A stretch of 64,000 nucleotides of DNA, taken from the NCBI GenBank assembly GCA_001442985.1, contig LDYB01000016.1:186001-250000 (forward strand). The letters run 5' to 3'. This DNA comes from Armatimonadetes bacterium DC (lineage in GTDB: Bacteria > Armatimonadota > Fimbriimonadia > Fimbriimonadales > GBS-DC). Position 1 is the stretch's first letter. Each line of letters begins with the position of its first letter. A program made the translations under genes and the position numbers. Positions 1 to 64,000 of this stretch are shown here, one piece after another. A model generated the notes under the pieces. That model was given only the letters and a program-made list of their open reading frames with translations. It did not search any database and was not told the DNA's origin.

Positions 1-22
1 CCATCGGCAGGCGTGCTGAAGG

Positions 23-28
23 TACACT
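23..28 (+). promoter_or_regulatory. -10 element of pntB
   Basis: TACACT preceded by GG, seven bases before the pntB ATG. A start site at the usual distance would give almost no 5' leader. It fits the GGTAYAMT pattern seen many times in this window. Confidence 0.5.
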
Positions 29-35
29 TTATGCT

Positions 36-1433
36 ATGGGCGAAGCGTGGATTAATCTGGCGTATCTACTGGCGGCAGTGCTATTTATTGTGGGGCTAAA
101 GGGGCTGGCACATCCGCGCACGGCGGTGCGGGGCAATCAACTGGGCGCGCTGGGCATGCTGATTGCCGTTGTGGCGACTCTGGCGCATCGCCAGATATTG
201 AGTTTTGAACTGATTATTGCTGGCATCGTGGTGGGCGCGCTGGTGGGAGCCGTGCTGGCGTTGAAAGTGCCCATGACGGCGATGCCGCAGATGGTGGCGC
301 TCCTGAACGGTTTCGGGGGTGGCGCGTCGGCGCTGGTGGCGGGCGCAAGCCTGGTGGAGGCGAACCTGCCTGAAGTGCGGGCGAGCGTGCCGATGCTCCA
401 GTTGAGCCTTGCCAGCGCGGCGTCGGGCATTATTGGCGCGGTAACCTTCTGGGGGAGTCTGGTCGCCTTCGCCAAACTGCAGGGGATTGTCGGGGATAAC
501 CCCATTCCCATCCGCTCGTTGCACTACTTTAACGGGCTTTTACTTCTGGTTGCGATCGGGCTGGGGGTGATGCTGGCGCTGGAGCCGTCGCAAATGGGGT
601 ATTACTGGGCGCTGGTGGCGGTGGCGTCGGTGGTGGGGCTGCTGCTGGTGTTCCCAATCGGGGGCGCGGACATGCCCGTGGTGATCGCGCTGCTGAACTC
701 CTATTCGGGGCTGGCGGCGTCGGCGACGGGGTTCGTGCTGAACAATAACGCGCTGATTATCACGGGTTCGCTGGTGGGCGCGTCGGGGATTATTCTGACC
801 ACGATTATGTGCCGCGCGATGAACCGCTCCCTGCGCAATGTGCTGTTCGGGGTGTGGGTGCCGGCGGAGGCGGGACCGAAGGCGGAAGAGGTGTACGGCG
901 GGCGTGTGAAGGCGACCTCGCCTGAAGAGGTGGCGATGCTGCTGGAAGGGGCGCGCTATGTGGTGATTGTGCCCGGCTACGGGATGGCGGTCTCTCAAGC
1001 ACAGCATGCGGTGCGCGACCTGATGCAGGCGCTGGAAGCGCAGGGCACGCGCGTGGAGTTCGCGATTCACCCCGTCGCGGGGCGCATGCCAGGACATATG
1101 AATGTGTTGCTCGCCGAAGCCGATGTGCCCTACGATAAACTCAAAGAGATGGACGAAATCAATCCGCGATTTGAACAGGTGGATGTGGCGATTGTAATCG
1201 GCGCGAACGATGTGGTGAACCCCTTAGCGCGCACCGACCCCAACAGCCCGATTGCGGGCATGCCCATTCTGGATGTGGACAAGGCGAAAAGCGTGGTGGT
1301 CATCAAGCGTAGCCTCAGCCCTGGTTTCGCGGGCATTCCGAACCCCCTGTTTGCGATGGACAACACGCTGATGCTGTTTATGGACGCGCGGCAAGGTGTG
1401 CAGGAAATTCTGGCGGCGCTCAAGGCGAAGTAG
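36..1433 (+). CDS. pntB: NAD(P) transhydrogenase subunit beta
   Basis: Membrane subunit of the proton-translocating transhydrogenase, which moves hydride between NADH and NADP+ and supplies NADPH. The 465 residues match the family length. About the first 270 residues are a run of hydrophobic helices (proton channel). The rest is the NADP-binding domain III, with the GYGMAVSQAQ loop near residue 313 and GANDVVNP near residue 390. The frame is open upstream to the window edge, but a TACACT box lies seven bases before this ATG, which supports the start. The alpha subunit would be expected just upstream, outside the window. Identification is firm. Confidence 0.95.
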   Translation: MGEAWINLAYLLAAVLFIVGLKGLAHPRTAVRGNQLGALGMLIAVVATLAHRQILSFELIIAGIVVGALVGAVLALKVPMTAMPQMVALLNGFGGGASALVAGASLVEANLPEVRASVPMLQLSLASAASGIIGAVTFWGSLVAFAKLQGIVGDNPIPIRSLHYFNGLLLLVAIGLGVMLALEPSQMGYYWALVAVASVVGLLLVFPIGGADMPVVIALLNSYSGLAASATGFVLNNNALIITGSLVGASGIILTTIMCRAMNRSLRNVLFGVWVPAEAGPKAEEVYGGRVKATSPEEVAMLLEGARYVVIVPGYGMAVSQAQHAVRDLMQALEAQGTRVEFAIHPVAGRMPGHMNVLLAEADVPYDKLKEMDEINPRFEQVDVAIVIGANDVVNPLARTDPNSPIAGMPILDVDKAKSVVVIKRSLSPGFAGIPNPLFAMDNTLMLFMDARQGVQEILAALKAK

Positions 1434-1435
1434 GG

Positions 1436-1441
1436 TATAAT
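1436..1441 (+). promoter_or_regulatory. -10 element of tRNA-Ser
   Basis: Perfect TATAAT preceded by GG, starting three bases after the pntB stop and ten bases before the tRNA 5' end. The matching -35 would lie inside the end of pntB. Confidence 0.65.
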
Positions 1442-1451
1442 TTGCCTGCGC

Positions 1452-1542
1452 GGAGGGGTGGCCGAGTGGCTGAAGGCGGCGGTCTTGAAAACCGCATCCC
1501 ACCTCGTGTGGGACGGGGGTTCGAATCCCTCCCCCTCCGCCA
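1452..1542 (+). tRNA. tRNA-Ser (anticodon UGA)
   Basis: A class II tRNA with a long variable arm. The seven-base acceptor stem GGAGGGG (1452-1458) pairs with CCCCTCC (1532-1538). The D-arm begins GGCCGAGTGGC, the anticodon loop reads CTTGAAA (TGA), and the T-loop TTCGAAT is intact. The discriminator base is G, as usual for serine, and the CCA end is encoded at 1540-1542. Confidence 0.97.
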
Positions 1543-1633
1543 GTTGCCCCGCTAAACATTCCCCCTCTTCTGGCGTCTATACGGGCAGGATTGGGCGCGT
1601 GCCCAGCCGAAAATTGAGTGCTGGAGGGGTTCT

Positions 1634-3412
1634 ATGGAACGACCAGAAGAGGGCAAGCCGTGTCCATTATGTGAGCGTCCGAACAGCGACTTCTGGGCGG
1701 CGGAGATGTCGCGTCGCCAGTTCCTGCGGGCAGGGTTCACACTGGTGGCGGTAGGGCTGGCAGCGCCGCCGTGGCTGGCGCGAATCGCCTATGCCGACGC
1801 TCAGCGCACACTCAAGGGCGAGAAGCTCCCCAACGACCACATTCTGGTGGTGTTGCAGCTCACAGGGGGCAACGACGGGCTGAACACGGTGATTCCCTAC
1901 ACCCAGTCGCTGTATTATCAGTCGCGCCCCACGCTGGCAATCCCCGAAGACAAGGTGATCCCGCTGGAAGGGGGGATGGGCTTCCACCCTGCGCTGGAAC
2001 CGCTCAAGAGTTTGTATGACCAGAAGCGCGTCGCGGTGATTCAGAGCGTGGGCTACCCGAACCCGAACCGCTCACACTTCCGCTCGATGGAAATCTGGCA
2101 GACTGCCGACCCCGATGGGCACAGCCGCTACGGCTGGCTGGGGCGCTATCTGGACACGCTCGCCGACTCGGCAACGAACCCTGTGCTGGCGGTAAGCCTC
2201 ACGCAGGAGTTGCCTCTCGCGTTGCAGGCGCGACGCGCCTCGGTGCCCTGCTTCGCCAGCCTGAGCGACCTGCAGATGATGACGCGCGACCCGGAGCTGG
2301 AGCGCACCTTGCAAGCGATGCAGGCGATGGAGTCGCGCAAGCCCGACGCGCCCGCGCGAATCATCCGCGAGTCGACGCGCACCGCGCTGGAGGCGGTAGA
2401 ACGCCTGCGCGAGGCTGTTAAAAACTACCGCTCCGAAGTCGCCTACGGCAACGACCCGTTCGGTCGCGGTCTCCAGCAAGCGGCGCAACTGATTGCCACC
2501 TCGCCGCAAACCCGAATCCTCTATGTGTCGGTGAACGGGTTTGACACCCACGCGGGTCAGGCGCGCACGCACGAACAACTCCTGAGCCGGTTCGCCAGCG
2601 CGGTGAACGCCTTCTATCGCGATCTGGAGGCGCTTGGCAAAGCCGACAAGGTGCTGTTGATGGTCTTCTCGGAGTTCGGGCGGCGCGTGCGCGAAAACGG
2701 CAGTCTCGGCACCGACCACGGCGCCGCCGCGCCGATGTTTTTGATTGGCAAGCGCGTGCAGGGCGGTCTGCACGGCGACCCGCCCAACCTGAGCGATCTG
2801 GACAGCAACAACGACCTCAAGATGCAGATCGACTTCCGCCGCGTGTACGCCACCGTATTGGAGTGGCTCGGCAGCGACCCCGAAGAGGTGCTGGGCAAAG
2901 CATTCCCCGCGCTTAAGGGTGTGGTGGGCTGTCCTACCGCGCCGCCCGCGCCGCTTGCGGGTATACTATGGAAACCGAAGTTAACGGAGCGGCGCATGCG
3001 TCGGAAGCGGTTGGGCTGGTGGCTCCTGATGCTGGTCACCCTGCTGAACAGCGGGGGTATCGGCTACTGGGTGTGCCATCAGCAGGTAAACAGCGCGTGC
3101 TTCTGGCTCAATGCATGTGCCGAGGATACACCGCCTCAGGGAGACCCAGCGCCTGTTTCCACCTCGATACCGACCCTGGAAGCGCTCCCCTGCGACTGCA
3201 TGTTCTATAGCGTGGAAGTGCCCCTGCCACAGGCGCCTGCGTCTCAGGGACATGCGCCTCAGTGGGCGACTATCGCGCTCCTGGAGAGGATTGGCGAGCT
3301 GGGCGCACTCCCGCGTTTGCGGTGTGTTCCAGAAAACGCTTCTCCCCCCACTTCTATCCCCACCCGATGCGTTTTTCGTCGCGCTCCTCCTGTGATGCGC
3401 TGGCTCGGCTAA
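1634..3412 (+). CDS. Tat-exported DUF1501 protein, reading through into a membrane-anchored C-terminal part
   Basis: Residues 1-440 are a DUF1501 protein, a sulfatase-like periplasmic family of unknown function. The twin-arginine signal SRRQFLRAGF begins near residue 26, after a short cytoplasmic stretch containing CPLC. Family motifs include QLTGGNDGLNTVIPY, a NRSHFRSMEIWQ stretch and FSEFGRRVREN...GTDHGAAAPMF. DUF1501 proteins usually stop near residue 440. Here the frame stays open through a proline-rich junction into a second module with its own Met, Shine-Dalgarno and -10 box (see 2996-3412). The start is set by GGAGGGG before the ATG. Either the stop codon was lost and a fusion is made, or two genes share the frame. 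The DUF1501 assignment is firm; the fusion is uncertain. Confidence 0.8.
   Translation: MERPEEGKPCPLCERPNSDFWAAEMSRRQFLRAGFTLVAVGLAAPPWLARIAYADAQRTLKGEKLPNDHILVVLQLTGGNDGLNTVIPYTQSLYYQSRPTLAIPEDKVIPLEGGMGFHPALEPLKSLYDQKRVAVIQSVGYPNPNRSHFRSMEIWQTADPDGHSRYGWLGRYLDTLADSATNPVLAVSLTQELPLALQARRASVPCFASLSDLQMMTRDPELERTLQAMQAMESRKPDAPARIIRESTRTALEAVERLREAVKNYRSEVAYGNDPFGRGLQQAAQLIATSPQTRILYVSVNGFDTHAGQARTHEQLLSRFASAVNAFYRDLEALGKADKVLLMVFSEFGRRVRENGSLGTDHGAAAPMFLIGKRVQGGLHGDPPNLSDLDSNNDLKMQIDFRRVYATVLEWLGSDPEEVLGKAFPALKGVVGCPTAPPAPLAGILWKPKLTERRMRRKRLGWWLLMLVTLLNSGGIGYWVCHQQVNSACFWLNACAEDTPPQGDPAPVSTSIPTLEALPCDCMFYSVEVPLPQAPASQGHAPQWATIALLERIGELGALPRLRCVPENASPPTSIPTRCVFRRAPPVMRWLG
2962..2967 (+). promoter_or_regulatory. 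-10 element inside the DUF1501 ORF
   Basis: TATACT preceded by GG, about 29 bases before the internal ATG at 2996. It fits the window's promoter pattern and would serve the small membrane protein and perhaps the metal-efflux operon. Confidence 0.5.
2996..3412 (+). CDS. Small single-pass membrane protein upstream of the efflux operon (in frame with the DUF1501 ORF)
   Basis: An internal in-frame ATG preceded by GGAG (2986-2989) and by a TATACT box (2962-2967) could start a separate 138-residue protein. It opens with RRKR, then one hydrophobic helix, then a cysteine-containing extracytoplasmic part (WVCHQQ, NACAED, PCDCMF) and a proline-rich tail. I do not recognise the family. Its position 66 bases before a CzcCBA-type operon and its cysteines fit a metal-related accessory role, but that is inference. 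The alternative is that it is simply the C-terminus of the DUF1501 protein. Confidence 0.5.
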   Translation: MRRKRLGWWLLMLVTLLNSGGIGYWVCHQQVNSACFWLNACAEDTPPQGDPAPVSTSIPTLEALPCDCMFYSVEVPLPQAPASQGHAPQWATIALLERIGELGALPRLRCVPENASPPTSIPTRCVFRRAPPVMRWLG

Positions 3413-3417
3413 CTCTG

Positions 3418-3445
3418 CCGGAATCCCCGCTAACGGGGGGTTCGG
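3418..3445 (+). promoter_or_regulatory. Stable hairpin in the leader of the efflux operon
   Basis: CCGGAATCCCCG and CGGGGGGTTCGG form an almost continuous 12-bp stem with a CTAA loop between the small membrane protein and the TolC-type gene. There is no T-run, so a simple terminator is unlikely. It may separate or regulate the two transcripts. Confidence 0.4.
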
Positions 3446-3478
3446 CTTGTAGCGCAAGCGTATCACGGAGGAATCGGA

Positions 3479-4705
3479 ATGCGACGGAAACTGGTCATTA
3501 GTTGGGTTCTCATCAGCAGTGGGCTTTATGGGCAAACAGCGCCGCCGCGCTTCACAGTGGAGCAGGCGCTGCAGCGTGCGATGGAGGCGAACGGTGCGCT
3601 CCGCGCGTTGCGTCAGGACTGGCTCGCCGCCGCGCATCAGGCAGAGGTGGCGCGAGCGCCGCAGGCGCTCTTTCTCCACTGGACCCCTGCGCTGACCACA
3701 GGCGGCACAGGCGAGGAGCTGATTATCGCCCAGATGCTGGAGCTGAACGGCGCTCGTGCCGCACGCGAGCGAACCGCCCGGGCGGAGCAGCAACTCGCCC
3801 ATGCCCAGATTCTGAAAGAGGCGAACCAGCTGCTAAGCGAGACGGCGCGCGCCTTCTATCACGCCCTGTACGCTGAGCGATTGCGTCAGTTAGCGGAAGC
3901 CGAGGTGCAACGCGCCGAGCAAACGCTCGCCCTCATACGCCAGCAGGTGGAGATTGGCGTCCGCCCGGGGCTGGATCAGATTCAGGCGGAGATTGAGCTG
4001 GAGCGTGTGCGCCAGACCCTCAGCGCACGCACGGTAGAAGCAGACACCACGCGAGCAACACTGAACCGATGGCTGGGGCTGGAGCAGAGCGCCCGCGTGA
4101 ACCTTGAGGAGCCGCGCACGCCGTCGCCGCCCAAGCCGCCCGGCGCATGGAGTTCCCACCCCGACTGGCTCCATCAGCAGGCGCGCTGGCGCTCCATGCA
4201 GGCGTTGCGCCGCCAGACCCAGATTGAAGGACTGCCCGATGTGGGCGTGCAGATGCGTCTCGAAAAGCACGCCCAGCCCGGCTTCGGGCTAATCTTCAGC
4301 CTGCCCTTTGTGGACTACGGCGCCCGACGCAAGCGCCTGCAGGCGCTGGAAACCGCCACTGCCGCCGAAGCACTCCGCCTGCAGACCACGCAACACGCGC
4401 TCCAGACGGAGCTTGCCAACGCCCACTTGCAGGCACAGAATGCCTACCAGCGCTGGGAAGCCTACCAGCGCGACATCCTGCCCCGCGCCCAGAAACTGCT
4501 CCAGTCCGCTCAGGTGGGATTAGAAAGCGGGCATCTCTCTATCCTGCAGGTGCTGGAAGCCCAGCGCACGGCGCGCCAGATTCAGGAAGAAGCATTGCTT
4601 GCCGAGCGCGCCTACTGGATTGCCATAACCGATTACGCCGAGAAGCAAGCCGATTTTGCCGCCCTATGGCGCCGACAGCATGAGGAGGGAACACGCAATG
4701 AGTAA
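3479..4705 (+). CDS. TolC-family outer membrane efflux protein (CzcC-like)
   Basis: Outer-membrane duct of a tripartite metal efflux pump. The signal peptide MRRKLVISWVLISSGLYGQ is followed by two OEP-type alpha-helical repeats rich in Ala, Gln, Arg and Leu (about residues 25-210 and 225-400). At 408 residues it has the usual CzcC length. GGAGG lies eight bases before the ATG. The last codons overlap the next gene by eight bases (AATGAGTAA), as expected for one operon. The family is clear; the metal specificity cannot be read from this gene. Confidence 0.88.
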   Translation: MRRKLVISWVLISSGLYGQTAPPRFTVEQALQRAMEANGALRALRQDWLAAAHQAEVARAPQALFLHWTPALTTGGTGEELIIAQMLELNGARAARERTARAEQQLAHAQILKEANQLLSETARAFYHALYAERLRQLAEAEVQRAEQTLALIRQQVEIGVRPGLDQIQAEIELERVRQTLSARTVEADTTRATLNRWLGLEQSARVNLEEPRTPSPPKPPGAWSSHPDWLHQQARWRSMQALRRQTQIEGLPDVGVQMRLEKHAQPGFGLIFSLPFVDYGARRKRLQALETATAAEALRLQTTQHALQTELANAHLQAQNAYQRWEAYQRDILPRAQKLLQSAQVGLESGHLSILQVLEAQRTARQIQEEALLAERAYWIAITDYAEKQADFAALWRRQHEEGTRNE

Positions 4706-6251
4706 GTTCACGAAAACTGTGGGACTTCTGCTGGGGGTGGCTGTTGCGGGAGCGGGCATCTGGTGGTGGAGCCGTTCGCCGGCACCTGCCCCCGAAGCGC
4801 AAAGCGAAGAGCCAAGCCACACCCTTCCTGAAGTGGTGGAGTTAGATTCGGAGAGCCTGCAACTGGCTGATCTGGGCATCGAGCGCGTGTCGGTGCAGCC
4901 GCTGACCCGCACGCTCACCCTCTATGGTCAGATAGAAGCGCACCCCGAAGCGGTGGTGAACCTCAACTCGCGCGTTACAGGGCGCGTGCTGGAACTGCGT
5001 GCGCATGTGGGGCAACGGGTGCGCAGGGGTCAGGTGCTGGCAATTCTGGATAGCGAAGAGATTCATCGCGCTGAGGTGAACTACGCGCGAGCGAAACGCA
5101 ATGTCGCCTTTGCGAAGGCGGAACTGGCGCGTCGGAAACGGCTGGCGCAACTGGGCGCGTATGCCAACCCCGCGTTAGAGGAGGCGCGGAGTCGCTGGAG
5201 TCAGGCGCAGGCAGAACATCGCGCTGCCGAAGCCGACTATCAGGCAGCCCAGCAGGCGGTACGCCAGGCGGAGGCAGAGCGCCATCGCGCTCAGATTGCG
5301 CTGAATCAGGCGGAAAGCCAGCTCGCTCGCGCCGAACGCCTGCTTCAGGCGCAACTGATCTCGCGTCAGGAGTACGAATCGCTTCAGGCACAGCGCGAGA
5401 GCGCCCGCGCCGCCCTCCAGATGGCGCAAGCGCAACTCGAAGCTGCGCAAGCCCAGCTGCAGAACGCCCGCGCTCGCCTTGAAAACGCCCGCGCCCAACT
5501 GCAGATTGCCCAGCAACAGCTCCAGCGCGCCCAGCAGGTCTATCAGGGGCAGTACCTCACCAGCAAAGAGGTCGCCGAAGCCGAAGCCCAGCTCGCCCAA
5601 GCCCAGCTGGAACTGGAAGCCGCCCTGGACGAGCTCCATCTGCTGGGCGGTAAACCCGACGGCGGACACAAACTGACCCTTGTGGCGCCCTTCGACGGAC
5701 GCATCGCCGCGCTTCAGGTCACGGTCGGAGAGACCGTTACGCCCGATAAGCCCATCTTCCGCATTCTAAACACCGACACGGTGTGGGTGAGCTTTGACCT
5801 GTACCCCGAAGATGCCCCCTTTGTCAAGCCAGGCATGCCTGTTGAGTTCAGCCTGCCTGAAGATGCGGGAAAGCGCTACACCGCCGAGATTCAGATGGTC
5901 ATGCCCGAAGCAGACCCTCACGCCCGCACTGTCAAAGCGCGTTGTGTGGTGCGTAATCCTGATGCCTTGCTCAAACCGGGAACCTTCGTGGAAGGGAAGC
6001 TGACCCTTCGCCTGAGCGCGCCGCAGCTGCTCGTGCCTCTGAGCGCCATTCAGGAAATAGAAGGTAAACCGTATGTGTTCGTGGCGACCGATAGCCCAAA
6101 CCGATTCCAGCTGCGTGAGGTCGTGCTGGGGCAGCGCAACGACACCTACGCCGTCGTGCGCTCTGGTTTGAAGCCCGGCGAGCGAATTGTGGTGCGGAAT
6201 AGCTCGCTGCTCAAGGGCATGCTGGTCGGTGGAGAGGGAGGTGAGCACTGA
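4698..6251 (+). CDS. RND efflux periplasmic adaptor subunit (CzcB-like)
   Basis: Links the inner-membrane RND pump to the TolC-type duct. An N-terminal membrane anchor (LLLGVAVAGAGIWWW) is followed by the first lipoyl half (NLNSRVTGRVLELRAHVGQ), a very long Ala/Gln/Arg-rich coiled-coil hairpin (about residues 115-310), the second lipoyl half (LVAPFDGRIAALQVTVGE) and beta-barrel plus membrane-proximal domains. At 517 residues it is longer than most CzcB proteins, and the extra length is in the coiled coil. The start is the ATG after GAGGAGGG. An earlier in-frame ATG at 4656 lies inside the TolC gene and lacks a site. Confidence 0.88.
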   Translation: MSKFTKTVGLLLGVAVAGAGIWWWSRSPAPAPEAQSEEPSHTLPEVVELDSESLQLADLGIERVSVQPLTRTLTLYGQIEAHPEAVVNLNSRVTGRVLELRAHVGQRVRRGQVLAILDSEEIHRAEVNYARAKRNVAFAKAELARRKRLAQLGAYANPALEEARSRWSQAQAEHRAAEADYQAAQQAVRQAEAERHRAQIALNQAESQLARAERLLQAQLISRQEYESLQAQRESARAALQMAQAQLEAAQAQLQNARARLENARAQLQIAQQQLQRAQQVYQGQYLTSKEVAEAEAQLAQAQLELEAALDELHLLGGKPDGGHKLTLVAPFDGRIAALQVTVGETVTPDKPIFRILNTDTVWVSFDLYPEDAPFVKPGMPVEFSLPEDAGKRYTAEIQMVMPEADPHARTVKARCVVRNPDALLKPGTFVEGKLTLRLSAPQLLVPLSAIQEIEGKPYVFVATDSPNRFQLREVVLGQRNDTYAVVRSGLKPGERIVVRNSSLLKGMLVGGEGGEH

Positions 6252-9200
6252 TGCTGGAAGCGATTGTGCGTTTTTCCATCCGCCAGCGGGCGGTAGTGCT
6301 GATCCTGACCCTCTTTTTTGCAGGGTTCGCGGTCTATCAGGCGTTCCTGCTGCCGATTGATGCCGTGCCCGACATCACCAACAAACAGGTGGTGATTAAC
6401 GCGATAGCGCCGGGCTTGAGCGCGCAGGAAGTGGAGCGCCAGATTACCTTCCCCATCGAGCTGGGGCTGGCAGGGCTGCCTTACCTCAGGGAGATTCGCT
6501 CCTCGTCCATCTTCGGGCTATCGCAGGTAACCGTGGTGTTTGACGACTCGGTAGACCTCTATTTCGCACGCCAGCTGGTCAGCGAGCGGTTGCAGGCGAT
6601 TCAGGGCGAGTTGCCGCCGGGCGTGCGTGCCGAGATGGGACCCGTCAGCACAGGGCTGGGCGAACTGGCGCATATTGAGGTGCGCAACCCGCGCCTTTCG
6701 CTGATGGAGCGCGCGACGCTGGCAGATTGGGTCGTGCGCCCCCAGCTGCTCACCGTGCCCGGGCTGGCAGAGGTTACCCGGTGGGGTGGTGAAACGCGCC
6801 AGTTCCAGGTGCAGGTAGACCCCCGAAAACTGGAGGCTTATGGCATCACCCTGCGCGAGGTGGTGGACGCTCTGCAAAACAACAACCTGAACGCGGGCGG
6901 CGCCTACCTCCTGCGCGGAAGCCAGCAGGCGCTGGTGCGCGGAGTCGGACAGCTCACGGGGGTGGAAGACCTCCAGCGCGTGGTCGTCAAGACCCAGCAC
7001 GGCGTGCCCATCACGCTGGCACAAATCGCGCGGATTACCGAAGCGCCCGCCGTGCGCTACGGCGCGATGACCCAGAACGGCGAGGGCGAGCAGGTCTATG
7101 TGCTGGCGCTCCTGCTGATTGGCGAAAACGGGCGTATCGTTATCGAGCGCGTGAAAGAAAAACTGCTCGCCATCGAAAAATCACTCCCCGCAGGCACGAA
7201 ACTGATACCGCATCTGGAGCGCTCCAAACTGGTGAACGGCACCCTGCGCACGGTGTTGACCAACCTCACCGAAGGGGGCTTGCTGGTGATAGGGCTGCTC
7301 TTTCTGTTTCTGCTCCAGCTGCGGGCAGGGCTTATTGTAAGCAGCGTCATCCCGCTCTCGATGCTGGGGGCAGTGGTCGGCATGCGTCTTTTTGGGGTGT
7401 CCGCGAACCTGATGAGTCTGGGCGCGATAGACTTCGGACTGCTGGTGGACGGCGCGGTGATTATTGTGGAAAACACGGTTCGCCGCCTCGCGGAAGCGAT
7501 ACGCTCGCTCCCCCAGGAGCTGACCCCCGACGAGCGTGAACGCCTGATTCATGACAGCACGGTGGAGGTGATTCGCCCCGCCCTGTTCGGAATCTTTATC
7601 ATTATTGCCGCGTATGTGCCCATTCTCACACTGGGTGGGATTGAGGGCAAGATGTTCCGTCCGATGGGGCTGACCGTGATTTTTGCACTGGTGGGCGCGA
7701 TGCTCTTCTCGATGACGGTTGTCCCCGCGCTGTGCGCCCAGTTTCTCAAGCCCCAGCCCGAACGCGAGAACAGGCTGCTGACATGGCTGGCGCATCATTA
7801 TCGGCGTGCGCTGATGTGGCATATCCAGCGTCCGCGCCTGACACTGACCCTCGCGCTGGGGTTTGTGGGAGCGTGCTTCTGGCTCTTTACCCATCTGGGG
7901 AGTGTGTTCGTCCCAGAGCTGGATGAAGGCAATATCGCGATTTCGGGCTTCTATCCGCCTGACACCTCGCTGGAGGAGACCATCCGCCTTTCGGGACGCC
8001 TAGAAAAGTACCTGAAAACGCAGTTTCCCGACGAGATTGCGCATATTTTCACCCGAATCGGACGCCCCGAAGCCGCAACGGACCCGATGCTCAATAATCA
8101 GGTGGACATCATGATGGAGCTGCACCCGCGTGAGCGGTGGCGGCGCGCTCACACCAAGCCCGAACTGGTGGAGCAGATAGCGGATGCCGTTGCCAAAATG
8201 CCCGGTCTCGGCGTCACTTTCACACAGCCGATTAAGATGCGCATGGACGAGATGATTGAAGGGCAGGGCGTGCGTGCGGACCTTGCGGTCAAGATTTTTG
8301 GGGCGGACCTTGAGGAGCTGAATCGCATCGGGCGACTGGTGGAGGCGGAGGTGCGCAAGGTGCGTGGCGCGGTGGATGTGGCGCTGGAGACGACCGAAGG
8401 CTTGCCGCAGCTCCAGATTGCAGTGCGCCGCGAGCAACTGGCGCGTTACGGCATCCCCGCCAGCACCGTGATGGAGGCTATTGAGAGCGCGCTCGGCGGA
8501 GCCACCGCGACCGTCATCACCACAGGAACCCAGAGGGTAGAGGTGGCGGTACGCCTGCAGGAGCCGTTCCGACGCACGCCTGAACAGATTGGGCGCCTGC
8601 TTATCCCCACTGCGGAGGGCGCGCGCGTGCCACTGAGCGCAGTAGCCGATATCCAGATTGTGGAAGGTCCCGTGCGAATCACACGCGAGAACGGTCAGCG
8701 GCGCGTGCTGGTGCTGGCGAACACGCGCGGGCGCGATTTGGGGTCGGTCGCCGAAGAGGTGCATCAGCGATTGCAACGGCTGAACCTGCCCGTAGGCTAC
8801 TGGATTGAGTACGGCGGCGCCTATGAGCATCTGGTTTCGGGGCGCACGCGCTTGAGTATCGTGGTACCAGCGACCTTTCTGGGCATTCTCATGTTGCTGG
8901 TGCTGGCGCTGGGGCAGGTACGCTACGCACTGATGGTGTTCACTGCCATCCCGTTCGCACTCACAGGGGGGATTCTGGCGCTCTGGGTACGCGGGATGCC
9001 CTTCTCCATGTCGGCAGGGGTCGGCTTTATTGCGCTGGGCGGGATTGCCGTGCTGAACGGGCTGGTGATGATCAGCGCCATTAATGCCCTCCGTCAGCGT
9101 GGCATGGCGTGCCTTGAGGCGGTGGTGGAGGGCGCAGCCATCCGAATGCGCCCTGTGCTGATGACCGCCTCGGTGGCGGGGTTCGGTTTCCTGCCGATGG

Positions 9201-9379
9201 CGCTCTCGCATGGAATGGGCGCAGAGGTGCAGCGCCCGCTCGCGACTGTGGTGATCGGGGGGCTAATCACCAGCACCGCGCTGACGCTGATCGTACTGCC
9301 CACGCTCTATGCGTGGGTGGAGCGTCGTGCGGAATTGCGCCTTTCCCTGCGCCATGCACTCGGCAAAGGCGGCGAATAA
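6251..9379 (+). CDS. czcA: Heavy-metal efflux RND permease (CzcA-like)
   Basis: Inner-membrane proton/metal antiporter of 1042 residues, with the usual two repeats of one plus five transmembrane helices and two large periplasmic loops. TM4 carries AIDFGLLVDGAVIIVEN (about residues 393-410). Its two Asp and one Glu match the proton-relay signature of the Co/Zn/Cd branch rather than the Cu/Ag branch. The ATG shares its A with the stop of the adaptor gene, so the three genes form one operon. The divalent-cation specificity is inferred from the motif only. Confidence 0.92.
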   Translation: MLEAIVRFSIRQRAVVLILTLFFAGFAVYQAFLLPIDAVPDITNKQVVINAIAPGLSAQEVERQITFPIELGLAGLPYLREIRSSSIFGLSQVTVVFDDSVDLYFARQLVSERLQAIQGELPPGVRAEMGPVSTGLGELAHIEVRNPRLSLMERATLADWVVRPQLLTVPGLAEVTRWGGETRQFQVQVDPRKLEAYGITLREVVDALQNNNLNAGGAYLLRGSQQALVRGVGQLTGVEDLQRVVVKTQHGVPITLAQIARITEAPAVRYGAMTQNGEGEQVYVLALLLIGENGRIVIERVKEKLLAIEKSLPAGTKLIPHLERSKLVNGTLRTVLTNLTEGGLLVIGLLFLFLLQLRAGLIVSSVIPLSMLGAVVGMRLFGVSANLMSLGAIDFGLLVDGAVIIVENTVRRLAEAIRSLPQELTPDERERLIHDSTVEVIRPALFGIFIIIAAYVPILTLGGIEGKMFRPMGLTVIFALVGAMLFSMTVVPALCAQFLKPQPERENRLLTWLAHHYRRALMWHIQRPRLTLTLALGFVGACFWLFTHLGSVFVPELDEGNIAISGFYPPDTSLEETIRLSGRLEKYLKTQFPDEIAHIFTRIGRPEAATDPMLNNQVDIMMELHPRERWRRAHTKPELVEQIADAVAKMPGLGVTFTQPIKMRMDEMIEGQGVRADLAVKIFGADLEELNRIGRLVEAEVRKVRGAVDVALETTEGLPQLQIAVRREQLARYGIPASTVMEAIESALGGATATVITTGTQRVEVAVRLQEPFRRTPEQIGRLLIPTAEGARVPLSAVADIQIVEGPVRITRENGQRRVLVLANTRGRDLGSVAEEVHQRLQRLNLPVGYWIEYGGAYEHLVSGRTRLSIVVPATFLGILMLLVLALGQVRYALMVFTAIPFALTGGILALWVRGMPFSMSAGVGFIALGGIAVLNGLVMISAINALRQRGMACLEAVVEGAAIRMRPVLMTASVAGFGFLPMALSHGMGAEVQRPLATVVIGGLITSTALTLIVLPTLYAWVERRAELRLSLRHALGKGGE

Positions 9380-9437
9380 AGCCGCGTGCCGAACAATTGG
9401 GCGCATCCCGGCGCTGAATTGAGCCTCTACGCCTCAG

Positions 9438-9503
9438 GGTGTTGCATTTTCCAGTATGGACTGCGGAAGCCGCGCTTCCGCACGCCACAGGTGTTGCATT
9501 TTC
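9438..9503. repeat. Short hairpin element (family 2) flanked by a 14-bp direct repeat
   Basis: GGTGTTGCATTTTC occurs at 9438-9451 and again at 9490-9503. Between them lies a 38-bp segment with a perfect hairpin, GCGGAAGC-CGC-GCTTCCGC (9463-9481), and a TATGGACTGCGG end. The same end appears, inverted, at 41084-41103. The arrangement resembles an insertion with target duplication just upstream of the S74-domain gene. Confidence 0.55.
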
Positions 9504-9536
9504 GTGCAAATTTCGAGCATTCGCGTTGCTTCGGTG

Positions 9537-9542
9537 TATAGT
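9537..9542 (+). promoter_or_regulatory. -10 element of the S74-domain gene
   Basis: TATAGT, 21 bases before the chosen ATG. The Shine-Dalgarno GGAGGT lies between the two. Confidence 0.45.
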
Positions 9543-9563
9543 AGGGGTATGGAGGTAACGCGG

Positions 9564-11309
9564 ATGCAACGCAAGATGCTTTTCGGGATGCTTGTCGGGC
9601 TGGCTCTGACGCTCGCCAGCCATGTCGTCGCGCAACCGTTCACCTATCAGGGCTTCCTCAGGCAGAACGGACAGCCCGTGAACGGCACGCGCAGTATGAC
9701 TTTCAAACTGTTCACCGCGCTGACAAACGGCTCCCAGGTGGGAGGCGCCATCACCCAGAATGTGAATGTTCAGAACGGGCTGTTTACGGTGGAGCTGAAC
9801 TTCGGCAATGTATGGGACGGCTCCAACCGCTACCTGGAGATTAGCGTTGATGGCAACACACTCTCGCCGCGTGTGAAAATCAACCCCGCTCCATATGCCA
9901 GCACCGCCTTCTACGCTCAGCGTCCATGGCAAACCGCAGGGAGCAATATCTTCTATGCAGGGGGGAATGTGGGCATTGGTACAAACAGCCCTCAAGGTGA
10001 CCTGCATGTGCGCAGCCTCTCTGCCGAACAGCTGGATCAGGAGACCGCTACAGCCTTTCGAACTGGCATTCCAGGTTTTACCTGGCAATCGTTCACGCCA
10101 GCCATTACAGGTGTGCTGACCAAAGTTGCGGTCTACCTGGATGCAGTAAATCCCATCAGCCTGACCATCCGCGTGTATCAGGGCGAAGGCACTGGGGGCG
10201 TGCTGCTTGCCGAGCGCACAGTCACGCCTGGCAACTTCACAGGCTGGCATGAAGTGGCAATCGGCGACGTCAACTTGACCGCAGGTCAACGCTACACAGT
10301 TGAGGTAATGCCAAATGGTCTGTTTATAACTGCAGACAATCAGAACCCTTACCCGAACGGCAGGAGTGGAGCGGGCGTTCAATTCGACCTGCTCCTGCGC
10401 ACCTATATGGCGCTGCCTGTCGAGAGCCTGGTGGTGCGTCAGGGAGCCGTCGGGATTGGGACGACCACCCCCAGCGCGCGCCTGCATCTTGTGAACGGGA
10501 ACCTGCGTGTGGATGATGGCGAAATTCAGAGCTGGGGTCCCATAACAATCCATGCCGATGTGGATAACACGGGCGACGATGTAGTGCGCTTCGTGGACAG
10601 CACGGGCAACGAGACCATGCGCATCCACTCGAACGGCAGAGTGGGGATTGGCACCACCACACCTCTTGCCCCACTCTCGTTTAGCAATACGACAGGCAAC
10701 AAAATTGCTCTCTGGGGACAGTCCGACTCCCACTACGGAATCGGTATTCAGGCGAGTCTCTTGCAAATCTACACGGATCAGGCGGGCAGTGATGTTGCCT
10801 TCGGGTTCGGTAGCAGCAGCAATTTCACCGAGCGGGCGCGCATCAAAGGCAGCGGGCTATCGGTGGCGGTGATCCCGGGCAACAACGGTCAGGCGCGCAC
10901 AGATTGGCCAACGGGATGGAACGGCGGTATAGCGACATGGGACATTAATGCCAGCGGCATTCTGGCGACCGAATATCGGACGCGCTCCGACGAGCGACTC
11001 AAGCGCGACATTCAGCCTCTGGATACCGCCAGTGAGCTGCAGCGCCTGTTGAGCCTGCGCCCCGTGTCATACTACTGGCGCGATGAGCGACTCCCACAGA
11101 CTCTACAGTACGGGTTCATCGCGCAGGAATTGCGCGAGGTGTTTCCCGAACTGGTGCTGGAAGGCACCGATGAGGACAGGACCCTCTCGGTGAACTACCA
11201 GGCGCTCATCCCGCTGCTGGTGAACGCCCTGCAAGCGCAACAGGCGGAAATCCAGCAGCTGCGCAACGAGGTGCAACAACTGCGTGCGCGACTCAATCAG
11301 AAGCCCTAA
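9564..11309 (+). CDS. Secreted protein with C-terminal peptidase S74 (intramolecular chaperone) domain
   Basis: The signal peptide MQRKMLFGMLVGLALTLASHVVAQ leads a 581-residue protein. The N-terminal part (FTYQGFLRQNGQPVNGTRSMTFKLF) is of a type common in surface proteins with repeated NVGIGTNSP / VGIGTTTP segments. The C-terminus carries SDERLKRDIQPLD near residue 475, then FIAQELREVFPELV and a trimeric-looking coiled coil. This is the S74 domain known from phage tail spikes, in which a Ser-Lys pair cleaves the chaperone off after trimer folding. The start follows GGAGGT by seven bases. No phage genes surround it, so a cell-surface trimeric adhesin is more likely than a tail fibre. Confidence 0.82.
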   Translation: MQRKMLFGMLVGLALTLASHVVAQPFTYQGFLRQNGQPVNGTRSMTFKLFTALTNGSQVGGAITQNVNVQNGLFTVELNFGNVWDGSNRYLEISVDGNTLSPRVKINPAPYASTAFYAQRPWQTAGSNIFYAGGNVGIGTNSPQGDLHVRSLSAEQLDQETATAFRTGIPGFTWQSFTPAITGVLTKVAVYLDAVNPISLTIRVYQGEGTGGVLLAERTVTPGNFTGWHEVAIGDVNLTAGQRYTVEVMPNGLFITADNQNPYPNGRSGAGVQFDLLLRTYMALPVESLVVRQGAVGIGTTTPSARLHLVNGNLRVDDGEIQSWGPITIHADVDNTGDDVVRFVDSTGNETMRIHSNGRVGIGTTTPLAPLSFSNTTGNKIALWGQSDSHYGIGIQASLLQIYTDQAGSDVAFGFGSSSNFTERARIKGSGLSVAVIPGNNGQARTDWPTGWNGGIATWDINASGILATEYRTRSDERLKRDIQPLDTASELQRLLSLRPVSYYWRDERLPQTLQYGFIAQELREVFPELVLEGTDEDRTLSVNYQALIPLLVNALQAQQAEIQQLRNEVQQLRARLNQKP

Positions 11310-11325
11310 TCCACTCTGACCTCCA

Positions 11326-11355
11326 GTCCCCTCCCCAGACCTCTGCGGAGGGGAC
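11326..11355 (+). terminator. Hairpin after the S74-domain gene
   Basis: GTCCCCTCC pairs with GGAGGGGAC across a 12-base loop, 17 bases after the stop. No T-run follows, so it may be a weak terminator or an RNA-stabilising hairpin. Confidence 0.4.
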
Positions 11356-11410
11356 ATCCCCACGATTCAGAGGTGGATCAGAACGACACTCGACAGAAGG
11401 AGGCAAACCG

Positions 11411-11815
11411 ATGAGAACACTGATGATGTGCGCGATTCTCACGATGCTGATGAGCGTCGCCTGCGCCCAATCGGGCGGCGGCTACGACCTCAGCTGGTGG
11501 ACGATTGACGGCGGCGGAATCACCTTTGCCACCGGCGGCAGCTTCAACATGGGCGGCACCGTCGGTCAGCCCGACGCGAGCAACGCCCTCACAGGCGGGG
11601 GCTACAGCCTCACAGGGGGCTTCTGGTTCACGCCCGCCTGCGTCGCCACCAACGGCGATGTGGATGGCAACGGCTGCGTGGACGACGCCGACCTGCTCAC
11701 GGTGCTGTTCAACTTCGGCGCGACGGGAGCCAACCCCGCCGATGTGAACTGCGATGCGATTGTCGACGACGCCGACCTGCTAATCGTGCTGTTCAACTTC
11801 GGCAGCGGGTGTTGA
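11411..11815 (+). CDS. Small secreted protein with two dockerin-like calcium-binding repeats
   Basis: 134 residues. A signal peptide (MRTLMMCAILTMLMSVACAQ) and a Gly-rich beta segment (TGGGYSLTGGFWF) precede two tandem motifs, DVDGNGCVDDADLLTVLFNF and DVNCDAIVDDADLLIVLFNF. These match the F-hand calcium loops of dockerin type I domains. Such modules attach secreted enzymes or surface proteins to a scaffold. Here the protein is little more than the module, so it may be a surface or stalk component. GAAGGAGG precedes the ATG. Its last 36 bases overlap the convergent regulator gene. Confidence 0.75.
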   Translation: MRTLMMCAILTMLMSVACAQSGGGYDLSWWTIDGGGITFATGGSFNMGGTVGQPDASNALTGGGYSLTGGFWFTPACVATNGDVDGNGCVDDADLLTVLFNFGATGANPADVNCDAIVDDADLLIVLFNFGSGC

Positions 11816-13120
11816 AAAGCGTCCCAGCACGCGCCGCCACCAGAGCGTCGTGTGCGGCGCCCGCGATTCGCTGAACTGCTGGAGGCGCAGGCGCCACGCC
11901 TGTGCCTCCGACTCCATGCCACACTGGCACAGCACCCGCACCCACACCAGCGACTTATTGATGCACTGCTGGACGCGATGCTCTTCGGGGTCTGCCAGCG
12001 TGGGGTTCTCCTGGAGTAAGCGCAGCGCCTGCTCCCCCCGCCCCAGGTTCGCCAGCACCAGCGCGTCTGAAAGGAGAATGTTCGGGTCTTCGTCGCGCCA
12101 TGCGTCGCTTTTTTGCTGAGCCAGCGTTTGGACGGCGTGCGCCTCATGACGCCAGCGCGAGAAGCTCAGATATTCAGCAATATTGCGCCAGAACCAGGCG
12201 GCGTGTTCCGGCGCATGGCGCTCCGCCTGCGGAAGCCAGCGACGCAGGATGTCCACGCCCTCCATCGGCGCGAGGCGGGCGCCGCATTCCGAAGCGCTCT
12301 TCGCCTGCGCATGGATAATGTAGAACCAGTGGGGACGCATCGGCTCGGCAGGGGAAATCAACCGCAGGGCGCGATAGATTGACATCTGCGCCTCATGAAC
12401 CCGCGCTTGTGCCACCAGATACCGACAGTGATAGGCGAAGGCGTCTATCAACAGGCTTGTGGGCGCACGGTTCACGCTGACCATCTGCCACAAGCGCCCC
12501 TGAAGACAGCGATAAAGCAAGTCGGTTATCTCCGGGTTTATTGGGGCTGCCTCCTGATTCAGTGCATCCAGCAGCTCGGCGATCTCGGACGGCGACGCGA
12601 TCTCAAACGGGAGCCACACCAGCACGCCCTGTCCGCTTTGAAGCGCCTGATGCTCTTCCGGAGTCGCGCCTAACGCCTCGCAAAGTCGCGCCAGATGCTC
12701 TGCAGAGGGCCAGCTCTCCGAACGCTCCCAGCGGCTGATCGTGCTGACCGTTACGCCCAGATGCAGGGCGACCCGCTCCAGAGTCCAGCCGCGGCGTATG
12801 CGCAGGGCGCGCAGGAGCTCGCCCCCCATGGGCGCGGTGCCTTCGAGGGGGGAGGCGCCCTTCTCGGCTCCTGCCGCCAGCGGCGCGGCGCGCGGCGCCT
12901 GCAGCAACTGCCATGCCTGCAAACGCTCATGCGCCTCAGCCTGCAGGGCGTTCAAAACCGCTTCTAACTCATAGACGCGCGGCGTGGTCGTCCCCGACTC
13001 CCAGCGGCTCAGCGTGGAAGCGTTCACTCTGGAGGCGCGAGCTAACTGGCGAAGCGACATCCCCCGCGAAGCACGCAAGCGACGCAAATGCTCTGCCAAA
13101 TGCAAGACCCAACACCTCAC
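11780..13120 (-). CDS. Transcriptional regulator with two XRE-type HTH domains and a helical C-terminal region
   Basis: Two helix-turn-helix domains lie in tandem. The first (about residues 8-60) has SLRQLARASRVNASTLSRWE; the second (about 100-150) has TLERVALHLGVTVSTISRWE. The remaining 300 residues are helical and TPR-like (LLSDALVLANLGRGEQALRLL). The GTG at 13120 starts four bases after a TATAAT box and would be leaderless. A TTG at 13105 has GAGGTG upstream and is the alternative start. The 3' end overlaps the convergent dockerin-like gene by 36 bases. The target genes are unknown. Confidence 0.75.
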   Translation of the reverse strand: MRCWVLHLAEHLRRLRASRGMSLRQLARASRVNASTLSRWESGTTTPRVYELEAVLNALQAEAHERLQAWQLLQAPRAAPLAAGAEKGASPLEGTAPMGGELLRALRIRRGWTLERVALHLGVTVSTISRWERSESWPSAEHLARLCEALGATPEEHQALQSGQGVLVWLPFEIASPSEIAELLDALNQEAAPINPEITDLLYRCLQGRLWQMVSVNRAPTSLLIDAFAYHCRYLVAQARVHEAQMSIYRALRLISPAEPMRPHWFYIIHAQAKSASECGARLAPMEGVDILRRWLPQAERHAPEHAAWFWRNIAEYLSFSRWRHEAHAVQTLAQQKSDAWRDEDPNILLSDALVLANLGRGEQALRLLQENPTLADPEEHRVQQCINKSLVWVRVLCQCGMESEAQAWRLRLQQFSESRAPHTTLWWRRVLGRFSTPAAEVEQHD

Positions 13121-13124
13121 CAGG

Positions 13125-13130
13125 ATTATA
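13125..13130 (-). promoter_or_regulatory. -10 element of the double-HTH regulator
   Basis: TATAAT on the minus strand, four bases before the GTG start. The 170 bases further upstream hold no gene that I can see. Confidence 0.5.
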
Positions 13131-13300
13131 CTCTATTTTTCCACAAAACACCGCATCTCAAAAACCCATTTGATACTTTTTGTCATGAAGGCATCGTCCA
13201 CACAGGAACAGGGGATAACCCTCGGGACACTGACGCCAGCCAGAGCGTCCAGTGGGCTTTTCCTCTCCGCTGGGCATCTCGGCACCAGGGGCAGGTGCGG

Positions 13301-13864
13301 CTAATCGTCGCGGAAGAGGCTCCCAACGAACCAGCCAGAGCTCATCGCCAGAAATGGGAGCGAAGACATGAAGTCAATTCCAAAGCGCAGCCAATCGGCG
13401 CTATCCACTGTACCCGACAGGATGGACGCCGCGTCGAACAGGCAACGGAAGCCCAGATAGATGAGCGCGAAGAGCGCCGCGGGATTACTCTGTTCACCGC
13501 GCGAGAGCAGCCAGAACAACAACGCAAGCACCCCATACACCGCGAACGCGGCGACAGGGTTGCCCAGCAGACCATGCAGGAGCGCTAAAATCAACACATC
13601 GCGATAGCCTGCAAGGTCTTCCAGACGGTTCACCAGATAGGAGTGGGGCAGCCATGCACCGATGAGAAACAGTGTCGTCAGACTGCTCCAAAACGCCCAT
13701 TCGGGGCGCCATGCGATAAACAGCAGGTTCAACAGCGCCAGCAGGAGGGCGATCCCGAAAAACCGCTCCAGCTTCGCGCTCAGCGTGTAGCCAAGGCTCA
13801 CTTCGTAGAGGAACTTAACCTTCTTCGCCTCTTCTGCCGCTTCGTAGAGGTGATTGTTCTGCAT
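13301..13864 (-). CDS. Multi-pass membrane protein of unknown function
   Basis: 187 residues. A short charged N-terminus (EAAEEAKKVKF) is followed by about five hydrophobic helices, for example FFGIALLLALLNLLFIAW and VYGVLALLFWLL. I do not recognise the family. Its ATG overlaps the stop of the preceding gene (TAATG), so the two are translated from one message and may work together. Confidence 0.65.
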   Translation of the reverse strand: MQNNHLYEAAEEAKKVKFLYEVSLGYTLSAKLERFFGIALLLALLNLLFIAWRPEWAFWSSLTTLFLIGAWLPHSYLVNRLEDLAGYRDVLILALLHGLLGNPVAAFAVYGVLALLFWLLSRGEQSNPAALFALIYLGFRCLFDAASILSGTVDSADWLRFGIDFMSSLPFLAMSSGWFVGSLFRDD

Positions 13865-14547
13865 TATTCCCAGCCTCCGTTTGCTGTCGTTGTGCTTCTG
13901 TTGAGACGCAGACTCTCCGCCATCCGCTGGTAGACGGGGCGATACGCCTCGAACTGATGGGGCGGTGCATAGGCAATCAGATGGAGCGCCTCATATTCCG
14001 AGACAGGCACCGTGATGAGGTAGCCCTGTACTGGCATGTTGAAGAGAGGAATGGGGTGAGTAAGGGTAAAGGTGAAATCGGTGCGCAGGGCGGGTATGTT
14101 CTGCACACGGGTCGGATGCGTGCCTGTTTCGCGGAGATTGGTATACGCCTCGCGTAAGTTCTCCAGCTGCGTGTTATGCAGGCGCTGGAGCCGGCGCATC
14201 GCATTCTGTTCGGGCGTTGTCGCAGGCGCGGTTTCGTCACCACCAACCTGCAGGTCAGTGCGGAATGTTACCAGCGCCAGCCTCATGCCCGTGCGCGCGC
14301 CGCGTTCCAGATGCAACGCATCCTGTAGCTGAACAGGGCTGTTCGGCTTGTTCATGCCCATCTGGGTCAGGGCGTCTCGCCGTGCATAAAACTCCCGCGG
14401 CGCCTCCACTATAAAGCTTCCTTGCTGAACCGTGGACCACGCCCCCGCAATCACGGGGCGTTTGTTGCGTGGGTTGGCAAGCACAACTATCGCGGCAATA
14501 ATCCCCAACGCCGAGGCAATCCACAGAAAACGGTATAGCAACAACAT
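13864..14547 (-). CDS. Single-pass membrane-anchored protein of unknown function
   Basis: 227 residues. An N-terminal hydrophobic helix (FLWIASALGIIAAIVVL) anchors a soluble extracytoplasmic domain with the look of a PsbP/lipoprotein-type fold (GSFIVEAPREFYARRDAL, YLITVPVSEYEALHLIAY). The ATG at 14547 follows GGAGGTAG, so an earlier in-frame ATG at 14565 is rejected. It forms a two-gene operon with the multi-pass protein downstream. No function can be assigned. Confidence 0.65.
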   Translation of the reverse strand: MLLLYRFLWIASALGIIAAIVVLANPRNKRPVIAGAWSTVQQGSFIVEAPREFYARRDALTQMGMNKPNSPVQLQDALHLERGARTGMRLALVTFRTDLQVGGDETAPATTPEQNAMRRLQRLHNTQLENLREAYTNLRETGTHPTRVQNIPALRTDFTFTLTHPIPLFNMPVQGYLITVPVSEYEALHLIAYAPPHQFEAYRPVYQRMAESLRLNRSTTTANGGWE

Positions 14548-14679
14548 GCTACTACCTCCGTCCATTTAAGACATTTTGAGCAACGCGCTGGGTTCCAGTA
14601 GAGGAGTGTTTCACGCAATTCTGCGGGGCACGCTTCCTGAAAAGCTCCTTTTGTACGCGGGTAAGAATTCGGAACACGC

Positions 14680-14711
14680 GCCTGCACCGCGTTGAGTACG
14701 CGATGCAGGCG
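14680..14711 (-). terminator. Long hairpin downstream of the S9 peptidase
   Basis: CGCCTGCA pairs with TGCAGGCG, with an inner GCGT/ACGC pairing, just after the peptidase stop. No T-run follows, so termination is possible but not certain. Confidence 0.35.
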
Positions 14712-14719
14712 TTCTGCTC

Positions 14720-16723
14720 TCACAGGTGTGCCTTCCACCACGCCAGATACTGCTCCAGGCGGTGTCGGCGCAAATCAGGCGGACCGCTCCGTGATAGCCC
14801 GTGGCTGCTCTCCTGCGGGTAGCGGATGTAAAGCACCTCGCGTCCCAGCCGCTTGAGCGCGGAAAAGAGCTGATCCGCCTCGCTGATGGGACAGCGCAGG
14901 TCGCCCTCGCTATGCACAATCAGCAGCGGCGTGCGGATGCGCCCCGCATACGCCAGCGGCGAGCATTCCCAGAGCTTCTCGGGCGAATCCCACCAGTTGC
15001 CCTGCCAGTAGCGGTCGGGAATCTGGGGGAAATCCGAAGTGCCCGCCATGCTGACAAGGTTCACCACACTGCGGTCGGTAATCGCGGCGCGGAACCGGTC
15101 GGTATGCCCCACAATCCAGTTGGTCATGTAGCCGCCGTAGCTGCCCCCTGCGACGCCCATGCGGTCGGGGTCTACAAACGGCAGGCTGGCGAGGTAGTCG
15201 GCGACAGTCATGAGGTCTTTGAAGTCGCGGTTGCCCCAGTCGCCCTTGATGGCGCGTGCGAACGCCTCGCCGTAGCCCACGCTGCCGCGTGGATTGGTGT
15301 ACGCCACCACATACCCCTCGCTGGCGTGCAGCTGGAACTCGTGGAAGAACACGCGCCCGTACATCGCGTGTGGACCGCCGTGAATCATCAAAATGGTCGG
15401 GTAGCGCTTGCTGGGGTCAAAGTCGGGCGGTTTCAGCAGCCAGCCGTGGATTTTCACGCCGTCGTCGGCTTCCACCTCAAACTCTTCGGGCGCGACGATT
15501 GCCACCTCTTCCAGCAGCGGCTGATTGAAGGCGGTCAGAGGGCGCGTGGTGAGTGTGTTGCCGACACGCTCGCCTGCAAACACCTCGTGGGGCGCCGTCG
15601 CAGAGCCGATGCACAGCGCAAACCGGTGGTCGTCCTGCGCGACGGAGATATCTGCCACCTCAAAGTCGCCGTCGAGCAACTTTTCCAGATGCGTGCCGTC
15701 CACCCGCACGCGATAGGGGTAGACCCCGCCACGCTCGCTCACCAGAAAGTAGAGCGTGCTGCTATCGGCGCTCCAGATGAGGGGCGCGCCGCCGCCGAAC
15801 TCGCGCACATCGGTCAGCGTACCCACGCCCACCGTGTTGTCCAGCGCGGCAATCAGGTCTACCCCCTCGCCCCCTTCTGCAGGAATCCGCCACACATGGT
15901 CGTTTCGGGGATAGGGGTCGTCGGGATACGGGTTGCCGATGTAGGCGAGCCATTTGCCATCGGGCGACCAGCGGAGCGTGCTTTTGGGTCCGTCGGGCGC
16001 GGCGATGCGCTCTGGCTCACCCCCCTCCACCGACACACGCCAGATTTCCATCCAGCCCCAGTCGTCCTGACGCTCCGGATTGCGGTTGCTTAAAAACGCA
16101 ATCCACTTGCCATCGGGCGACCAGGTGGGGCTAAACTCGTTGAACTCGCTGTCGGGGGTGAGCTGTCGGGTTTCGCCCGTGCGCACATCCACCACATAAA
16201 GGTGGTACCGTTGATTCAAAAACACGCCGTCGCCATCCAGTCGCCAGTAGGCGCGGGTAATCACCAGCGGCGGGTTGGAAAGCCCTTTCTCTTTGCGCTC
16301 TTTGACCGCCTCTTCGCGCCACTCTGGCGCCTTCTCTCGGAACACGAACGCGATTTTCGTGCCGTCGGGCGACCACGCGAACTCGCCAATAGAGCCTTCC
16401 TCCAGATTCGTGATGGGACGCGCCTCGCCCCCGTTCACGGGAATCAGGTAAATCTGGCTCTTCGGCTTCTGGCGGTTGCTCACGAACGCAATCCACTTCC
16501 CATCGGGCGACCAGCGGGGCTGTGAATCGCTCCACTCGCCCACCGTGAAGCGCTCTGGCTCGCCGCCGTCAAACCGCACACGCCACAGGTTGGAAAAATA
16601 TTTGTTCTTCTCCACATCAATCCATTTGTGAACAAACACAATCTGGGAACCGTCGGGCGCAATTTGCGGACTGCCTACCAACCGAATCCGAAAGAGGTCA
16701 TCAATCGTGATACGCCGTTTCAT
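14720..16723 (-). CDS. S9 family prolyl oligopeptidase / acylaminoacyl peptidase
   Basis: A serine peptidase acting on short peptides, 667 residues. The N-terminal beta-propeller contains repeated PD40-like blades (WSPDGKWIAFVSNR, WSPDGTKIAFVF, WSPDGKWIAFLSNR). The C-terminal alpha/beta-hydrolase domain has the nucleophile in GGSYGGYM (near 525), the Asp in HSEGDLRCP (near 607) and the His in ESSHG (near 639). No signal peptide is visible, so it is probably cytoplasmic. The ATG at 16723 lies ten bases from a TACACT box; an upstream in-frame ATG at 16768 precedes the box and is unlikely. Confidence 0.92.
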   Translation of the reverse strand: MKRRITIDDLFRIRLVGSPQIAPDGSQIVFVHKWIDVEKNKYFSNLWRVRFDGGEPERFTVGEWSDSQPRWSPDGKWIAFVSNRQKPKSQIYLIPVNGGEARPITNLEEGSIGEFAWSPDGTKIAFVFREKAPEWREEAVKERKEKGLSNPPLVITRAYWRLDGDGVFLNQRYHLYVVDVRTGETRQLTPDSEFNEFSPTWSPDGKWIAFLSNRNPERQDDWGWMEIWRVSVEGGEPERIAAPDGPKSTLRWSPDGKWLAYIGNPYPDDPYPRNDHVWRIPAEGGEGVDLIAALDNTVGVGTLTDVREFGGGAPLIWSADSSTLYFLVSERGGVYPYRVRVDGTHLEKLLDGDFEVADISVAQDDHRFALCIGSATAPHEVFAGERVGNTLTTRPLTAFNQPLLEEVAIVAPEEFEVEADDGVKIHGWLLKPPDFDPSKRYPTILMIHGGPHAMYGRVFFHEFQLHASEGYVVAYTNPRGSVGYGEAFARAIKGDWGNRDFKDLMTVADYLASLPFVDPDRMGVAGGSYGGYMTNWIVGHTDRFRAAITDRSVVNLVSMAGTSDFPQIPDRYWQGNWWDSPEKLWECSPLAYAGRIRTPLLIVHSEGDLRCPISEADQLFSALKRLGREVLYIRYPQESSHGLSRSGPPDLRRHRLEQYLAWWKAHL

Positions 16724-16733
16724 AGCGTTCGTA

Positions 16734-16739
16734 AGTGTA
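16734..16739 (-). promoter_or_regulatory. -10 element of the S9 peptidase gene
   Basis: TACACT preceded by GG on the minus strand, ten bases before the ATG. Confidence 0.45.
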
Positions 16740-16778
16740 CCCCACGCTGAGAGTGTTCGAAAAATCACCGCTGAACAT

Positions 16779-16875
16779 GACGGGTGAACCCGTTCCTACT
16801 AAACAAAGCCAGCCTTCGCTGGCTATTTTAGCCGACGAAGGTCGGCTTCGTCTTATAGGAACGGCTTCAGCCGTC
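16779..16875 (+). repeat. Family 1 palindromic repeat, copy A
   Basis: A 97-bp unit. Left end GACGGGTGAACCCGTTCCTA, then hairpin AGCCAGCCTTCGCTGGCT, then hairpin GCCGACGAAGGTCGGC, then right end TAGGAACGGCTTCAGCCGTC. The two ends are inverted copies of each other and each is itself a small palindrome. The rest of the 16.72-17.04 kb gap holds a run of nine T and a partial family 2 end. Confidence 0.85.
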
Positions 16876-16972
16876 GGGCACATAAGGGATTTTTTTTTCG
16901 AACACCCTCACCCCAAGCTTAACTGGGGGGATTGGCACACTATCCCTTAGGGGTGAGAACAGGAGCCTCCAC

Positions 16973-16990
16973 CTCCGCACTCCATAGACC
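16973..16990 (+). repeat. Partial family 2 repeat end
   Basis: CTCCGCACTCCATAGACC matches 16 of 18 bases of 41090-41107. Only this end is present. Confidence 0.4.
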
Positions 16991-17020
16991 GCTTCGGAAA
17001 CCCGATAATCAATTACGCGG

Positions 17021-17026
17021 TATACT
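17021..17026 (+). promoter_or_regulatory. -10 element of the DUF444 gene
   Basis: TATACT preceded by GG, 18 bases before the GTG start, with GGGGGA between as the ribosome site. Confidence 0.5.
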
Positions 17027-17044
17027 TATACACGGGGGATAACC

Positions 17045-18217
17045 GTGAACGAGCGCACACAGGGATACTGGCTCTCCACCGACTCGTGGGATTTGTATCG
17101 GCGGGCAGAAAAAGACCGCCTGCGCCATAACGAGAAGGTCAAGGAGGTCATCAAAGAGAACCTCGGCGAAATTATCAGCCAGCAGGACATCATCACCGCC
17201 GAGGACGGCAAGATTATCAAAATCCCCATTCGTGGGCTGGAACTGCCCCACATCCGCTATGACCCGCACGGCAAAAAGGGCGTCGGACAGGGCGACGGCA
17301 ACAGTAAGCCGGGCGATGTGATTGGGCGCTCCGGGCAGCAGGGTCAGGGCGCAGGCAAACAGGCGGGCACGGAACCCGGCGCAGACTTCTACGAGGCGGA
17401 ATTCACCATCGAAGAGCTGGTGCAGATGGTGTTTGAAGACCTGCACCTGCCCAACCTGCGTGAGAAGGGCACAAAAGACATTCTCGCCGACCAGGTGCGG
17501 TTCGACACCATTTCGCGGCGTGGCGCCCAGTCGAATCTGGACAAGAAGCGCACGCTGATTGCCGCGTGGAAACGCAACGCCGCCGAAGGCAAGCCCGGCT
17601 GGGAAATTCGCGAGGAAGACAAGCGCTTCAAAAGCTGGGAGATTGTGCCCGAAAAACAGCGCAACGCCGTCGTGATTGCGATGCGCGATGTGTCGGGCAG
17701 TATGGGCGAGTTTGAGGCGTATATCGCCCGCAGCTTCTACTACTGGATGGTGCGGTTCCTGCGCACCAAATACACCGCCACCGAGATTGTGTTCATCACC
17801 TGCCACACAGAGGCGAAAGAGGTGGACGAGACCACCTTCTTCGCGGCGGGCGATTCGGGCGGCACGCGCCTCTCGGCTGCCTACAAACTCGCGCTGGAGA
17901 TTATCGAGAAACGCTATAACCCGCGCGAGTGGAACATCTACCCCTTTATGTTCTCGGACGGCTACAACTGGGGCGACCACGAGGTGGTGGAGTATATGCG
18001 CCGCCTGGTGGAATACTCCAACCTGATTGGCTACGGCGAGATTGCCAACGACCTGTGGGGCAGTTCGGGTGGACTGGCGCCCCTGGGGCAAGCCATCACC
18101 GAAGCGTTCGCCGACGACCCGCGCGTGGTGGTGGTCAAAATCACCTCCAAAGAAGATGTGTGGCCCGCGCTGAAGCGGTTCTTCAGCAAGCACCCCGAGG
18201 TCGCCGCGATGGGCTAA
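17045..18217 (+). CDS. yhbH: DUF444 / YhbH family VWA-type protein
   Basis: 390 residues, the usual family length. A charged N-terminus precedes a glycine-rich linker, then a von Willebrand A-like domain with the MIDAS-type RDVSGSMG near residue 214 and FSDGYNWGDHEVVEYM later. In other bacteria the family is co-expressed with the PrkA kinase and SpoVR in stationary phase or sporulation. Neither partner is in this window. The start is GTG, preceded by GGGGGA. The 3' end overlaps the convergent oxidoreductase gene by four bases. The symbol reflects family membership only. Confidence 0.88.
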   Translation: MNERTQGYWLSTDSWDLYRRAEKDRLRHNEKVKEVIKENLGEIISQQDIITAEDGKIIKIPIRGLELPHIRYDPHGKKGVGQGDGNSKPGDVIGRSGQQGQGAGKQAGTEPGADFYEAEFTIEELVQMVFEDLHLPNLREKGTKDILADQVRFDTISRRGAQSNLDKKRTLIAAWKRNAAEGKPGWEIREEDKRFKSWEIVPEKQRNAVVIAMRDVSGSMGEFEAYIARSFYYWMVRFLRTKYTATEIVFITCHTEAKEVDETTFFAAGDSGGTRLSAAYKLALEIIEKRYNPREWNIYPFMFSDGYNWGDHEVVEYMRRLVEYSNLIGYGEIANDLWGSSGGLAPLGQAITEAFADDPRVVVVKITSKEDVWPALKRFFSKHPEVAAMG

Positions 18218-20268
18218 GCATGCCCGACGGCGCTTTCAGGAACCACCGCGCCCGCCTCAATCCGCTCCAGCAGAATCTCGGCGATATCTTTAACGGGCAC
18301 GCGGTCGTCCTTCTGCTTCACGCTGTCCGAGACCATAATCATGCAGAAGGGGCAGCCGACGGCGACGGTGCGTGCGCCCGTCTTGAGCAGTTCTTCCGCG
18401 CGGATTAGCCCGGGGCGCTCGTGGGGCAGTTCGTCCATCCACATGCGTCCGCCGCCTGCGCCACAGCAGAAGGTGCGGTCGGCGTGGCGTTCGGGTTCAC
18501 GCAGCTCCGCGCCCGTTTCCTGAAGCACGGTGCGCGGCGCGTCGGCAATTCGGTTCACCCGCGCCAGATAGCACGGGTCATGAAACACGACGGCGCCGTT
18601 GCCCATCGGCGCAGGGCGCGGCAAACGCCCCTGTTGAATCAGCTCCGCCAACAGTTGCGAGTGATGCACCACCTCATAGTGCGCCCCAAACGCCTTGTAT
18701 TCATTTTTGAGCGTATGCAGGCAGTGGGGGCACATCGTCACGATTCGGCGGGGCTTATATTTCTCCAGCGTCTGCACATTCTGTTGCGCCAGCTCCTGAA
18801 ACAGCAGGTCTTCGCCCAGTCGGCGCGGGGTGTCGCCTGTGCAGCGCTCTTCGGGACCCAGCACGGCGAAGTTGACCCCCGCCCGCTGGAGCAGTTTCAC
18901 AATCGCGCGCGCAACCTGCTGACCGCGTGAGTCATATGCGCCCGCACACCCCACCCAGAACAGCACTTCAAAATCGGGGTTTTCCCGTGCAGTGGGCACA
19001 TTCAGTCCCTCCGCCCACTTCATGCGCTCCGAGAGTGGTAGTCCCCACGGGTTGGATTGGGTCATCAGGCGCTGGAGGGTGCTGGCAGGCGTGCCGCGCA
19101 GGTTGCCCTCCGCCACCCGATAGCGCCGCATCTCCATAATCAGCGTTGGGTGTTCAATCAGCACGGGGCACTCGTTGTTGCACGCGCCGCAGGTGGTGCA
19201 GGCGAACAGCTCTTCGTCGCTAATCACCTGCGTGAGGTCGTCGCCTTTGCCGTTCGCCATCGCGTCGCGGAGCTTTTCCACGATGCGCTTCGGGTTCAGC
19301 GGTTTGCCCGTCGCATTCGCGGGGCACACGCGCTCGCAGCGCCCGCACCCCATGCAGGCATCGAGGCTCATCAAATGCCAGCGCGAAAACTCCTGAATGG
19401 AGTTGACCCCCATCTTGCCCGTCTGCTCGATGCGCTCGATGCTCTCGATGCTGGGCACATTCGGCAGGTAGTTCGGCTTGTAAAACGCCACAATGGGCGC
19501 AAGGAACCAGTGGCGCACGCGCGTGAACGGCAGTATCGCGAACCACGAGGCGACGGAAAGCGCGTGGAACCACCACCACACCCGATACGCGCCGACATTG
19601 ATGTTCTCAAACATGGGCGCCAGCGTGTAGCCTACAAACGACCACACCTGCGCATACTGGGGACGCGGCGGGTTCATATATTCTGGGTTGCGCTCCAGTG
19701 CGATTCGCGCCGCCTCCAGCGCGTAGCCGTTCAAACAGATAAGCAACAGCAGCCACACCGCCACCCCATCGATACGCTCCAGACTCACCGACTTCGGCTT
19801 CTGCACATGGCGCCGATAGAGCGCCAGCAGGCAGCCGAAAATCACGCCCAGCCCGAACAAATCCAGCGTCAGCTCGTACAGAATATAATACAGCCCTTTG
19901 TGGAACCAGATGCCTTCTTGCAGAAAAATCCCCGTGCCGATTTCCGTCCACTCGGCAATCGCCAGCAAAGTTGTGCCAATAAAGAGCATCACAAAGCCCG
20001 CATACAGGGGCAGATGAAAGACCGCGCCGAAGCGATGACGCGGCACTTTCTTCTGCCCCAGCGCGTAGCCCAACATGTTCGCAAGACGCACTTTGAGGGG
20101 CAACGGCTCCGCATCCGGCTGACCCTGACGCCATAACTGCAGGCGTTTCCAGTACCAGACGACCCCAACGCCCAGCGAGCCGAAGATAATCGCGTAAAAC
20201 ACAACCTTCAATAGCGGCGAGACACCGATGTAGGTGTGGCGCGTGATCAAATCCCAGTTCCATTCCAT
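18214..20268 (-). CDS. Membrane-bound heterodisulfide-reductase-like Fe-S oxidoreductase (HdrE/HdrD-type fusion)
   Basis: 684 residues. The N-terminal third is a NarI-like membrane cytochrome b domain of about six helices with several His. Two 4Fe-4S motifs follow, CMGCGRCERVCP (near 304) and CTTCGACNNECP (near 354), then two CCG domains (WVGCAGAYDSRG and FHDPCYLARVN...FCCGAGGGRMW). Such proteins pass electrons between a quinone pool and a soluble carrier such as ETF. The partner is not in the window. GAGGTG lies six bases before the ATG at 20268; a GTG at 20277 is the alternative start. Confidence 0.85.
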   Translation of the reverse strand: MEWNWDLITRHTYIGVSPLLKVVFYAIIFGSLGVGVVWYWKRLQLWRQGQPDAEPLPLKVRLANMLGYALGQKKVPRHRFGAVFHLPLYAGFVMLFIGTTLLAIAEWTEIGTGIFLQEGIWFHKGLYYILYELTLDLFGLGVIFGCLLALYRRHVQKPKSVSLERIDGVAVWLLLLICLNGYALEAARIALERNPEYMNPPRPQYAQVWSFVGYTLAPMFENINVGAYRVWWWFHALSVASWFAILPFTRVRHWFLAPIVAFYKPNYLPNVPSIESIERIEQTGKMGVNSIQEFSRWHLMSLDACMGCGRCERVCPANATGKPLNPKRIVEKLRDAMANGKGDDLTQVISDEELFACTTCGACNNECPVLIEHPTLIMEMRRYRVAEGNLRGTPASTLQRLMTQSNPWGLPLSERMKWAEGLNVPTARENPDFEVLFWVGCAGAYDSRGQQVARAIVKLLQRAGVNFAVLGPEERCTGDTPRRLGEDLLFQELAQQNVQTLEKYKPRRIVTMCPHCLHTLKNEYKAFGAHYEVVHHSQLLAELIQQGRLPRPAPMGNGAVVFHDPCYLARVNRIADAPRTVLQETGAELREPERHADRTFCCGAGGGRMWMDELPHERPGLIRAEELLKTGARTVAVGCPFCMIMVSDSVKQKDDRVPVKDIAEILLERIEAGAVVPESAVGHA

Positions 20269-20355
20269 CGCTGACACCTCGTTGTTGCACAGTGCATTCC
20301 TTCGAACACTGAGTCAAATGATACCTGCTCGTGCCGAAAATTCCTGCCAGCATGG

Positions 20356-20361
20356 TACACT
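20356..20361 (+). promoter_or_regulatory. -10 element of the FGE-fold gene
   Basis: TACACT preceded by GG, six bases before the ATG, which implies a leaderless message. Confidence 0.5.
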
Positions 20362-20367
20362 TTTACC

Positions 20368-21186
20368 ATGCACAGGATGCGACGCTGGTGGATGGTCTCT
20401 GTAAGCGCACTCACCTTGAGCCTGCTGGCGGCAGGCACGACTCCTAAAAACTTCACCGAGCGAATCCCGGGCACTACCGTGCAGTTTGAGATGATTTATA
20501 TCCCTCCCGGCAAGATAGAACTGCCCGACCCCGAAGACCCCTCGAAGACGCGCGTCGTTGAAATCAGGGGCTTCTGGATTGGCAAAACGGAGGTGACCTG
20601 GGACGAGTACGGAACCTACGCCTTCAATCGGGATATTGCGGAGCAGGAGAAGGAACGCGGCGCGGATGCGATTGCCAAACCGAGCAAACCTTACGGCGCA
20701 ATTGACCGGGGCTTTGGCTACGAGGGCAACCCGGCAATCGGCATGACCTTCCCTGCGGCGCAACGCTATTGCGAGTGGCTCAGCCGCATGACGGGCAAAA
20801 AGTATCGCCTGCCCACCGAAGCGGAGTGGGAATACGCCTGCCGCGCGGGCGTGCTGAAACGCGAGCCGCTCCCACCTGACCAGCTGGATAAGATGGCATG
20901 GTACGCGGGCAACTCGCAGGATAAACCCCACAAAGTCGCCCAGAAGCAGCCGAATGCATGGGGGCTGTACGACACACTCGGCAATGTGAAAGAGTGGTGC
21001 GTCTCGCTGGAGGGTAAGCCTGTGGCGTGCGGCGGCTCTTATAAAGACCCCGCAGAAGAGGTCCACCCTGGCGCACGCTCGGTGCAAACCCCTGAGTGGA
21101 ACATGACCGACCCCCAGTATCCCAAGAGCCGCTGGTGGCTCTCGGATGCGCCGTTTGTGGGATTCCGCGTGGTGTGTGAGGAATAA
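20368..21186 (+). CDS. Secreted formylglycine-generating-enzyme-fold (SUMF1) protein
   Basis: 272 residues with an N-terminal signal peptide (RRWWMVSVSALTLSLLAAG). The FGE-sulfatase fold is marked by MIYIPPGKIELPD, GKTEVTWDEYGTY, PAIGMTFPAAQRYCEWLSR, YRLPTEAEWEYACRAG, WGLYDTLGNVKEWC and a final GFRVVCEE. True FGEs oxidise a sulfatase cysteine to formylglycine. Many secreted relatives only share the fold, and the catalytic cysteine pair is not evident to me here. No sulfatase is nearby, although the DUF1501 protein upstream is distantly sulfatase-like. Confidence 0.82.
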   Translation: MHRMRRWWMVSVSALTLSLLAAGTTPKNFTERIPGTTVQFEMIYIPPGKIELPDPEDPSKTRVVEIRGFWIGKTEVTWDEYGTYAFNRDIAEQEKERGADAIAKPSKPYGAIDRGFGYEGNPAIGMTFPAAQRYCEWLSRMTGKKYRLPTEAEWEYACRAGVLKREPLPPDQLDKMAWYAGNSQDKPHKVAQKQPNAWGLYDTLGNVKEWCVSLEGKPVACGGSYKDPAEEVHPGARSVQTPEWNMTDPQYPKSRWWLSDAPFVGFRVVCEE

Positions 21187-21228
21187 TCTGCAGGAATTGG
21201 ATTGTTTCTGCCAGAATCTCAATAGCGT

Positions 21229-22875
21229 ATGCGAGGGATCGCGCTCGTGGTCTGGCTGTGGGGGTTGCTCTGCCTCTTCAGTCAGCCAGCGGGAGAGGGT
21301 TTGAAGGAGGCGCGTCTGCAGGTGCGCGGCGAGGTGTTGACGCTCACGCCACCCCCCCTGTGGGACGGGCGCGAACTCTGGCTGCCTGTGAAGCACCTTG
21401 AGGCGCTGGGAATCGTGGTGGAGCGCGAGGGAGAGCGCCTGCGACTGCCCCAGCTGCCTGCCGATTCGCCCAGCGCGACGCTCCTGCTATCCATGAAGCA
21501 ACCCGCCCCAAACGCGCCCCCTGAGCTGTGTGTGCCTGTGCGCGACCTTGTGCGCCGCGTGGGCGGCTATACCCGCTGGGACGAAGCGACCCGGACGCTC
21601 ACGGTGCTGGCGCATCTCAAATCGGCACGCCTGCAGGAAAACCAGCCAACTCTGACGCTCCAGACCAGCTTCACCGTGAAGTGGCGCGTGTTCACGCTCC
21701 AGGACCCACCCCGCCTCGTGATAGACCTGCAGGGGTGCGCTTTGCCTGAACAACCCCCACAACTGGAAGGGAGCCATCCTGAAGTCAAAACCGCGCGAAT
21801 CGCCCAGTTTGACCCACAGACCGTGCGACTGGTGCTGGAGACGAACACCCTTCGTGAGCGCAATGCGGAAGGAGTGGACTCGCAGTGGGAGATTGCGCTC
21901 GTGGAATCCAGCCCATCGCCCCAGCCCGTGGCGCAGGAGGCTCCTGCCGAGTCGCCTGTGCCCGCAACGCCAACACCTACTTTTCAGTTGCCTCCGCTGG
22001 AGCGCACGCCTGACGGCGTGAGCCTGCGGCTGCCTGTGCCCCCCAACACTCGCCCCCGCATGCTGTTTCTGGAAGACCCGCTCCGTATTGTGCTGGAGGT
22101 GCCGGGCATTCTGCAAGAGACCCTGCAGCAACAGTTTGACGAGGAGGGGCTGTTTGTCAGAGCCATTCGCGCGATTCCTGCCGAAAACGGGCTGGTGCGC
22201 CTCGTGCTGGAGCTGAGCCGCGCCGTAAGCGCGAACCTGATGCCCGGAAGGGAGAGCCTCGCGCTGAACCTGAGGCTCCCCCGCAACGCGGGCGGCGCGC
22301 TCCGGCAAAAAATCATCGTGATAGACCCCGGACACGGCGGCAACCAGACGGGCGCCCGCTGGGTGGAAGGCAAGCGCGTCATCAACGAGAAGGAGATTAC
22401 GCTGGCAATTGCCCTCAAGGTCGCCGAAAAACTCACACGCGAGGGCGCCAGCGTGATCCTGACTCGCGCCGAAGATAATACCGTCGGACTCTACGAGCGC
22501 ACCGCATTAGCGAATCAGGCGTCGGCACACTTTTTCGTGAGCATCCACTGTGATTCCAACTCGCGCCCCAACTCGGTGTCGGGCACCACGATTTACTATC
22601 ACAAAGACAACGCCGATAGCCGTGCGCTGGGGCAAGCCATCCTGAACGAAATGGTCAAGGTGAGTGGCTTGCCGTCGCGGGGTGTGCGCTCCGACAGCAT
22701 GCTCTATCAGTCGGGGCTGGCGGTGTTGCGCACCAGCCAGATGCCTGCCGTGCTGATTGAGGTGGGCTACCTCAATCATGCCACCGACCGCGCCAAACTG
22801 ATAGACCCGAAGTTTCAGGAGCGGATTGCCGAGGCGATTGTGCGCGGCTTGAAAAAGTATGTGGAGGGGCGATAA
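21229..22875 (+). CDS. N-acetylmuramoyl-L-alanine amidase with AMIN domains
   Basis: Exported peptidoglycan hydrolase of 548 residues. A signal peptide is followed by a copper-amine-oxidase-N-like segment (VRGEVLTLTPPPLWDGRELW), two AMIN domains with a proline-rich linker between (about 130-345), and an Amidase_3 domain. The zinc and catalytic residues are visible: DPGHGG (His near 365), INEKE (Glu near 387), SIHCDS (His near 438) and VLIEVGYLN (Glu near 508). It cleaves the amide between MurNAc and the stem peptide. The 3' end is five bases from the convergent pgl stop. Confidence 0.92.
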   Translation: MRGIALVVWLWGLLCLFSQPAGEGLKEARLQVRGEVLTLTPPPLWDGRELWLPVKHLEALGIVVEREGERLRLPQLPADSPSATLLLSMKQPAPNAPPELCVPVRDLVRRVGGYTRWDEATRTLTVLAHLKSARLQENQPTLTLQTSFTVKWRVFTLQDPPRLVIDLQGCALPEQPPQLEGSHPEVKTARIAQFDPQTVRLVLETNTLRERNAEGVDSQWEIALVESSPSPQPVAQEAPAESPVPATPTPTFQLPPLERTPDGVSLRLPVPPNTRPRMLFLEDPLRIVLEVPGILQETLQQQFDEEGLFVRAIRAIPAENGLVRLVLELSRAVSANLMPGRESLALNLRLPRNAGGALRQKIIVIDPGHGGNQTGARWVEGKRVINEKEITLAIALKVAEKLTREGASVILTRAEDNTVGLYERTALANQASAHFFVSIHCDSNSRPNSVSGTTIYYHKDNADSRALGQAILNEMVKVSGLPSRGVRSDSMLYQSGLAVLRTSQMPAVLIEVGYLNHATDRAKLIDPKFQERIAEAIVRGLKKYVEGR

Positions 22876-22880
22876 CCCGC

Positions 22881-23570
22881 TCAGCGAATCACCCACCAGC
22901 GCAGTTCGCCCACAGGCTGAATACGGCTCGCAGGCAACGCAGGGTCGCCCTGCCACACGCGCTCCAGCACGGGGCGCTTGGACTCGCCCGCGACGAGAAA
23001 CCAGACCCGCTGGCTCGCGTTCAACACGGGGAAGGTGAGTGTAAGCCGTATCCGTGGCTCAGTGGGTGCATGCCCCACCGCAACCCATCGCTTCGTCTCG
23101 TGAAGCGCGCTATTGCCCGGGAACAGCGACGCCGTGTGCCCATCTTCGCCCAGCCCCAGTAAGGTGAGGTCAAACGCGGGCAGGGCGTCGCCCCAAATCT
23201 GGCGCAGTTCCGCCTCATAGCGCTGGGCGCACGCCTCTGGCTCGGCGCAATCGGTGGGCATAGGGTGCCAGTTTTCGCGGGGAACCGCGCCGTGCGCCAG
23301 CCACGCCTCATACGCCATTCGGAAGTTAGAGCGCGAGTCGGTGGGAGGCACATAGCGCTCATCGCCCCACCAGAGATGTACGCGCTCCCATGCGACCGCT
23401 TTCTGCATCTCTGGGGTAGCGAGATGGGCGTACAGCGCGCGCGGCGTCGTGCCTCCCGAAAGCACGAGGTGAAACCGCTCCTGACTCGCCAGCGCCTGCC
23501 GAATGGTGCTGGCCAGCGCGCGTGCGACATGCTCATGCCAGTCCGCCGAGGCTAACTCCACAATCTGCAT
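22881..23570 (-). CDS. pgl: 6-phosphogluconolactonase
   Basis: Hydrolyses 6-phosphogluconolactone in the oxidative pentose phosphate pathway. At 229 residues it matches the DevB/SOL family. Motifs are LVLSGGTTPRALYAHLA, WERVHLWWGDERYVP, the LLGLGEDGHTASLFPG signature and RIRLTLTFPVLN. Neither zwf nor gnd is beside it, so it stands alone. The ATG start fits the family N-terminus. Confidence 0.93.
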   Translation of the reverse strand: MQIVELASADWHEHVARALASTIRQALASQERFHLVLSGGTTPRALYAHLATPEMQKAVAWERVHLWWGDERYVPPTDSRSNFRMAYEAWLAHGAVPRENWHPMPTDCAEPEACAQRYEAELRQIWGDALPAFDLTLLGLGEDGHTASLFPGNSALHETKRWVAVGHAPTEPRIRLTLTFPVLNASQRVWFLVAGESKRPVLERVWQGDPALPASRIQPVGELRWWVIR

Positions 23571-23617
23571 CGGCTAAAAGGGTACCTGAAAGTGCGCTAC
23601 CCTCTAAGAGACTATTA

Positions 23618-23870
23618 GACGGGTGAACCTGCTCTGTCGCAAAGATGCCCGATGGAACCCACGATGTCCCCGAAAGAGCGACGGCTAAAGCCGTTCCTGC
23701 TAAACAAAGCCAGCCTCCGCTGGCTATAGCCCCCTGTTTACGGGGGTTGGGAAGCTGAGCCGACGCAGGTCGGCTTCGTCTCATAGGAACGGCTTCAGCC
23801 GTCTGGATTCAGCGCGGTGCAATTCTGTTGCTTACTCACTTTCCGAGACAGCCTCTCACGGCGACTTCCT
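23618..23870 (+). repeat. Family 1 palindromic repeat, copy B, with left and right extensions
   Basis: The core lies at 23680-23803, from GACGGCTAAAGCCGTTCC to GGAACGGCTTCAGCCGTC. A 28-base hairpin insertion (CCCCCTGTTTACGGGGG) sits in the middle. The left extension (23618-23679) is shared with copy E and carries CTGCTCTGTCGCAAAGATG. The right extension (to about 23870) is shared with copy D and ends AGACAGCCTCT. It fills the gap between pgl and a broken vapC. Confidence 0.85.
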
Positions 23871-23880
23871 CAGCATCAAC

Positions 23881-23979
23881 TCACGCGAAAAACGCCTTCA
23901 CCTCTTCTGCCCTTGCCTGATTGAGCAGAATTTCCAGAAACAGATTCGTGTCTGCAAAATACTTCAGCTGCTTTCCCAT
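23881..23979 (-). pseudogene. Truncated PIN-domain (VapC-like) toxin
   Basis: An ATG overlapping the end of the antitoxin gene by 16 bases opens a 32-codon frame. It contains FADTNLFLEILLNQARAEEV, the first strand and helix of a PIN ribonuclease domain with its first catalytic Asp. The frame then stops at TGA, whereas a PIN toxin needs about 130 residues. What follows is the right extension of repeat copy B. The toxin is therefore broken and should have no nuclease activity. Confidence 0.7.
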
Positions 23980-24173
23980 TCCTTCAGAATCTCGTGTTGG
24001 AGTTGCACGGAGGTATACTGCTCACGGAGCGATTCCAGAGCGCCCTGCCACTCAAAGCGCATCGCGCCCTGTCGAGGGCGATTATATTTTGCATAGAGGT
24101 ATTCTACAAACTCCTCGACCATACGCCGCGCCTCCGGGGGAAGTCGGCGCACCTTCTGTTCGAGCGGAAGCAT
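23964..24173 (-). CDS. Antitoxin of a VapBC-like pair (DUF2281-type)
   Basis: 69 residues: LPLEQKVRRLPPEARRMVEE, then FVEYLYAKYNRPRQ, then a charged C-terminal helix likely to wrap the toxin. This matches small DUF2281-type antitoxins that precede PIN toxins. GAGA lies a few bases before the ATG and a TACACT box at 24192-24197. A longer in-frame version starting at 24323 would run over the divergent mrp promoter and is rejected. Its toxin is truncated, so it is probably a relic. Confidence 0.7.
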   Translation of the reverse strand: MLPLEQKVRRLPPEARRMVEEFVEYLYAKYNRPRQGAMRFEWQGALESLREQYTSVQLQHEILKEWESS

Positions 24174-24277
24174 TTTTATCTCACCGTGTATAGTGTACCT
24201 CACTCTATCGACTCTCAACGAAACAACACGCCGCGCGTCCACCCCTACAGCCCAGCATCTCCCCCACTCCGAAAAGG

Positions 24278-24283
24278 TATAAT
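24278..24283 (+). promoter_or_regulatory. -10 element of mrp
   Basis: TATAAT preceded by GG, 33 bases before the chosen ATG, with GAGGAGG in the leader. It faces the antitoxin promoter (24192-24197) in divergent orientation. Confidence 0.55.
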
Positions 24284-24316
24284 TTAGCCACGCTAATGAT
24301 TGAGGAGGAAATGCCC

Positions 24317-25372
24317 ATGCCATCCCTGACGCGCGAGCAAGTGTTAGACGCCCTGCGAGCGATTGTAGACCCCGACCTGCACCGCGACATCGTTTCGCTC
24401 GGCTTTGTCAAAGAAGTGGCAATCTGCGATGGGGCGGTCAAGGTGGTGATTGAACTCACCACGCCCGCATGCCCCGTCAAAGACCAGATGAAGATTCAGG
24501 CGGAGCAGATTCTCTCGTCGCTGCCGGGGGTGCAGAGTGTGAATGTGCAGATGACGGCGCAGGTGCGCTCCCGAACGATGGAGCCTCAGGACCTGTTGCC
24601 CGAAGTTAAGCACATTATCGCGATTGCCAGCGGGAAAGGGGGCGTGGGCAAATCCACCGTGGCGGTGAATCTGGCGCTCGCGCTTGCCGAAACAGGCGCC
24701 AAAGTGGGGCTGCTGGACGCCGATATCTACGGACCCAGCATCCCCAAGATGCTGGGTTGCCAGCACGAGAAGCCCCTGGTGGACGAACAGAAGCTGGTGC
24801 CCATTCGGCGCTACGGTATCTCGGTGATGTCGCTGGGGTTCCTGCTGGAGGAGGATCAGGCGGCGATGTGGCGCGGTCCGATTGTGGCGGGCACGGTGCG
24901 CCAGCTGTTTGCCGATGTACGCTGGGGCGCGCTGGATTACCTGCTGGTAGACCTGCCCCCCGGCACAGGCGACGCGCCGATGACCACCGCGCAGACTGTG
25001 CCCCTGACGGGCGTGGTGATTGTGATGACCCCACAGGAGGTCGCCGCCACGATTGCGGGCAAGTCGGTGGCGCTGTTCCGACGGCTGAATACCCCTGTGC
25101 TGGGGGCGGTGGAAAACATGGCGGAGTTTGTGTGTCCCCACTGCGGCGAGCGCACCGCCATCTTCCCTGGACCGGGCGCCCGCGTGTTTGCCGAGCGGCT
25201 GGGCGTGCCGTTTCTCGGCTCCGTGCCGTTAGACCCGCAGGTGAGCCGCTCCAGCGACGAGGGCAAGCCTGCGATTGTGAGCGCGCCGGGTTCAGCACAG
25301 GCGCAGGCGTTCCGCGAAATCGCAGGAAAACTCGCCGCGCAGGTGAGTATCATGAGTATGGGACGTGAGTGA
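24317..25372 (+). CDS. mrp: Mrp/NBP35-type ATP-binding Fe-S carrier
   Basis: P-loop NTPase that carries [4Fe-4S] clusters to apoproteins. The N-terminal MIP18-type domain (residues 1-80, DALRAIVDPDLHRDIVSLGF) precedes the deviant Walker A IASGKGGVGKSTVAVNLAL near 103, DADIYGPSIPKMLG, and the cluster cysteines in FVCPHCGERT near 272. At 351 residues it is full length. The ATG at 24317 sits eight bases from GAGGAGG; the ATGs at 24296 and 24311 are too far upstream or too close. The next gene is a cysteine desulfurase, so the pair is a small Fe-S assembly unit. Confidence 0.93.
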   Translation: MPSLTREQVLDALRAIVDPDLHRDIVSLGFVKEVAICDGAVKVVIELTTPACPVKDQMKIQAEQILSSLPGVQSVNVQMTAQVRSRTMEPQDLLPEVKHIIAIASGKGGVGKSTVAVNLALALAETGAKVGLLDADIYGPSIPKMLGCQHEKPLVDEQKLVPIRRYGISVMSLGFLLEEDQAAMWRGPIVAGTVRQLFADVRWGALDYLLVDLPPGTGDAPMTTAQTVPLTGVVIVMTPQEVAATIAGKSVALFRRLNTPVLGAVENMAEFVCPHCGERTAIFPGPGARVFAERLGVPFLGSVPLDPQVSRSSDEGKPAIVSAPGSAQAQAFREIAGKLAAQVSIMSMGRE

Positions 25373-25374
25373 GC

Positions 25375-26526
25375 ATGCGCCGTGTCTATTTAGACCACGC
25401 CGCGACGACGCCGATAGACCCTCGAGTGCGCAAGGCGATGGAGCCGTACCTCACGCGGGAGTTCGGCAACCCCTCCAGCCTGCATGCGTGGGGGCGCACA
25501 GCACGACTGGCAATTGACGAAGCGCGAGAAACGCTCGCCGCCGCGCTGGGATGCTTCCCCGACGAGGTTTGCTTCGTTTCGTCGGGCACCGAATCGTGCA
25601 ACCTCGCGATTATCGGCTGCGCCCTCAAAGCGCCGCCCGACCGTCGGCACATTCTGCTCTCGGCAATAGAGCATCACTGTGTGCTGGACGCAGGCGAGTG
25701 GCTCCGCCCATTCGGGTTTGAGGTGGAACAGCTGCCCGTGGATCGGTATGGGCAGGTCTCGCTCGATACCGTGCGCGAGCGGCTGCGCCCCGACACCTGG
25801 CTCGTGTCGGTAATGCACGCCAATAATGAGATTGGCACGCTTCAGCCTGTGGCGGCGATTGGCGCCCTGTGTCGTGAGCGGGGGGTGTGGTTCCATGTGG
25901 ACGCCGTGCAGACCTTCGGACTGCTGCCCGTGAAGGTGGACGCGCTCAATTGCGACCTGCTGAGCGTGTCGGCGCATAAGATTTACGGACCCAAAGGCGT
26001 GGGCGCGCTTTACATTCGTGCGGGCACGCCGCTCCAGCCGCTGATGGTGGGCGGTGGGCAGGAGCATGACCGCCGCGCTGGCACCGAAAATGTCGCCGGG
26101 ATTGTGGGCTTCGCCGAGGCAGTGCGGATCGCCGAAAGCACGCGCGAGACCGAAGCGCCCCGACTCGCCCAGCTGCGCGACGCTTTCATTCGCGCAGTGC
26201 TGGAGACCATCCCCGACGCAACGCTCACCGGACACCCCACGGAGCGCCTGCCGAATAACGCTCACTTTCGGTTTGTGGGCGTGCCGTCCGACAGCCTGCT
26301 GATTGCGCTGGATCGGGCGGGGATTGGCGCCAGCAGCGGCGCGGCGTGTAGCGCAGGCTCGCTGGAACCCTCCCATGTGCTGATGGCGCTCGGCTGGGAC
26401 GAATCCGCCGCGCAGGAAGGCGTGCGCTTCTCGCTCGGACGCCACACCACGCAGGAAGACCTGGACTACACCGTAGAGGTTCTCCAGAAGACTGTCGCCC
26501 AGATTCGGGCGCGACGCGCCAAGTAG
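25375..26526 (+). CDS. Cysteine desulfurase, NifS/IscS type
   Basis: PLP enzyme that takes sulfur from cysteine as an enzyme-bound persulfide for Fe-S clusters and thiolated tRNA. The 383 residues open YLDHAATTPIDPRVRKAM. The PLP lysine is in SVSAHKIYGPKGVGALY (near 200). The active cysteine is in SSGAACSAGSLEPSHVL (near 324), on a loop of the IscS/NifS class. The ATG at 25375 is preceded by GGACG; a GTG at 25369 overlaps the mrp stop and is the alternative start. It is translationally linked to mrp. Confidence 0.93.
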   Translation: MRRVYLDHAATTPIDPRVRKAMEPYLTREFGNPSSLHAWGRTARLAIDEARETLAAALGCFPDEVCFVSSGTESCNLAIIGCALKAPPDRRHILLSAIEHHCVLDAGEWLRPFGFEVEQLPVDRYGQVSLDTVRERLRPDTWLVSVMHANNEIGTLQPVAAIGALCRERGVWFHVDAVQTFGLLPVKVDALNCDLLSVSAHKIYGPKGVGALYIRAGTPLQPLMVGGGQEHDRRAGTENVAGIVGFAEAVRIAESTRETEAPRLAQLRDAFIRAVLETIPDATLTGHPTERLPNNAHFRFVGVPSDSLLIALDRAGIGASSGAACSAGSLEPSHVLMALGWDESAAQEGVRFSLGRHTTQEDLDYTVEVLQKTVAQIRARRAK

Positions 26527-26527
26527 G

Positions 26528-26533
26528 TACAAT
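26528..26533 (+). promoter_or_regulatory. -10 element of panB
   Basis: TACAAT preceded by GG, seven bases before the ATG and two bases after the previous stop. Confidence 0.5.
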
Positions 26534-26540
26534 TCGCACC

Positions 26541-27338
26541 ATGCCTGAGAAGGTTACCACGCGCACGCTATCGCAGATGAAGGCGCAGGGTCAGCGGATT
26601 GTCGCCATCACCGCCTACGACGCCCCCTCGGCACGCCTTGCCGACGAAGCAGGCGTGGATGTGGTGCTGGTGGGCGATTCGGTGGGCAACACCATGCTGG
26701 GCTACGAGACGACCCTGCCCGTTTCGCTGGAGGAGATTCTGCACCACCTGAAGGCGGTACGGCGCGGGCTGAAGCGCGCCCTGCTCGTGGCGGATATGCC
26801 GTTTCTAACCTACGGTGTGGATACCGCCGATGCCGTTTATAACGCGGGCAGGCTGATGCAGGCGGGCGCAGAGGCGGTCAAGGTGGAGGGCGCGACCGAG
26901 CCGATTCTGGAAACGATTCGCGCGATGGTGGCGATTGGCATCCCCGTGATGGCGCATCTGGGGCTGACGCCGCAGTCCATTCACAAGTTTGGCGGCTATC
27001 GGGTGCAGGGGCGTGGCGCGGAGGGTAAGCGGCTGCTGGAAGCGGCGCGCGCCGTGCAGGAAGCAGGCGCGTTCGCCGTCGTGCTGGAAGTCATCCCCAA
27101 AACGCTCGCCCAGCGAATCACCGAGAGCCTGACCATCCCCACCATCGGTATCGGCGCAGGACCGTTTTGCGACGGCGAGATTCAGGTGTGGCACGACATT
27201 CTGGGGCTGAGTGAACACCGATTCAAACACACGCGCGCCTACCTGAACCTTCGCGAGCAGATTCGGGAGGCGCTCCAGCAGTATGCGAACGAAGTGCGCG
27301 AGCGACTCTTCCCCACCGAGGAGCAGAGCTTTGAGTGA
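26541..27338 (+). CDS. panB: 3-methyl-2-oxobutanoate hydroxymethyltransferase
   Basis: First committed step of pantothenate and CoA synthesis: ketopantoate from 2-oxoisovalerate and methylene-THF. At 265 residues it is full length. Conserved segments are ITAYDAPSARLADEAGVDVV, LVGDSVGNTMLGYETTLPVS, LLVADMPFLTYG, GAEAVKVEGA, MAHLGLTPQSIHKFGGYRVQ, VLEVIPKTLAQRIT and PTIGIGAGPFCDGEIQVWHD. panC and panD are not adjacent. The 3' end overlaps the alkyltransferase-like gene by eight bases. Confidence 0.96.
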   Translation: MPEKVTTRTLSQMKAQGQRIVAITAYDAPSARLADEAGVDVVLVGDSVGNTMLGYETTLPVSLEEILHHLKAVRRGLKRALLVADMPFLTYGVDTADAVYNAGRLMQAGAEAVKVEGATEPILETIRAMVAIGIPVMAHLGLTPQSIHKFGGYRVQGRGAEGKRLLEAARAVQEAGAFAVVLEVIPKTLAQRITESLTIPTIGIGAGPFCDGEIQVWHDILGLSEHRFKHTRAYLNLREQIREALQQYANEVRERLFPTEEQSFE

Positions 27339-27663
27339 TGCGCTCAGGGAGCAGGTGTACGCTTTTGTGCGGCGTGTGCCTGCGGGGCGCGTGGTGAGCT
27401 ACGGGATGGTCGCCGAAGCGTGTCCGCCGCTGACCGCGCGGCAGGTGGGGCGGCTGATGGCGTTTGCGCCCGACGATGTGCCCTGGTGGCGCGTGGTGGG
27501 GGCGGACGGCACGCTCCGCATCCGACGGCGCGACCCGATGCTTGCCCAGCTCCAGCGCGCCTATCTGGAAGCGGAAGGCGTGCCCTTTGACGAGGCGGGG
27601 CGCGTGCAGATGACGCTGTGTCAGGCAGGAGAGCGGGCGCTTGCGCCGAATCCCGACGGCTGA
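27331..27663 (+). CDS. MGMT-family alkyltransferase-like protein
   Basis: 110 residues with the MGMT DNA-binding fold: REQVYAFVRRVPAGRVVSYGMVAE, then RQVGRLMAF. The active-site position reads VPWWRVVGADG instead of PCHRVV, so the methyl-accepting Cys and the following His are both Trp. It cannot be an active methyltransferase. ATL proteins of this kind bind O6-alkylguanine and hand it to nucleotide excision repair. The start is a TTG seven bases after GAGGAG and overlaps the panB stop. An upstream frame from 27283 is inside panB. Confidence 0.82.
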   Translation: MSDALREQVYAFVRRVPAGRVVSYGMVAEACPPLTARQVGRLMAFAPDDVPWWRVVGADGTLRIRRRDPMLAQLQRAYLEAEGVPFDEAGRVQMTLCQAGERALAPNPDG

Positions 27664-29042
27664 TGAAGACAGCGATTATTCTCTGTGCGGGGGCTGGTCA
27701 GCGCTTCTGGCCCTACAACGAGGTGCGCAACAAGACAGCGATTCCAGTGATGAATCGCCCCAATGTGCGCTGGCTGGCGGAAAGCCTTGTCGCCTGTGGT
27801 GTGGAGCGTTTGATTGTGGTGGTCGGCGCGTTTGAGGCGTCGGTACGCGCGGCGCTGCAGGGGGTCTCGGTGCCGATAGCCTTCATTCGCCAGAACCCGC
27901 CGAGCGGCACTGCCTACGCGGTGATGAGCGCGCTCCCGCTGATTGGCGAGGAGCCGTTTCTGGTGGCGTATGGCGACATCTGCACCCCGCCCGACACTTT
28001 GCGCCGCCTCATAGAGACCCATCGCGCGTCGGGCGCGCTGGCGACGGCGGTCTTCCAGCCCTACCTGCCCCAGCACGACCCGCGCGACTGGATCGGCGCC
28101 TATGTGCGCGACGGCAAACTGCTCCGCATGGAAGCCCACAGCGCCGATACCAGCCATCGGCTGGGAGGACTGTACGCTTTTGAACCCGCCATTCGGGACG
28201 CGCTGAACGCCCACCCAGGACTGATGACCAGTGTGCCCGTGGGCGGCATGCCCCCCATGGAGGCGGAACTGGCGCAAACGCTCCAGACTGTGCTGGAGAT
28301 GGGCTACGATGTCCCCGCCGTAGAGCCAGTGGGCTTTCTGGTAGATATTGACAAGCCGTGGCATGTGTGGGAAGCGAACGCCCGCTGGCTGGACTGGCAA
28401 GCCGCCCAGCTGGAGCGCGACCAGATCGGCAAAGAGGTGCGCATCGACGACTCCGCCGAAATAGAAGGGCGACTGGTGGTGGAAGAGGGCGCCGAAATCG
28501 GCAAGCGCGTGGTGATCCGGGGGAACGCCTTTATCGGACGCCAGAGCCGAATCCTGAACGGTGCGATTCTGCAGGGGCATGTGGCGATTGGCGCCCGCTC
28601 CCACATCAAGGACTACTGCCTCGTCACGGGCACGACGGTGATTGGCAACGGCTGTATTGTGGGGCACGACGCCGAGATGGACGGCGTGATGTTAGATGGC
28701 AGCTTTCTGTTCCACTACTGCGAGATTATGGGCGTGGTGGGGCAGAAGGTGGATATTGGCGCGGCGACGGTGTGTGGCACCCTGCGGTTTGACGATGGCG
28801 ACACCGTGCATACGGTGCGGGGGCGTCGCGAGCGCCCCGAATTCGGTGCAAACGGCACCTACTTTGGCGACTTCTCCCGCACGGGCGTGAATGTGATTAC
28901 CATGCCCGGCGTCAAAATCGGCGCCTACAGCTGCGTCGGCGCGGGGATTGTGGTATACGAAGACATCCCCAGCCGCAAACTGGTACTGCTCAAGCAAGAG
29001 CTTGTTTTCAAGGATTGGGGTCCAGAGCGGTACGGGTGGTGA
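27663..29042 (+). CDS. Bifunctional sugar-phosphate nucleotidyltransferase with left-handed beta-helix
   Basis: 459 residues. The N-terminal NTP-transferase domain has IILCAGAGQRFWPYNEVRNK, then TAIPVMNRPNV, then LVAYGDICTPPD. From about residue 245 hexapeptide repeats form a left-handed helix (SAEIEGRLVVEEGAEIGKRV, GCIVGHDAEMDGVMLDGSFL). The plan resembles GlmU or glucose-1-phosphate thymidylyl/uridylyltransferases with acyltransferase-like tails. The substrate cannot be named. The ATG overlaps the previous stop as ATGA, so it belongs to the panB operon. Confidence 0.82.
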   Translation: MKTAIILCAGAGQRFWPYNEVRNKTAIPVMNRPNVRWLAESLVACGVERLIVVVGAFEASVRAALQGVSVPIAFIRQNPPSGTAYAVMSALPLIGEEPFLVAYGDICTPPDTLRRLIETHRASGALATAVFQPYLPQHDPRDWIGAYVRDGKLLRMEAHSADTSHRLGGLYAFEPAIRDALNAHPGLMTSVPVGGMPPMEAELAQTLQTVLEMGYDVPAVEPVGFLVDIDKPWHVWEANARWLDWQAAQLERDQIGKEVRIDDSAEIEGRLVVEEGAEIGKRVVIRGNAFIGRQSRILNGAILQGHVAIGARSHIKDYCLVTGTTVIGNGCIVGHDAEMDGVMLDGSFLFHYCEIMGVVGQKVDIGAATVCGTLRFDDGDTVHTVRGRRERPEFGANGTYFGDFSRTGVNVITMPGVKIGAYSCVGAGIVVYEDIPSRKLVLLKQELVFKDWGPERYGW

Positions 29043-29109
29043 GTTGTTGCGTTCTTACTGTATGTGTTGTGTTATTAGAGGTTATCCTGGAGTTTCACGG
29101 TTGAATCCA

Positions 29110-29206
29110 GACGGGTGAACCCGTTCCTATCACACAAAGCCAGCCTCCGCTGGCTAAAGTAGCCGACGCAGGTCGGCTTCGTCTCATAGGAACGGCTTCA
29201 GCCGTT
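29110..29206 (+). repeat. Family 1 palindromic repeat, copy C
   Basis: A 97-bp unit with the same ends and hairpins as copy A (AGCCAGCCTCCGCTGGCT and GCCGACGCAGGTCGGC). It ends 52 bases from the stop of an orphan antitoxin gene. Nothing else is seen in the 29.04-29.26 kb gap. Confidence 0.85.
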
Positions 29207-29258
29207 AGACATAAGCACCCTTTGATCGCATGGCTTGCTCGTTTTACTATATCGCTTC

Positions 29259-29516
29259 TTAGTGCGCACCAGAATTCCGATATATTGCAGGTGGATTCCG
29301 TCGACCAACCTCCTGCTCCAGTTCTTCAGCAGGGTAGTCGTACAGGCATACCCCGTAGTGTGCCAGAATCTCCGCAAAAGCGCGCACCGAGTACCCTGCC
29401 AGATCTGCCGCCTTGCCTAACGAGAGCCGATGTGTTTCATATAACTTTATCGCCAACAGCAGCCGAGCCTCCTCAGCAGAAATGGATTGCGGCAGCTCCA
29501 ACTCCATCTTCGCCAT
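29259..29516 (-). CDS. UPF0175 family antitoxin-like protein
   Basis: 85 residues: MELELPQSISAEEARLLLAI, KLYETHRLSLGKAADLAGYS, VRAFAEILAHYGVCLYDYPA. This is the UPF0175 fold (ribbon plus HTH), normally the antitoxin of a DUF3368 PIN-like toxin. GGAGGA precedes the ATG and a TATACT box lies at 29534-29539. The expected toxin would follow on the minus strand, but only 52 bases separate the stop from repeat copy C and no PIN-like reading is present. It is therefore an orphan. Confidence 0.82.
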   Translation of the reverse strand: MAKMELELPQSISAEEARLLLAIKLYETHRLSLGKAADLAGYSVRAFAEILAHYGVCLYDYPAEELEQEVGRRNPPAIYRNSGAH

Positions 29517-29574
29517 AATAATTCCTCCAGAAAAGTATACCATGCCATGCCTGTGTGGGCGGTGAGGCTGACAC

Positions 29575-30591
29575 TCAAAGACTGGGGTCTGGATTGCTAC
29601 GGGAATTTCTGGTTGGGATGTTCTGCAGTTCCGCAAAAGCATCCTGCATGAGTGCTCTAAGTCCCGTAGTATTGATAAAGAAGTTGTGGGGATTGGTTTT
29701 GAGGATGTTTTCCATCTCCTGTTTTGCAGATTCCTTCTGGACGAAGCGGTTGAAGTAGGTTCCGTCCAGAAAGGAGACAAAATGAACCTGGTAGGCACTG
29801 CGAGAAGGAGGTTTTCGCTTTATGAATTCCCGCAATTCCTCTACTTGCTTGTCTTGCGAACCACCAGATTCCTTGAGGTGCTTCGCCTCCAGAATAAAGA
29901 CGCGATTCCCGAACCGAACGATCATGTCAGGTTTCTTGGAGGGCGAACTCCTAAAGCCGAGGTGTTTGGATAAGTTTGTTATATTGCTTGCGCCAGCTTT
30001 GTCGGGCAGAAACACGCAGACCTGCTTCTGCTGGAATTCTATCGCTTGATTAGCCAATTCAGGTTCGCTTCCGATAACCTCGGCAAGAATCCGCGTAATT
30101 TTCTCTATGGCGCTTGATCCTTGGGAACGGGAAGCGGCACTGTCGCGAAGCGCTTGATGAATGACTGGGGTGTATCCTAATTGCTCATACAATACTCTGC
30201 GCCTCACACAATACTCATCTAATATCTGACGAAGTTGTTTGATTCTGGCTTCCTCGCTAAGATCTTTGAACACGCTGAAGGAAAAGTCAGCGCATTTCCA
30301 GAATGCGACAAACTCAGTATATTGTATGTTTTTATGATTCCTCAGAACTCTGTCAATCTGGCTTATGATCCAATCGGTGAAATGCTCCACGCCAGGGTGG
30401 TTCAAGAGCGTGCTTTGCTGTTCGTGCTTCATAGTACAGTAAGTCGTTATCAGGTCGCGCAGTCTTTGCACTGCTTTCAGGTACTCCGTGTCCTCAATGA
30501 TGACTTCTTCGCGCATATAGGCTTCGTCGAAAAACGGCTCTGGATTTTTCAGAGAGAGGTTCCAATAGTAAACATTCTCCCTCAAAGCCAT
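29575..30591 (-). CDS. Type II restriction endonuclease (PD-(D/E)XK)
   Basis: 338 residues. A helical N-terminal region is followed by a nuclease core with KKPDMIVRFGNRVFILEAKH near residues 219-237, giving the Asp and Glu-x-Lys of the PD-(D/E)XK active site. The gene follows, and overlaps by ten bases, an adenine methyltransferase on the same strand, the normal layout of a restriction-modification system. The recognition sequence cannot be read from the protein. The base composition is lower in GC than the flanking genes, which fits acquisition. Confidence 0.8.
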   Translation of the reverse strand: MALRENVYYWNLSLKNPEPFFDEAYMREEVIIEDTEYLKAVQRLRDLITTYCTMKHEQQSTLLNHPGVEHFTDWIISQIDRVLRNHKNIQYTEFVAFWKCADFSFSVFKDLSEEARIKQLRQILDEYCVRRRVLYEQLGYTPVIHQALRDSAASRSQGSSAIEKITRILAEVIGSEPELANQAIEFQQKQVCVFLPDKAGASNITNLSKHLGFRSSPSKKPDMIVRFGNRVFILEAKHLKESGGSQDKQVEELREFIKRKPPSRSAYQVHFVSFLDGTYFNRFVQKESAKQEMENILKTNPHNFFINTTGLRALMQDAFAELQNIPTRNSRSNPDPSL

Positions 30592-32018
30592 AGCGCCAGA
30601 TTTCCTCCCTCTTTTCTCGCCCTTTGATACGCAAGCACATCCTCAGCGTTGCCCAACCTCACCAATTCGAAGAATCGTGCGCGCTCTTGTGGGTTGAGCT
30701 CAAGGTAAGGAAAGGTCTCAATCAGCGCCTTGGCTTGTGTCAAGCCGAGATACTTGCGTGTGTAGCGACTCTCGGAGTATTTGTAGGTCGTCAAAAACTC
30801 ACTATCCGTCTGCTCGCGAAAATATTCCAGCATCAGATTGAAGTAATCTTTGAGTATTTCTATGGCGTCTTCCGGGAGCGCAGGCTCCAGAAAGACCTGT
30901 ATCGGGTGCGTGCGGTACGGCGATTCAGAAACCAGAATCCCGTCCACCTGATATACCTCGGAGATGCGGTAAAGCCCCGCGCGCCCCTCTTCAGAGCCAG
31001 TGTCCAGAGTACGCACAAAGAGCGGGTTTGCGCGAATCGTTTTGCAGAGCGTCTCGTCTACCAGAATCTCGCGGCGCATGTAGGAGCGACCTTCCCACGC
31101 ATTCACATCGATCACGCGAACGCGAAAGTCCCCCCGATGATTGTTGACCATCTCAGCGGTCAGGTAGAACCGCACTTTCAGGGGATTCTTCGCACGAAAC
31201 TCCTGCACGAACATCTCAAACTCGCTGCCTGCACGGTAATGGAAGCGCGGTACGAGCCGATACCGTCGGGTATGCACGGTTGTGTTGACCTTTATCCCCT
31301 CGAACTCCTGAGGCTCGCGGCAGGGAACTCTTTTGCGCTCAAAGAAGCAGATGGCAACATGTGTGCCCGTATGCTCAAAAAGGTCTTTCTCAAAAATGAT
31401 GGCTTTGCGAATCGAGTAGAATGGCAGAAAGTCGTCGCGAATCTGATTGGACACGGCATAGCCAAACAAAAAGTTAGACGGAATGATGTAAACCATGTGC
31501 GAGATGCCGTGCCGCAGGTCATTCATCAGAGCAATCTGGTAAAGGTCCTGATAGCCACTGTTAGCGCCCTGAAAATAACGGAGATAAGCTCTGGTTTCGG
31601 GATGCTTGACGATGTAGCCCAGATAAAGGTAAGGGGGGTTCGTTACATGGTACACGGGGAGAGAGGTGTTCAGGATTTCCTCTGGGTAGCATTCCAGAGT
31701 GTCCTGCTGGCGGATGTTCTGTCGGGCGAGCGATTCGGGGACGCCCATCTGAATAGCGCGCTGGACGCATCGCGCCACAAGCGAGGGCTGGATATCGTAA
31801 AGAAAAATGTGATCCCTGAAAAACTCAGCGCGTTGTTCAGGTGGCACATGCTCCAGTAAGGGAAAAATCAGGTTTCCTTCGCCTGCAAAAAGGTCTACCC
31901 AGCGATAGGCGTAAAGATGGGGCAGGAGTTCGGGCAGGATATATTCGCGAAACACAGCCTGGGGCGTCAGATGTTCGCCCAGCGCCCGCCTTCGCTTGCG
32001 TTCGGTAGAGACCGCCAT
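30582..32018 (-). CDS. N6-adenine DNA methyltransferase of a restriction-modification system
   Basis: 478 residues. The SAM-binding motif I is VDLFAGEGNLIFPLLEH (near 43) and the catalytic motif IV is HVTNPPYLYLGYI (near 123), giving NPPY. A large C-terminal target-recognition region follows. It protects the host from the endonuclease encoded next. The ATG at 32018 is seven bases from a TATACT box. A longer frame reaching 32261 would overlap the divergent phosphoglycerate mutase gene and is rejected. Confidence 0.87.
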   Translation of the reverse strand: MAVSTERKRRRALGEHLTPQAVFREYILPELLPHLYAYRWVDLFAGEGNLIFPLLEHVPPEQRAEFFRDHIFLYDIQPSLVARCVQRAIQMGVPESLARQNIRQQDTLECYPEEILNTSLPVYHVTNPPYLYLGYIVKHPETRAYLRYFQGANSGYQDLYQIALMNDLRHGISHMVYIIPSNFLFGYAVSNQIRDDFLPFYSIRKAIIFEKDLFEHTGTHVAICFFERKRVPCREPQEFEGIKVNTTVHTRRYRLVPRFHYRAGSEFEMFVQEFRAKNPLKVRFYLTAEMVNNHRGDFRVRVIDVNAWEGRSYMRREILVDETLCKTIRANPLFVRTLDTGSEEGRAGLYRISEVYQVDGILVSESPYRTHPIQVFLEPALPEDAIEILKDYFNLMLEYFREQTDSEFLTTYKYSESRYTRKYLGLTQAKALIETFPYLELNPQERARFFELVRLGNAEDVLAYQRARKEGGNLALWL

Positions 32019-32025
32019 CGCCCGA

Positions 32026-32031
32026 AGTATA
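32026..32031 (-). promoter_or_regulatory. -10 element of the methyltransferase gene
   Basis: TATACT preceded by GG on the minus strand, seven bases before the ATG, so the message would have almost no leader. Confidence 0.5.
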
Positions 32032-32079
32032 CCACAATTGACAGGAATCCCCCGCTCAATCCCGAACGAGACTCCGGGC

Positions 32080-33270
32080 ATGAAGTGGGTCATGGTTGTC
32101 CCCGATGGGATGGCGGACTGGGCACTGCCCGAGCTGGACGGGCAGACGCCACTGATGAAGGCGCGCACACCCGCGATGGATCGGCTCGCCCGTGAGGCGA
32201 TCCTTGGCAAGGTGCTGACCGTGCCCGAAGGGATGTACCCCGGCAGCGATGTGGCGAACATGGCGCTGCTGGGCTACGACCCGCGCCAGCACTACACAGG
32301 GCGCGGTCCGATTGAGGCTGCAGCGATGGGGGTAGAGTTAGAGCCGACCGATGTTGCCTTCCGCTGTTCGCTCATCAGCACCGACGGCGAACGCCTGCTG
32401 GACTACAGCGGGGGCAATATCTCCACCGAAGAGGCGCACACGCTCATTCAACTCTTGCAAGAGAAGCTGGGCACTTCCAAAATCACCTTCTTCCCTGGCG
32501 TGGGCTACCGGCATGTGATGCGCTGGCGGGGCGGTCCTGTGGAGGTCGCTTGCGTGCCGCCACACGAGATTGTGGGCAGCTACCTGCGCGATTACTACCC
32601 GCAGGGCGATGGCGAGCAAACCCTGATTCAGCTGATGGAAGACTCTTACGAGATTCTCAGCGCCCATCCGATTAACCGCCGCCGTGAGGACGAGGGCAAG
32701 TTGCCTGCGAACATGATATGGCTCTGGGGTCAGGGGCGCGTGCCCAAGCTGGAGCCATTTTCGCTCAAGTGGGGCAAAACAGGCGCGGTGATTGCCGCTG
32801 TGGATGTGATTCGCGGGTTGGGGCGCCTCGCAGGGCTGGAGACGCCTACCGTGCCCGGCGCAACGGGCTACATCGATACGAACTATGCGGGCAAGGGCGA
32901 GTACGCCCTGCGCATGCTCGAAAAGCACGACTTCGTGTATGTGCATATCGAGGCGCCCGATGAAGCGGGACACCATGGCGATGTGGAAGCCAAAATCTGG
33001 GCGATTGAGCAGATTGACAAGCATATTGTGGCGCAGATTGCGGAAGGGCTGTTCGCCCGCAAAGAGCCGTTCCGCATGCTGATTGTGCCCGACCACTTCA
33101 CCCCCGTCGCTAAGCGCACCCATGCGGAGGGCTTTGTGCCCTTTTTGCTCTACGACTCGCGCCAGCCGCACCCCAGCCGATTCCTGTATGATGAATCGAT
33201 TTTAGAGGAGCCGAATCTGCCCACGATAGAGGAGGGTTATCGGCTGATTGAAAGCCTATTCAGTGTTTAA
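32080..33270 (+). CDS. apgM: 2,3-bisphosphoglycerate-independent phosphoglycerate mutase, archaeal type
   Basis: Interconverts 3- and 2-phosphoglycerate in glycolysis and gluconeogenesis. At 396 residues it has the length and motifs of the aPGAM branch of the alkaline phosphatase superfamily: KWVMVVPDGMADW, PEGMYPGSDVANMALLGYDP, YTGRGPIEAAAMG, VYVHIEAPDEAGHHGDVEAK and MLIVPDHFTPVAKRTHAEG. The ATG at 32080 fits the family N-terminus. It runs divergently from the methyltransferase and overlaps HMG-CoA lyase tail to tail by four bases. Confidence 0.93.
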   Translation: MKWVMVVPDGMADWALPELDGQTPLMKARTPAMDRLAREAILGKVLTVPEGMYPGSDVANMALLGYDPRQHYTGRGPIEAAAMGVELEPTDVAFRCSLISTDGERLLDYSGGNISTEEAHTLIQLLQEKLGTSKITFFPGVGYRHVMRWRGGPVEVACVPPHEIVGSYLRDYYPQGDGEQTLIQLMEDSYEILSAHPINRRREDEGKLPANMIWLWGQGRVPKLEPFSLKWGKTGAVIAAVDVIRGLGRLAGLETPTVPGATGYIDTNYAGKGEYALRMLEKHDFVYVHIEAPDEAGHHGDVEAKIWAIEQIDKHIVAQIAEGLFARKEPFRMLIVPDHFTPVAKRTHAEGFVPFLLYDSRQPHPSRFLYDESILEEPNLPTIEEGYRLIESLFSV

Positions 33271-34178
33271 TTGCCTTGCCCACACTGGCACGCCTGCAGG
33301 TAGTGGCTGGGCGGTGTCGCGCGGTTCAGGTGTCCCAGAATATATTGCGCCGCGGCGACCACCTTCTCCAGCGAGACGCCCGTTTCAATCCCCATCCCGT
33401 GAAGCATGTAGAGCAGGTCTTCCGTTGCGAGGTTGCCTGATGCGCCTGGCGCGAAGGGGCATCCGCCCAGCCCGCCCGCCGAGGAGTCGAAAATCGTGAT
33501 TCCCCGCTGGAGCGCGGTCAGCACATTCGCCAGCGCCGTGCCATAGGTGTTGTGGAAGTGATACGCCCAGCGCTCTTTGGGCAGAATTGGCTCCAGCGCG
33601 TCGGTGAGCTGCTCTATCTGGGTGGGCACCGCCGCGCCAATCGTGTCGCCGAGGCTGATCTCGTCCACGCCCATTTCAAGCAGCCGCTCCACGATGGGTT
33701 TGACCGCCTCAGGCGCGATTCTGCCTTCATATGGGCATACGAACGCGGTGGAGATATAGCCCCGCACCCAGAGCCTTGCCGCCTTCGCCTGCGCCACCAC
33801 CTGCTCGAACTCCTGAAGCGACTGCTCTATCGTGCGGTTCAGGTTGCGCTGGCAGAAGGTCTCGGAAGCGGCGGTGAAGATGGCAATTGCGTCCACGCCC
33901 GCCTGCAGGGCGCGCTCCAGCCCCTTGAGGTTCGGCACCAGCACAGGATAGCACACCCCCTCACGGCGCGAAAGCCCCTGTATGACCGCCTCGGCGTCCG
34001 CCAGTTGCGGCACCCAGCGCGGACTGACGAAAGAGGTCGCCTCAATCACAGGCAAGCCCGCCTCCGCCAGCATCTCGATAAAGCGGATTTTCACCTCGGT
34101 CGGCACAGGCGTCGGCTCGTTTTGCAGCCCATCCCGCGCGCCGACTTCCACCACACGCACCGTTGCAGGCAGGTTCAT
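33267..34178 (-). CDS. mvaB: Hydroxymethylglutaryl-CoA lyase
   Basis: Cleaves HMG-CoA to acetoacetate and acetyl-CoA in leucine breakdown. 303 residues with a TIM barrel: VEVGARDGLQNEPTPVPTEV, SFVSPRWVPQLADAE, the AYHFHNTYGTALAN metal-binding strand and the signature loop GGLGGCPFAPGASGNLATED with the active Cys. A TACAAT box (34186-34191) lies seven bases before the ATG and starts directly after the mqnA stop. It may therefore be transcribed alone as well as with mqnA. A GTG one codon upstream is a weaker start. Confidence 0.95.
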   Translation of the reverse strand: MNLPATVRVVEVGARDGLQNEPTPVPTEVKIRFIEMLAEAGLPVIEATSFVSPRWVPQLADAEAVIQGLSRREGVCYPVLVPNLKGLERALQAGVDAIAIFTAASETFCQRNLNRTIEQSLQEFEQVVAQAKAARLWVRGYISTAFVCPYEGRIAPEAVKPIVERLLEMGVDEISLGDTIGAAVPTQIEQLTDALEPILPKERWAYHFHNTYGTALANVLTALQRGITIFDSSAGGLGGCPFAPGASGNLATEDLLYMLHGMGIETGVSLEKVVAAAQYILGHLNRATPPSHYLQACQCGQGN

Positions 34179-34183
34179 CACGG

Positions 34184-34951
34184 CTATTGTACCTCAGCGA
34201 GCCGCGCCCACTCGGCACGAAAGCGCTCCAGCCCCTCCAGAAAGCGCGTGTCGATGCGGTAGACCATCACCTCTTGCAGATAGCGCGCCACCAGCGGCAG
34301 AGGGATGCCCGTGCGCGCTGACTCCTGCTGAACGATGCTCGGCAGGTTTTGCGCCCCCCACGCATACGCCTCGTGCATAACCTCGCTCAGCGCCTCCAGA
34401 GGCGTGTTCGGGTTGGCGAGCCAGACTGCCCACACGAAGGGCAGCCCCGTCCAGTCGCGCCATGCTTGACCCAGGTCCAGCACATAGCCGTCGGGGAGTG
34501 TTGCGGTCATCCCTGCGTCGCCAATCAGCAAGCCCGCATCGCACTCGCGCAACATCGCCTGCAGGTTGGGCGGATGGGGGCGGTATTCAGGGCGGATGCC
34601 GTACACACGCTCCAGCAGAATGCGTGTCAGCGCCGAGGAGGTGAGCGAACTCGTATCCAGCGCCACCGTGCGTATCGCTTCAAACGGCACTTTGCTGAAC
34701 AGACGCACGCTCAGCACCTCGCCGTCGGAGGCAATCGCCAGCCCTGGCACAAAGCGCGTTTCGGGACGGCGGAACCACTCCACCGACGACACCAGCGCCA
34801 CATCCACCTCGCCCGCTTCCAGCCAGCGCGCCAGCACCGACGGTGCGGCATAACGCACCTCTCCCCAGCGCTTGCCCGCATCGGTCTCAAACCAGCGCAC
34901 CAGCGGCGCGGCGTTCACATACGGCACACTGCCAATCACGAACGGTTTCAT
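34184..34951 (-). CDS. mqnA: Chorismate dehydratase of the futalosine menaquinone pathway
   Basis: 255 residues with the periplasmic-binding-like fold of MqnA: IGSVPYVNAAPLVRWFE, EVDVALVSSVEWFRRPE, SVRLFSKVPFEAIRTVALD, TSSLTSSALTRILLERVYG and LLIGDAGMTATL. It dehydrates chorismate to 3-enolpyruvylbenzoate, the first step of the alternative menaquinone pathway. It overlaps the UbiA-type gene by four bases (ATGA), which supports a menaquinone operon. mqnB, C and D are not in the window. Confidence 0.92.
   Translation of the reverse strand: MKPFVIGSVPYVNAAPLVRWFETDAGKRWGEVRYAAPSVLARWLEAGEVDVALVSSVEWFRRPETRFVPGLAIASDGEVLSVRLFSKVPFEAIRTVALDTSSLTSSALTRILLERVYGIRPEYRPHPPNLQAMLRECDAGLLIGDAGMTATLPDGYVLDLGQAWRDWTGLPFVWAVWLANPNTPLEALSEVMHEAYAWGAQNLPSIVQQESARTGIPLPLVARYLQEVMVYRIDTRFLEGLERFRAEWARLAEVQ
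34186..34191 (-). promoter_or_regulatory. -10 element of mvaB
   Basis: TACAAT preceded by GG on the minus strand. It overlaps the last codons of mqnA and lies seven bases before the mvaB ATG. Confidence 0.5.
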
Positions 34952-35835
34952 AAAATTTTGTCCAGCGCGCTAAAAACGAACATGCCGATACTCACATAGC
35001 CGTTCATCGTGAAGAACGCCACATCGAGTTTGCTGAGGTCTTCTGGCGCTACCAGCGATTGCTCGTATGCCAGCATCGCGCCCGCGAACGCCACGCCCAG
35101 ATAGTAAATCGCGCCCGCACCCACCATCCAGCCAAACAGCGCGAACAGCGCCACACATAGCGCGTGCGACAGGCGCGACACCCAGATCGCACGCGCCTTG
35201 CCCAGAGTCTCAGGCAGACTGCGCAACCCGTGCGCTTTGTCAAACTCGTAATCCTGCAGGCTATAGAGGATATCGAACCCCGCCACCCAGAGCGCGACCG
35301 CCAGAGTCAGCACAATTGGCGGCAACTCCAGCGTACCCCGTATTGCAATCCATGTCGCCGAGGGGGCAATCCCCAGCGACAACCCCAGCCAGTAGTGCGA
35401 GAGCGGTGTGAACCGCTTGGTGTAGGAATAGCCCAGAATAATCGCCAGCGCCACAGGACTCAGGATGAAGCAGAGCCAGTTCAGCTGCCACGCCGCATAC
35501 ACGAACACCGCAACGGCAATCGCCAGCGCCGTCCACATCTGTTGCACAGTGAGCAAGCCAGCGGGCAGGGCGCGGTTTCGGGTGCGGGGGTTCAGCGCGT
35601 CTACATCTCTGTCGGCGATGCGGTTGAACGCCATCGCGGCGGTTCGGGCGCTCACCATCGCGACCAGAATCCAGCCCAGCGTGCGTCCCGAAACGCCCGT
35701 GTCGGCAGCGTACACCACCCCCATCAGCGCAAACGGAAGCGCGAAAATCGTGTGTTCGAACTTGATGGCTTCCAGAAAAATCCGCACCTTACGCCATGTG
35801 CGCCCAATAAAACCCTCCGGGCTAAGCGCCTGCAT
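34948..35835 (-). CDS. mqnP: UbiA-family prenyltransferase (MqnP-like)
   Basis: 295 residues and about eight membrane helices. The first Asp-rich motif is AFNRIADRDVDALNPRTRNR and the second is GFDILYSLQDYEFDKAHGLR, both binding Mg-prenyl diphosphate. This subfamily is annotated as 4-hydroxybenzoate prenyltransferase, but its pairing with mqnA and the absence of ubi genes point to the prenylation step of the futalosine pathway. A TACACT box lies at 35845-35850. The symbol is inferred from context. Confidence 0.85.
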   Translation of the reverse strand: MQALSPEGFIGRTWRKVRIFLEAIKFEHTIFALPFALMGVVYAADTGVSGRTLGWILVAMVSARTAAMAFNRIADRDVDALNPRTRNRALPAGLLTVQQMWTALAIAVAVFVYAAWQLNWLCFILSPVALAIILGYSYTKRFTPLSHYWLGLSLGIAPSATWIAIRGTLELPPIVLTLAVALWVAGFDILYSLQDYEFDKAHGLRSLPETLGKARAIWVSRLSHALCVALFALFGWMVGAGAIYYLGVAFAGAMLAYEQSLVAPEDLSKLDVAFFTMNGYVSIGMFVFSALDKIL

Positions 35836-35844
35836 GTCAACAAA

Positions 35845-35850
35845 AGTGTA
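35845..35850 (-). promoter_or_regulatory. -10 element of the mqnP-mqnA operon
   Basis: TACACT preceded by GG on the minus strand, nine bases before the ATG. Confidence 0.5.
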
Positions 35851-35863
35851 CCCGATAGGGTCT

Positions 35864-37168
35864 TCACTCTGTTGCTGAATGCACCGCTCCCACCAGCTCG
35901 CCCATCACGCCCTCTGGGGAGACATCCACGATTCGCACAGACACCAGTTGCCCCGCCAGACTCGGCGAGCCAGCGAACTCCACCTGCAGGTAGTGGTCGC
36001 TTGTGCCCGTCATCAGCCCACTGAGCTTGGAGCGGGTCTCCACCAGCACGCGCTCCACCCTGCCGATAAAACGGCTCGCGTAGCGCAGCTGCACCTGCTT
36101 GCAGAGCGCCTGCAGTCGCTGGCTCCGTTCGGTCTTCACGGGTTCGGGCACTTGAGCCTCCATCGCCTCGGCAGGGGTTTCAGGACGCGGCGAGTAGCGG
36201 AAAATGTGCGCCCGACAGTATTCCGCCGCCTCCACCACTTTGCAGGTGTTCTGGAACGCCTCCTCATCCTCGCCGGGAAAGCCAACCATAATATCGGTGC
36301 TGATGGCAAGGTCGGGAATGCGCTCGCGCAGGCGACGGCACAGGTCCAGATAGAACGCCTGGTCATACGGGCGATTCATCGCTTTGAGAATGCGCGAGTC
36401 GCCGCTCTGGAGTGGGATGTGCAGGTGCGGGCACATCTTGGGGTTGGTGGCAATCTGTTCTATCAGCGCGTCGCTGATGAGCGTCGGCTCGATGGAGCTG
36501 ATGCGGATGCGCTCCAGTCCCTCAATCTCGCTCAGCAGGGCGCAGAGTTCCGCCAGATCGGGTCCCCCACTGCCTGAAAGGGGTCCGTAGTCGCCAATCA
36601 GCACGCCTGTCAGCACGATTTCGCGGTAGCCCTCGGCGACCAGCGCCCGCGCCTCTTCCAGCACCTCCGTGTAAGGGGTACTGCGCATTACGGGGCGCGT
36701 GAGCGGAATGGAGCAAAACGAGCAGTTCACATTACAACCGTCCTGAATTTTCAGCACGGCGCGGGTGCGGCGTCGGATGGGCGTTTCGCCAGCGCGGCGT
36801 TCGGCTTCCAGACGCTCGCGCAGGTGGGGGAAATGCTCCAGCACATACTCCAGCGTGCGCAGCTTTTCGGGGTTAGGCACGACGAGGTGCGCCTCGTCCA
36901 GTTTCTCACCACGCCGCAGGGTGAACTGTGCGTAGCAGCCCGTCATCACCACAATCGCGTTGGGGTTCATTCGGCTGGCACGGCGGACGGTCTGGCGCGA
37001 TTTCGCCTCCGCCGACTGTGTTACCGAGCAGGTGTTAATCACATACACATCGGCGGGCGACTCGAAGGGCACAATCTCAAACCCCTGCGCCTCGAAACTT
37101 TCCAGAATCTTCTGGGTCTCGTACTGATTGACCTTACACCCCAGCGTGGTGAACGCCGCAGTTGGCAT
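35864..37168 (-). CDS. mtaB: tRNA t6A37 methylthiotransferase
   Basis: Converts t6A37 to ms2t6A in tRNAs reading ANN codons. 434 residues: an UPF0004 domain (TTLGCKVNQYETQ, NTCSVTQSAEAKSR, VMTGCYAQ) supplying three cluster cysteines, a radical-SAM domain with CNVNCSFCSIPLTRP near residue 144, and a C-terminal TRAM domain. The ATG follows a TACAAT box by ten bases. This promoter and the first 13 codons are duplicated upstream, on the far side of hicBA. Confidence 0.94.
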   Translation of the reverse strand: MPTAAFTTLGCKVNQYETQKILESFEAQGFEIVPFESPADVYVINTCSVTQSAEAKSRQTVRRASRMNPNAIVVMTGCYAQFTLRRGEKLDEAHLVVPNPEKLRTLEYVLEHFPHLRERLEAERRAGETPIRRRTRAVLKIQDGCNVNCSFCSIPLTRPVMRSTPYTEVLEEARALVAEGYREIVLTGVLIGDYGPLSGSGGPDLAELCALLSEIEGLERIRISSIEPTLISDALIEQIATNPKMCPHLHIPLQSGDSRILKAMNRPYDQAFYLDLCRRLRERIPDLAISTDIMVGFPGEDEEAFQNTCKVVEAAEYCRAHIFRYSPRPETPAEAMEAQVPEPVKTERSQRLQALCKQVQLRYASRFIGRVERVLVETRSKLSGLMTGTSDHYLQVEFAGSPSLAGQLVSVRIVDVSPEGVMGELVGAVHSATE

Positions 37169-37192
37169 AGCGGGGAGAATTGTACCTTATGG
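37130..37192. repeat. 63-bp direct repeat, copy at the mtaB start
   Basis: It spans the mtaB promoter (TACAAT, minus strand 37184-37179) and its first 13 codons. It matches 37682-37744 in 62 of 63 positions; the one difference is CGGGGAG against CGGAGAG. The bases outside the repeat do not match. Confidence 0.95.
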
Positions 37193-37205
37193 GCAGAAGG
37201 TGTTT

Positions 37206-37427
37206 CTACTCCTCCATAAGTTTCAGTAAATCGTCCCGGCTCAAGCCACACTGGTTCAGAATGTCTCTTAAGGTGCCTTTTGCCAGCTCATCGTGCAGGG
37301 GCACAACCGTCCTGCGATCACCTTTGCGCAGGCTCACATGGCTACCTTTCTGGCGCACGACTTCAAAGCCTGCTTTTTGGAGAAGGCGTATTAGCTCTCT
37401 TCCAGAAAGGACAGGTAGCTTAGGCAT
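37206..37427 (-). CDS. hicA: HicA-type toxin
   Basis: 73 residues with the double-stranded-RNA-binding-like HicA fold: LPVLSGRELIRLLQKAGFEV, then RQKGSHVSLRKGDRRTVVPL with the catalytic His in GSHV. It is a ribosome-independent mRNA interferase. It follows hicB with an eight-base overlap. After its stop comes the native mtaB promoter copy. Confidence 0.92.
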   Translation of the reverse strand: MPKLPVLSGRELIRLLQKAGFEVVRQKGSHVSLRKGDRRTVVPLHDELAKGTLRDILNQCGLSRDDLLKLMEE

Positions 37428-37659
37428 GCGTTTGGACTTCCAGCGGGTAAAGCACTATTTCCTCAGCGCTTTCGGGCAAGTCTTCGCCGAAGCTTTCTAT
37501 GTAGAGTTCTACGGCTTCGCGGAGATTCGCGCGTGCTTCATCCAGCGTGCGCCCCTGTGTGGTAACACCCAGCTCGACGCAGCGTGCGATGTACCAGTCG
37601 CCCTCCTTGACGATGAGAGCGCTGTATCGCCTGAGTGTGGGCAAAGCTTTTCTACTCAC
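37420..37659 (-). CDS. hicB: HicB-type antitoxin
   Basis: 79 residues with a partially degraded RNase H fold: YSALIVKEGDWYIARCVELG, VTTQGRTLDEARANLREAVE, then LYIESFGEDLPES. There is no C-terminal HTH, so this is the short form. The GTG start lies four bases after the TGA of an 18-codon mtaB-derived leader, with GAGGTGA as the ribosome site. It is probably coupled to that leader and transcribed from the duplicated mtaB promoter. Confidence 0.92.
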   Translation of the reverse strand: MSRKALPTLRRYSALIVKEGDWYIARCVELGVTTQGRTLDEARANLREAVELYIESFGEDLPESAEEIVLYPLEVQTHA

Positions 37660-37663
37660 TATC

Positions 37664-37720
37664 TCACCTCGCTCGCCAACCGACCTTACACCCCAGCGTG
37701 GTGAACGCCGCAGTTGGCAT
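37664..37720 (-). pseudogene. Duplicated 5' fragment of mtaB acting as a leader for hicBA
   Basis: The frame reads MPTAAFTTLGCKV, identical to the MtaB start, then diverges to GWRAR and stops 18 codons in, directly before hicB. A TACAAT box (minus strand 37736-37731) precedes it, as in mtaB. It is a non-functional MtaB fragment that leaves an intact promoter and start site upstream of the toxin-antitoxin genes. Confidence 0.8.
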
Positions 37721-37744
37721 AGCGGAGAGAATTGTACCTTATGG
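37682..37744. repeat. 63-bp direct repeat, copy upstream of hicB
   Basis: The second copy of 37130-37192, with one mismatch. The pair bounds a 489-bp unit holding hicBA. Confidence 0.95.
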
Positions 37745-37883
37745 AGGCTTGGTCAGGGCTTGCGAAACGAAAACGGGTCGTTAAATAGGCGCGTATCGGC
37801 AACCTTCTCCACGCGCCCCATGGGCAGGTGCAAACACCAGAGCGACTTTGCCATCCCCGCAGGATTCTCTAACCGTTTGCAGA

Positions 37884-37976
37884 GCAGGTCGGCTTCGTCT
37901 CGTAGGAACGGCTTCAGCCCTCTGGCGCAAACGCCGTGTGATTCCGTTGCTTGCGCGTTTTCCCAGACAGTCTCTA
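37884..37976 (+). repeat. Family 1 palindromic repeat, copy D (right part only)
   Basis: It starts inside the second hairpin (GCAGGTCGGCTTCGTC), keeps the right end TAGGAACGGCTTCAGCC, and continues in the right extension seen in copy B (TTCCGTTGCTTGCGCG ... AGACAGTCTCTAA). The left half is missing. No gene is seen between here and the direct repeat. Confidence 0.75.
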
Positions 37977-37977
37977 A

Positions 37978-38652
37978 TCAATCACTCAACAACGGTGGAG
38001 CGTATGCATGAATAGGCGAGAAAAGATTCGCTACCTCCACCCTGTGTATCTTAGCGTGGCGCGGTATGCGGAAGAAAGCGTGTTCCTCGGGGATTGCCGT
38101 GCGATAATGCAACAGGATATGCCGACGCCGCAGTCGTCCCTCCCACCACAATTCGGAACAGACTGGCACCTCTTGCCCTAAAAGAGGAGGCTCGGCTCGA
38201 AAACACACACGCCACTCCACCGTAGCGCTTTCACCCACACGCGGTAAGTAGCGATACCGCTCTATCAGTCGCCGTGAACACTGCCGATGCGTACAGAACT
38301 TCAAGTTGCTTGCCGTGTCCCTTTCCAGCAACTGCCACTGGACGCTTCCATAGAGATTGCCGAAGTCGTCTCGGAAATAGGGCATCAGCGAACGGCTCAT
38401 CCAGAGGCGCAGCAGCGCGTCGGGAATCTGCGCCGTAAACACAGTAGGCGTCTTGAACGGATAGAACCAGGTATAGGCGGTATTGCCACGAAAGAATAGA
38501 TAGTGTTCTGTGATGGCGCCCACCGCTAAGCGACGACCAACGATTTCGCCTTTGGGATTGATGAGGCGGATTTCACGCCCCCATTCCGACTCGCCGCCGA
38601 ACCTGTCGAGCCACTCTATCAGCTCTTCCTCAATCAGCCATTCGGATTGCAT
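37978..38652 (-). CDS. Unidentified soluble protein of the accessory island
   Basis: 224 residues, beginning MQSEWLIEEELIEWLDRFGG. It is acidic at the N-terminus, then Trp/Arg-rich with an alternating pattern (ITEHYLFFRGNTAYTWFYPF, VEWRVCFRAEPPLLGQEVPV) and a CTHRQCSRR segment. There is no signal peptide or membrane helix. GGAGGT seven bases before the ATG fixes the start; the longer frame to 38730 runs through a repeat fragment. It lies last in the minus-strand island and could be an immunity protein, but that is only position. Confidence 0.6.
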   Translation of the reverse strand: MQSEWLIEEELIEWLDRFGGESEWGREIRLINPKGEIVGRRLAVGAITEHYLFFRGNTAYTWFYPFKTPTVFTAQIPDALLRLWMSRSLMPYFRDDFGNLYGSVQWQLLERDTASNLKFCTHRQCSRRLIERYRYLPRVGESATVEWRVCFRAEPPLLGQEVPVCSELWWEGRLRRRHILLHYRTAIPEEHAFFRIPRHAKIHRVEVANLFSPIHAYAPPLLSD

Positions 38653-38657
38653 CCCGA

Positions 38658-38768
38658 TTACCTCCTCGCCCTTTCGGTATCCTTGCTCTGCACTGCCAGC
38701 CCGTTGCTGTCCTGCGGATAATAACCCCACGGGGCGCCCGATGAACCCATCATCAGCAAAGTACCCCC
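38658..38768 (-). pseudogene. Fragment of a repeated secreted-protein module
   Basis: Between two stops the frame reads GGTLLMMGSSGAPWGYYPQD then SNGLAVQSKDTERARR. The first part matches the module at 42449-42709 (GGTLLMMTQAGEPWGYYPQD, SNGLAVQS) almost residue for residue and at the DNA level. There is no start codon. It appears to be a displaced piece of a larger protein, joined here to the gene at 37978-38652. Confidence 0.6.
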
Positions 38769-38794
38769 CTATGTGAAACGCGCTTGTTACAATT

Positions 38795-39496
38795 TTACCA
38801 TGAACCGTGAACTCCGCGACCTATAATGCGTCCAGTGCCGTCCGTTTCCCAGAAAAACCAAAGGGATAAAGAGAGCCGAGGGTCATTTTCCTGAACCAGG
38901 CGTGGTTCACAATAGAAATACTTTCCCACAGCATGCTCTTTGAGGAAACAGCCCCTTCTCACCTCCCAGCGGTTCCCCCGTTTGACAACATCGTACAGTT
39001 CAGCAAAGCCGCACGGAGTAAACTGCGGTCCAATGTCGCGCTTTACAGTCGAGAGCGGAGCCTCCAGCAGGACAGGAGGTAGAGAGAAGGAAACGGAGGA
39101 TTTCGTTCGCCCACCCGCTATCCACAAATACCTCACCACACGCGAGTCACGGTTGAGCCACAGCAGAAGGCGAAGCGGTTGTTTGCTATCTTCAAAACAT
39201 GCAAGCGATACTGCATACTGATTACTTACTTGCTGACCGCGTATTATACGCCATTGCTCAATTCTGGGATAAAGGGAAAGTATTTCCCCAATCGTTCGAG
39301 AGGTCCAGAATAACTCAAACCTTGCCTGGTTGTCCTGTATCGCTTCATTATAGTGTTCAAGGATTAGGTCAAGCGAGGCGAGTCGGAGAATCATCGCCCC
39401 AACAAAACCAAGCACCACCAAAAAACCTCCTGCTGCCAGAAAGCGGTGTCTCAGTGCCATCTTCTGTACCCTTGCTGATGACAACATCACTGACAC
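38795..39496 (-). CDS. Membrane-anchored protein of unknown function
   Basis: 233 residues. One N-terminal helix (FLAAGGFLVVLGFVGAMIL) is followed by an extracytoplasmic domain (HYNEAIQDNQARFELFWTSR, LLWLNRDSRVVRYLWIAGG). I do not recognise the family. The GTG at 39496 overlaps the previous small gene by ten bases; ATGs at 39490 and 39460 are alternatives, and the last sits closest to the hydrophobic segment. Confidence 0.55.
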   Translation of the reverse strand: MSVMLSSARVQKMALRHRFLAAGGFLVVLGFVGAMILRLASLDLILEHYNEAIQDNQARFELFWTSRTIGEILSLYPRIEQWRIIRGQQVSNQYAVSLACFEDSKQPLRLLLWLNRDSRVVRYLWIAGGRTKSSVSFSLPPVLLEAPLSTVKRDIGPQFTPCGFAELYDVVKRGNRWEVRRGCFLKEHAVGKYFYCEPRLVQENDPRLSLSLWFFWETDGTGRIIGRGVHGSW

Positions 39497-39696
39497 TCAA
39501 GCCAATCATTATTCGAAACGGTCGGGTCGAAATAACGCCTCTTTTCGCGAACGACAACCGCGCAGTTGACGCCATCAAAATTCGCCTTTTCGTCGAGAGC
39601 GCTATCGCTTCCTGGAGCAGGTCGTGGACACCAGGATTGGTACTCCTCCACACTCGCACAAGTTTCACCGCCTATTTCTCGCTGATACACCCGCAT
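39487..39696 (-). CDS. Possible small cysteine-containing protein
   Basis: 69 codons starting MRVYQREIGGETCASVEEYQ and ending NNDWLECQ, with four Cys. GGGGGTG lies a few bases before the ATG and the frame fits snugly between its neighbours, overlapping the next start. I do not recognise it, and it may not be translated. Confidence 0.35.
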   Translation of the reverse strand: MRVYQREIGGETCASVEEYQSWCPRPAPGSDSALDEKANFDGVNCAVVVREKRRYFDPTVSNNDWLECQ

Positions 39697-39757
39697 CGCC
39701 ACACCCCCGCATCCAATACGACACACTTGCCGATACTCCTGCTAATATTCCCCACAA

Positions 39758-40960
39758 TCACAAGTCAAAACAATACAAATATCCATCACTGCTGGCAAAA
39801 ATTACCTGATTGCTCACAACCCACGGACTTCCGAACACAGCGTCTCCTGTGCGATAGCGCCAGCGAACCCTCCCCGTACGCGTGTCAAGAGTGTAAAGCC
39901 AGCCGTCGTTATCACCGATGTACAACGAAGCCCCTGCAACGGACGGGGAACAGCTGCTTCCTGCCTGCAGACATGAAGCCCAAAGTACTCTGCCATCCTG
40001 AATATCGAGACAGGAAACTGTGCCCTGTAACCCCACTGTAAAGATTCGCCTTCCGTCACATGCGGGAGAGGCGTCGCCTAAATCAGGCAGGATTTGGCTC
40101 CACAGACGTTGCCCATCTTCAAGGCGAAATGCGGACACATGCCCCTCCGATGCGACACGGCTTTTGGAAACCACAATGACCCTATCGCGACAGATGCAAG
40201 GGGTGGCATAGCTCTCCTCTGCATGAGGAGGTACTGTACGCCATTTGAGACGCCCTGTTGCGGCGACATAAGCAAAGAGTCCCTCTCTAATCGTATTGAC
40301 AATCAATGTGGTTGCAGACTGACAAGGTCCGCTTGCAACCGCGCCTGTCGTTGTCTGCCACACAGGTTTGCCAGAAGCAAGGCGAAAAGCCCTCACTGAG
40401 TTGAAATCCGCGATAAAAACCCAATCCCCAACAATCAGGGGTGACATGACAAATCCAGACAAGCCATCCGATTGCCACACCTCGGCGTTGCGCCTCCAGT
40501 CGAGACAGACCAGTCGGTTGTCCCCTCCGCTTTCCGCACGGCAGATAACTACTCTCTCCCCACTGATGGAAGGCTCATAGTAACCTGTCCCACGGAATCG
40601 GTGGACAGAGCGCGTCTTCAGAGAGATGCGGTAGAGGTATCCTCCTCGGCGGCTCGGCAATTCACGCTGGGAAGAAATAAAAAGATTATCCCCAGCCACC
40701 ACGGGAGCTCCCCTCATGCCGCGGCGAACGGACAATCGCCACTTCAGTCGCTTTGGCACTCCGCCTGATGAGGTTTTGAAGTACCCTGTTCGTTCTGCGC
40801 CATTTCTCCACAGTCCAACCGTTGTCGTTCGAACCACCCCCATCACGGATTGAAACCACAAGTCAGGGTCATGAACACCACACAGATTGTGACAGTCTGT
40901 TTCCTTCCCTGCAAGCCAGCCGTAATATTCTACCGTCTTTCTGCAGCAGTCATGACACAT
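39758..40960 (-). CDS. PQQ-like beta-propeller protein with a cysteine-rich N-terminus
   Basis: 400 residues. From about residue 70 there are repeated propeller blades (GAPVVAGDNLFISSQ, MSPLIVGDWVFIADF, CSPSVAGASLYIGDNDGWLY, GSPWVVSNQVIFASSDGYLY), each ending in a Trp-containing strand as in PQQ-like repeats. The first 35 residues are unusual: MCHDCCRKTVEYYGW, then ETDCHNLCGVHD, a CxxCC...CxxxC pattern seen in tips of Rhs-like proteins. No signal peptide is visible and there is no clear ribosome site. The frame is open upstream to a TAG 15 codons before the ATG, so the N-terminus may be a joined fragment. Confidence 0.65.
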   Translation of the reverse strand: MCHDCCRKTVEYYGWLAGKETDCHNLCGVHDPDLWFQSVMGVVRTTTVGLWRNGAERTGYFKTSSGGVPKRLKWRLSVRRGMRGAPVVAGDNLFISSQRELPSRRGGYLYRISLKTRSVHRFRGTGYYEPSISGERVVICRAESGGDNRLVCLDWRRNAEVWQSDGLSGFVMSPLIVGDWVFIADFNSVRAFRLASGKPVWQTTTGAVASGPCQSATTLIVNTIREGLFAYVAATGRLKWRTVPPHAEESYATPCICRDRVIVVSKSRVASEGHVSAFRLEDGQRLWSQILPDLGDASPACDGRRIFTVGLQGTVSCLDIQDGRVLWASCLQAGSSCSPSVAGASLYIGDNDGWLYTLDTRTGRVRWRYRTGDAVFGSPWVVSNQVIFASSDGYLYCFDL

Positions 40961-41034
40961 AGCGGTTGCTAATGCGCCCGCCCGAAAGCCGTTGAAAACC
41001 TAAGCGCCTTTGCACTTTATTTTCAGCACCGCGA

Positions 41035-41107
41035 GTATGGAGCGCTGAAGTGCAGCTTCAGCGTGGGGAAGACAGCGCGGAAGCTGCGCATCCGCAGTCC
41101 ATAGACC
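41035..41107 (+). repeat. Family 2 hairpin repeat
   Basis: Two adjacent hairpins, CGCTGAAG-N5-CTTCAGCG (41043-41063) and GCGGAAGC-TGC-GCATCCGC (41077-41095), ending AGTCCATAGACC. The end matches 9453-9470 inverted and 16973-16990 directly. It lies in a 177-bp gap with no gene. Confidence 0.55.
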
Positions 41108-41137
41108 CCCTGTGTCGAAATGGTACTGCGATGGCAC

Positions 41138-41500
41138 TTAGTATACCCGTTCCAACTCACACCGATCAACTATTTGCGTTTGCGACTTACATTTTCCTAT
41201 ACTGCCTGGTTTCGGACGCGGACATCGTTCAATGCAGTTTCGCTCTTTTTGCTCACAGTAGTCGACCAAGCGAATAGATATCAATTGGTCACGAAGTTGC
41301 AAGCATATGAGTAAACCATAGACTGTCAGCGCTCCCCATAGGGCTAAACAACCTACAACGCCTGTGCCAACTGCAGTACCCGTACAAATACTCATACAGG
41401 CTACAAATCCCCCGATGAGTCCTTTATCACAAAAGGAACTCAGCATTTTATCCCATTGGTCATACCATCGCTTTGCATTCTCTAAGTATTTGTCGCCCAT
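41138..41500 (-). CDS. Small cysteine-rich protein with a glycine-rich hydrophobic segment
   Basis: About 120 residues with some twelve Cys. A charged start (MGDKYLENAKRWYDQWDKML) is followed by FVACMSICTGTAVGTGVVGC, LALWGALTVYGLLIC, and a charged Cys-rich tail (CEQKERNCIERCPRP). The Gly-rich helix resembles those of membrane-active peptides and Rhs tips. The start is unsure: an ATG at 41500 or a TTG at 41515, neither with a clear ribosome site. It follows the lipoprotein gene directly. The function is unknown. Confidence 0.5.
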   Translation of the reverse strand: MGDKYLENAKRWYDQWDKMLSSFCDKGLIGGFVACMSICTGTAVGTGVVGCLALWGALTVYGLLICLQLRDQLISIRLVDYCEQKERNCIERCPRPKPGSIGKCKSQTQIVDRCELERVY

Positions 41501-41517
41501 TCGTTGGCACCGCAAAC

Positions 41518-42087
41518 TTATTGGCGCAGGATTATCTCGCGCAGTGCAGACAGCTGTTCGCGTGCGTATTTGTTACTCTGCACTACATACTTGTAGTCCG
41601 CAACCGCGCCACTCCCGCGTCTCATCGCTTTCAGCTCTGTCTCTGCTTCTTGAAAAAGTTGATCTACACGAGCAAAAACATCCCGACGCCCCTCTTGCCT
41701 GTGCAAAGTATCTTTAAGTTGTTCCCATACCGCTCGAAGACTCAGAAAATATACAACCTCATCCTCATCGACCTTTGCAGTTGCCGCCCGCTCGAAGAAT
41801 TGCCAGGCTATTTCTACTGCGTGCTCAGGATATTTTTTCTCAGCACAAACCTGTTCCAGCTTGGATGCGACTGCTCTCAGTGTGGCAGGGTCAGGTGCTA
41901 ACCAGTTGGGGTGTTGAAGTTCCCTACCAAGCAGCTCCAGTGCTTTATCAGGAGACTCAACATGATTGATTGCTAATATCTGGCTTAGCTTCGGACGATG
42001 CCACGCTTGAGAGGGTGGGCGAGAATCATTCTTACACGCACTCAGAATCACAAGAGCAATCAGAGACCCTATAGCGAAGATACGCAT
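41518..42087 (-). CDS. Lipoprotein of unknown function
   Basis: 189 residues. The lipobox LSAC follows MRIFAIGSLIALVI, so the mature protein begins at Cys18 and is membrane-anchored. The rest is helical (LEQVCAEKKYPEHAVEIAWQ, FFERAATAKVDEDEVVYFL), TPR-like in feel. It sits between two cysteine-rich genes on the same strand, so it could be a surface immunity or chaperone protein for them; that is inference from order only. Confidence 0.65.
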   Translation of the reverse strand: MRIFAIGSLIALVILSACKNDSRPPSQAWHRPKLSQILAINHVESPDKALELLGRELQHPNWLAPDPATLRAVASKLEQVCAEKKYPEHAVEIAWQFFERAATAKVDEDEVVYFLSLRAVWEQLKDTLHRQEGRRDVFARVDQLFQEAETELKAMRRGSGAVADYKYVVQSNKYAREQLSALREIILRQ

Positions 42088-42107
42088 AACTTTCTCCTCA
42101 TTTATTG

Positions 42108-42437
42108 TTAATTACAGTTTGCGTAGCAGTGAATGCGCTCTGCATAGCACCTGTTCCAGTCAAACCAAGGTCCGGGTCCAATGCGCGGCTTTATATTAGC
42201 TACACAGCAAGCCCATTTTATATCACAACAATTCTGGCAATCTACCAGATCGGGATTGTGGATATCGCATGGATTCCCTTTTTTGCACTGTGGAAGGTTG
42301 CTAAAAACTCTACAGAAGTTTTTTTCGCATAGATTTCCAATAATATCGTCGACGACTTTCTCCCCGATCTTTGTTCCAATACACTCGGCAAAACATTTCC
42401 AAAAGTCCCTTGCCAACCGTTTTTTGCGGCATTTCAT
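42108..42437 (-). CDS. Cysteine-rich small protein, candidate Rhs-type tip
   Basis: 109 residues with 15 Cys. The C-terminal half reads NPDLVDCQNCCDIKWACCVA then NRCYAERIHCYANCN, a CxxCC...CxxxxxxCxxxC arrangement. I recall this kind of pattern at the ends of Rhs/YD-repeat proteins in several phyla. It begins 11 bases after the stop of a fragment of such a protein. An AAGGA lies upstream of the ATG. A longer frame to 42605 only reads the repeat module out of frame. Whether it is translated alone or was once a fused tip is unclear. Confidence 0.5.
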   Translation of the reverse strand: MKCRKKRLARDFWKCFAECIGTKIGEKVVDDIIGNLCEKNFCRVFSNLPQCKKGNPCDIHNPDLVDCQNCCDIKWACCVANIKPRIGPGPWFDWNRCYAERIHCYANCN

Positions 42438-42448
42438 AACACAGTCCT

Positions 42449-42709
42449 TTAGCGTACTATCATCTTGATTGTCTTCTCCACACCCCCATCCACCAGTGGG
42501 GAACACACGGCTACCTGCGTCGGCACAAACACAGGACACGCACACGGCTCGGCAAGCGCACTCTGCACCGCCAGACCGTTGCTGTCCTGCGGATAATAAC
42601 CCCACGGCTCACCCGCTTGCGTCATCATCAGCAAAGTACCCCCACTGGGCACAAACCGCCAGTTCTCACTATACCCCGGCGCGTTCCCAGCAGGCAGGTA
42701 ATCCTCCAC
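42449..42709 (-). pseudogene. C-terminal fragment of a larger exported or surface protein
   Basis: 87 codons reading VEDYLPAGNAPGYSENWRFV, PSGGTLLMMTQAGEPWGYYP, QDSNGLAVQSALAEPCACPV and on to VDGGVEKTIKMIVR. The frame is open further upstream into the preceding gene, and the GTG used here has no ribosome site. Its middle part is repeated at 38658-38768. It is most likely a fragment left by recombination. I cannot name the parent family with certainty. Confidence 0.45.
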
Positions 42710-42735
42710 TCTTGCCTGACTGCGACCTTCCCGTT

Positions 42736-43407
42736 TTACTCCCTCAAAATCTCCTTCGCACCCGGCGTGTGCCGCAGCTCCTCCCGACTCAGGCGTCGCT
42801 GAGACTCCCAGTCAGGCTCCACCTTCCAGAGCCGATACACCTTCTGGCTCCTGTCCCATTTCCATACTCGCCGTGCAAACACACAGCGTTGCGAAGCGAT
42901 ACGGGTGTAGTACGGCTCTTCCAGCTGAATCGTCAGGAGCGATTCCACCACCTCCCAGATGCCATCGCGGTTCACATCCCGAACCTCCGCCTGAAATCGC
43001 CCTTGATTGCGATACAGCCAGCGCGCCTTGCTGGGGCTATCAAACAGGAGAACCCCCATCGTACAAGATTGCCCATCCACCCAGTAGAAGATTTCATCCT
43101 TGCCATCACGGTTCAAATCGCGCACAACCAGTTTTCCTCCACAGCCGTGCCCGACGAGCTGTTGCCAGAGGCGTTTCGCAGGGTGGTTGGGCGGGGCTTC
43201 CAGAACAACCACATAGACATTGCCTGGATCCTGATAGACGGGTTCGCCTGCGCGAGCCGCCGCCGTTTTGCGCACGAGGGCGACAACACACCCATGTTGC
43301 GGTAGAAGCCGTACCGAGCGCGCTGTCGCCAGTATCTCCAAGTAATCCTTGGCAAGAGCCTGAAACACCTTTGCCTGATCATTATCGCTGTTCCGTGAGT
43401 ACTGCAT
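42736..43407 (-). CDS. FG-GAP/VCBS-like repeat protein of unknown function
   Basis: 223 residues. Two short calcium-loop-like motifs, VVRDLNRDGKDEIFYWVDGQ and VRDVNRDGIWEVVESL, resemble FG-GAP/VCBS repeats, which form propeller blades in surface proteins. There is no signal peptide. GGAGGA lies seven bases before the ATG. It sits directly after a YD-repeat fragment, a usual place for an immunity or tip-binding protein, but that is only positional. Confidence 0.6.
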   Translation of the reverse strand: MQYSRNSDNDQAKVFQALAKDYLEILATARSVRLLPQHGCVVALVRKTAAARAGEPVYQDPGNVYVVVLEAPPNHPAKRLWQQLVGHGCGGKLVVRDLNRDGKDEIFYWVDGQSCTMGVLLFDSPSKARWLYRNQGRFQAEVRDVNRDGIWEVVESLLTIQLEEPYYTRIASQRCVFARRVWKWDRSQKVYRLWKVEPDWESQRRLSREELRHTPGAKEILRE

Positions 43408-43444
43408 GCCTCATCCTCCTAACTTCAATCCGCTTTCTTTTGAC

Positions 43445-43741
43445 TCATCCATTATTGGACTCATACTCATACGCCACCTTCACAGTCCCACTCCCATTCC
43501 GCTCAATCCGCGTCAGACGACCCTCCTCATCATACCCGAACACCTGTGCATAACTGTTCGGCTGATTATTGCTCCACCGCGCCAGCGTGCCTTCAGGGTT
43601 CCATGCAAAGTGGTTCACTACACCGGTTATCGCATCCCCCACCTGCGTCAACCGCCCCGACACAGGGTCATACCCATACACATCCCGATGCCTGCCGTTC
43701 ACCGCGTCATCCCGCTCCGCCCACTGCCGACTGCCATCTAT
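43445..43741 (-). pseudogene. Rhs/YD-repeat protein fragment
   Basis: The open frame begins just after a stop (43744-43742) with no start codon and reads DGSRQWAERDDAVNGRHRDV, YGYDPVSGRLTQVGD, WNPEGTLARWSNNQ, VFGYDEEGRLTRIERNG and YEYESNNG. These are three YD repeats of the type Y-x2-xGRLT. Whole Rhs proteins are over 1000 residues, so this is a small remnant. It shows that the island once held a polymorphic-toxin-like gene. Confidence 0.8.
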
Positions 43742-43754
43742 CTACTCCTGCTGT

Positions 43755-44612
43755 TCAATCATCTGTGTCATTTGTTTGAGCTGTTAATTGTGAAGATCCG
43801 CTGCCGCTCGATTCAGATTCCAATACAGGCAAAAGCCATGTGATATTGCTGAATCCCCTGCGCTGCCACCCTGCTTCTCGCTCTCGGATGTGTTGAGTCA
43901 GCCTTTGAAGGCGCTTCGCGGAACGCCAGCGCCCACGCCATAGCAGCCATCGGCATACCACCCGTAGCCACTCAACACGCGCCTCCAGGGCAATCCATCT
44001 ATCAAACCGCTCTCCCAACTCGCTGATTAACAGCAACCCGTCCACGATTCTGTACCGTTGTTGAGGTGTTGCACTGTCCCAAAACTCCATAAGCCATTCA
44101 GGAATGCGGCAGGTCACTACCGAAAAGGGAGGGCGATACAAGCCCGAGCTGTAGATGGCAGCATAGCACCAGGCAGCTCTTATATGAGCTTCCCACAGCT
44201 GAAGTGCCGTTTCCGTGTTCTCAAAGTGCATAATGAAAGCAAGATCGTTCAGGCTTTCAGGAACGGCACGCCCCATTATCAAAAGCTTGCGCATTTCTGA
44301 TTTTATTTTTTCGGCATCAGTTTCTTGTTCAAACAGTTCATTTATTTCCGACTTTAAAAAATCTACTTTAGTAGTTAGTAATCTTTCACTATCAAACAAC
44401 TTATTAAAAAGTATGCTTTCTAATTTACGAATTTCCTCTTTGTATTTTTTCACCTTTTCTTCAGTGTCGTCAACGATATCTGGAAACCATCTTAATATGC
44501 TTAGTATGAAATGAATCGTTTCATAAAGCGCCTCCCATCGCTCTTCCGAGCGATAGACCTGCGCCATTTGTTCCTGCAGCTCCAGCATTTCCTGCGGGGT
44601 CGGGTCAAACAT
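43755..44612 (-). CDS. Unidentified helical protein of the accessory island
   Basis: 285 residues. The N-terminal half is charged and coiled-coil-like (DTEEKVKKYKEEIRKLESIL, EINELFEQETDAEKIKSEMR). The C-terminal half is Trp/Arg-rich (VEWLRVVCRWLLWRGRWRSA). The DNA is markedly AT-rich around 44.3-44.4 kb, unlike the neighbours, which suggests transfer. The ATG is six bases from a TATAGT box and a palindrome adjoins that box. I do not recognise the family. Confidence 0.6.
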   Translation of the reverse strand: MFDPTPQEMLELQEQMAQVYRSEERWEALYETIHFILSILRWFPDIVDDTEEKVKKYKEEIRKLESILFNKLFDSERLLTTKVDFLKSEINELFEQETDAEKIKSEMRKLLIMGRAVPESLNDLAFIMHFENTETALQLWEAHIRAAWCYAAIYSSGLYRPPFSVVTCRIPEWLMEFWDSATPQQRYRIVDGLLLISELGERFDRWIALEARVEWLRVVCRWLLWRGRWRSAKRLQRLTQHIREREAGWQRRGFSNITWLLPVLESESSGSGSSQLTAQTNDTDD

Positions 44613-44618
44613 AGGATA

Positions 44619-44638
44619 ACTATACCCTATCGATAGGG
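44619..44638 (-). promoter_or_regulatory. Promoter with 14-bp palindrome upstream of the helical-protein gene
   Basis: A perfect palindrome CCCTATCGATAGGG (44625-44638) abuts the TATAGT box (44624-44619, minus strand), six bases before the ATG. It is well placed as an operator where a dimeric repressor would block RNA polymerase. Confidence 0.5.
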
Positions 44639-44744
44639 ATAACAGGTTTTGGCTTCCAGCTAGGCGGCGACATCATACATATAGCCGTGCAATTTTTCAT
44701 GCACTTCAAATACCCAATCGGCTTATCTGTAGTAACATTTGGAT

Positions 44745-44903
44745 TCATCCTGCCCGGTCGTCTCCGCAACACAAACCTCGCCCATCGCTACAAGTGCTAC
44801 ATCCGCTCCTGCCCCAGAACTGCTCCCATATCGCCCATGCACCACCGTCCTCCTTGTACGACTCGGTCAGGCTGTCACGCGGTTGATGAAACTCGACCTG
44901 ACC
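44745..44903 (-). pseudogene. Cysteine-containing remnant
   Basis: A 53-codon stretch open from a TAG to a TGA without a start codon. It reads DSLTESYKEDGGAWAIWEQF and ends GCSTCSDGRGLCCGDDRAG, again with CxxC and CC. It looks like another displaced tip. The remainder of the 44.61-44.94 kb gap shows no gene. Confidence 0.35.
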
Positions 44904-44937
44904 CTATGTTGCTTGTGAGAGTAGCAGCAAAGCGCCG

Positions 44938-45894
44938 CTATCTATCAAGCAACCTCTGTACGTAGGAAAGCAAGTACGCCCTATTCTCCGCAGCTGGCTC
45001 ACGGCTTCCCCGAACGAATATCCCGTCGCCCAAGGGGTAGCCTCGTTCGCTTAGATAAGCCCTGTAGAAGTAATCCAGCGCTTTTCTGAAACGACCTGAG
45101 CGGTCCGCTTGAGACCACCGTTCCAGCACACGGCATAACTGATTCAGCACTTTCTCAGGCAACGGCACTGTTGCAAGGATTTCAATAGATCGGAACAGGC
45201 ACGCAATCGCTTCGGCATCCGGGCGCAGTCGGGATACAAAGCCCACAAGCGCGTCTATGGTCTGAGGAGTTATCGCGTAGTCCCCCAGCACGCGAAGCCC
45301 CAACTCAACGAGATACAGGTCTTGAGAGTTCAGTAAACGGTCTAAAAGCCGCTTCGCAGAAGGTGCGCCAAGCCCGAGCAGGATTGCCGTCGCCACGAAG
45401 GGAGTGATATCTTCAAAGGTCGGTGTCGTTGATGCCCATTGGAGCAACCTCTTTTCATACGGGCGAAAGTCGTACTCCATCTGCAACAGGATTTCCAGCA
45501 CCGTGCTGCGATCACAGTCCAGAATCCGACCGCTCCACAGCAAATCCGCAATCAGCGGAATCAACGGTCTCGCACGGGAACTGAGAATCCAGTAGAGCGC
45601 ATCATTCCCCAGCAGGGGGTCCGTGGTAAGGACCTCTTGAACCGCCTGGTGGGTGATGCTCTCATCTGGAAATCGGCTTATCAGCCCATAGAGAGCGGCT
45701 CTACGAACCCCATACCTGTGCGAGCGCCACATGCTGTGCAGAGTGTCGAGCGTAGCGCTTTCGGGAAGAGCCCGCGGGATAGCCTCAAAATTTGAGACGG
45801 AAGGCTCCGACAGCACCCTTCGCTGAGGCGCATAGTATGGATGCTCCTGCATGTGGCGCGACACAAACTCGATCAACCGGCGAGCGTCGCTCAT
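44938..45894 (-). CDS. HEAT-like helical repeat protein
   Basis: 318 residues of paired helices: LDTLHSMWRSHRYGVRRAAL, YGLISRFPDESITHQAVQEV, and LGAPSAKRLLDRLLNSQDLY then LVELGLRVLGDYAITPQT. This suggests HEAT/ARM-type repeats, which bind other proteins. There is no signal or membrane segment. It heads the minus-strand accessory island. The 173-bp gap between it and ffh holds no gene that I can see. Confidence 0.6.
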   Translation of the reverse strand: MSDARRLIEFVSRHMQEHPYYAPQRRVLSEPSVSNFEAIPRALPESATLDTLHSMWRSHRYGVRRAALYGLISRFPDESITHQAVQEVLTTDPLLGNDALYWILSSRARPLIPLIADLLWSGRILDCDRSTVLEILLQMEYDFRPYEKRLLQWASTTPTFEDITPFVATAILLGLGAPSAKRLLDRLLNSQDLYLVELGLRVLGDYAITPQTIDALVGFVSRLRPDAEAIACLFRSIEILATVPLPEKVLNQLCRVLERWSQADRSGRFRKALDYFYRAYLSERGYPLGDGIFVRGSREPAAENRAYLLSYVQRLLDR

Positions 45895-46067
45895 GTCGCT
45901 ACACCCCTATTTCATTAGACCTGTTTACTTCTCAGGCGTGTTTCCCAAAAGCCGGTATTTCAAGGGCACTTTGAGACCTCCAAACCCCGATTTGGTTCCG
46001 GGTCACCCCAAATTGTTTATTCCACCGCCGCATATTCGTGTAGTAGAGTGAGCGCCTCTCCGGAATC

Positions 46068-47423
46068 CTACCGCCCGCGCCCCATGCGGAACCATTTGCC
46101 GCGTTTCTGCATCGTTTGCTGGTACTTGTTGAGTTGTTTCATGAGCTTGCGCATTTCCATCAGCTGATTGATGAGCGCGGAGACCTCTTCGATTTTGGTG
46201 CCGCTGCCGCGGGCGATTCGCGCTTTGCGACTGTAGTTGATGATTTCAGGATGGCGGCGCTCCTGCGGGGTCATAGAAAGAATAATCGCTTCGGCGCGTT
46301 TGAGGGCGCGGTCGTCTATCGCCATCTCGCCCAGCTGTTGCTTGAGCTGATTGTAGCCAGGCAAAAGCTTCAACAACTGCTCGAATGGACCCATGCGCCG
46401 AATCTGTTGCATCTGCATGAGCATATCTTCGAAGTCAAAGGACGCCTCGCGCAGTTTTTTCTCCATGCGCTTGGCTTCCTCTTCCTGCATGGTCTGCTCC
46501 ACGCGCTCAATCAGCGACAGCACATCACCCATGCCGAGGATGCGGCTGGCGATGCGGTCGGGGTAGAACGGCTCGAGGGCGTCGGTGCGCTCGCCGACGC
46601 CAATAAAGCGCACGGGCTTGCCCATCACGGCTTTGAGCGAGAGCGCCGCGCCGCCACGCGCATCGCCGTCCATCTTGGTGAGAATGACCCCTGTCAGCTC
46701 CAGTCGTTCGTTGAACGCCTGCGCCACATTGACCGCCTCTTGCCCCGTGGTGGCGTCCACGACCAGCAGAATCTCGTGGGGCTGGAGGGCGTCGCGCATC
46801 TGTTGCAGTTCCTGCATCAGGGGTTCATCAATCTGCAGGCGTCCTGCGGTGTCCAGAATCAGCACATCGTAGCCGTTGGCGCGGGCATAGGCGTAGGCGG
46901 AGCGCGCGACGCTCACCGGGTCGCTCGCCCCAGCCTTTTCGGGCGTGTGGACATAGACGCCTACCTGCTCGCCCAGCACCTCCAGCTGCTTGATGGCGGC
47001 AGGGCGCTGGAGGTCGCACGCTGCCATCATCGGTTTGCGCCCCTGCGAGCGCGCCCAGCGCGCCAGCTTCGCGCAGGTGGTGGTCTTACCCGACCCCTGC
47101 AAGCCACAGAGCATGAACACGGTGGGCGGCGACGACGCCCAGCGAATCGGCTCCGCCTCGCCCCCCAGAAGCGCAATCAACTCGTCGCGCACGATGCGCA
47201 CCACATGCTGGTCGGGCGTCAGGCTCTTCAGCACCTCGTCGCCGACCGCCTTCTCACGCACCCGCGCAATAAACTCCTTCACCACCCGAAAATTAACATC
47301 CGCCTCCAGCAACGCCAGGCGGATTTCGCGAAGCACCTCGTCTACGGTCTTCTCGTCTAAGCGCCCCTTCCCCCGAATGCGGCTGAAGATGCCCTGCAGC
47401 TTGTCCGTCAGGCTCTCAAACAT
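46068..47423 (-). CDS. ffh: Signal recognition particle GTPase
   Basis: Binds 4.5S RNA and signal sequences and targets ribosomes to the membrane through FtsY. 451 residues: N domain (FESLTDKLQGIFSRIRGKGR), G domain with GLQGSGKTTTCAKLARWAR, DTAGRLQIDEPLMQEL, ILTKMDGDARGGAALSL, and an M domain ending in KRGKWFRMGRGR. The ATG at 47423 follows a TATACT box by eight bases; an in-frame ATG at 47525 would lie in the divergent icd gene. It shares a palindromic promoter region with icd. Confidence 0.97.
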   Translation of the reverse strand: MFESLTDKLQGIFSRIRGKGRLDEKTVDEVLREIRLALLEADVNFRVVKEFIARVREKAVGDEVLKSLTPDQHVVRIVRDELIALLGGEAEPIRWASSPPTVFMLCGLQGSGKTTTCAKLARWARSQGRKPMMAACDLQRPAAIKQLEVLGEQVGVYVHTPEKAGASDPVSVARSAYAYARANGYDVLILDTAGRLQIDEPLMQELQQMRDALQPHEILLVVDATTGQEAVNVAQAFNERLELTGVILTKMDGDARGGAALSLKAVMGKPVRFIGVGERTDALEPFYPDRIASRILGMGDVLSLIERVEQTMQEEEAKRMEKKLREASFDFEDMLMQMQQIRRMGPFEQLLKLLPGYNQLKQQLGEMAIDDRALKRAEAIILSMTPQERRHPEIINYSRKARIARGSGTKIEEVSALINQLMEMRKLMKQLNKYQQTMQKRGKWFRMGRGR

Positions 47424-47429
47424 ACCGCC

Positions 47430-47458
47430 AGAGTATACCCCATCAGCGGGTATACTCT
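47430..47458. promoter_or_regulatory. Bidirectional palindromic promoter of ffh and icd
   Basis: A perfect inverted repeat with 11-base arms AGAGTATACCC and GGGTATACTCT around CATCAGC. Each arm holds a GGGTATACT extended -10, one for each direction. The two boxes are only 14 bases apart, so polymerases starting both ways would compete. Confidence 0.65.
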
Positions 47459-47481
47459 CGGATGGATGGAGGATACGAACG

Positions 47482-48945
47482 ATGGCGTACATTACAGAGA
47501 GCGGTAAGAAACTGATTACGGTCATCCCGGGCGACGGGATTGGTCCAGAGTGTATTCAATCGGCGTTACGAATTCTGGAGGCGGTGGGCGCCCCGCTGGA
47601 GTGGGAAGTGCGCGAGGCAGGCGCCAGCGTTTTCAAAAAAGGAATTGAATCGGGCGTACCACAGGAAACCATCGAGTCGATTCGCAAGACGCGCGTGGTG
47701 CTGAAAGGTCCGCTGGAGACTCCAGTGGGCTATGGCGAGAAGAGCGCGAATGTGACCCTGCGCAAGCTGTTTGAGACCTACGCGAATGTGCGCCCCGTGC
47801 GCGAGTTCCCGAATGTGCCCACCCCTTACAGCGGACGCGGGATTGACCTCGTGGTGGTGCGCGAGAATGTGGAAGACCTCTATGCAGGTATCGAGCATAT
47901 GCAGACCCCTGGCGTGGCGCAAACGCTCAAGCTCATCTCGCGCAAGGGGTGCGAGAAGATAGTGCGCTTCGCGTTTGAGCTGGCGCGCGCCGAGGGGCGC
48001 AAAAAGGTTCACTGCGCCACCAAAGCCAACATCATGAAGTTCGCTGAGGGGATGCTGAAGCGCACCTTCGAAGAGATTGCCCCCGAATATCCCGATATTG
48101 AGGCGAACCACATCATTATTGACAACTGCGCCCACCAGCTGGTCAAGCGCCCCGAACAGTTCGAGGTGATTGTCACCACCAACATGAACGGCGACATCAT
48201 CAGCGACCTGACCTCGGCGCTTGTGGGCGGGCTGGGCTTCGCGCCGTCGGCGAATATCGGGAATGAGGTGGCTATCTTCGAGGCGGTGCATGGCTCCGCG
48301 CCGAAGTACGCGGGCAAGAATGTGATTAACCCCACCGCGGTGATTCTCTCGGCGGTGATGATGTTGCGCTACCTCGAAGAGTTCGAGGCGGCTGCCACGA
48401 TTGAGAACGCGATTCTCTACACGCTGGAAGAGGGCAAGGTGCGCACGGGCGATGTGGTGGGCTACGACAAGGGCAGCTCCACCACCGAATACACCGATGC
48501 GATTATCGCGAATCTGGGCAAGAAGCCCAGCACGGCGTTCGTGCGCGAGTATCGCCCGATTCGGCTGCCGCAGGTGCCTGCCGACCCTGTGCGGGTGCGT
48601 CCCAGCACGCGGCGTGTGGTGGGCGTCGATGTGTTCGTGGAGACCGACCTGATGCCCGAACCGCTGGGCAAGGCGCTGGAAGCGCTGGTGGAAGAGTCGC
48701 CCTTCTACCTCAAGATGGTCTCCAACCGCGGCACGAAGGTCTACCCGCCCACTGGCGCGATTACCGATGTGGTGGACCACTATCGGTGCCGCTTCATGCT
48801 CCGCGATGCGCAGGGCGACGCGAGCGATGCCCAGATTCTCGATCTGGTACAGCGCGTGGCGTCGCGCTTCCGCTGGATGCATATCGAAAAACTGCAGGAG
48901 TTCGACGGCGCGCCGGGCTTCACCAAAGCACAGGGCGAGGACTGA
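47482..48945 (+). CDS. icd: NADP-type isocitrate dehydrogenase, Thermus-like
   Basis: Oxidises isocitrate to 2-oxoglutarate in the citrate cycle. 487 residues. The catalytic core (1-335) has VIPGDGIGPECIQSALRILE, RENVEDLYAGIEHMQT, NMNGDIISDLTSALVGGLGF and EAVHGSAPKYAGKNVINPTA. A further 150 residues form a C-terminal domain (DVFVETDLMPEPLGKALEAL, VSNRG-type end), as in the Thermus enzyme. Cofactor choice is not proven by sequence alone. The ATG is preceded by GGATGGAGG. A strong terminator follows. Confidence 0.93.
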   Translation: MAYITESGKKLITVIPGDGIGPECIQSALRILEAVGAPLEWEVREAGASVFKKGIESGVPQETIESIRKTRVVLKGPLETPVGYGEKSANVTLRKLFETYANVRPVREFPNVPTPYSGRGIDLVVVRENVEDLYAGIEHMQTPGVAQTLKLISRKGCEKIVRFAFELARAEGRKKVHCATKANIMKFAEGMLKRTFEEIAPEYPDIEANHIIIDNCAHQLVKRPEQFEVIVTTNMNGDIISDLTSALVGGLGFAPSANIGNEVAIFEAVHGSAPKYAGKNVINPTAVILSAVMMLRYLEEFEAAATIENAILYTLEEGKVRTGDVVGYDKGSSTTEYTDAIIANLGKKPSTAFVREYRPIRLPQVPADPVRVRPSTRRVVGVDVFVETDLMPEPLGKALEALVEESPFYLKMVSNRGTKVYPPTGAITDVVDHYRCRFMLRDAQGDASDAQILDLVQRVASRFRWMHIEKLQEFDGAPGFTKAQGED

Positions 48946-48973
48946 CACAGCCGACTGAAAGCACTGCTTACTT

Positions 48974-49009
48974 ACCCCCTGCGGGCAAACGCAGGGGGTC
49001 AGTCTTTTT
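48974..49009 (+). terminator. Intrinsic terminator of icd
   Basis: A ten-base perfect stem ACCCCCTGCG / CGCAGGGGGT with a GGCAAA loop, followed by TCTTTTT. It lies between the convergent icd and pyrE genes. Confidence 0.9.
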
Positions 49010-49562
49010 AGCGACTCCCACGCTTCTGAAGGGGAATCCCCTGCCGACATAAGGGACATTCCGCAGGATCGTAGGTCTGTGCGGGCAGGCGGAGCGCCGA
49101 CACGAGGGGCAAGCCGAAATCCGGAGGCGTCTCGGAGCGGTCTATCAGCACGCCGATTGCTACAGGACGCGCACGCACCCGCTCCAGCAAGACCAGCACC
49201 TCGCGCAGGGAGGTGCCCGTGGTCAACACATCGTCCACCAATAGCACGGGCGCGCCCGATGGCAGCGGATAGCCCCTCCGAAACGCCCGTGTCTCTCCCT
49301 CGCGCTCGGCGTAGAGCGCAGGCACGCCCAGCTGCCGCGCCGTCTCGTAGGCAACCAGCACACCGCCCAGCGTGGGACCCACCACCGCCGCCACTTCTAC
49401 CGCCCCCAGCTGCGCCAGCATCTGCGCGACTGCCTGACCCAGAAGCGCGGGGCGTTCCAGTAAACGAAACTTTTCAAAATAGACTTCGCTGTGCCTGCCC
49501 GAAGTGAGCAAAAAGTGCCCTTGCAGTACCGCCCCGATGGCTTGCAGGTCGCTCAGAGTCAT
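49008..49562 (-). CDS. pyrE: Orotate phosphoribosyltransferase
   Basis: Joins orotate to PRPP in pyrimidine synthesis. 184 residues: QGHFLLTSGRHSEVYFEKFR, VVGPTLGGVLVAYETARQLG, and the PRPP-binding VLLVDDVLTTGTSLREV. A Cys pair near the C-terminus (PAECPLCRQG) is typical of this bacterial subgroup. AAGGAG lies eight bases before the ATG at 49562; the longer frame to 49676 runs into the CoA-binding gene. The other pyr genes are elsewhere. Confidence 0.92.
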   Translation of the reverse strand: MTLSDLQAIGAVLQGHFLLTSGRHSEVYFEKFRLLERPALLGQAVAQMLAQLGAVEVAAVVGPTLGGVLVAYETARQLGVPALYAEREGETRAFRRGYPLPSGAPVLLVDDVLTTGTSLREVLVLLERVRARPVAIGVLIDRSETPPDFGLPLVSALRLPAQTYDPAECPLCRQGIPLQKRGSR

Positions 49563-49576
49563 CGGCACCGGCTCCT

Positions 49577-50107
49577 TCAGAACATCCGACGCATGCGTCG
49601 CGCGGAGATGATTTCGGTGTTCATGCCCATCCAGTGGAGTCCGCCCCCAAACCGTCCGTGTTCCATCTTGATACACCGATCCATAATCACAATCAAGCCC
49701 GCTTTTTCTGCCAGCGCCGCCGCCTCAAGGTTCACAATGCGCAGCTGGAACCACACACACCACGCGCCCTTCTGAATCGCCTGCTCCACGATGCTGATTG
49801 CCTCCCGCGCGGGGCGAAAGACATCCACCACATCAATCGGGTCGGGGATGCTGAGCAGGTCAGGATAGCAGCGCTCGCCCAGAATCTCGGTCGCGGTGGG
49901 GTTGACGGGAATAATCCGGTAGCCCTCGTACTGCAGGTAGGCGGCGACCATGTTGCTCGCCTTGTAGCGGTCAGACGAGAGTCCCACCATCGCAATCGTG
50001 CGCGCCCGGTGCAACACCTCACGGATGGTGTCCGGGTCCTGATACTTCGCCCGCAGTTCGGGCGGCAGCACCGAGTTGAGCGTGATTTCACAAGCCAGCG
50101 GTTCCAT
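49577..50107 (-). CDS. CoA-binding domain protein (YccU-like)
   Basis: 176 residues with the Rossmann-type CoA_binding_2 fold: ARTIAMVGLSSDRYKASNMV, AAYLQYEGYRIIPVNPTATE, IDVVDVFRPAREAISIVEQA, CVWFQLRIVNLEAAALAEKA and VIMDRCIKMEHGRFG. The biochemical role of the family is unknown. It follows metY by two bases and pyrE follows it, so the three are one transcription unit. Confidence 0.9.
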   Translation of the reverse strand: MEPLACEITLNSVLPPELRAKYQDPDTIREVLHRARTIAMVGLSSDRYKASNMVAAYLQYEGYRIIPVNPTATEILGERCYPDLLSIPDPIDVVDVFRPAREAISIVEQAIQKGAWCVWFQLRIVNLEAAALAEKAGLIVIMDRCIKMEHGRFGGGLHWMGMNTEIISARRMRRMF

Positions 50108-50109
50108 CG

Positions 50110-51414
50110 TTATTTCTCCCTATCAACTGCCCAGAGCGCCTGGTCTAAGTCCCACAGCAGGTCGTCCAGCGTTTCCAGCCCAATAGAGAGCCGAATCATT
50201 TCGGGCGCAATCCCTGCCTGACGCAGCTCCTCGTCGGAGAGTTGCTGGTGGGTGGTGGAGGCGGGATGAATCACGAGGCTTCGCACATCGCCCACATTCG
50301 CCAGATGGGAGAAAATCTGCAGGTTCTGAATGAAGCGCTTGCCTGCCTCGCGGGGGTCCAAGCCGTTCGCCTTGATTCCGAACGAGAAGACCGCGCCCGG
50401 ACCTTTGGGTAGATACTTCTTTGCAAGTTCGTAATCGGGATGGTCGGGTAAGCCCGCGTAGGCAACCCATGCCACCTTTGGATGCGCCTTCAGGAACTGG
50501 GCGACCCCCAGCGCGTTCTGCACATGGCGCTCCATGCGCACCGAGAGCGTCTCGATCCCCTGCAGGATCAGAAACGCATTAAACGGCGACATACACGCGC
50601 CGACATCCCGCAGGGCTTCCGCACGCACCTTCATCAGGAAGCCGTAGTGCCCGAAGGTCTCGTAAAACTTGAGATTGTGATAGGCGGGCGAGGGGTCGGC
50701 AATCGTGGGGTAGTGGCTGTAGTCAAACTTGCCCGACTCTACAATAATGCCGCCTATAGAGGTGCCATGTCCGCCCAGGAACTTGGTCGCTGAGTGGAGC
50801 ACAATCGTGGCGCCCCATTCAATCGGGCGGCAGAGGTAGGGCGTGGCGAAGGTGTTGTCCACAATCAGCGGGATGCGGTGGGCGTTCGCCAGTTCCGCAA
50901 GGCGCTCGATGTCCAGAATACTGCCGCTGGGGTTGCCAATCGTTTCTCCGTAGAGGGCGCGCGTTTTGGGGGTGATGGCGCGCTCCCATGCGGAAAAATC
51001 GCGCGGGTCTACCCAGTGAACCTTAATCCCCAGCTTTTTGAAGGTATGGACGAACTGGGTTACCGTGCCGCCGTAGAGGTGGCTGGAGGCGACAATCTCG
51101 TCGCCCGGCTCCAGCAGCGTGATGAAGGTCAAGAATTGAGCTGCCATACCGCTGGCGGTCGCCACCGCGCCCGTGCCCCCCTCCAGCGATGCCACCCGTT
51201 CCTCCAGCACGGCGTTCGTGGGATTGTTGATGCGTGTGTAGATGTTGCCGTACTGCTTCAGTTCGAACAGTTGCGCGGCGTAGTCGGGGTCGTAAAACAC
51301 ATACGAGGTGGTCTGATAAATCGGTACCGCGCGGGAGCCTGTGTAGGGGTCAGGCACATGCCCCGCGTGGAGCATACGCGTCTCAAAACCGAACTGTCGG
51401 CGCCTCAGTGTCAT
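50110..51414 (-). CDS. metY: O-acetylhomoserine sulfhydrylase
   Basis: A PLP enzyme that makes homocysteine from O-acetylhomoserine and sulfide. 434 residues, the MetY length rather than the shorter MetB/MetC. Motifs are FETRMLHAGHVPDPYTGSRA, PIYQTTSYVFYD, IYTRINNPTNAVLEERVASL, ASGMAAQFLTFITLL and the PLP lysine in VLHSATKFLGGHGTSIGG. A TATACT box lies 11 bases before the ATG. Confidence 0.94.
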   Translation of the reverse strand: MTLRRRQFGFETRMLHAGHVPDPYTGSRAVPIYQTTSYVFYDPDYAAQLFELKQYGNIYTRINNPTNAVLEERVASLEGGTGAVATASGMAAQFLTFITLLEPGDEIVASSHLYGGTVTQFVHTFKKLGIKVHWVDPRDFSAWERAITPKTRALYGETIGNPSGSILDIERLAELANAHRIPLIVDNTFATPYLCRPIEWGATIVLHSATKFLGGHGTSIGGIIVESGKFDYSHYPTIADPSPAYHNLKFYETFGHYGFLMKVRAEALRDVGACMSPFNAFLILQGIETLSVRMERHVQNALGVAQFLKAHPKVAWVAYAGLPDHPDYELAKKYLPKGPGAVFSFGIKANGLDPREAGKRFIQNLQIFSHLANVGDVRSLVIHPASTTHQQLSDEELRQAGIAPEMIRLSIGLETLDDLLWDLDQALWAVDREK

Positions 51415-51424
51415 CGGTAGGGGA

Positions 51425-51446
51425 GAGTATACCTGATGGGATACTC
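51425..51446 (-). promoter_or_regulatory. Promoter and inverted repeat of metY
   Basis: GAGTAT and ATACTC flank a ten-base spacer. The -10 TATACT (51431-51426, minus strand) lies in one arm. The sequence CCCATCAGG-TATACTCTC resembles the ffh/icd promoter (CCCATCAGCGGG-TATACTCTC). Confidence 0.5.
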
Positions 51447-51447
51447 C

Positions 51448-52479
51448 CTACGGCACTATCACCGCGCGCCCTTTGATTTGCCCCGCCTTGAGTTTTTGCG
51501 CCACCTCGTTAATCTGCTCCAGCGGATAAAACTCCATCGCAATGGGGGTGAGCCGACCGCTCTCGGCTAAGGCAACCACCTCACGCAGCTCCTGAATATT
51601 GCCCCACAGGGTGGCTTCGAAAAGCACCTCGAATCGGCTGTTTTCCAGCGGTTTGATGCGCGCGGTTCCACCTGCCAGCCCTATTTGCGAGACTTTGCCC
51701 TCGCTGGCGCAGAGGCTGATACAAAGCGCAAGGGTCTCGTCGGTCCCCACGAAGTCGAAGCACGCCATGAAGCCCTGCCCGCGTGTGAGGTCTAACAGCT
51801 CTTTTGCCAGCTCGGGATGGCGCGTGCTATTGTAGGTTCTATCGGCGCCGTACTGGCGCGCCAGTTCCAGCCGCTCATCGTTGATGTCTACCGCCACAAT
51901 CCCCACGCCTGTGAGCAAGCGCAGGAGTTTGATTCCGTACTGCCCCAGCCCGCCGACGCCAATCACCAGCGCCCAGCTGTCGGGCACGAGGTGGGGTAGC
52001 GCTCGCTTGATGGCGCGATACGGCGTGAGCGCGGCGTCCGTCAGAGGCGCTGCCTCGCGTGGCTGGAGATGCTCCAGTTTGATCAGATACCGCTCGCGCG
52101 GCACACGCAGGTATTCCGCATAGCCGCCCTCATACTCCGACAAGCCGACCCATTTCGGCTCGATGCAGAGCTGCTCGTGCCCCGTGATGCACCATCGGCA
52201 GTAGCCGCAGCCCCAGCCACCGTAGACCACCACCGGGTCGCCCTCTTTCACCGCTTTCACGCCGCGCCCTACCTGCGCCACAACACCCGCATTCTCGTGC
52301 CCCAGCGTGTGGGGCAGTTTCGGCAAGATGCGAATTTCGCCCTCCATGAGATGCAGGTCGCTATGGCAGAATCCTGCACCCTCAATCTTCACCAGCACCT
52401 CGCCCTCGCCAATCGCAGGGGTCGGAACCTCTTCAATCCGAAACGGCTGACCGTACTCGTAAAGTCGCGCGCTTTTCAT
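51448..52479 (-). CDS. Zinc-dependent alcohol dehydrogenase
   Basis: 343 residues of the medium-chain dehydrogenase family. The catalytic zinc site is GAGFCHSDLHLMEG with LGHENAGVV. Four cysteines of the structural zinc lie in WGCGYCRWCITGHEQLC. The NAD-binding GVGGLGQYGIKLLRLL precedes VAVDINDERLELARQYGAD. It reads on the same strand as metY, its stop only a few bases before the metY promoter. The substrate is unknown. Confidence 0.9.
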   Translation of the reverse strand: MKSARLYEYGQPFRIEEVPTPAIGEGEVLVKIEGAGFCHSDLHLMEGEIRILPKLPHTLGHENAGVVAQVGRGVKAVKEGDPVVVYGGWGCGYCRWCITGHEQLCIEPKWVGLSEYEGGYAEYLRVPRERYLIKLEHLQPREAAPLTDAALTPYRAIKRALPHLVPDSWALVIGVGGLGQYGIKLLRLLTGVGIVAVDINDERLELARQYGADRTYNSTRHPELAKELLDLTRGQGFMACFDFVGTDETLALCISLCASEGKVSQIGLAGGTARIKPLENSRFEVLFEATLWGNIQELREVVALAESGRLTPIAMEFYPLEQINEVAQKLKAGQIKGRAVIVP

Positions 52480-52494
52480 AACTGTCCTCCAGAT

Positions 52495-52526
52495 AAACTT
52501 AAAGCCCGCCCAGAGCGGGCGGGCTT
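52495..52526 (-). terminator. Intrinsic terminator of hsp20
   Basis: A ten-base perfect stem AAGCCCGCCC / GGGCGGGCTT with a five-base loop, followed on the minus strand by TTTAAGTTT. It separates hsp20 from the alcohol dehydrogenase gene. Confidence 0.8.
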
Positions 52527-52542
52527 GGGAGCGTGCGGTCGG

Positions 52543-53025
52543 TTATTTCTCGACCTGCACCTTCACGGTCTTCGGCTTCGCCGACTCGGCTTTCGGCAAG
52601 CGAATCTCCAGAATCCCGTTGCGGTAGACCGCCTTCACCTTGTTCTCGTCAATCGGTGTGGGCACGGTGTAGGAAACGGTGAACTTGCCGTAGCCGCCCA
52701 GTCGGCTAATGTAGTGCGGGGTTACATTCTCGCCCTCGATCAGCGGTTTACGCTCGCCCGAGATGGTGATGGTGCCATCCGCAATTTCCACCTGCATGTC
52801 GCCCTCTTTCACACCCGGAGCCGTCACGAACAGCACGAACTCCTCAGGCGTCTCGTACACATCCAGCGCGGGCGAGAAGTCAAAGCGCTCGCCATCCATG
52901 CTCGGACGCAGGTCGAACAACCGACCGAACAGCTCATCCATCTCACGGCGCATTCGCTCCAGCTCACGGAACGGATTCCACGCTGTAATCGTCTGCTCCG
53001 GCTCGCGTCGTACCAGCGCTCGCAT
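52543..53025 (-). CDS. Hsp20 / alpha-crystallin small heat-shock protein
   Basis: 160 residues. The N-terminal helix (FRELERMRREMDELFGRLF) precedes the alpha-crystallin domain (SPALDVYETPEEFVLFVTAP, GVKEGDMQVEIADGTITISG) and the LPKAESAKPKTVKVQVEK tail. The C-terminal I-x-I oligomerisation motif appears as VQV. It holds unfolding proteins in a foldable state. AAGGAGGTG is a near-perfect ribosome site. An inverted repeat lies in its leader. Confidence 0.94.
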   Translation of the reverse strand: MRALVRREPEQTITAWNPFRELERMRREMDELFGRLFDLRPSMDGERFDFSPALDVYETPEEFVLFVTAPGVKEGDMQVEIADGTITISGERKPLIEGENVTPHYISRLGGYGKFTVSYTVPTPIDENKVKAVYRNGILEIRLPKAESAKPKTVKVQVEK

Positions 53026-53055
53026 AGCCTTACACCTCCTTGATGAGTTTTGTTC

Positions 53056-53080
53056 TGGAAGGTCTCTTGAGTACCTTCCA
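53056..53080 (-). promoter_or_regulatory. Inverted repeat in the hsp20 leader
   Basis: TGGAAGGT-N9-ACCTTCCA, 31 bases upstream of the hsp20 ATG. The nine-base spacing equals that of the CIRCE operator, but the arms are different. It could be a repressor site or, as RNA, a hairpin near the ribosome site. Confidence 0.45.
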
Positions 53081-53166
53081 CTCAGGAATACGAAGATGTT
53101 CCCTGTTAAGTTCCCATCTGAGGGGGCAATTTTCCCCCAATTTCGCTCGAATTTCCCCCGAAAGGG

Positions 53167-53172
53167 TATACT
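53167..53172 (+). promoter_or_regulatory. -10 element for the DnaA-domain-like gene
   Basis: TATACT preceded by GG, 92 bases before the ATG. The longer leader contains a terminator-like hairpin. Confidence 0.5.
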
Positions 53173-53174
53173 AT

Positions 53175-53234
53175 GCCCGTCAATCAGGTATCAAGTTCAG
53201 GCGGGCGACGCCCACGAATGGGCGATTTTTTATT
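53175..53234 (+). promoter_or_regulatory. Possible attenuator in the leader
   Basis: CGCCC (53209-53213) and GGGCG (53220-53224) form a hairpin followed by ATTTTTTATT. GCCCG (53175-53179) can pair instead with CGGGC (53202-53206), and the two pairings compete for space. Transcription from the 53167 promoter would meet this before reaching the gene at 53265. Confidence 0.4.
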
Positions 53235-53264
53235 GACTCCACGCCTGCACTGGAGGCGGTCGGG

Positions 53265-53882
53265 ATGAAAAATGAAATGATGGAGGTCTGGAACCTCATT
53301 CGGGAGAAGGTCAAACAACAGGTCACGGGGCGCACGCTTTATCGCGCACTGGACGCCCTGATGCCCGTTACCATAGAGGGCGACACGGTGGTGCTGGGGC
53401 TGCCCCACGAAGAGTATCAGCTCGCGGGGCATGTGAACGCCCCGAATGTGAGGCGCTGGATTGAGCAGTACCTTGCGGAAGCCTACGGATTTCACCCGAA
53501 CCTGATTATTATTGAAGGCACGACCCTCGCCGACTGGCAACTCCATCTACGCAAGCAGGAGGAGCTGCGCAAACTGGCGGAGCAGACCGCTCGCAAGCAG
53601 ACGCAGGTGACCCGCGCCTATACCACATGGGATTCCCTCTACGAGCAGGTAGGGCGCAAGTTTGCCGAGGTTACGGGGCGCAGTCTGGCAATCAACCGCG
53701 CCCGCTACCTGCAGGAAGTGGTGCAGATGGTGCGCGAGGCGCTCACCAGACTCCCCCTTGAAACCGAACAGGATGAGCGCCAGCTGAACCGTGTAATTGA
53801 GCGCATCGCCACGAACGCTGAAGTGCCCGCCGCGATGGTCGCATGGATGATCCTCTACGAAACCCCTTCGGAGCAGCCATGA
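53265..53882 (+). CDS. DnaA domain I-like protein without an ATPase domain
   Basis: 205 residues. Residues 5-85 (VWNLIREKVKQQVTGRTLYR, LDALMPVTIEGDTVVLGLPH, VNAPNVRRWIEQYLAEAYGF) resemble the N-terminal protein-interaction domain of DnaA. The rest is helical (RKFAEVTGRSLAINRARYLQ) with no AAA+ or DNA-binding domain IV. It might bind a DnaA or DnaB partner, but that is inference from weak resemblance. GGAGG lies eight bases before the ATG. It overlaps the next gene by four bases. Confidence 0.6.
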   Translation: MKNEMMEVWNLIREKVKQQVTGRTLYRALDALMPVTIEGDTVVLGLPHEEYQLAGHVNAPNVRRWIEQYLAEAYGFHPNLIIIEGTTLADWQLHLRKQEELRKLAEQTARKQTQVTRAYTTWDSLYEQVGRKFAEVTGRSLAINRARYLQEVVQMVREALTRLPLETEQDERQLNRVIERIATNAEVPAAMVAWMILYETPSEQP

Positions 53883-55027
53883 CACGCCGCGAACGAACCC
53901 TGCTGGGCTTGTTGTTTGCCGTGATACTGGTCGCCGTGCTGGCACTGATACGCTCCCAGCCATGGGGGCGCATCGATATCCGCCCCTTCAAGCCCTCCAC
54001 GGTTGACTGGATTGTGTGCGTCAAACTCAACGAAGAGGGCAACGGCGACCTGCTGATGCTCAAGCCCGATGGGCAATCGCTGCTGCTCACGCAGGATAAC
54101 TATGACGACCAGTCGCCTGCGTGGGCGCCCGACGGGAAAAAGATTGTTTTCTCGTCCAATCGGCGCGATCAGGTCTACCAGCTCTGGACGATAGACCCCG
54201 ACGGCAAGGGGCTGATGCAGCTCACCATCGGCGGGGGTGCGAAGCAGGCGCCGATTTACGATAAGGATGGCGAACATATCCTGCATATTGCGCAGGGGTT
54301 GGTCACGGAGGTGGACGCGAAGGGCACACACGCCACCCAGCTCATCCCGCTGGCATCGCAAATGACCCAGGTTCGTGAGCAGTTTGGGCAGGTGGCATTC
54401 CGATACGCCCGACGCTATAGTGAGACCCTGATCGCCGCCGTGCAACGCATCGACGAGGGCGAGCAGGCGGTGATTCAGGACCTTACGCTGGGGCGGGAGC
54501 AGTTCACCCTGCCCGTGCTGCTGACAGGTGCGCAGGTGGATATCGACTGGGCGCCCGATAAGCCCCAGCTGGTGGTGAGCGGAGTCGCCGTGCCGTTGCC
54601 CACCACTTCTCCTGACGAGCTGAAGCCGATGGGCGCGATTCTGCGCTTTGACTTCAGCAACGGTATCCGGGAGCCACAGGTGCAACCCCTCTGGCTTGAC
54701 CCCACGAATCGGCAGGGCGCGATCGAAGTGGCATGGTCGCCCGATGGAGCGCGAATTGCGTTTGTGCTGGTGGAGCGCAAGCCCGACGGCACGCTGGTGC
54801 GCAAGGGGTTATACACTGTTCCCGAAGCGGGCGGTCCGCCTACCGAGATTGTGGCAGGGGAGGTCTACGAGCCGTCGTGGGCGCCCGACGGGCAGCAGCT
54901 GGTGTTTGCGATGGGTTCGGTGGGGGCACGGCAAATTTACACCGTGCGCATCGACGGCACCGACTTGAAACCGCGCACCGAGTCGGGCGACCATATTAGC
55001 CCGCGCTGGTCGCCCGCACGCAAATAA
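53879..55027 (+). CDS. TolB-like beta-propeller, membrane-anchored
   Basis: 382 residues. An N-terminal signal anchor (LLGLLFAVILVAVLALI) is followed by PD40/WD40-like repeats: QSPAWAPDGKKIVFSSNRRD, IEVAWSPDGARIAFVLVERK, EPSWAPDGQQLVFAMGSVG and ISPRWSPARK. The protein is probably periplasmic, tethered to the inner membrane. No Tol-Pal partner is near. The ATG overlaps the previous stop as ATGA. Confidence 0.8.
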   Translation: MTRRERTLLGLLFAVILVAVLALIRSQPWGRIDIRPFKPSTVDWIVCVKLNEEGNGDLLMLKPDGQSLLLTQDNYDDQSPAWAPDGKKIVFSSNRRDQVYQLWTIDPDGKGLMQLTIGGGAKQAPIYDKDGEHILHIAQGLVTEVDAKGTHATQLIPLASQMTQVREQFGQVAFRYARRYSETLIAAVQRIDEGEQAVIQDLTLGREQFTLPVLLTGAQVDIDWAPDKPQLVVSGVAVPLPTTSPDELKPMGAILRFDFSNGIREPQVQPLWLDPTNRQGAIEVAWSPDGARIAFVLVERKPDGTLVRKGLYTVPEAGGPPTEIVAGEVYEPSWAPDGQQLVFAMGSVGARQIYTVRIDGTDLKPRTESGDHISPRWSPARK

Positions 55028-55030
55028 GGC

Positions 55031-55148
55031 TCAATAGCCTTTGCGCCCCTGCTCCAGCCACTGTGCCAGCTTCAGGCTATATTGGATGGAGCGCGCTTCT
55101 TTGAAGCCGAGTTGCCGCGCCTTCTCGAACGCCTCGGATGTAGGTCTT
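55031..55148 (-). pseudogene. C-terminal fragment of an unidentified gene
   Basis: On the minus strand a frame reads TSEAFEKARQLGFKEARSIQ, then YSLKLAQWLEQGRKGY and a stop at 55031-55033. It looks like the end of a real protein, but there is no start. Its upstream part is replaced by an ATPase fragment in the opposite direction. Confidence 0.4.
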
Positions 55149-55157
55149 GACAAGTTA

Positions 55158-55514
55158 ATGCCCGTGATGCTGATGGGCGAGGGGATGATACGCTTGCTTC
55201 AGATTGTGCTGAGTATTGCCCACCTGCCTCAGGGAATTCTGCTAATCGATGAAATAGAAAGTGGGTTGCACTACTCCGCACTGCCCAACCTCTGGCAGAT
55301 TGTCGCCTCACTCGCCACGGAGCAGGACACTCAGGTGGTCGCCACGACCCATAGCTACGAGTGCATTGCAACGGCGGCAGAATTCTTCCAGAAAGAGCAA
55401 CCCGAAGCCCTGCGTGTGTATCGGCTTGACCGCGGGGACGGCTCCACTCAAGTCGCTACCTACGACACGGAGCTGCTAATGACTGCTTTAGAGGTGAACT
55501 TCGAAATTCGGTAG
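55158..55514 (+). pseudogene. C-terminal remnant of an AAA_21/RecF-like ATPase
   Basis: 118 codons. LMGEGMIRLLQIVLSIAHLP contains the signature-like region, and GILLIDEIESGLHYSALPNL is a Walker B with the D-loop region of the OLD/RecF-type ATPases often found in defence loci. VVATTHSYECIATAAEFF is the H-loop. The Walker A half is missing and there is no ribosome site. It is a deletion product joined to the minus-strand fragment at about 55150. Confidence 0.65.
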
Positions 55515-55533
55515 GGAGCGCCCAATAAGGGGG

Positions 55534-55539
55534 TATACT
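55534..55539 (+). promoter_or_regulatory. -10 element of the ACT-protein and aspartate kinase operon
   Basis: TATACT preceded by GG, ten bases before the ATG. Confidence 0.5.
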
Positions 55540-55549
55540 ATCCCCTGCG

Positions 55550-56089
55550 ATGCTACCAGAGGAGGCTGTGCCGGTTGCGGGCGAGCGGGTGAGTTTTGAG
55601 CGCGAGCGCGGGGTGAACGCGATTGTCGTCTCCCCCGAAGTCGCCTATCTGTTCGTGCGTGCCCAGAGCGAGACCGACCCCATCACGGTGCGCCAGCAGA
55701 TTCTGGACCTGCTGACACAGGCGGGGCTGAGCATCTCGCTGATTAAACTCCAGCGCAACGGGTTGAGTTTTGCTGTGCCTGCCGAGGACCTGGCGCGCAC
55801 CCACCAGGCGCTTTCGAACGCGCCCCTGCAGATTACTGTGAAGCCGCGCCTGCGGGTCATCTCCATCTATGGGCAAAATATGCGCGAGCTGCACGGTGTG
55901 CTGGCGAAGATTGCCGAGATTCTCAACGAAGCGGGCGTCGCGATTGAGCAAATCAGCGACGCGCATGACCGCCTCATCTGTCTCATCAGCGCGGAGCGCG
56001 CTCAGGAGGTCGTCAAGCGCATCCGGAAAGCGTTCCACCTGCGCGCCGAGGCGGTACGCTGGTACGACTCTTTCTCCGCAGTGAGGTGA
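55550..56089 (+). CDS. ACT-domain protein paired with aspartate kinase
   Basis: 179 residues with two ACT domains: VAYLFVRAQSETDPITVRQQ and LRVISIYGQNMRELHGVLAK, the latter with the VAIEQISDAHDRLICLISAE strand typical of aspartokinase regulatory domains. There is no kinase domain. It lies four bases before lysC and probably binds lysine or threonine to tune the pathway, or forms a regulatory subunit. That role is inferred from domain and position. Confidence 0.75.
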   Translation: MLPEEAVPVAGERVSFERERGVNAIVVSPEVAYLFVRAQSETDPITVRQQILDLLTQAGLSISLIKLQRNGLSFAVPAEDLARTHQALSNAPLQITVKPRLRVISIYGQNMRELHGVLAKIAEILNEAGVAIEQISDAHDRLICLISAERAQEVVKRIRKAFHLRAEAVRWYDSFSAVR

Positions 56090-56093
56090 ACCG

Positions 56094-57455
56094 ATGCGAA
56101 TCCGCGTGCTGAAATTCGGGGGCACCAGTGTGGACACGCACGAACACCGCCTGATGGCGGCACGCAAGGTCATTCACTGTCTGGAGTCGGGGTGCAAGCC
56201 TGTGGTGGTGGTCTCCGCCATCGGACGGCGAGGCGCGCCCTATGCCACCGACACCTTAGTGGACTTCCTGACCCAGTTAGACCCCACCGTGCCGCCTCAC
56301 CCTCGCGAGAAAGACCTGATGATGGCGTGTGGGGAGATTATCTCCACCGTGATTTTTGCCCAGACCCTGTGGATTCTGGGCTACGCTTCGGTGGCGCTGA
56401 CGGGCAATCAGGCGGGAATCATCACCGATAACGAGTTCGGCAACGCCCGCATCCTGGAGATAGACCCGACGCCCATCCTGCGCTGTCTGGAGCAGGGCTG
56501 GATTCCTGTGGTCGCGGGGTTTCAAGGCGTGACGCGCCCCGATGGGATTTTCCATCGCGGTTCCATTACCACACTGGGGCGCGGCGGCTCAGATACTACC
56601 GCCGCGGCGCTGGGCGCCGCGCTTCAGGCAGAGGCAGTGGAAATCTACACCGATGTGGACGGTGTGAAGACCGCAGACCCCGACTTCGTGCCCAACGCGC
56701 CCACCCTGCGCGAAGTCTCTTACGCTGAAGTCGCCGAGATTGCCCATCAGGGCGCGCGTGTGCTACATCCCCGCGCTGCCGAAATCGCGATGGACTACGG
56801 AATCCCCCTGTGGGTCAAATGCACCTTCACCGATGAGCCAGGCACGCTGGTCGTTGCGAACCCCCAGCGCACGCCCCACATCACGGGCATCACGCACACG
56901 GGCAAGCTGGTCTACCTGAGCTTTTACATCCCCTATCCCGAACACAAGGCGCAGCTGGAGCTGGAACTCTATCGCCTGATGGCGCGAATCGGGGTGAACC
57001 TGCAGGGCGTGGGCGTGGATGAAGAGGGGGTCGGCTTTGGCTTCCCGCGCGAACACTGGCAGACGGTGCGCTCCACGCTGGACGGGCTGGTCATCCCGCT
57101 GGGGGAGCCGCCCGTGTTCTACCTGCTTCAGTTCGGCGAGCAGCCCAGTGAGCTGTGCAAAATCCAGCAGGGGATGCTCGAAAAAGCAGGGCTGGGCGGC
57201 GAGCGGCTCCGCACCATCCCCATCACGATTGCCGAAGGCTGTACGATGGTCTCCCTGATTGCGCAGGGGTTCAGCCAGCGCCCCGGCGTGTTTGCGGAAG
57301 TTCACCGCACGCTCACACAGGCGGGCATCCCCATCTGGCAGACCGCCGACTCGGAACTCTCCATCTCGTGCATCATCCCTGAAAGCGAGGTGGAACGCGC
57401 GGTACAATTGCTCCATGAGCGATTTGTCGAAACCGCCGCCGTCGGAGGAGCCTGA
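56094..57455 (+). CDS. lysC: Aspartate kinase
   Basis: Phosphorylates aspartate, the first step to lysine, methionine and threonine. 453 residues. KFGGTSVDTHEHRL, VVVVSAIGRRGAPYATD, GRGGSDTTAAALGAALQAEA and EIYTDVDGVKTADP mark the kinase. Two C-terminal ACT domains follow (GITHTGKLVYLSFYIPYPEH; ITIAEGCTMVSLIAQGFSQR). GAGGTGA precedes the ATG. Its last 41 bases contain the promoter and start of the next gene. Confidence 0.95.
   Translation: MRIRVLKFGGTSVDTHEHRLMAARKVIHCLESGCKPVVVVSAIGRRGAPYATDTLVDFLTQLDPTVPPHPREKDLMMACGEIISTVIFAQTLWILGYASVALTGNQAGIITDNEFGNARILEIDPTPILRCLEQGWIPVVAGFQGVTRPDGIFHRGSITTLGRGGSDTTAAALGAALQAEAVEIYTDVDGVKTADPDFVPNAPTLREVSYAEVAEIAHQGARVLHPRAAEIAMDYGIPLWVKCTFTDEPGTLVVANPQRTPHITGITHTGKLVYLSFYIPYPEHKAQLELELYRLMARIGVNLQGVGVDEEGVGFGFPREHWQTVRSTLDGLVIPLGEPPVFYLLQFGEQPSELCKIQQGMLEKAGLGGERLRTIPITIAEGCTMVSLIAQGFSQRPGVFAEVHRTLTQAGIPIWQTADSELSISCIIPESEVERAVQLLHERFVETAAVGGA
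57403..57408 (+). promoter_or_regulatory. -10 element inside the 3' end of lysC
   Basis: TACAAT preceded by GG, six bases before the ATG of the AtpZ-like gene, within the lysC coding region. Confidence 0.5.
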
Positions 57456-57750
57456 GGTTCCCGAAGTGCCTCCGCGCCCTGAGCTGCCTGAAGTGCCCGA
57501 GGTGCATTTCGAGCGCCCGAAGCTGCCGTCGGGTCCCTCGCCCGGTTTTCAGCAGGGCGTGAAGGCAATGAGTCTGGCGTTTTCCATCGGCTTTGCGCTG
57601 GCGGGTCCCGTGATTCTGGGCGGACTGGTGGGCTACTGGCTGGATTCGCGCCTGAACACCTCGCCCACATGGACGCTGGTTCTGGTGTTGCTCGGCACCG
57701 TGGCAGGGTTCGTGCAGCTGATTCGCATGGTGAACAAGATGAACGAGTAG
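57415..57750 (+). CDS. AtpZ/AtpI-like small membrane protein
   Basis: 111 residues. A proline- and glutamate-rich N-terminus (about 45 residues) is followed by two membrane helices, SLAFSIGFALAGPVILGGLV and TWTLVLVLLGTVAGFVQLI, with GYWLDSRLNTSP between. This is the AtpZ plan, found beside F-type ATPase genes, where it helps assembly or Mg/Ca handling. No atp genes are in the window, so it is displaced or serves another complex. The ATG lies inside the end of lysC. Confidence 0.75.
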   Translation: MSDLSKPPPSEEPEVPEVPPRPELPEVPEVHFERPKLPSGPSPGFQQGVKAMSLAFSIGFALAGPVILGGLVGYWLDSRLNTSPTWTLVLVLLGTVAGFVQLIRMVNKMNE

Positions 57751-57760
57751 GCACGGCGGG

Positions 57761-57766
57761 TATAAT
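57761..57766 (+). promoter_or_regulatory. -10 element of nuoH
   Basis: TATAAT preceded by GG, 11 bases before the nuoH ATG and ten bases after the previous stop. Confidence 0.6.
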
Positions 57767-57777
57767 CTTGCGGGTCT

Positions 57778-58992
57778 ATGACACTCGCAGACTTGGGTTG
57801 GGCGTTTTTAAGGATAGTAATCCTGCTGGGCTTTTTGCTGGGCGCACTGCCTGTGGTCATCTGGCTGGAGCGGCGCGTGCTGGCATGGTTCCAGAACCGA
57901 ATTGGACCGAACCGTTTGGGACCGTTTGGCTTGCTACAGCCGATGGCGGACGCGGCGAAGCTCTTTTTCAAGGAAGAGATTATCCCCGCTCAGGCGGACC
58001 GTCTCATCTGGTCGCTGGCGCCTGCGCTCTCGCTGTTTCCCGCGCTGGTGGCGGCTGCCACCATCCCCTGGGGACCGAACCGCTTGCTGACTCCTGTTGC
58101 CGATGTGGATATCGGCATTCTCTACTTTCTGGCGATGTCGTCGTTGGCGGCGTATGGGGTGCTGCTGGCGGGCTGGGCTTCGAACAACAAATATTCGCTG
58201 CTGGGCGGGCTGCGTGCCAGCGCGCAGGTTATTAGCTACGAGCTGGGCATGGGTTTATCGCTGGCGACGGCGATTCTTTACACGGGCAGCCTGCGCATGA
58301 CCGATATGGTGGAAGCGCAGGCGGAGCCGCTGTGGGGGATTGTGCCCTTCCTGCACAACTGGCTGGTGTTCACGCCGTGGGGGTTGGTGGGCGCGGCGCT
58401 GTTTCTGGTGTGCATGCTTGCCGAGACGAACCGCGCCCCGTTTGACCTGCCCGAAGCCGAAAGCGAGCTGGTGGCGGGCTATCAGACCGAGTATAGCAGC
58501 ATGAAGTTCGCCGCCTTCTTCATGGGCGAGTATATCGCGATTTTAGCCATCAGCGGGATTATGGCGACCTGTTTTCTGGGCGGCTACCTCGCGCCGATTA
58601 ATGTGTCTCCCATTCAGGCGCTGGCGGAGTCGTCAGGCGGGTTCTGGAGCGTGCTGGCTGCCCTTACGGGTGCGCTGGCGCCGCCCTTCTGGTTCGTCGC
58701 GAAGGTGTTCGGGCTGTTCTTCGTGTTCGTGTGGGTGCGGGCGACGCTGCTGCGCCTGCGCTATGACCAGCTGATGAACCTGGGCTGGCGGTTCCTCATC
58801 CCCGCAGGGCTGGTGAACCTGGCGCTGCTGACGGTCTATCTCGTGTGGGGCTGGGTTCCTGCGCTGGTGGGGTACGCGCTGGCGGCGGCTTTCTACCTCG
58901 GCTGGACAGGGCGCCGCAAGCCCGAAGTGCGCGAACTGATTTATGTCAAAGAGGCGCAACCCTATCGTCCCAAGGAGGCATCCCATGCTTGA
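57778..58992 (+). CDS. nuoH: NADH-quinone oxidoreductase subunit H
   Basis: Membrane subunit of complex I near the quinone site. 404 residues and about nine helices: LERRVLAWFQNRIGPNRLGP, GVLLAGWASNNKYSLLGGLR, ISYELGMGLSLATAILYTG and AETNRAPFDLPEAESELVAG are the family hallmarks. The C-terminus is extended compared with E. coli and ends in a charged tail. It overlaps nuoJ by eight bases. nuoI, usually next, is missing. Confidence 0.95.
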   Translation: MTLADLGWAFLRIVILLGFLLGALPVVIWLERRVLAWFQNRIGPNRLGPFGLLQPMADAAKLFFKEEIIPAQADRLIWSLAPALSLFPALVAAATIPWGPNRLLTPVADVDIGILYFLAMSSLAAYGVLLAGWASNNKYSLLGGLRASAQVISYELGMGLSLATAILYTGSLRMTDMVEAQAEPLWGIVPFLHNWLVFTPWGLVGAALFLVCMLAETNRAPFDLPEAESELVAGYQTEYSSMKFAAFFMGEYIAILAISGIMATCFLGGYLAPINVSPIQALAESSGGFWSVLAALTGALAPPFWFVAKVFGLFFVFVWVRATLLRLRYDQLMNLGWRFLIPAGLVNLALLTVYLVWGWVPALVGYALAAAFYLGWTGRRKPEVRELIYVKEAQPYRPKEASHA

Positions 58993-59485
58993 GCGGTTCT
59001 TCTTTTTCCTGCTGGCGTTGCTGGCGATTGCCACGGCGGTCGGCGTGGTGGCGAATCGCAATCCTGTGCGGAGCGCACTATTGCTGGTGCTGAATTTCAT
59101 CAGCCTTGCGATGCTTTATTTCACGCTCTCCGCTCAGTTTCTGGGCGTGTTGCAGGTGATTGTGTACGCGGGCGCGATTATGGTGCTGTTTTTGTTCGTG
59201 ATTATGTTGCTGAACCTGGGTTCGCCTGAGGCGGTGGCGCAGGAGCGCGAGCTGCGGCGCCCGCTGGCGTGGCTGATTGCGGTCGGACTGTTTGCGTTGC
59301 TGGTGAGCCAGGTGTTTCTGATTATCTCGCCCAGCACTCCGATGGCGGAGCCAGAGGTGGGCACTGCCCGCGCGATAGGGCTGGCGCTGTTTACGCAGTG
59401 GGCGTTCCCGATGTTGATTGTGGCGGTGTTGCTCACCGTCGGCGTGATTGGCTCGATTCTGCTGGCACGCAGGAGGGTAGCCTGA
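58985..59485 (+). CDS. nuoJ: NADH-quinone oxidoreductase subunit J
   Basis: 166 residues and five helices: [40 protein letters not shown] with the conserved pi-bulge helix, and [27 protein letters not shown] precedes the ATG at 58985. An upstream in-frame start at 58943 lies within nuoH. Confidence 0.92.
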
Positions 59486-59486
59486 G

Positions 59487-59807
59487 ATGGAATCGATTCC
59501 CCTGAATGCGTATCTCACGCTTTCGGCGTTCCTGTTCGCGATGGGCGCGGTGGGCGTGGCGCTCAAGCGCAACCCCATCGTGATGTTTATGTGTATTGAG
59601 CTGATGCTGAACGCGGCGAATCTGGCGTTCCTGGCGTTTGCCCGCTATCAGCCGACGGTTCAGGAGCAGGTCGCAGGGCACATCTTCGCGCTGTTTGTGC
59701 TGGGCGTGGCGGCGGCGGAGGTGGCGGTCGGGCTGGGCATTATCACGGTCATCTTCCGCCTGCGCGAGACAATCGATGTGGACGAAGTGAACCTGCTTCG
59801 CGAGTGA
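59487..59807 (+). CDS. nuoK: NADH-quinone oxidoreductase subunit K
   Basis: 106 residues and three helices, with [20 protein letters not shown] containing the conserved Glu of the proton channel, and [20 protein letters not shown] with the second. It follows nuoJ by one base. The large antiporter subunits L, M and N do not follow; an aminotransferase does. Confidence 0.95.
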
Positions 59808-59821
59808 AGTGAGGGGCTACG

Positions 59822-61033
59822 ATGGCGACGCATTCCACGAATCGCATGCTTTCGGAACGGGCGCGCGCGGTGCAGCCGTCGCCGACGCTGGCGCTGACTG
59901 CCCGTGCCCAGGCGATGCGCCAGCAGGGGATCGATGTGCTGAGCTTCACGGCGGGCGAACCCGACTTTGATACGCCTGAGTTCGCCAAAGCGGGCGCAAT
60001 TACCGCTATCCACGCGGGCTACACGAAATACACGCCCACGCCCGGTATTATGCCCCTGCGGGAAGCCATCAGCGCGAAGTTCTGGCGCGAAAACCAGCTC
60101 CGCTACGACCCCAGCCAGATTGTGGTCTCCTGCGGCGCGAAGCACTCCATCTTCAATACGCTGATGGCACTGATAGACCCCGGCGACGAGGTGATTATCC
60201 CGACGCCGTGCTGGGTCTCTTATCCAGAGCAGGTGCGCTTGATGGGCGGCGTGCCCGTGTTCGTGCCGACGGACGAGAGCCATGACTTTCTGCCGACCTA
60301 CGACGCCCTGCGCGCCGCCATTACGCCCCGCACGAAAGCAATTATTCTCAACACGCCGTGCAACCCGACAGGTGCGGTCTACCCTCGCAAGACCCTCAAG
60401 GAGATTGCCTCGCTCGCGCTCACGCATCGGCTCTGGATTATTGCCGACGAGATCTATGAGAAGCTGGTGTACGACGGGCATACGCACGAGAGCATCGGCG
60501 CACTCAGCAAAGAGGTGTGGAACCAGACCATCACAATTAATGGGGTCTCCAAAAGTTTCGCGATGACGGGGTGGCGGATTGGCTATCTCGGCGCGCCGAC
60601 CGAAATCGCCCGCGCGATTCAGGCGTTGCAGGATCAGATGACCTCCAACCCCTGCACGGTGGCGCAATATGCGGCGCTGGCTGCCTTGGAGGACGACAGC
60701 GACTGGGTGGAGCAGGCGCGCCAGCGTTTTGACGCCCGCCGCCAGCGGATGGTGGAAGGGCTGAGTTGCATCCCTGGAATCTGTTGCTGGCGTCCGCGTG
60801 GCGCGTTTTATGTGTTCGCGAATGTGCAGGCGCTGCTGGGGCGCACCTACAACGGACGCCTGATAGAGACCTCCGCCGACCTCGCCGAGTACCTGCTGGA
60901 GCATGCGCGGGTGGCGGTCGTGCCCGGCGAGGGCTTCTGTGCGCCCGGCTACATTCGGCTCTCCTACGCCGTGCATGAAGCCCTTATCGAGGAGGGCATC
61001 GAGCGCATCGGGAACGCGCTCGCGGGGGCGTGA
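59822..61033 (+). CDS. Aspartate/aromatic-type aminotransferase, class I
   Basis: PLP-dependent transaminase of 403 residues. FTAGEPDFDTPEFAKAGAIT, KYTPTPGIMPLREAISAKFW, NTPCNPTGAVYPRKTLKEIA, IIADEIYEKLVYDG and the PLP lysine in INGVSKSFAMTGWRIGYLG match the Iγ subgroup of bacterial aspartate aminotransferases. GAGGGG precedes the ATG. It may be read with nuoHJK but has no functional link to them. The substrate is not proven. Confidence 0.92.
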   Translation: MATHSTNRMLSERARAVQPSPTLALTARAQAMRQQGIDVLSFTAGEPDFDTPEFAKAGAITAIHAGYTKYTPTPGIMPLREAISAKFWRENQLRYDPSQIVVSCGAKHSIFNTLMALIDPGDEVIIPTPCWVSYPEQVRLMGGVPVFVPTDESHDFLPTYDALRAAITPRTKAIILNTPCNPTGAVYPRKTLKEIASLALTHRLWIIADEIYEKLVYDGHTHESIGALSKEVWNQTITINGVSKSFAMTGWRIGYLGAPTEIARAIQALQDQMTSNPCTVAQYAALAALEDDSDWVEQARQRFDARRQRMVEGLSCIPGICCWRPRGAFYVFANVQALLGRTYNGRLIETSADLAEYLLEHARVAVVPGEGFCAPGYIRLSYAVHEALIEEGIERIGNALAGA

Positions 61034-61100
61034 GGTATCCGAGCCCCCTCCTTCAGGTTCCTCAAAGGGGTAGGTTTTTTCATGCCACCCCTGAAAGAGC

Positions 61101-61259
61101 GACGGCTAAAGCTGCTCTGTTGCAAAGATACCTTCTGGAACCCACGATGCCCCCGAAAGAGCGACGGCTAAAGCCGTTCCTACGAAACGAAGCCAGCCTC
61201 CGCTGGCTCCTTTAGCCGACGCAGGTCGGCTTCGTCTTATAGGAACGGCTTCAGCCGTC
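61101..61259 (+). repeat. Family 1 palindromic repeat, copy E, with left extension
   Basis: The core lies at 61163-61259, with intact ends and both hairpins. The left extension (61101-61162) carries GACGGCTAAAGCTGCTC and TGCAAAGATACCTTCTGG, as in copy B. It opens a 787-bp gene-free region (61034-61820) that also holds copy F and a nested element. Confidence 0.85.
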
Positions 61260-61350
61260 AGGGCACAGGTTCCAGGAAGGCACGCCTGTCAAAAAGCCTC
61301 TCCCTAAGACCTGAAGGAAGGGGTCTCGGAACGCTCACGCCCCTATCCTT

Positions 61351-61739
61351 GCGACAGAGCAGCTAAAGCCGTTCCTATTAAGCAAAGCCAGCCTTCGCTG
61401 GCTAAATCAGCCGACGCAGGTCAGCTTCGTTTATTATACCAACTGGGCGGTCAGAGTTCGTGAAATGCCCCCCTCCTGCAGGTTCCCCGCGCAAGCGAGG
61501 GGAACCGAGAACGGGGTTGCCGCGAGGCTGGACGCCCCAGCGCGGGGCGCGGTTCGGTTCCCCTTGCGAAGCAGGGGGAACCGAACGGAGGGGGTTCAGG
61601 TACTCACAGTGGTATCCTTGCGGATTTACGAAGTTTGACGCGCTGATTGGTATCAGGAACGGCTTCAGCCGTACAGGATTCTGAGAAAGCGGCGCTCCAT
61701 TCCATCGGGCATCCTTGCAACAAAGCATCTCCAGCCGTC
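61351..61739 (+). repeat. Family 1 palindromic repeat, copy F, split by a nested element
   Basis: The left part (61351-61435) runs through both hairpins to TCAGCTTCGTTTATT. The right part resumes at 61654 with CAGGAACGGCTTCAGCCGT. Beyond it, 61699-61739 is an inverted copy of the left extension (CCATCGGGCATCCTTGCAAC). The split falls within the TCTTATAGG junction of an intact copy. Confidence 0.75.
61436..61653. mobile_element. 218-bp nested MITE-like element
   Basis: It starts ATACCAA and ends TTGGTAT, with 12 of 19 bases matching if the terminal inverted repeats are extended. Inside is a long hairpin bounded by CCCCCTCC and GGAGGGGG (61469-61594). This contains two smaller ones, GGTTCCCC-N10-GGGGAACC and CGGTTCCCC-N12-GGGGAACCG. 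It encodes no protein and interrupts family 1 copy F. Confidence 0.6.
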
Positions 61740-61820
61740 TCCCCGCCCCGAAAAATCGAAGCCGAATCCCAAACACCCAGCAGGAATTCGCCCCCCAACC
61801 GACGAATCTGCCGTATAACC

Positions 61821-62996
61821 ATGTCAGTCTACGCTGAAGGAGCGACCGAGCTGCTGTTAGCGCTGGCGACGCCGACACCTAAGGGCTACTGGGGCGTGCC
61901 AGTGCTGGTGTGGGGGCGACCGGGCACAGGCAAGTCCACCTTCATCGAGAGCCTCCAGCGCGAAGGCTTCCCCGTGTTCACCATGATTGCCAGCCTGCAC
62001 GACCCGACCGACTTCAGCGGGCTGCCCGTGTTGCACGACGGACGCATGCGCTTCGCCCCACCCGACTGGCTGCAGGTGTTCGAGCAGACGGGACGGGGCA
62101 TCCTGTTTTTAGACGAGTTGACCACCGCCCCACCCACCGTACAGGCGGCGCTGTTGCGGCTGGTGCTGGAGCGCAAGGTGGGGGCGCATAGCCTGCCGCC
62201 TGAGGTGCGCATCGCCGCCGCGGCGAACCCCCCAGAGATTGCCGCCGTCGGCTGGGAACTCAGCCCGCCGCTCGCCAACCGCTTCGTGCATATTCAGTGG
62301 AACCTCGACGGCGAGCGCTACCGCCAGTCGCTGGAGAGCGGCTTCGCCGAGGCGACCCTGCCTGAAACCGACCCCGAACGCCACCGCGCACGAAGCGTCT
62401 TCTGGCGCAACCTCGTGGCAGGCTTCCTCAAGCACAACCCCGCGCTGGCGCACACCGAACCCGCCGAAGACGAATACGCCTTCGCCTCGCCGCGCAGCTG
62501 GGACTTCGCGATTGCGCTGATGGCGACCTGCGAGCTGCACGGCTATGCGCCCACGCCCGGTCAGCCCGCCCCGCGCGATGCGCAGCCGTTCATCAACCTT
62601 GTCAAGGGTGCGGTGGGTTCGGGGGCGGCGACGAGTTTTCTGGATTATCTGCGCACGCTCCGAATCCCCGACCCCGAAGCGGTGCTGGATGGTAAGGCGC
62701 AGGTAGACGCCAGCCTGCGCGAGGACGAGTTGTTTGTGTTGTTCAACACGATGAAGAGCCTGCTGACGGGGATGGAGGGGAGCGACCCGCGCTTGAGTGC
62801 GCGTACCCAGCGCTTCCTGCAGGGCGCGCAGGTGGTCGCCAACGCTCGCAAGGGCGACAGTATCTACACCTGTTTTCGCGAGCTAATCAAGAGCGGCTGG
62901 CTTCAGCAACGCGCGGCAGCAGACCAAAAAATCGCCCCCATCCTGCGCGAACTGAGCCGCTACTTTGAAGAACTGACGCAGATACTGGAGGCGTGA
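61821..62996 (+). CDS. MoxR-type AAA+ ATPase
   Basis: 391 residues. Walker A is VWGRPGTGKSTFIESL, Walker B is GILFLDELTTAPPTVQAALL, sensor 1 lies in VRIAAAANPPEIAAVGWELS, and the arginine-finger region is in PLANRFVHIQWNLD. A C-terminal helical lid of about 200 residues follows. MoxR ATPases are chaperone-like and usually act with VWA proteins. Here the next gene, five bases after the stop, is a HEAT-repeat protein. The ATG fits the family start; no ribosome site is visible. An upstream in-frame extension from 61647 reads through repeat DNA. Confidence 0.82.
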   Translation: MSVYAEGATELLLALATPTPKGYWGVPVLVWGRPGTGKSTFIESLQREGFPVFTMIASLHDPTDFSGLPVLHDGRMRFAPPDWLQVFEQTGRGILFLDELTTAPPTVQAALLRLVLERKVGAHSLPPEVRIAAAANPPEIAAVGWELSPPLANRFVHIQWNLDGERYRQSLESGFAEATLPETDPERHRARSVFWRNLVAGFLKHNPALAHTEPAEDEYAFASPRSWDFAIALMATCELHGYAPTPGQPAPRDAQPFINLVKGAVGSGAATSFLDYLRTLRIPDPEAVLDGKAQVDASLREDELFVLFNTMKSLLTGMEGSDPRLSARTQRFLQGAQVVANARKGDSIYTCFRELIKSGWLQQRAAADQKIAPILRELSRYFEELTQILEA

Positions 62997-63001
62997 TACC
63001 G

Positions 63002-64000
63002 ATGGAATGGCAAGGCGTGGAGATTGAGCTGCAGGTTCCCTGTGCGGAGGGCAAGAAGCATCCCGTGCGCCTGCGGATTACAGGCTGGGGCGAGTATGAG
63101 GTGATTCACAACCCCTGTGTGGAGTTGCTGGGCGAAGCGCTGGCGCGGACGGCGCCCTGCACCTACTACCTGCAAAAGCGTGAGTGGTGGAAGCGGGATG
63201 ATGACCTGCGTCGGCGTGTGGTAGAGGCGCTGGCACAGGCGGGTTCGTCCGCCGTGCCCGCACTCATTCAGGCACTGGGGGATGATAGTGAGAGTGTTCG
63301 TCAAGCGGCGTGCGAAGCGTTGGCGAAGATAGGGGATGCGCGAGCCGTGCCTGCTTTGAGCGTGTGGGCAGCGGTTGGAGACAAGGCAGCCCGGGAAGCG
63401 TTGCAGTCTCTCGGTCAGTCGCCGTTGCCGTTGGAAAAGGCGGTGCGTGCCGTGCTGGCGTCGGGCGACTGGGGTGTGGTGCAGCGGGCGTTAGGGCACG
63501 ATGTAGTGCGCGAGGTGGTAGTGAAGCAGATGGGAGCGCAGGCTGTGCCGTATCTCATTCAGGCACTGAGGGATGAGCATAGTGGTATTCGTGAGGCGGC
63601 GTGTCGGGCGTTGGGGCAGGTAGGTGACGCGCGAGCTGTGCCCGCGCTCGTTCAGGCGTTGGAAGATGGGAATGTGAATATTCGCTACGAGGCGTGTTGG
63701 GTGTTAGGTCAGATAGGGGATGCGCAGGCTGGGCCAGCGCTTGTCGATGCACTGGGGGATATGGAGAAGAGTGTTCGTGCGGCGGCGTGTGTGGCGTTGG
63801 GGAAGATTGGTGACCCGCAAGCCGTGGACCCGCTCATCCAAAAGTTGAGGGATCCAGATTCGCTTGTTCGCCGTGAGGCGTGTGTGGCACTGGGTCGGAT
63901 TGGCGATAAGCGAGCCGTAAATCCGCTCATCCAAAAGCTGGGGGATGCAGATTGGGATGTTCGTCGGGCGGCGTGTGAGGCGTTGGGGCAGATAGGCGAT
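63002..64000 (+). CDS. HEAT-repeat protein next to the MoxR ATPase (3' end outside the window)
   Basis: At least 333 codons, open to the window end. Residues 1-65 (MEWQGVEIELQVPCAEGKKH, WGEYEVIHNPCVELLGEALA) form a distinct N-terminal domain. From about residue 75 there are HEAT/PBS-lyase-type repeats of roughly 31 residues (AVPALIQALGDDSESVRQAA, CEALAKIGDARAVPAL). One degenerate stretch lies around 115-170, then at least five regular units. Such arrays form curved protein-binding solenoids. The close coupling to the ATPase suggests a substrate or partner adaptor. Confidence 0.75.
   Translation, partial: MEWQGVEIELQVPCAEGKKHPVRLRITGWGEYEVIHNPCVELLGEALARTAPCTYYLQKREWWKRDDDLRRRVVEALAQAGSSAVPALIQALGDDSESVRQAACEALAKIGDARAVPALSVWAAVGDKAAREALQSLGQSPLPLEKAVRAVLASGDWGVVQRALGHDVVREVVVKQMGAQAVPYLIQALRDEHSGIREAACRALGQVGDARAVPALVQALEDGNVNIRYEACWVLGQIGDAQAGPALVDALGDMEKSVRAAACVALGKIGDPQAVDPLIQKLRDPDSLVRREACVALGRIGDKRAVNPLIQKLGDADWDVRRAACEALGQIGD

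Follow-up and report, generated by a model that had tools for sequence, protein, structure and literature searches.

A HicBA toxin–antitoxin operon between two copies of the mtaB promoter and start, and repeat-flanked toxin–antitoxin operons across the Armatimonadota

It has long been asked how chromosomal toxin–antitoxin (TA) operons that lack a transposase move and what lets them persist. A hicBA operon of Armatimonadetes bacterium DC, which bears on this question, lies between two copies of the promoter and first codons of the host gene mtaB. The question becomes testable with such a clear case, in which the host gene is intact, and with an enrichment that can be counted across the phylum. 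The operon was found in the window—the whole stretch of 64,000 nucleotides that was analysed—on contig C16 of a 2.85-Mb draft genome of 26 contigs (G000). The nearest relatives of this genome are hot-spring and other Fimbriimonadales/Armatimonadota genomes. We consider it likely, taking the three parts as one joint reading, that hicBA was inserted with duplication of its target, is transcribed from the distal copy of that target and is retained by addiction.

The two copies are direct repeats of 63 nt with a spacing of 552 nt and one mismatch (98% identity). The chance probability of this match is approximately 1e-34 per site pair, set against approximately 1e8 pairs. Each copy contains the TACAAT box of mtaB, the start codon and the first 13 codons. 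The mismatch, a C/T difference on the minus strand, falls after the −10 box and ahead of the ATG, and the two copies agree in all 13 codons. The features follow each other on the minus strand in the order distal repeat, hicB, hicA, proximal repeat and mtaB (Table 1). An earlier note, made from the letters of this DNA, had described the repeats with their single mismatch and the mtaB elements in each, and both descriptions hold. The truncated upstream frame that it had reported is likewise confirmed by sequence and translation, and so is its placement of hicB and hicA between the repeats.

Table 1. Features of the hicBA–mtaB locus (window positions)
Feature	Position	Strand	Remarks
Distal (upstream) 63-bp repeat copy	37682–37744	−	62/63 identical to 37130–37192
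Distal TACAAT, −10-like box	37731–37736	−	sole promoter-like element near hicB
Truncated mtaB leader frame	37664–37720	−	ATG at 37720; 18 codons (MPTAAFTTLGCKVGWRAR*) and TGA; stops 4 nt ahead of the hicB GTG
GAGGTGA, ribosome-binding-site-like	37664–37670	−	overlaps the leader stop, 4 nt ahead of the hicB GTG; read from sequence
Unique insert, hicBA only	37193–37681	−	489 bp; single copy in the genome
hicB, antitoxin gene	37420–37659	−	GTG start at 37659; 79 aa; RNase H-like part only
hicA, toxin gene	37206–37427	−	73 aa; intact; overlaps hicB by 8 nt
Proximal 63-bp repeat copy	37130–37192	−	working mtaB promoter and start; −10 box TACAAT at 37184–37179
mtaB, tRNA t6A37 methylthiotransferase	35864–37168	−	ATG at 37168; intact; 434 aa; TIGR01579, E = 3e-126

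HicA matches PF07927 with an E-value of 5.6e-21 (74.8 bits, cut-off 27) as well as the HicA structures 5yrz_B and 1whz_A, and the conserved GSH histidine is aligned with both. HicB matches the HicB-like family PF24113 (E = 7e-8, above the cut-off), and UPF0150 lies just below its cut-off. The pair features the hallmarks of a HicBA system: adjacent small hicB and hicA genes on the same strand; a HicA domain with the conserved histidine; and a HicB fold. It shares with the systems described by Makarova 2009 (PMC2701414) the small hicA with a dsRBD-like fold and conserved histidine, the adjacent hicB with an RNase H-like fold and the patchy distribution. However, it differs from them in two respects: the insert has no promoter of its own, and its HicB is without the HTH or RHH domain of many antitoxins. 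The 79 residues of HicB give no HTH or RHH match in Pfam. Since HicB has no recognised DNA-binding domain, autoregulation through it is not expected, and the autoregulated promoter that the earlier note had taken as normal for hicBA is a weak expectation here.

Between the repeats, the insert leaves margins of 22 bp ahead of hicB and 13 bp past hicA. Its 489 bp contain no transposase, terminal inverted repeat, att-like site or integrase, and the rest of the genome holds no further copy of it, only chance pieces. An inverted repeat of 15 nt (37211–37225 and 37733–37747) joins the end of hicA with the edge of the distal repeat and was judged to be a chance match. A search of positions 36500 to 38800 against Rfam gave no structured RNA match. 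The true start of mtaB is that of the proximal copy, and MtaB aligns with its relatives over the full length from residue 1. Entry of hicBA by insertion, with duplication of the target and mtaB kept whole, is well supported. The duplication would have left mtaB its own −10 box and start codon, and in this way would allow an insert to spare the host gene.

The segment was searched for in all 18 genomes of the family, and it occurs twice only in the window genome. None of the 17 others has a second copy outside mtaB; seven of them give one significant match, at mtaB, and the rest give short promoter-like matches only. The earlier expectation of a single copy in genomes without hicBA holds in so far as no second copy is present in the 17 relatives, but a significant single match is restricted to the seven. 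Relatives that lack hicBA and keep both copies, the outcome named beforehand as contrary to an insertion, were not seen among the 18 genomes. In addition, no hicBA precedes mtaB in the upstream regions of relatives that were inspected, which together with the two copies in the window genome only bears out the proposed entry by a duplication sparing mtaB. In the relatives, mtaB is preceded by a GGTACAAT- or GGTAGAAT-like box 9–10 nt before the ATG, usually followed by ATGCCGACC. The sequence upstream of this box is not conserved in any relative examined, and no near relative shows the exact empty site next to the upstream flank of the window locus.

The closest relatives of the window operon (HicB 70–79% identical at the amino acid level) are located at three other loci: before a trmFO-like gene in G004; with unrelated genes on either side in G008; and next to the gene of a glutamine-amidotransferase-type protein in G012, with host genes named by eye in all three. 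Closely related hicBA cassettes, hence, occupy four different places in four genomes. The cassette of G004 is bounded by a diverged direct repeat of 46 alignment columns with a score of 44, compared with 33 for the best of 100 shuffles. On contig 53 of G012 (L178, approximately 4500–4870), a relative of the window hicBA has a truncated hicA and appears as a decaying cassette at another site.

No −10 box is seen in the 22 bp of the insert ahead of hicB, and the distal TACAAT, 71 nt ahead of hicB, is the only nearby promoter candidate. The orthologous operons of G008 and G012 carry a TATACT box approximately 9 nt before their start codons; therefore, the missing promoter is particular to the window copy. 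Through the duplication, hicB would have come to lie 71 nt downstream of a second mtaB promoter, following a truncated mtaB frame that is nearly leaderless. With hicB in this position, hicBA is likely transcribed from the duplicated mtaB promoter in the distal copy. Translation of hicB would probably start from its own GAGGTGA site, perhaps aided by re-initiation. Between hicA and mtaB there is no terminator-like site, so that read-through into mtaB is possible.

The motif GGTACAAT is found at window positions 26526, 34193, 37186, 37738 and 57401, each time 4–13 nt ahead of the start codon of a frame. Promoters of this nearly leaderless consensus seem to be common in the family of the window genome, also ahead of mtaB in relatives. 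In G004, the region ahead of hicB aligns with the mtaB leader of the same genome, as if the leader travelled with hicBA. This idea was rejected: in a search of the G004 genome, other TACAAT promoters score better, and the region ahead of hicB is not among the matches listed; therefore, the likeness reflects the shared promoter consensus.

To the earlier note, the arrangement seemed an unusual one, a view that the phylum does not bear out. The survey sample consisted of 101 HicA loci across the phylum, along with 68 VapC, 28 GNAT and 27 Uma2 loci, and a gene was scored as flanked when located between direct repeats of at least 25 bp that lie at most 1500 bp apart. By this basic criterion, 15 of the 101 HicA loci are flanked; for control positions within these loci, the figure is 85 of 8819. 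A stricter score yields 14/101 against 1/470 random control positions (Fisher p = 1.7e-10); the control positions, drawn from the loci under test, are not wholly independent. Strong repeats flank VapC in 5 of 68 loci and none of 645 controls (p = 7e-6). Flanking by strong repeats is absent from the 28 GNAT loci, and the accessory control Uma2 is flanked in 3 of 27, apparently by tandem paralogues; together, these non-TA controls amount to a small set of 55 loci, some of them housekeeping or tandem genes. Roughly one in three flanked HicA loci belongs to a different class and was rejected as a gene-end duplication—RHS-like segments in L136, L215 and L230, copies of hicB itself in L116 and L191—with paralogue and RHS assignments made by eye from translations. 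After their removal, 10/101 HicA loci remain against 1/470 (p = 2e-7). Approximately 14% of HicA and 7% of VapC loci in the sample are repeat-flanked, and the repeats at other TA loci differ in sequence, target and length (25–316 bp).

L215 (G159) and L230 (G165), from two species of one genus, have HicBA amid RHS-like core segments with flanking repeats of 113–125 bp. The window itself holds a second direct repeat, of 47 bp and 96% identity (38686–38732 and 42561–42607), that encodes a GYYPQDSNGLAVQS-like sequence and continues into a different protein-coding stretch after each copy. By eye, this looks like a shared end with variable tails, as in RHS-like or polymorphic-tail genes.

Most flanking repeats are ends of intact neighbouring host genes, usually 3′ ends. 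For HicBA, these are the 3′ ends of the genes for a 3-keto-disaccharide hydrolase (L224, 157 bp), a molybdopterin oxidoreductase (L223) and a DUF1805 protein (L196, 99 bp, 98%), and, as assigned by eye, an N6-methylase-type C-terminus (L209) and uvrA-like C-termini (L134 and L137). At the flanked VapBC loci, 3′ ends of host genes are duplicated in five of five: those of a HAD hydrolase gene (L298); an ABC permease gene (L319, 58 bp, 100%); a MarR-like gene (L322); an unnamed gene (L273); and a HEAT-repeat gene (L276). Host-gene 5′ ends are duplicated at mtaB in the window, at a small gene in L188, where the repeat (89%) comprises a TATAAT-like box, the ATG and a few codons, and at a small unnamed gene in L124. 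A −10 box and start codon are duplicated in the window and at one other HicAB locus. Since most repeats duplicate 3′ gene ends, promoter gain cannot be the general reason for the pattern. In the clear cases, the host gene is kept in one complete copy, and what stands on the other side of the TA operon is an orphan fragment. The far junction often lies 6–15 bp past the last TA stop (window 13, G004 6, L224 10, L223 14, L215 15).

L134 (G033 contig 297, 1900–4800) contains several repeats of 70–150 bp approximately 800–1000 bp apart with HicBA among them and uvrA-like C-terminal sequence nearby, which looks like an array produced by repeated insertion at a single gene end. At L223 (4130–5520), a 1.3-kb unit carries hicBA and another small gene (152 aa) between 60-bp repeats of the molybdopterin oxidoreductase gene end.

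Two routes of entry fit these data, and neither needs a transposase: duplication of the target in situ, or import of the operon together with a homologous gene end attached to it. Under the second, the operon would have arrived together with the gene end of a related strain—by homology on one side and an illegitimate join on the other, or by one-crossover integration of a circle holding gene end and TA operon—and the second copy would be a donor allele instead of a target duplication. We place this import not far below an even chance. In nine coding cases, the differences between host copy and orphan are 23 synonymous and 18 nonsynonymous, compared with an expected synonymous fraction of 0.24 under free drift (p = 1e-5) and approximately 0.36–0.42 if only the orphan drifts freely (p = 0.007–0.04), a margin that depends on the assumed mutation bias. 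This synonymous excess leans to import for some loci. However, the window is uninformative in this respect, as its coding part is identical and one base differs, and no donor with the same junction was found. The joining was probably recombinational: illegitimate, perhaps helped by homology of a co-imported gene end. Besides addiction, a second filter may act, in that only insertions near a gene end can duplicate enough sequence to keep the host gene whole.

An older hicBA ahead of mtaB that later captured a promoter, by a duplication that copied the mtaB promoter and leader upstream, would explain an insert without a promoter for hicBA. Yet the inspected mtaB upstream regions of relatives are free of hicBA, and the flanking pattern also recurs with 3′ gene ends, from which no promoter is gained; we regard this course of events as improbable. 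Direct repeats at both ends and a restored target gene also resemble genomic islands, as if the 63 bp were an att-like core used by an integrase element that is gone or acts in trans. Such site-specific integration is highly improbable: an insert of 489 bp has no integrase; the repeats of other TA loci vary in sequence, length and target and have no common core; and the other family genomes have no second 63-mer outside mtaB. That the repeat is an assembly artefact of a metagenome-assembled genome is hardly credible, for although the draft genome is in 26 contigs, the two copies are told apart by one base and enclose unique sequence, and the same pattern is present in many independent assemblies, with a diverged case in the single-contig genome G004.

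The preferred reading, insertion with duplication of the target, has a precedent. For restriction-modification genes of Helicobacter pylori, "insertion with long target duplication" was described by Nobusato et al. 2000 (Gene 259:99; see also Furuta et al. 2010), as reported in PMC3031569, PMC1643837 and PMC3154945; the former is cited in a TA review (PMC2654758). Those cases share with the present one an addictive gene pair, no transposase, target direct repeats of variable length and a host locus that is single-copy in genomes without the insert. The window locus shows the marks of this class: 63-bp target repeats; no second target copy in 17 relatives; and no transposon features. As a difference, the insert here is a type II TA operon (HicBA, and VapBC elsewhere) in Armatimonadota, and the target duplicated in the window precedes the operon and includes a promoter and start codons. 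In Arabidopsis, flanking repeats of more than 30 bp accompany 14% of moved and 2% of unmoved genes and are mostly host sequence that is also present at the orthologous site (PMC2869330). The host repeats flank at similar rates; however, those are eukaryotic genes without addiction, for which circle excision by recombination was proposed. Direct repeats also flank an AAA-ATPase/subtilisin-like TA pair of Mycoplasma, where they were read as recombination scars (PMC8562856); that report differs in covering a single locus of another TA type and no survey. An earlier survey of target duplication at type II TA operons was not found in a literature search that was thin on subscription journals. What is new is the recurrence of the pattern with TA operons across a phylum; the type of mechanism is known from restriction-modification genes.

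Long direct repeats promote deletion of the DNA between them. Neutral inserts between such repeats would be lost cleanly, and cells that lose hicBA would be poisoned. We infer that addiction may block repeat-mediated loss of hicBA by survivorship: repeats around addictive operons would survive because loss of the operon is proposed to poison the cell. Addiction would also explain why restriction-modification genes and TA operons show the pattern, in contrast to the small controls. That bare type II TA operons in general enter by gene-end duplication, and that their repeats persist since repeat-mediated loss is lethal, is a tentative proposal to which we give clearly less than an even chance. 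It predicts that repeats around TA operons delete readily only if the toxin is dead. If true, gene-end duplication can hand an operon a host promoter, and the presence of long direct repeats on both sides of an operon would mark active addiction in nature at the sequence level. If addiction holds them in place, these repeats would be evidence from nature that chromosomal TA operons counteract their own loss.

What the first reader, a model, noticed from the sequence alone, without database searches (positions are those of the whole stretch)
37978..45894. Degraded Rhs/YD-repeat island with cysteine-rich candidate tips
All genes here are on the minus strand. A start-less fragment at 43445-43741 has three clear YD repeats. 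Around it are a 109-residue protein with 15 Cys (42108-42437), a 120-residue Cys-rich protein with a Gly-rich helix (41138-41500), a propeller with a CxxCC...CxxxC N-terminus (39758-40960), a Cys remnant (44745-44903), a lipoprotein, and several unidentified proteins that could be immunity partners. This looks like the tip end of a polymorphic-toxin locus, with displaced alternative tips, in a lineage where such systems are little studied.
Basis: partly seen in the sequence, partly recalled or inferred. Interest (0 to 1): 0.7.

Follow-up and report, generated by a model that had tools for sequence, protein, structure and literature searches.

The report
Broken bacterial toxin array, antidotes kept
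This stretch of a bacterial genome holds the wreckage of several genes for weapons used against other bacteria (pieces of a toxin-carrying shell and cysteine-rich toxin ends) lying next to still-open genes that look like the matching antidotes.

Summary
The island (37978-45894, minus strand) is a decayed row of Rhs-type polymorphic-toxin cassettes. Four pieces of one YD-repeat core are present (A 43448-43741, C 42476-42709, B 39640-39741, C' 38673-38768); intact relatives in the same family run A-B-C-tip in one frame. The 109-aa, 15-Cys protein is a tip: in bacterium HR15 its homologue is fused in frame behind the same core and the next gene is homologous to the window's lipoprotein. The tip occurs in 6 of 301 genomes, always behind a core end. 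In the window every core-bearing frame is truncated or out of frame, yet each abuts an open ORF of 189-233 codons. No full-length core of this kind is in the assembly. Best reading: weapon lost, immunity genes kept. The core variant lacks the usual Rhs_assc_core boundary; relatives carry Cys-rich tips (7.1% Cys pooled), a few weakly PLA2- or CS-alpha-beta-like. The 120-aa ORF, the 285-aa ORF and the 44.8-kb remnant stay unassigned. Nothing was tested experimentally.

The parts
44938..45894 (-). 318-aa ORF, weak HEAT-like, probable immunity gene of a lost cassette
   Evidence: 38-39% identical homologue in G011:C5 (L082 5559-6494) between two YD-repeat frames; 2 of 301 genomes, own included; HEAT_2 E 0.0058 below cut-off
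44745..44903 (-). Cys-bearing open stretch, possible tip remnant, unassigned
   Evidence: no convincing homologue in the fetched loci
43755..44612 (-). 285-aa ORF, unassigned; candidate immunity gene by position only
   Evidence: no Pfam family; weak PADLOC MkoC match 3.6e-4
43448..43741 (-). core piece A: YD repeats, 5' truncated, followed by a stop
   Evidence: PF05593 26.2 bits; 71-73% aa identity to own C14 copy; 75-77% DNA identity to C14, C15 and G004 copies
42736..43407 (-). FG-GAP protein, 223 aa; probable immunity protein of a lost peptidoglycan-hydrolase tip, perhaps 5' truncated
   Evidence: starts 37 nt after the stop of piece A; homologues behind Rhs C-termini in L125 (SLT tip) and L126; homologues begin with a hydrophobic segment that the window copy lacks
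42476..42709 (-). core piece C (end of core, junction to tip)
   Evidence: 91.5% DNA identity to G004, 86.5% to own C14, about 78% to G002 C18 copies
42108..42437 (-). tip: 109-aa, 15-Cys toxin domain; its frame differs from that of piece C
   Evidence: 57-63% identical to the in-frame tip of HR15; 6 of 301 genomes; 11 invariant columns, 9 of them Cys, in six sequences; AF2 model all-alpha, pLDDT 79.8, no PDB fold match
41518..42087 (-). 189-aa lipoprotein, probable cognate immunity protein of the tip
   Evidence: homologue directly behind the tip in HR15, 28-33% identity, E 6e-11; 2 of 301 genomes, both behind the tip; hydrophobic N-terminus; lipobox by eye
41138..41500 (-). 120-aa Cys/Gly-rich ORF, unassigned
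   Evidence: only itself in 301 genomes
39758..40960 (-). PQQ-type beta-propeller ORF; N-terminus carries CxxCC-x16-CxxxC, by eye like the end of the tip at L081 3382-3807
   Evidence: PF13360 4.1e-37; PDB matches to designed propellers and BamB; tip ends
39640..39741 (-). core piece B
   Evidence: 78% aa identity over 36 residues to own C15 copy
39490..39633 (-). tip remnant behind B; its last 35 residues match a tip end in G001
   Evidence: 47.5% identity over 40 columns, L091 3093-3212
38795..39496 (-). 233-aa ORF with hydrophobic N-terminus, probable immunity gene
   Evidence: homologue directly behind the similar tip end in L091, 23-26% identity, E 4e-9; hydrophobicity
38673..38768 (-). 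core piece C', truncated
   Evidence: 83-nt direct repeat of piece C; 94% DNA identity to own C14
37978..38652 (-). 224-aa ORF (from ATG 38652), candidate immunity gene by position
   Evidence: starts 5 nt after the stop of C'; no Pfam family for the longer 250-aa frame

Best explanation
The island is a decayed tandem row of Rhs-type polymorphic-toxin cassettes. Shown by sequence: in relatives each cassette is the end of one YD-repeat core, a variable and usually Cys-rich tip, and an ORF starting next to the tip's stop. Inferred: the core is exported (one intact copy starts with a signal-peptide-like segment), the tip reaches a rival cell's envelope, folds with disulfides and does its damage there, and the following, often envelope-anchored protein neutralises it. 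In this genome the weapon side is broken (cores reduced to pieces, the one near-complete tip out of frame with its core piece, other tips shortened or gone), while the following ORFs remain open. The most likely present role, inferred only, is passive immunity against neighbours that still carry these tips.
For: Core pieces and their order: (66 B/C places in 11 of 18 family genomes). Tip fused in frame behind the same core in HR15 and next gene homologous to the lipoprotein. Tip in 6 of 301 genomes, behind a core end each time: a TIGR03696 Rhs core in L117; in L116, L118 and L119 a repeated handle that lies in frame behind YD repeats in L058 and L059. 37 of 37 tips of 70 aa or more have an ORF starting -38 to +46 nt from their stop; 23 of 37 of these ORFs have a hydrophobic N-terminus against 12 of 48 other window ORFs, p 5.8e-4. 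In the window the four core-bearing frames (A, C with tip, B with tip remnant, C') are followed at +37, +20, -10 and +5 nt by ORFs of 223, 189, 233 and 224 codons. An 811-aa N-terminal core query finds only a 57-aa remnant with a stop in the own genome. Long open frames exceed chance.
Against: Retention of immunity function is not shown: only one distant homologue exists for most ORFs, so selection could not be measured. The FG-GAP ORF seems to lack the signal segment of its homologues, and the 318-, 285- and 224-aa ORFs show no hydrophobic N-terminus, so they act in the cytoplasm or are decaying too. The assembly has 26 contigs and several break inside Rhs sequence, so a full-length core could be missing from it. 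The frame difference between C and tip could be an assembly error. No toxicity or protection was measured.
Confidence: 0.72

Rival explanations
1. Live reservoir: the pieces are displaced cassettes of a working system, kept so that homologous recombination through pieces B or C can move a stored tip onto a full-length core elsewhere in the genome.
For: Piece C is 91.5% identical in DNA to a copy in another genus but 86.5% to the own paralogue, and identity ends near the tip, as expected of exchange through that segment. HR15 has a 1189-aa frame with further C-tip cassettes behind it (L081).
Against: No full-length core of this kind in the own assembly; the tip frame does not match its core piece; other tips are shortened or gone.
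Confidence: 0.2
2. Neutral graveyard: everything here is decaying, the downstream ORFs included, and has no present function.
For: The FG-GAP copy lacks the hydrophobic start of its homologues; most core pieces are short; two ORFs and one remnant match nothing.
Against: Seven open frames of 180 codons or more on one strand against 0.11 expected while every toxin frame is broken.
Confidence: 0.3
3. The C-tip gene is intact and the frame difference is an assembly error; the cassette is an ordinary displaced tip.
For: The tip keeps all nine invariant Cys columns of its family; the draft assembly cannot be checked against reads.
Against: Even then piece C has no N-terminal core; A, B and C' remain truncated; G185 shows a similar frame break between handle and tip.
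Confidence: 0.12
4. The small Cys-rich proteins are free-standing secreted peptides or metal-binding proteins unrelated to Rhs.
For: The tip ORF has its own ATG; the 120-aa ORF has no homologue in 301 genomes.
Against: In-frame fusion in HR15 and position behind a TIGR03696 core in L117.
Confidence: 0.03

Closest known systems
Orphan rhs-CT/rhsI and cdiA-CT/cdiI modules (Poole et al. 2011, PMC3150448; passages read)
   Same: Tip plus immunity gene behind a short piece of core without a start; arrays; orphan immunity genes reported as expressed
   Different: There they follow a full-length gene and are joined at VENN or DPxGL; here the assembly lacks a full-length core of this kind, the junction is a different B/C segment, and most tips are shortened or gone
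Orphan immunity genes / acquired interbacterial defence (e.g. PMC12247911, PMC10470768; search listing and start of abstract only)
   Same: Immunity genes without an intact toxin
   Different: No protection shown here; remnants of the toxins are still present; association with a recombinase was not looked for
Rhs and WapA-type YD-repeat toxins with Rhs_assc_core (TIGR03696)
   Same: YD repeats, variable tip, following ORF; the tip family also occurs behind a TIGR03696 core (L117)
   Different: The A-B-C core itself gives no TIGR03696 match
Tox-PLA2 of polymorphic toxins (Zhang et al. 2012, PMC3482391; passages read)
   Same: PLA2-type motif in four tips of relatives
   Different: Pfam matches below cut-off; the window itself has no such tip
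Beta-propeller peptidoglycan-hydrolase inhibitors X-Tfi XAC2610, Tsi1, PliI-Ah (PMC10933484, passage read)
   Same: The window's FG-GAP protein has a homologue behind an SLT tip
   Different: A sequence profile search of the PDB did not return them; the partner is lost here

Membership tests
Rhs / YD-repeat polymorphic toxins | YD (RHS) repeats in the core | tested here: met
   piece A PF05593 26.2 bits over cut-off 22; long cores 85 and 105 bits
Rhs / YD-repeat polymorphic toxins | Rhs_assc_core (TIGR03696) at the core-tip boundary | tested here: not met
   no match in the two long A-B frames P0001 and P0002, while the own C1 protein and HR15 L088 7379-8557 do match; hence an Rhs-like variant, not canonical Rhs
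Rhs / YD-repeat polymorphic toxins | variable C-terminal tip on a constant core | tested here: met
   37 tips of 70 aa or more behind B or C in 38 loci, largely different from each other
Rhs / YD-repeat polymorphic toxins | immunity gene directly downstream of the tip | tested here: met
   by position in 37 of 37; by sequence for the window pair in two genera; protection not tested
Rhs / YD-repeat polymorphic toxins | delivery route (PAAR/VgrG/T6SS or Sec signal) | tested here: inconclusive
   no PAAR-type Pfam match in P0001/P0002; signal-peptide-like N-terminus in P0002 by eye; secretion genes not searched
Rhs / YD-repeat polymorphic toxins | toxicity of the tip and neutralisation by the partner | not testable with these tools
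   needs expression in a laboratory strain
Orphan rhs-CT modules | core-derived segment upstream of the tip, without a full gene | tested here: met
   pieces A, B, C, C'
Orphan rhs-CT modules | located downstream of a full-length toxin gene | tested here: not met
   no full-length core at the locus or in the assembly; seen in HR15 C18 and G004
Orphan immunity island | immunity genes intact without an intact toxin | tested here: inconclusive
   ORFs open, toxin frames broken; one ORF seems to lack its signal segment
XAC2610/PliI-type propeller inhibitors | propeller fold and inhibition of a peptidoglycan hydrolase | tested here: inconclusive
   weak FG-GAP match; homologue behind an SLT tip; no PDB sequence match to those inhibitors

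The most novel reading that the evidence does not exclude
This bacterial family and a sister family carry a distinct class of polymorphic toxins: an exported YD-repeat shell with its own B/C junction that delivers disulfide-rich, venom-like tips (an all-helical CxxCC fold, PLA2-like domains, tandem CS-alpha-beta units, M35-like peptidases) to the envelope of rivals, each paired with an envelope-anchored antidote; the window shows a lineage that disarmed and kept a bank of antidotes.
Probability: 0.35. Interest if true: 0.75.

Novelty: new variant of a known kind. Interest (0 to 1): 0.5.

Why it matters
It adds a tip family with a paired immunity family, neither with a convincing Pfam, NCBIfam or PDB match, in a group of bacteria for which my literature searches listed no study of such toxins. 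If the tips act as their sequences suggest, they put disulfide-rich folds familiar from venoms and defensins on a bacterial toxin shell, and give a natural case in which loss of a weapon and retention of its antidotes can be compared across genera.

Tried and rejected
Rejected or left open: (1) 120-aa Gly/Cys ORF as a tip: only itself in 301 genomes. (2) Tip as a PLA2: no Pfam match and no PDB fold match for its model. (3) Beta-propeller immunity as a novelty: Zhang 2012 says none were known (passage), but a later paper describes propeller inhibitors (passage), so I dropped it. (4) Tip on viral contigs or plasmids: no match. (5) A programmed frameshift between C and tip: not pursued, no evidence. 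(6) Papers: no paper with Rhs, immunity, lytic transglycosylase and FG-GAP together, none with polymorphic toxin, defensin and cysteine-rich together; the bacterial defensin paper PMC11561630 does not contain the word Rhs. (7) 37756-37845 resembles DNA just upstream of piece A in C14; unexplained. Results against my reading: 2 of 5 non-self FG-GAP matches (L127, L128) have no toxin context and a third (L129) follows a protein with no family match; tips shorter than 70 aa were dropped from the counts; the handle in L116, L118 and L119 gave no Pfam or NCBIfam match and its Rhs identity rests on its position behind YD repeats in L058 and L059.
Full report
WHAT IS THERE. The window is G000:C16:186001-250000 of a 2.85-Mb, 26-contig genome. 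Between ffh (46068-47525, SRP54) and a HicAB pair (37206-37659) lies a stretch of lower G+C (about 0.51-0.55 against 0.58-0.63 around it) with the long frames of interest on the minus strand. Seven minus-strand frames of 180 codons or more are present; first-order shuffles of the same stretch give 0.11 on average.

CORE PIECES. Comparing the island's frames with the genome's other Rhs-bearing places shows that it holds four pieces of one core: A (YD repeats, 43448-43741), C (42476-42709), B (39640-39741) and C' (38673-38768). C and C' share an 83-nt direct repeat at 87%. The own genome has further copies at C14 (A and B in one frame; C in front of another tip) and C15 (A and B). In other genomes of the same family the pieces run A-B-C-tip in a single frame, e.g. 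1189 aa in G002 C18, 586 aa in G002 C21 and 544 aa in G011 C5. A profile of B-C finds 66 places in 11 of 18 family genomes, own included. The C piece occurs in 7 of 151 genomes searched, all of this family; matches to A occur in 30 of 151.

THE TIP. The 109-aa, 15-Cys protein has a 57-63% identical counterpart in G002 C21, which is bacterium HR15 (HRbin15, contig BEHR01000021), fused in frame behind A-B-C. A profile of the two finds the tip in 6 of 301 genomes: the window's, HR15, and four genomes of two other families of the phylum. In G227 it follows a canonical Rhs core (TIGR03696, 2.1e-14). In G142, G178 and G185 it follows a repeated handle of about 40 aa; the handle gives no family match by itself, but it lies in frame directly behind YD repeats in G115 and G129, listed under the same genus label. 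The six tips share 11 invariant columns, 9 of them Cys, so the conserved part is mainly a disulfide (or metal) scaffold and no catalytic set stands out. AlphaFold2 gives an all-helical model (pLDDT 79.8 with only two sequences) without a PDB fold match. A degenerate-pattern scan of GTDB species genomes returned only HR15; viral contigs and plasmids gave none.

THE PARTNER. The gene 20 nt behind the window tip is a lipoprotein (lipobox by eye) of 189 aa; in HR15 the gene 12 nt behind the tip is its homologue (28-33% identity, E 6e-11). A profile finds it in 2 of 301 genomes, both times behind the tip. Behind the four distant tips stand other ORFs that by eye start with hydrophobic segments, too different to call homologous with confidence. 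The model of the lipoprotein is a helical array, pLDDT 78.0, with only weak PDB matches, several to helical-repeat proteins.

OTHER PAIRS. Behind B stands a tip remnant whose end matches a tip end in G001 C53, and in both genomes a homologous ORF with a hydrophobic start follows (window 38795-39496). The 318-aa ORF at the other end has a 38-39% homologue in G011 C5 between two YD frames and is found in 2 of 301 genomes. The FG-GAP ORF, 37 nt behind A, matches 5 other genomes of 301: two homologues stand directly behind Rhs C-termini (TIGR03696 in both), one of whose tips is an SLT transglycosylase (PF01464 4.1e-6); one follows a protein without a family match; two are elsewhere. This suggests an inhibitor of a peptidoglycan hydrolase whose gene is gone here; known inhibitors of that kind with a propeller fold are named in PMC10933484 (passage), but a PDB sequence search did not link them.

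SYSTEM IN THE FAMILY. In 38 loci of the family I collected 37 tips of at least 70 aa behind B or C. They hold 7.1% Cys pooled against 1.3% in 40 other frames of the window. All 37 are followed by an ORF starting between -38 and +46 nt from their stop, and 23 of 37 of these have a hydrophobic N-terminus against 12 of 48 other window ORFs (one-sided Fisher p 5.8e-4). Pfam recognises few tips and only weakly: PLA2 family 1 in two (best 0.0014), Toxin_3 in one (5.6e-4, 20.5 bits, cut-off 21.5), Aspzincin_M35 in one (0.0015) at E up to 0.05. A CC-x2-HD-x-C motif is present in four tips; the Cys spacing of CS-alpha-beta peptides (pattern from recall) occurs five times in three tips against 0.026 on average in 500 shuffles. 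One long core starts with a signal-peptide-like segment (by eye). Together these suggest action outside the cytoplasm; this is inference.

DECAY. In the window A ends before B, C is out of frame with its tip, B leads into a shortened tip, and C' ends in a stop after 36 residues; the four following ORFs begin at +37, +20, -10 and +5 nt. An 811-aa N-terminal core query finds only a 57-aa remnant with a stop in the own genome. The DNA of piece C is 91.5% identical to a copy in another genus and 86.5% to the own paralogue, and identity ends near the start of the tip, whereas A is at 75-77%: the junction segment seems to have been exchanged between lineages. I read the island as cassettes that arrived and recombined through such segments, lost their toxin parts, and kept the downstream ORFs. 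Whether selection for immunity keeps them is open; the FG-GAP copy lacks the hydrophobic start of its homologues.

KNOWN OR NEW. Orphan tip-immunity modules are known (PMC3150448, passages), as are exchange with standalone tip cassettes (PMC3482391, passages) and orphan immunity genes (search listing). New here, as far as my searches go, are the tip and partner families, the core variant without TIGR03696, and the Cys-rich tip set. Literature searches for polymorphic toxins with Armatimonadota terms listed nothing on point among the papers shown; that phylum name is my own reading of the kinship to HR15 and is stated by no call. Verdict: a real, informative but degraded example of a known kind of system in a variant form.

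Noticed in passing
window 37130-37192 and 37682-37744: 63-nt direct repeat (98%) that duplicates the start of a radical-SAM (MtaB-like) gene and brackets a HicA/HicB pair (37206-37659), as if the toxin-antitoxin cassette had inserted with a duplicated gene start.
   Followed up: partly
L085 11329-11658, L086 5213-5536, L098 413-703 (G002 = HR15): Tips with Cys patterns of the CS-alpha-beta (defensin / scorpion-toxin-like) type, five units in three tips; Pfam Toxin_3 5.6e-4 just under cut-off for L086.
   Followed up: partly
L015 10854-11258, L085 6399-7154, L091 260-667, L105 71-721: PLA2-motif tips in four genera, each followed by an ORF; the L105 partner matches TolB (1.4e-9) and the L015 and L085 partners are homologous to each other (29%, 1e-44) though without a Pfam propeller match.
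   Followed up: partly
L081 921-1400 and L084 6497-6994: Tips with an HExxH motif, weak Aspzincin_M35 matches (0.11 and 0.0015).
   Followed up: no
L131, L132, L133 (G142, G178, G185): Another family of the phylum has rows of a short core handle plus varied tip plus ORF with no YD-repeat gene recognised in the fetched stretch; L133 alone holds five copies of the handle.
   Followed up: partly
L117 673-2190: Tip and following lipoprotein-like ORF share one open frame without a stop between them.
   Followed up: no
L015 12989-16798: mutS gene with a LAGLIDADG intein next to the C14 Rhs island.
   Followed up: no
window 29259-32261: Low-G+C stretch (about 0.50) with a 559-aa frame bearing an NPPY motif and a 338-aa frame, by eye a restriction-modification locus.
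   Followed up: no
window 37884-37975: Dispersed repeat of up to 92 nt, also at about 16839, 23765, 29168 and 61221 and in other contigs.
   Followed up: no
L017 9497-14239: Canonical Rhs gene (TIGR03696) of 1581 codons running off contig C1; contigs C3 and C19 also end in Rhs sequence, so the assembly breaks at such genes.
   Followed up: no
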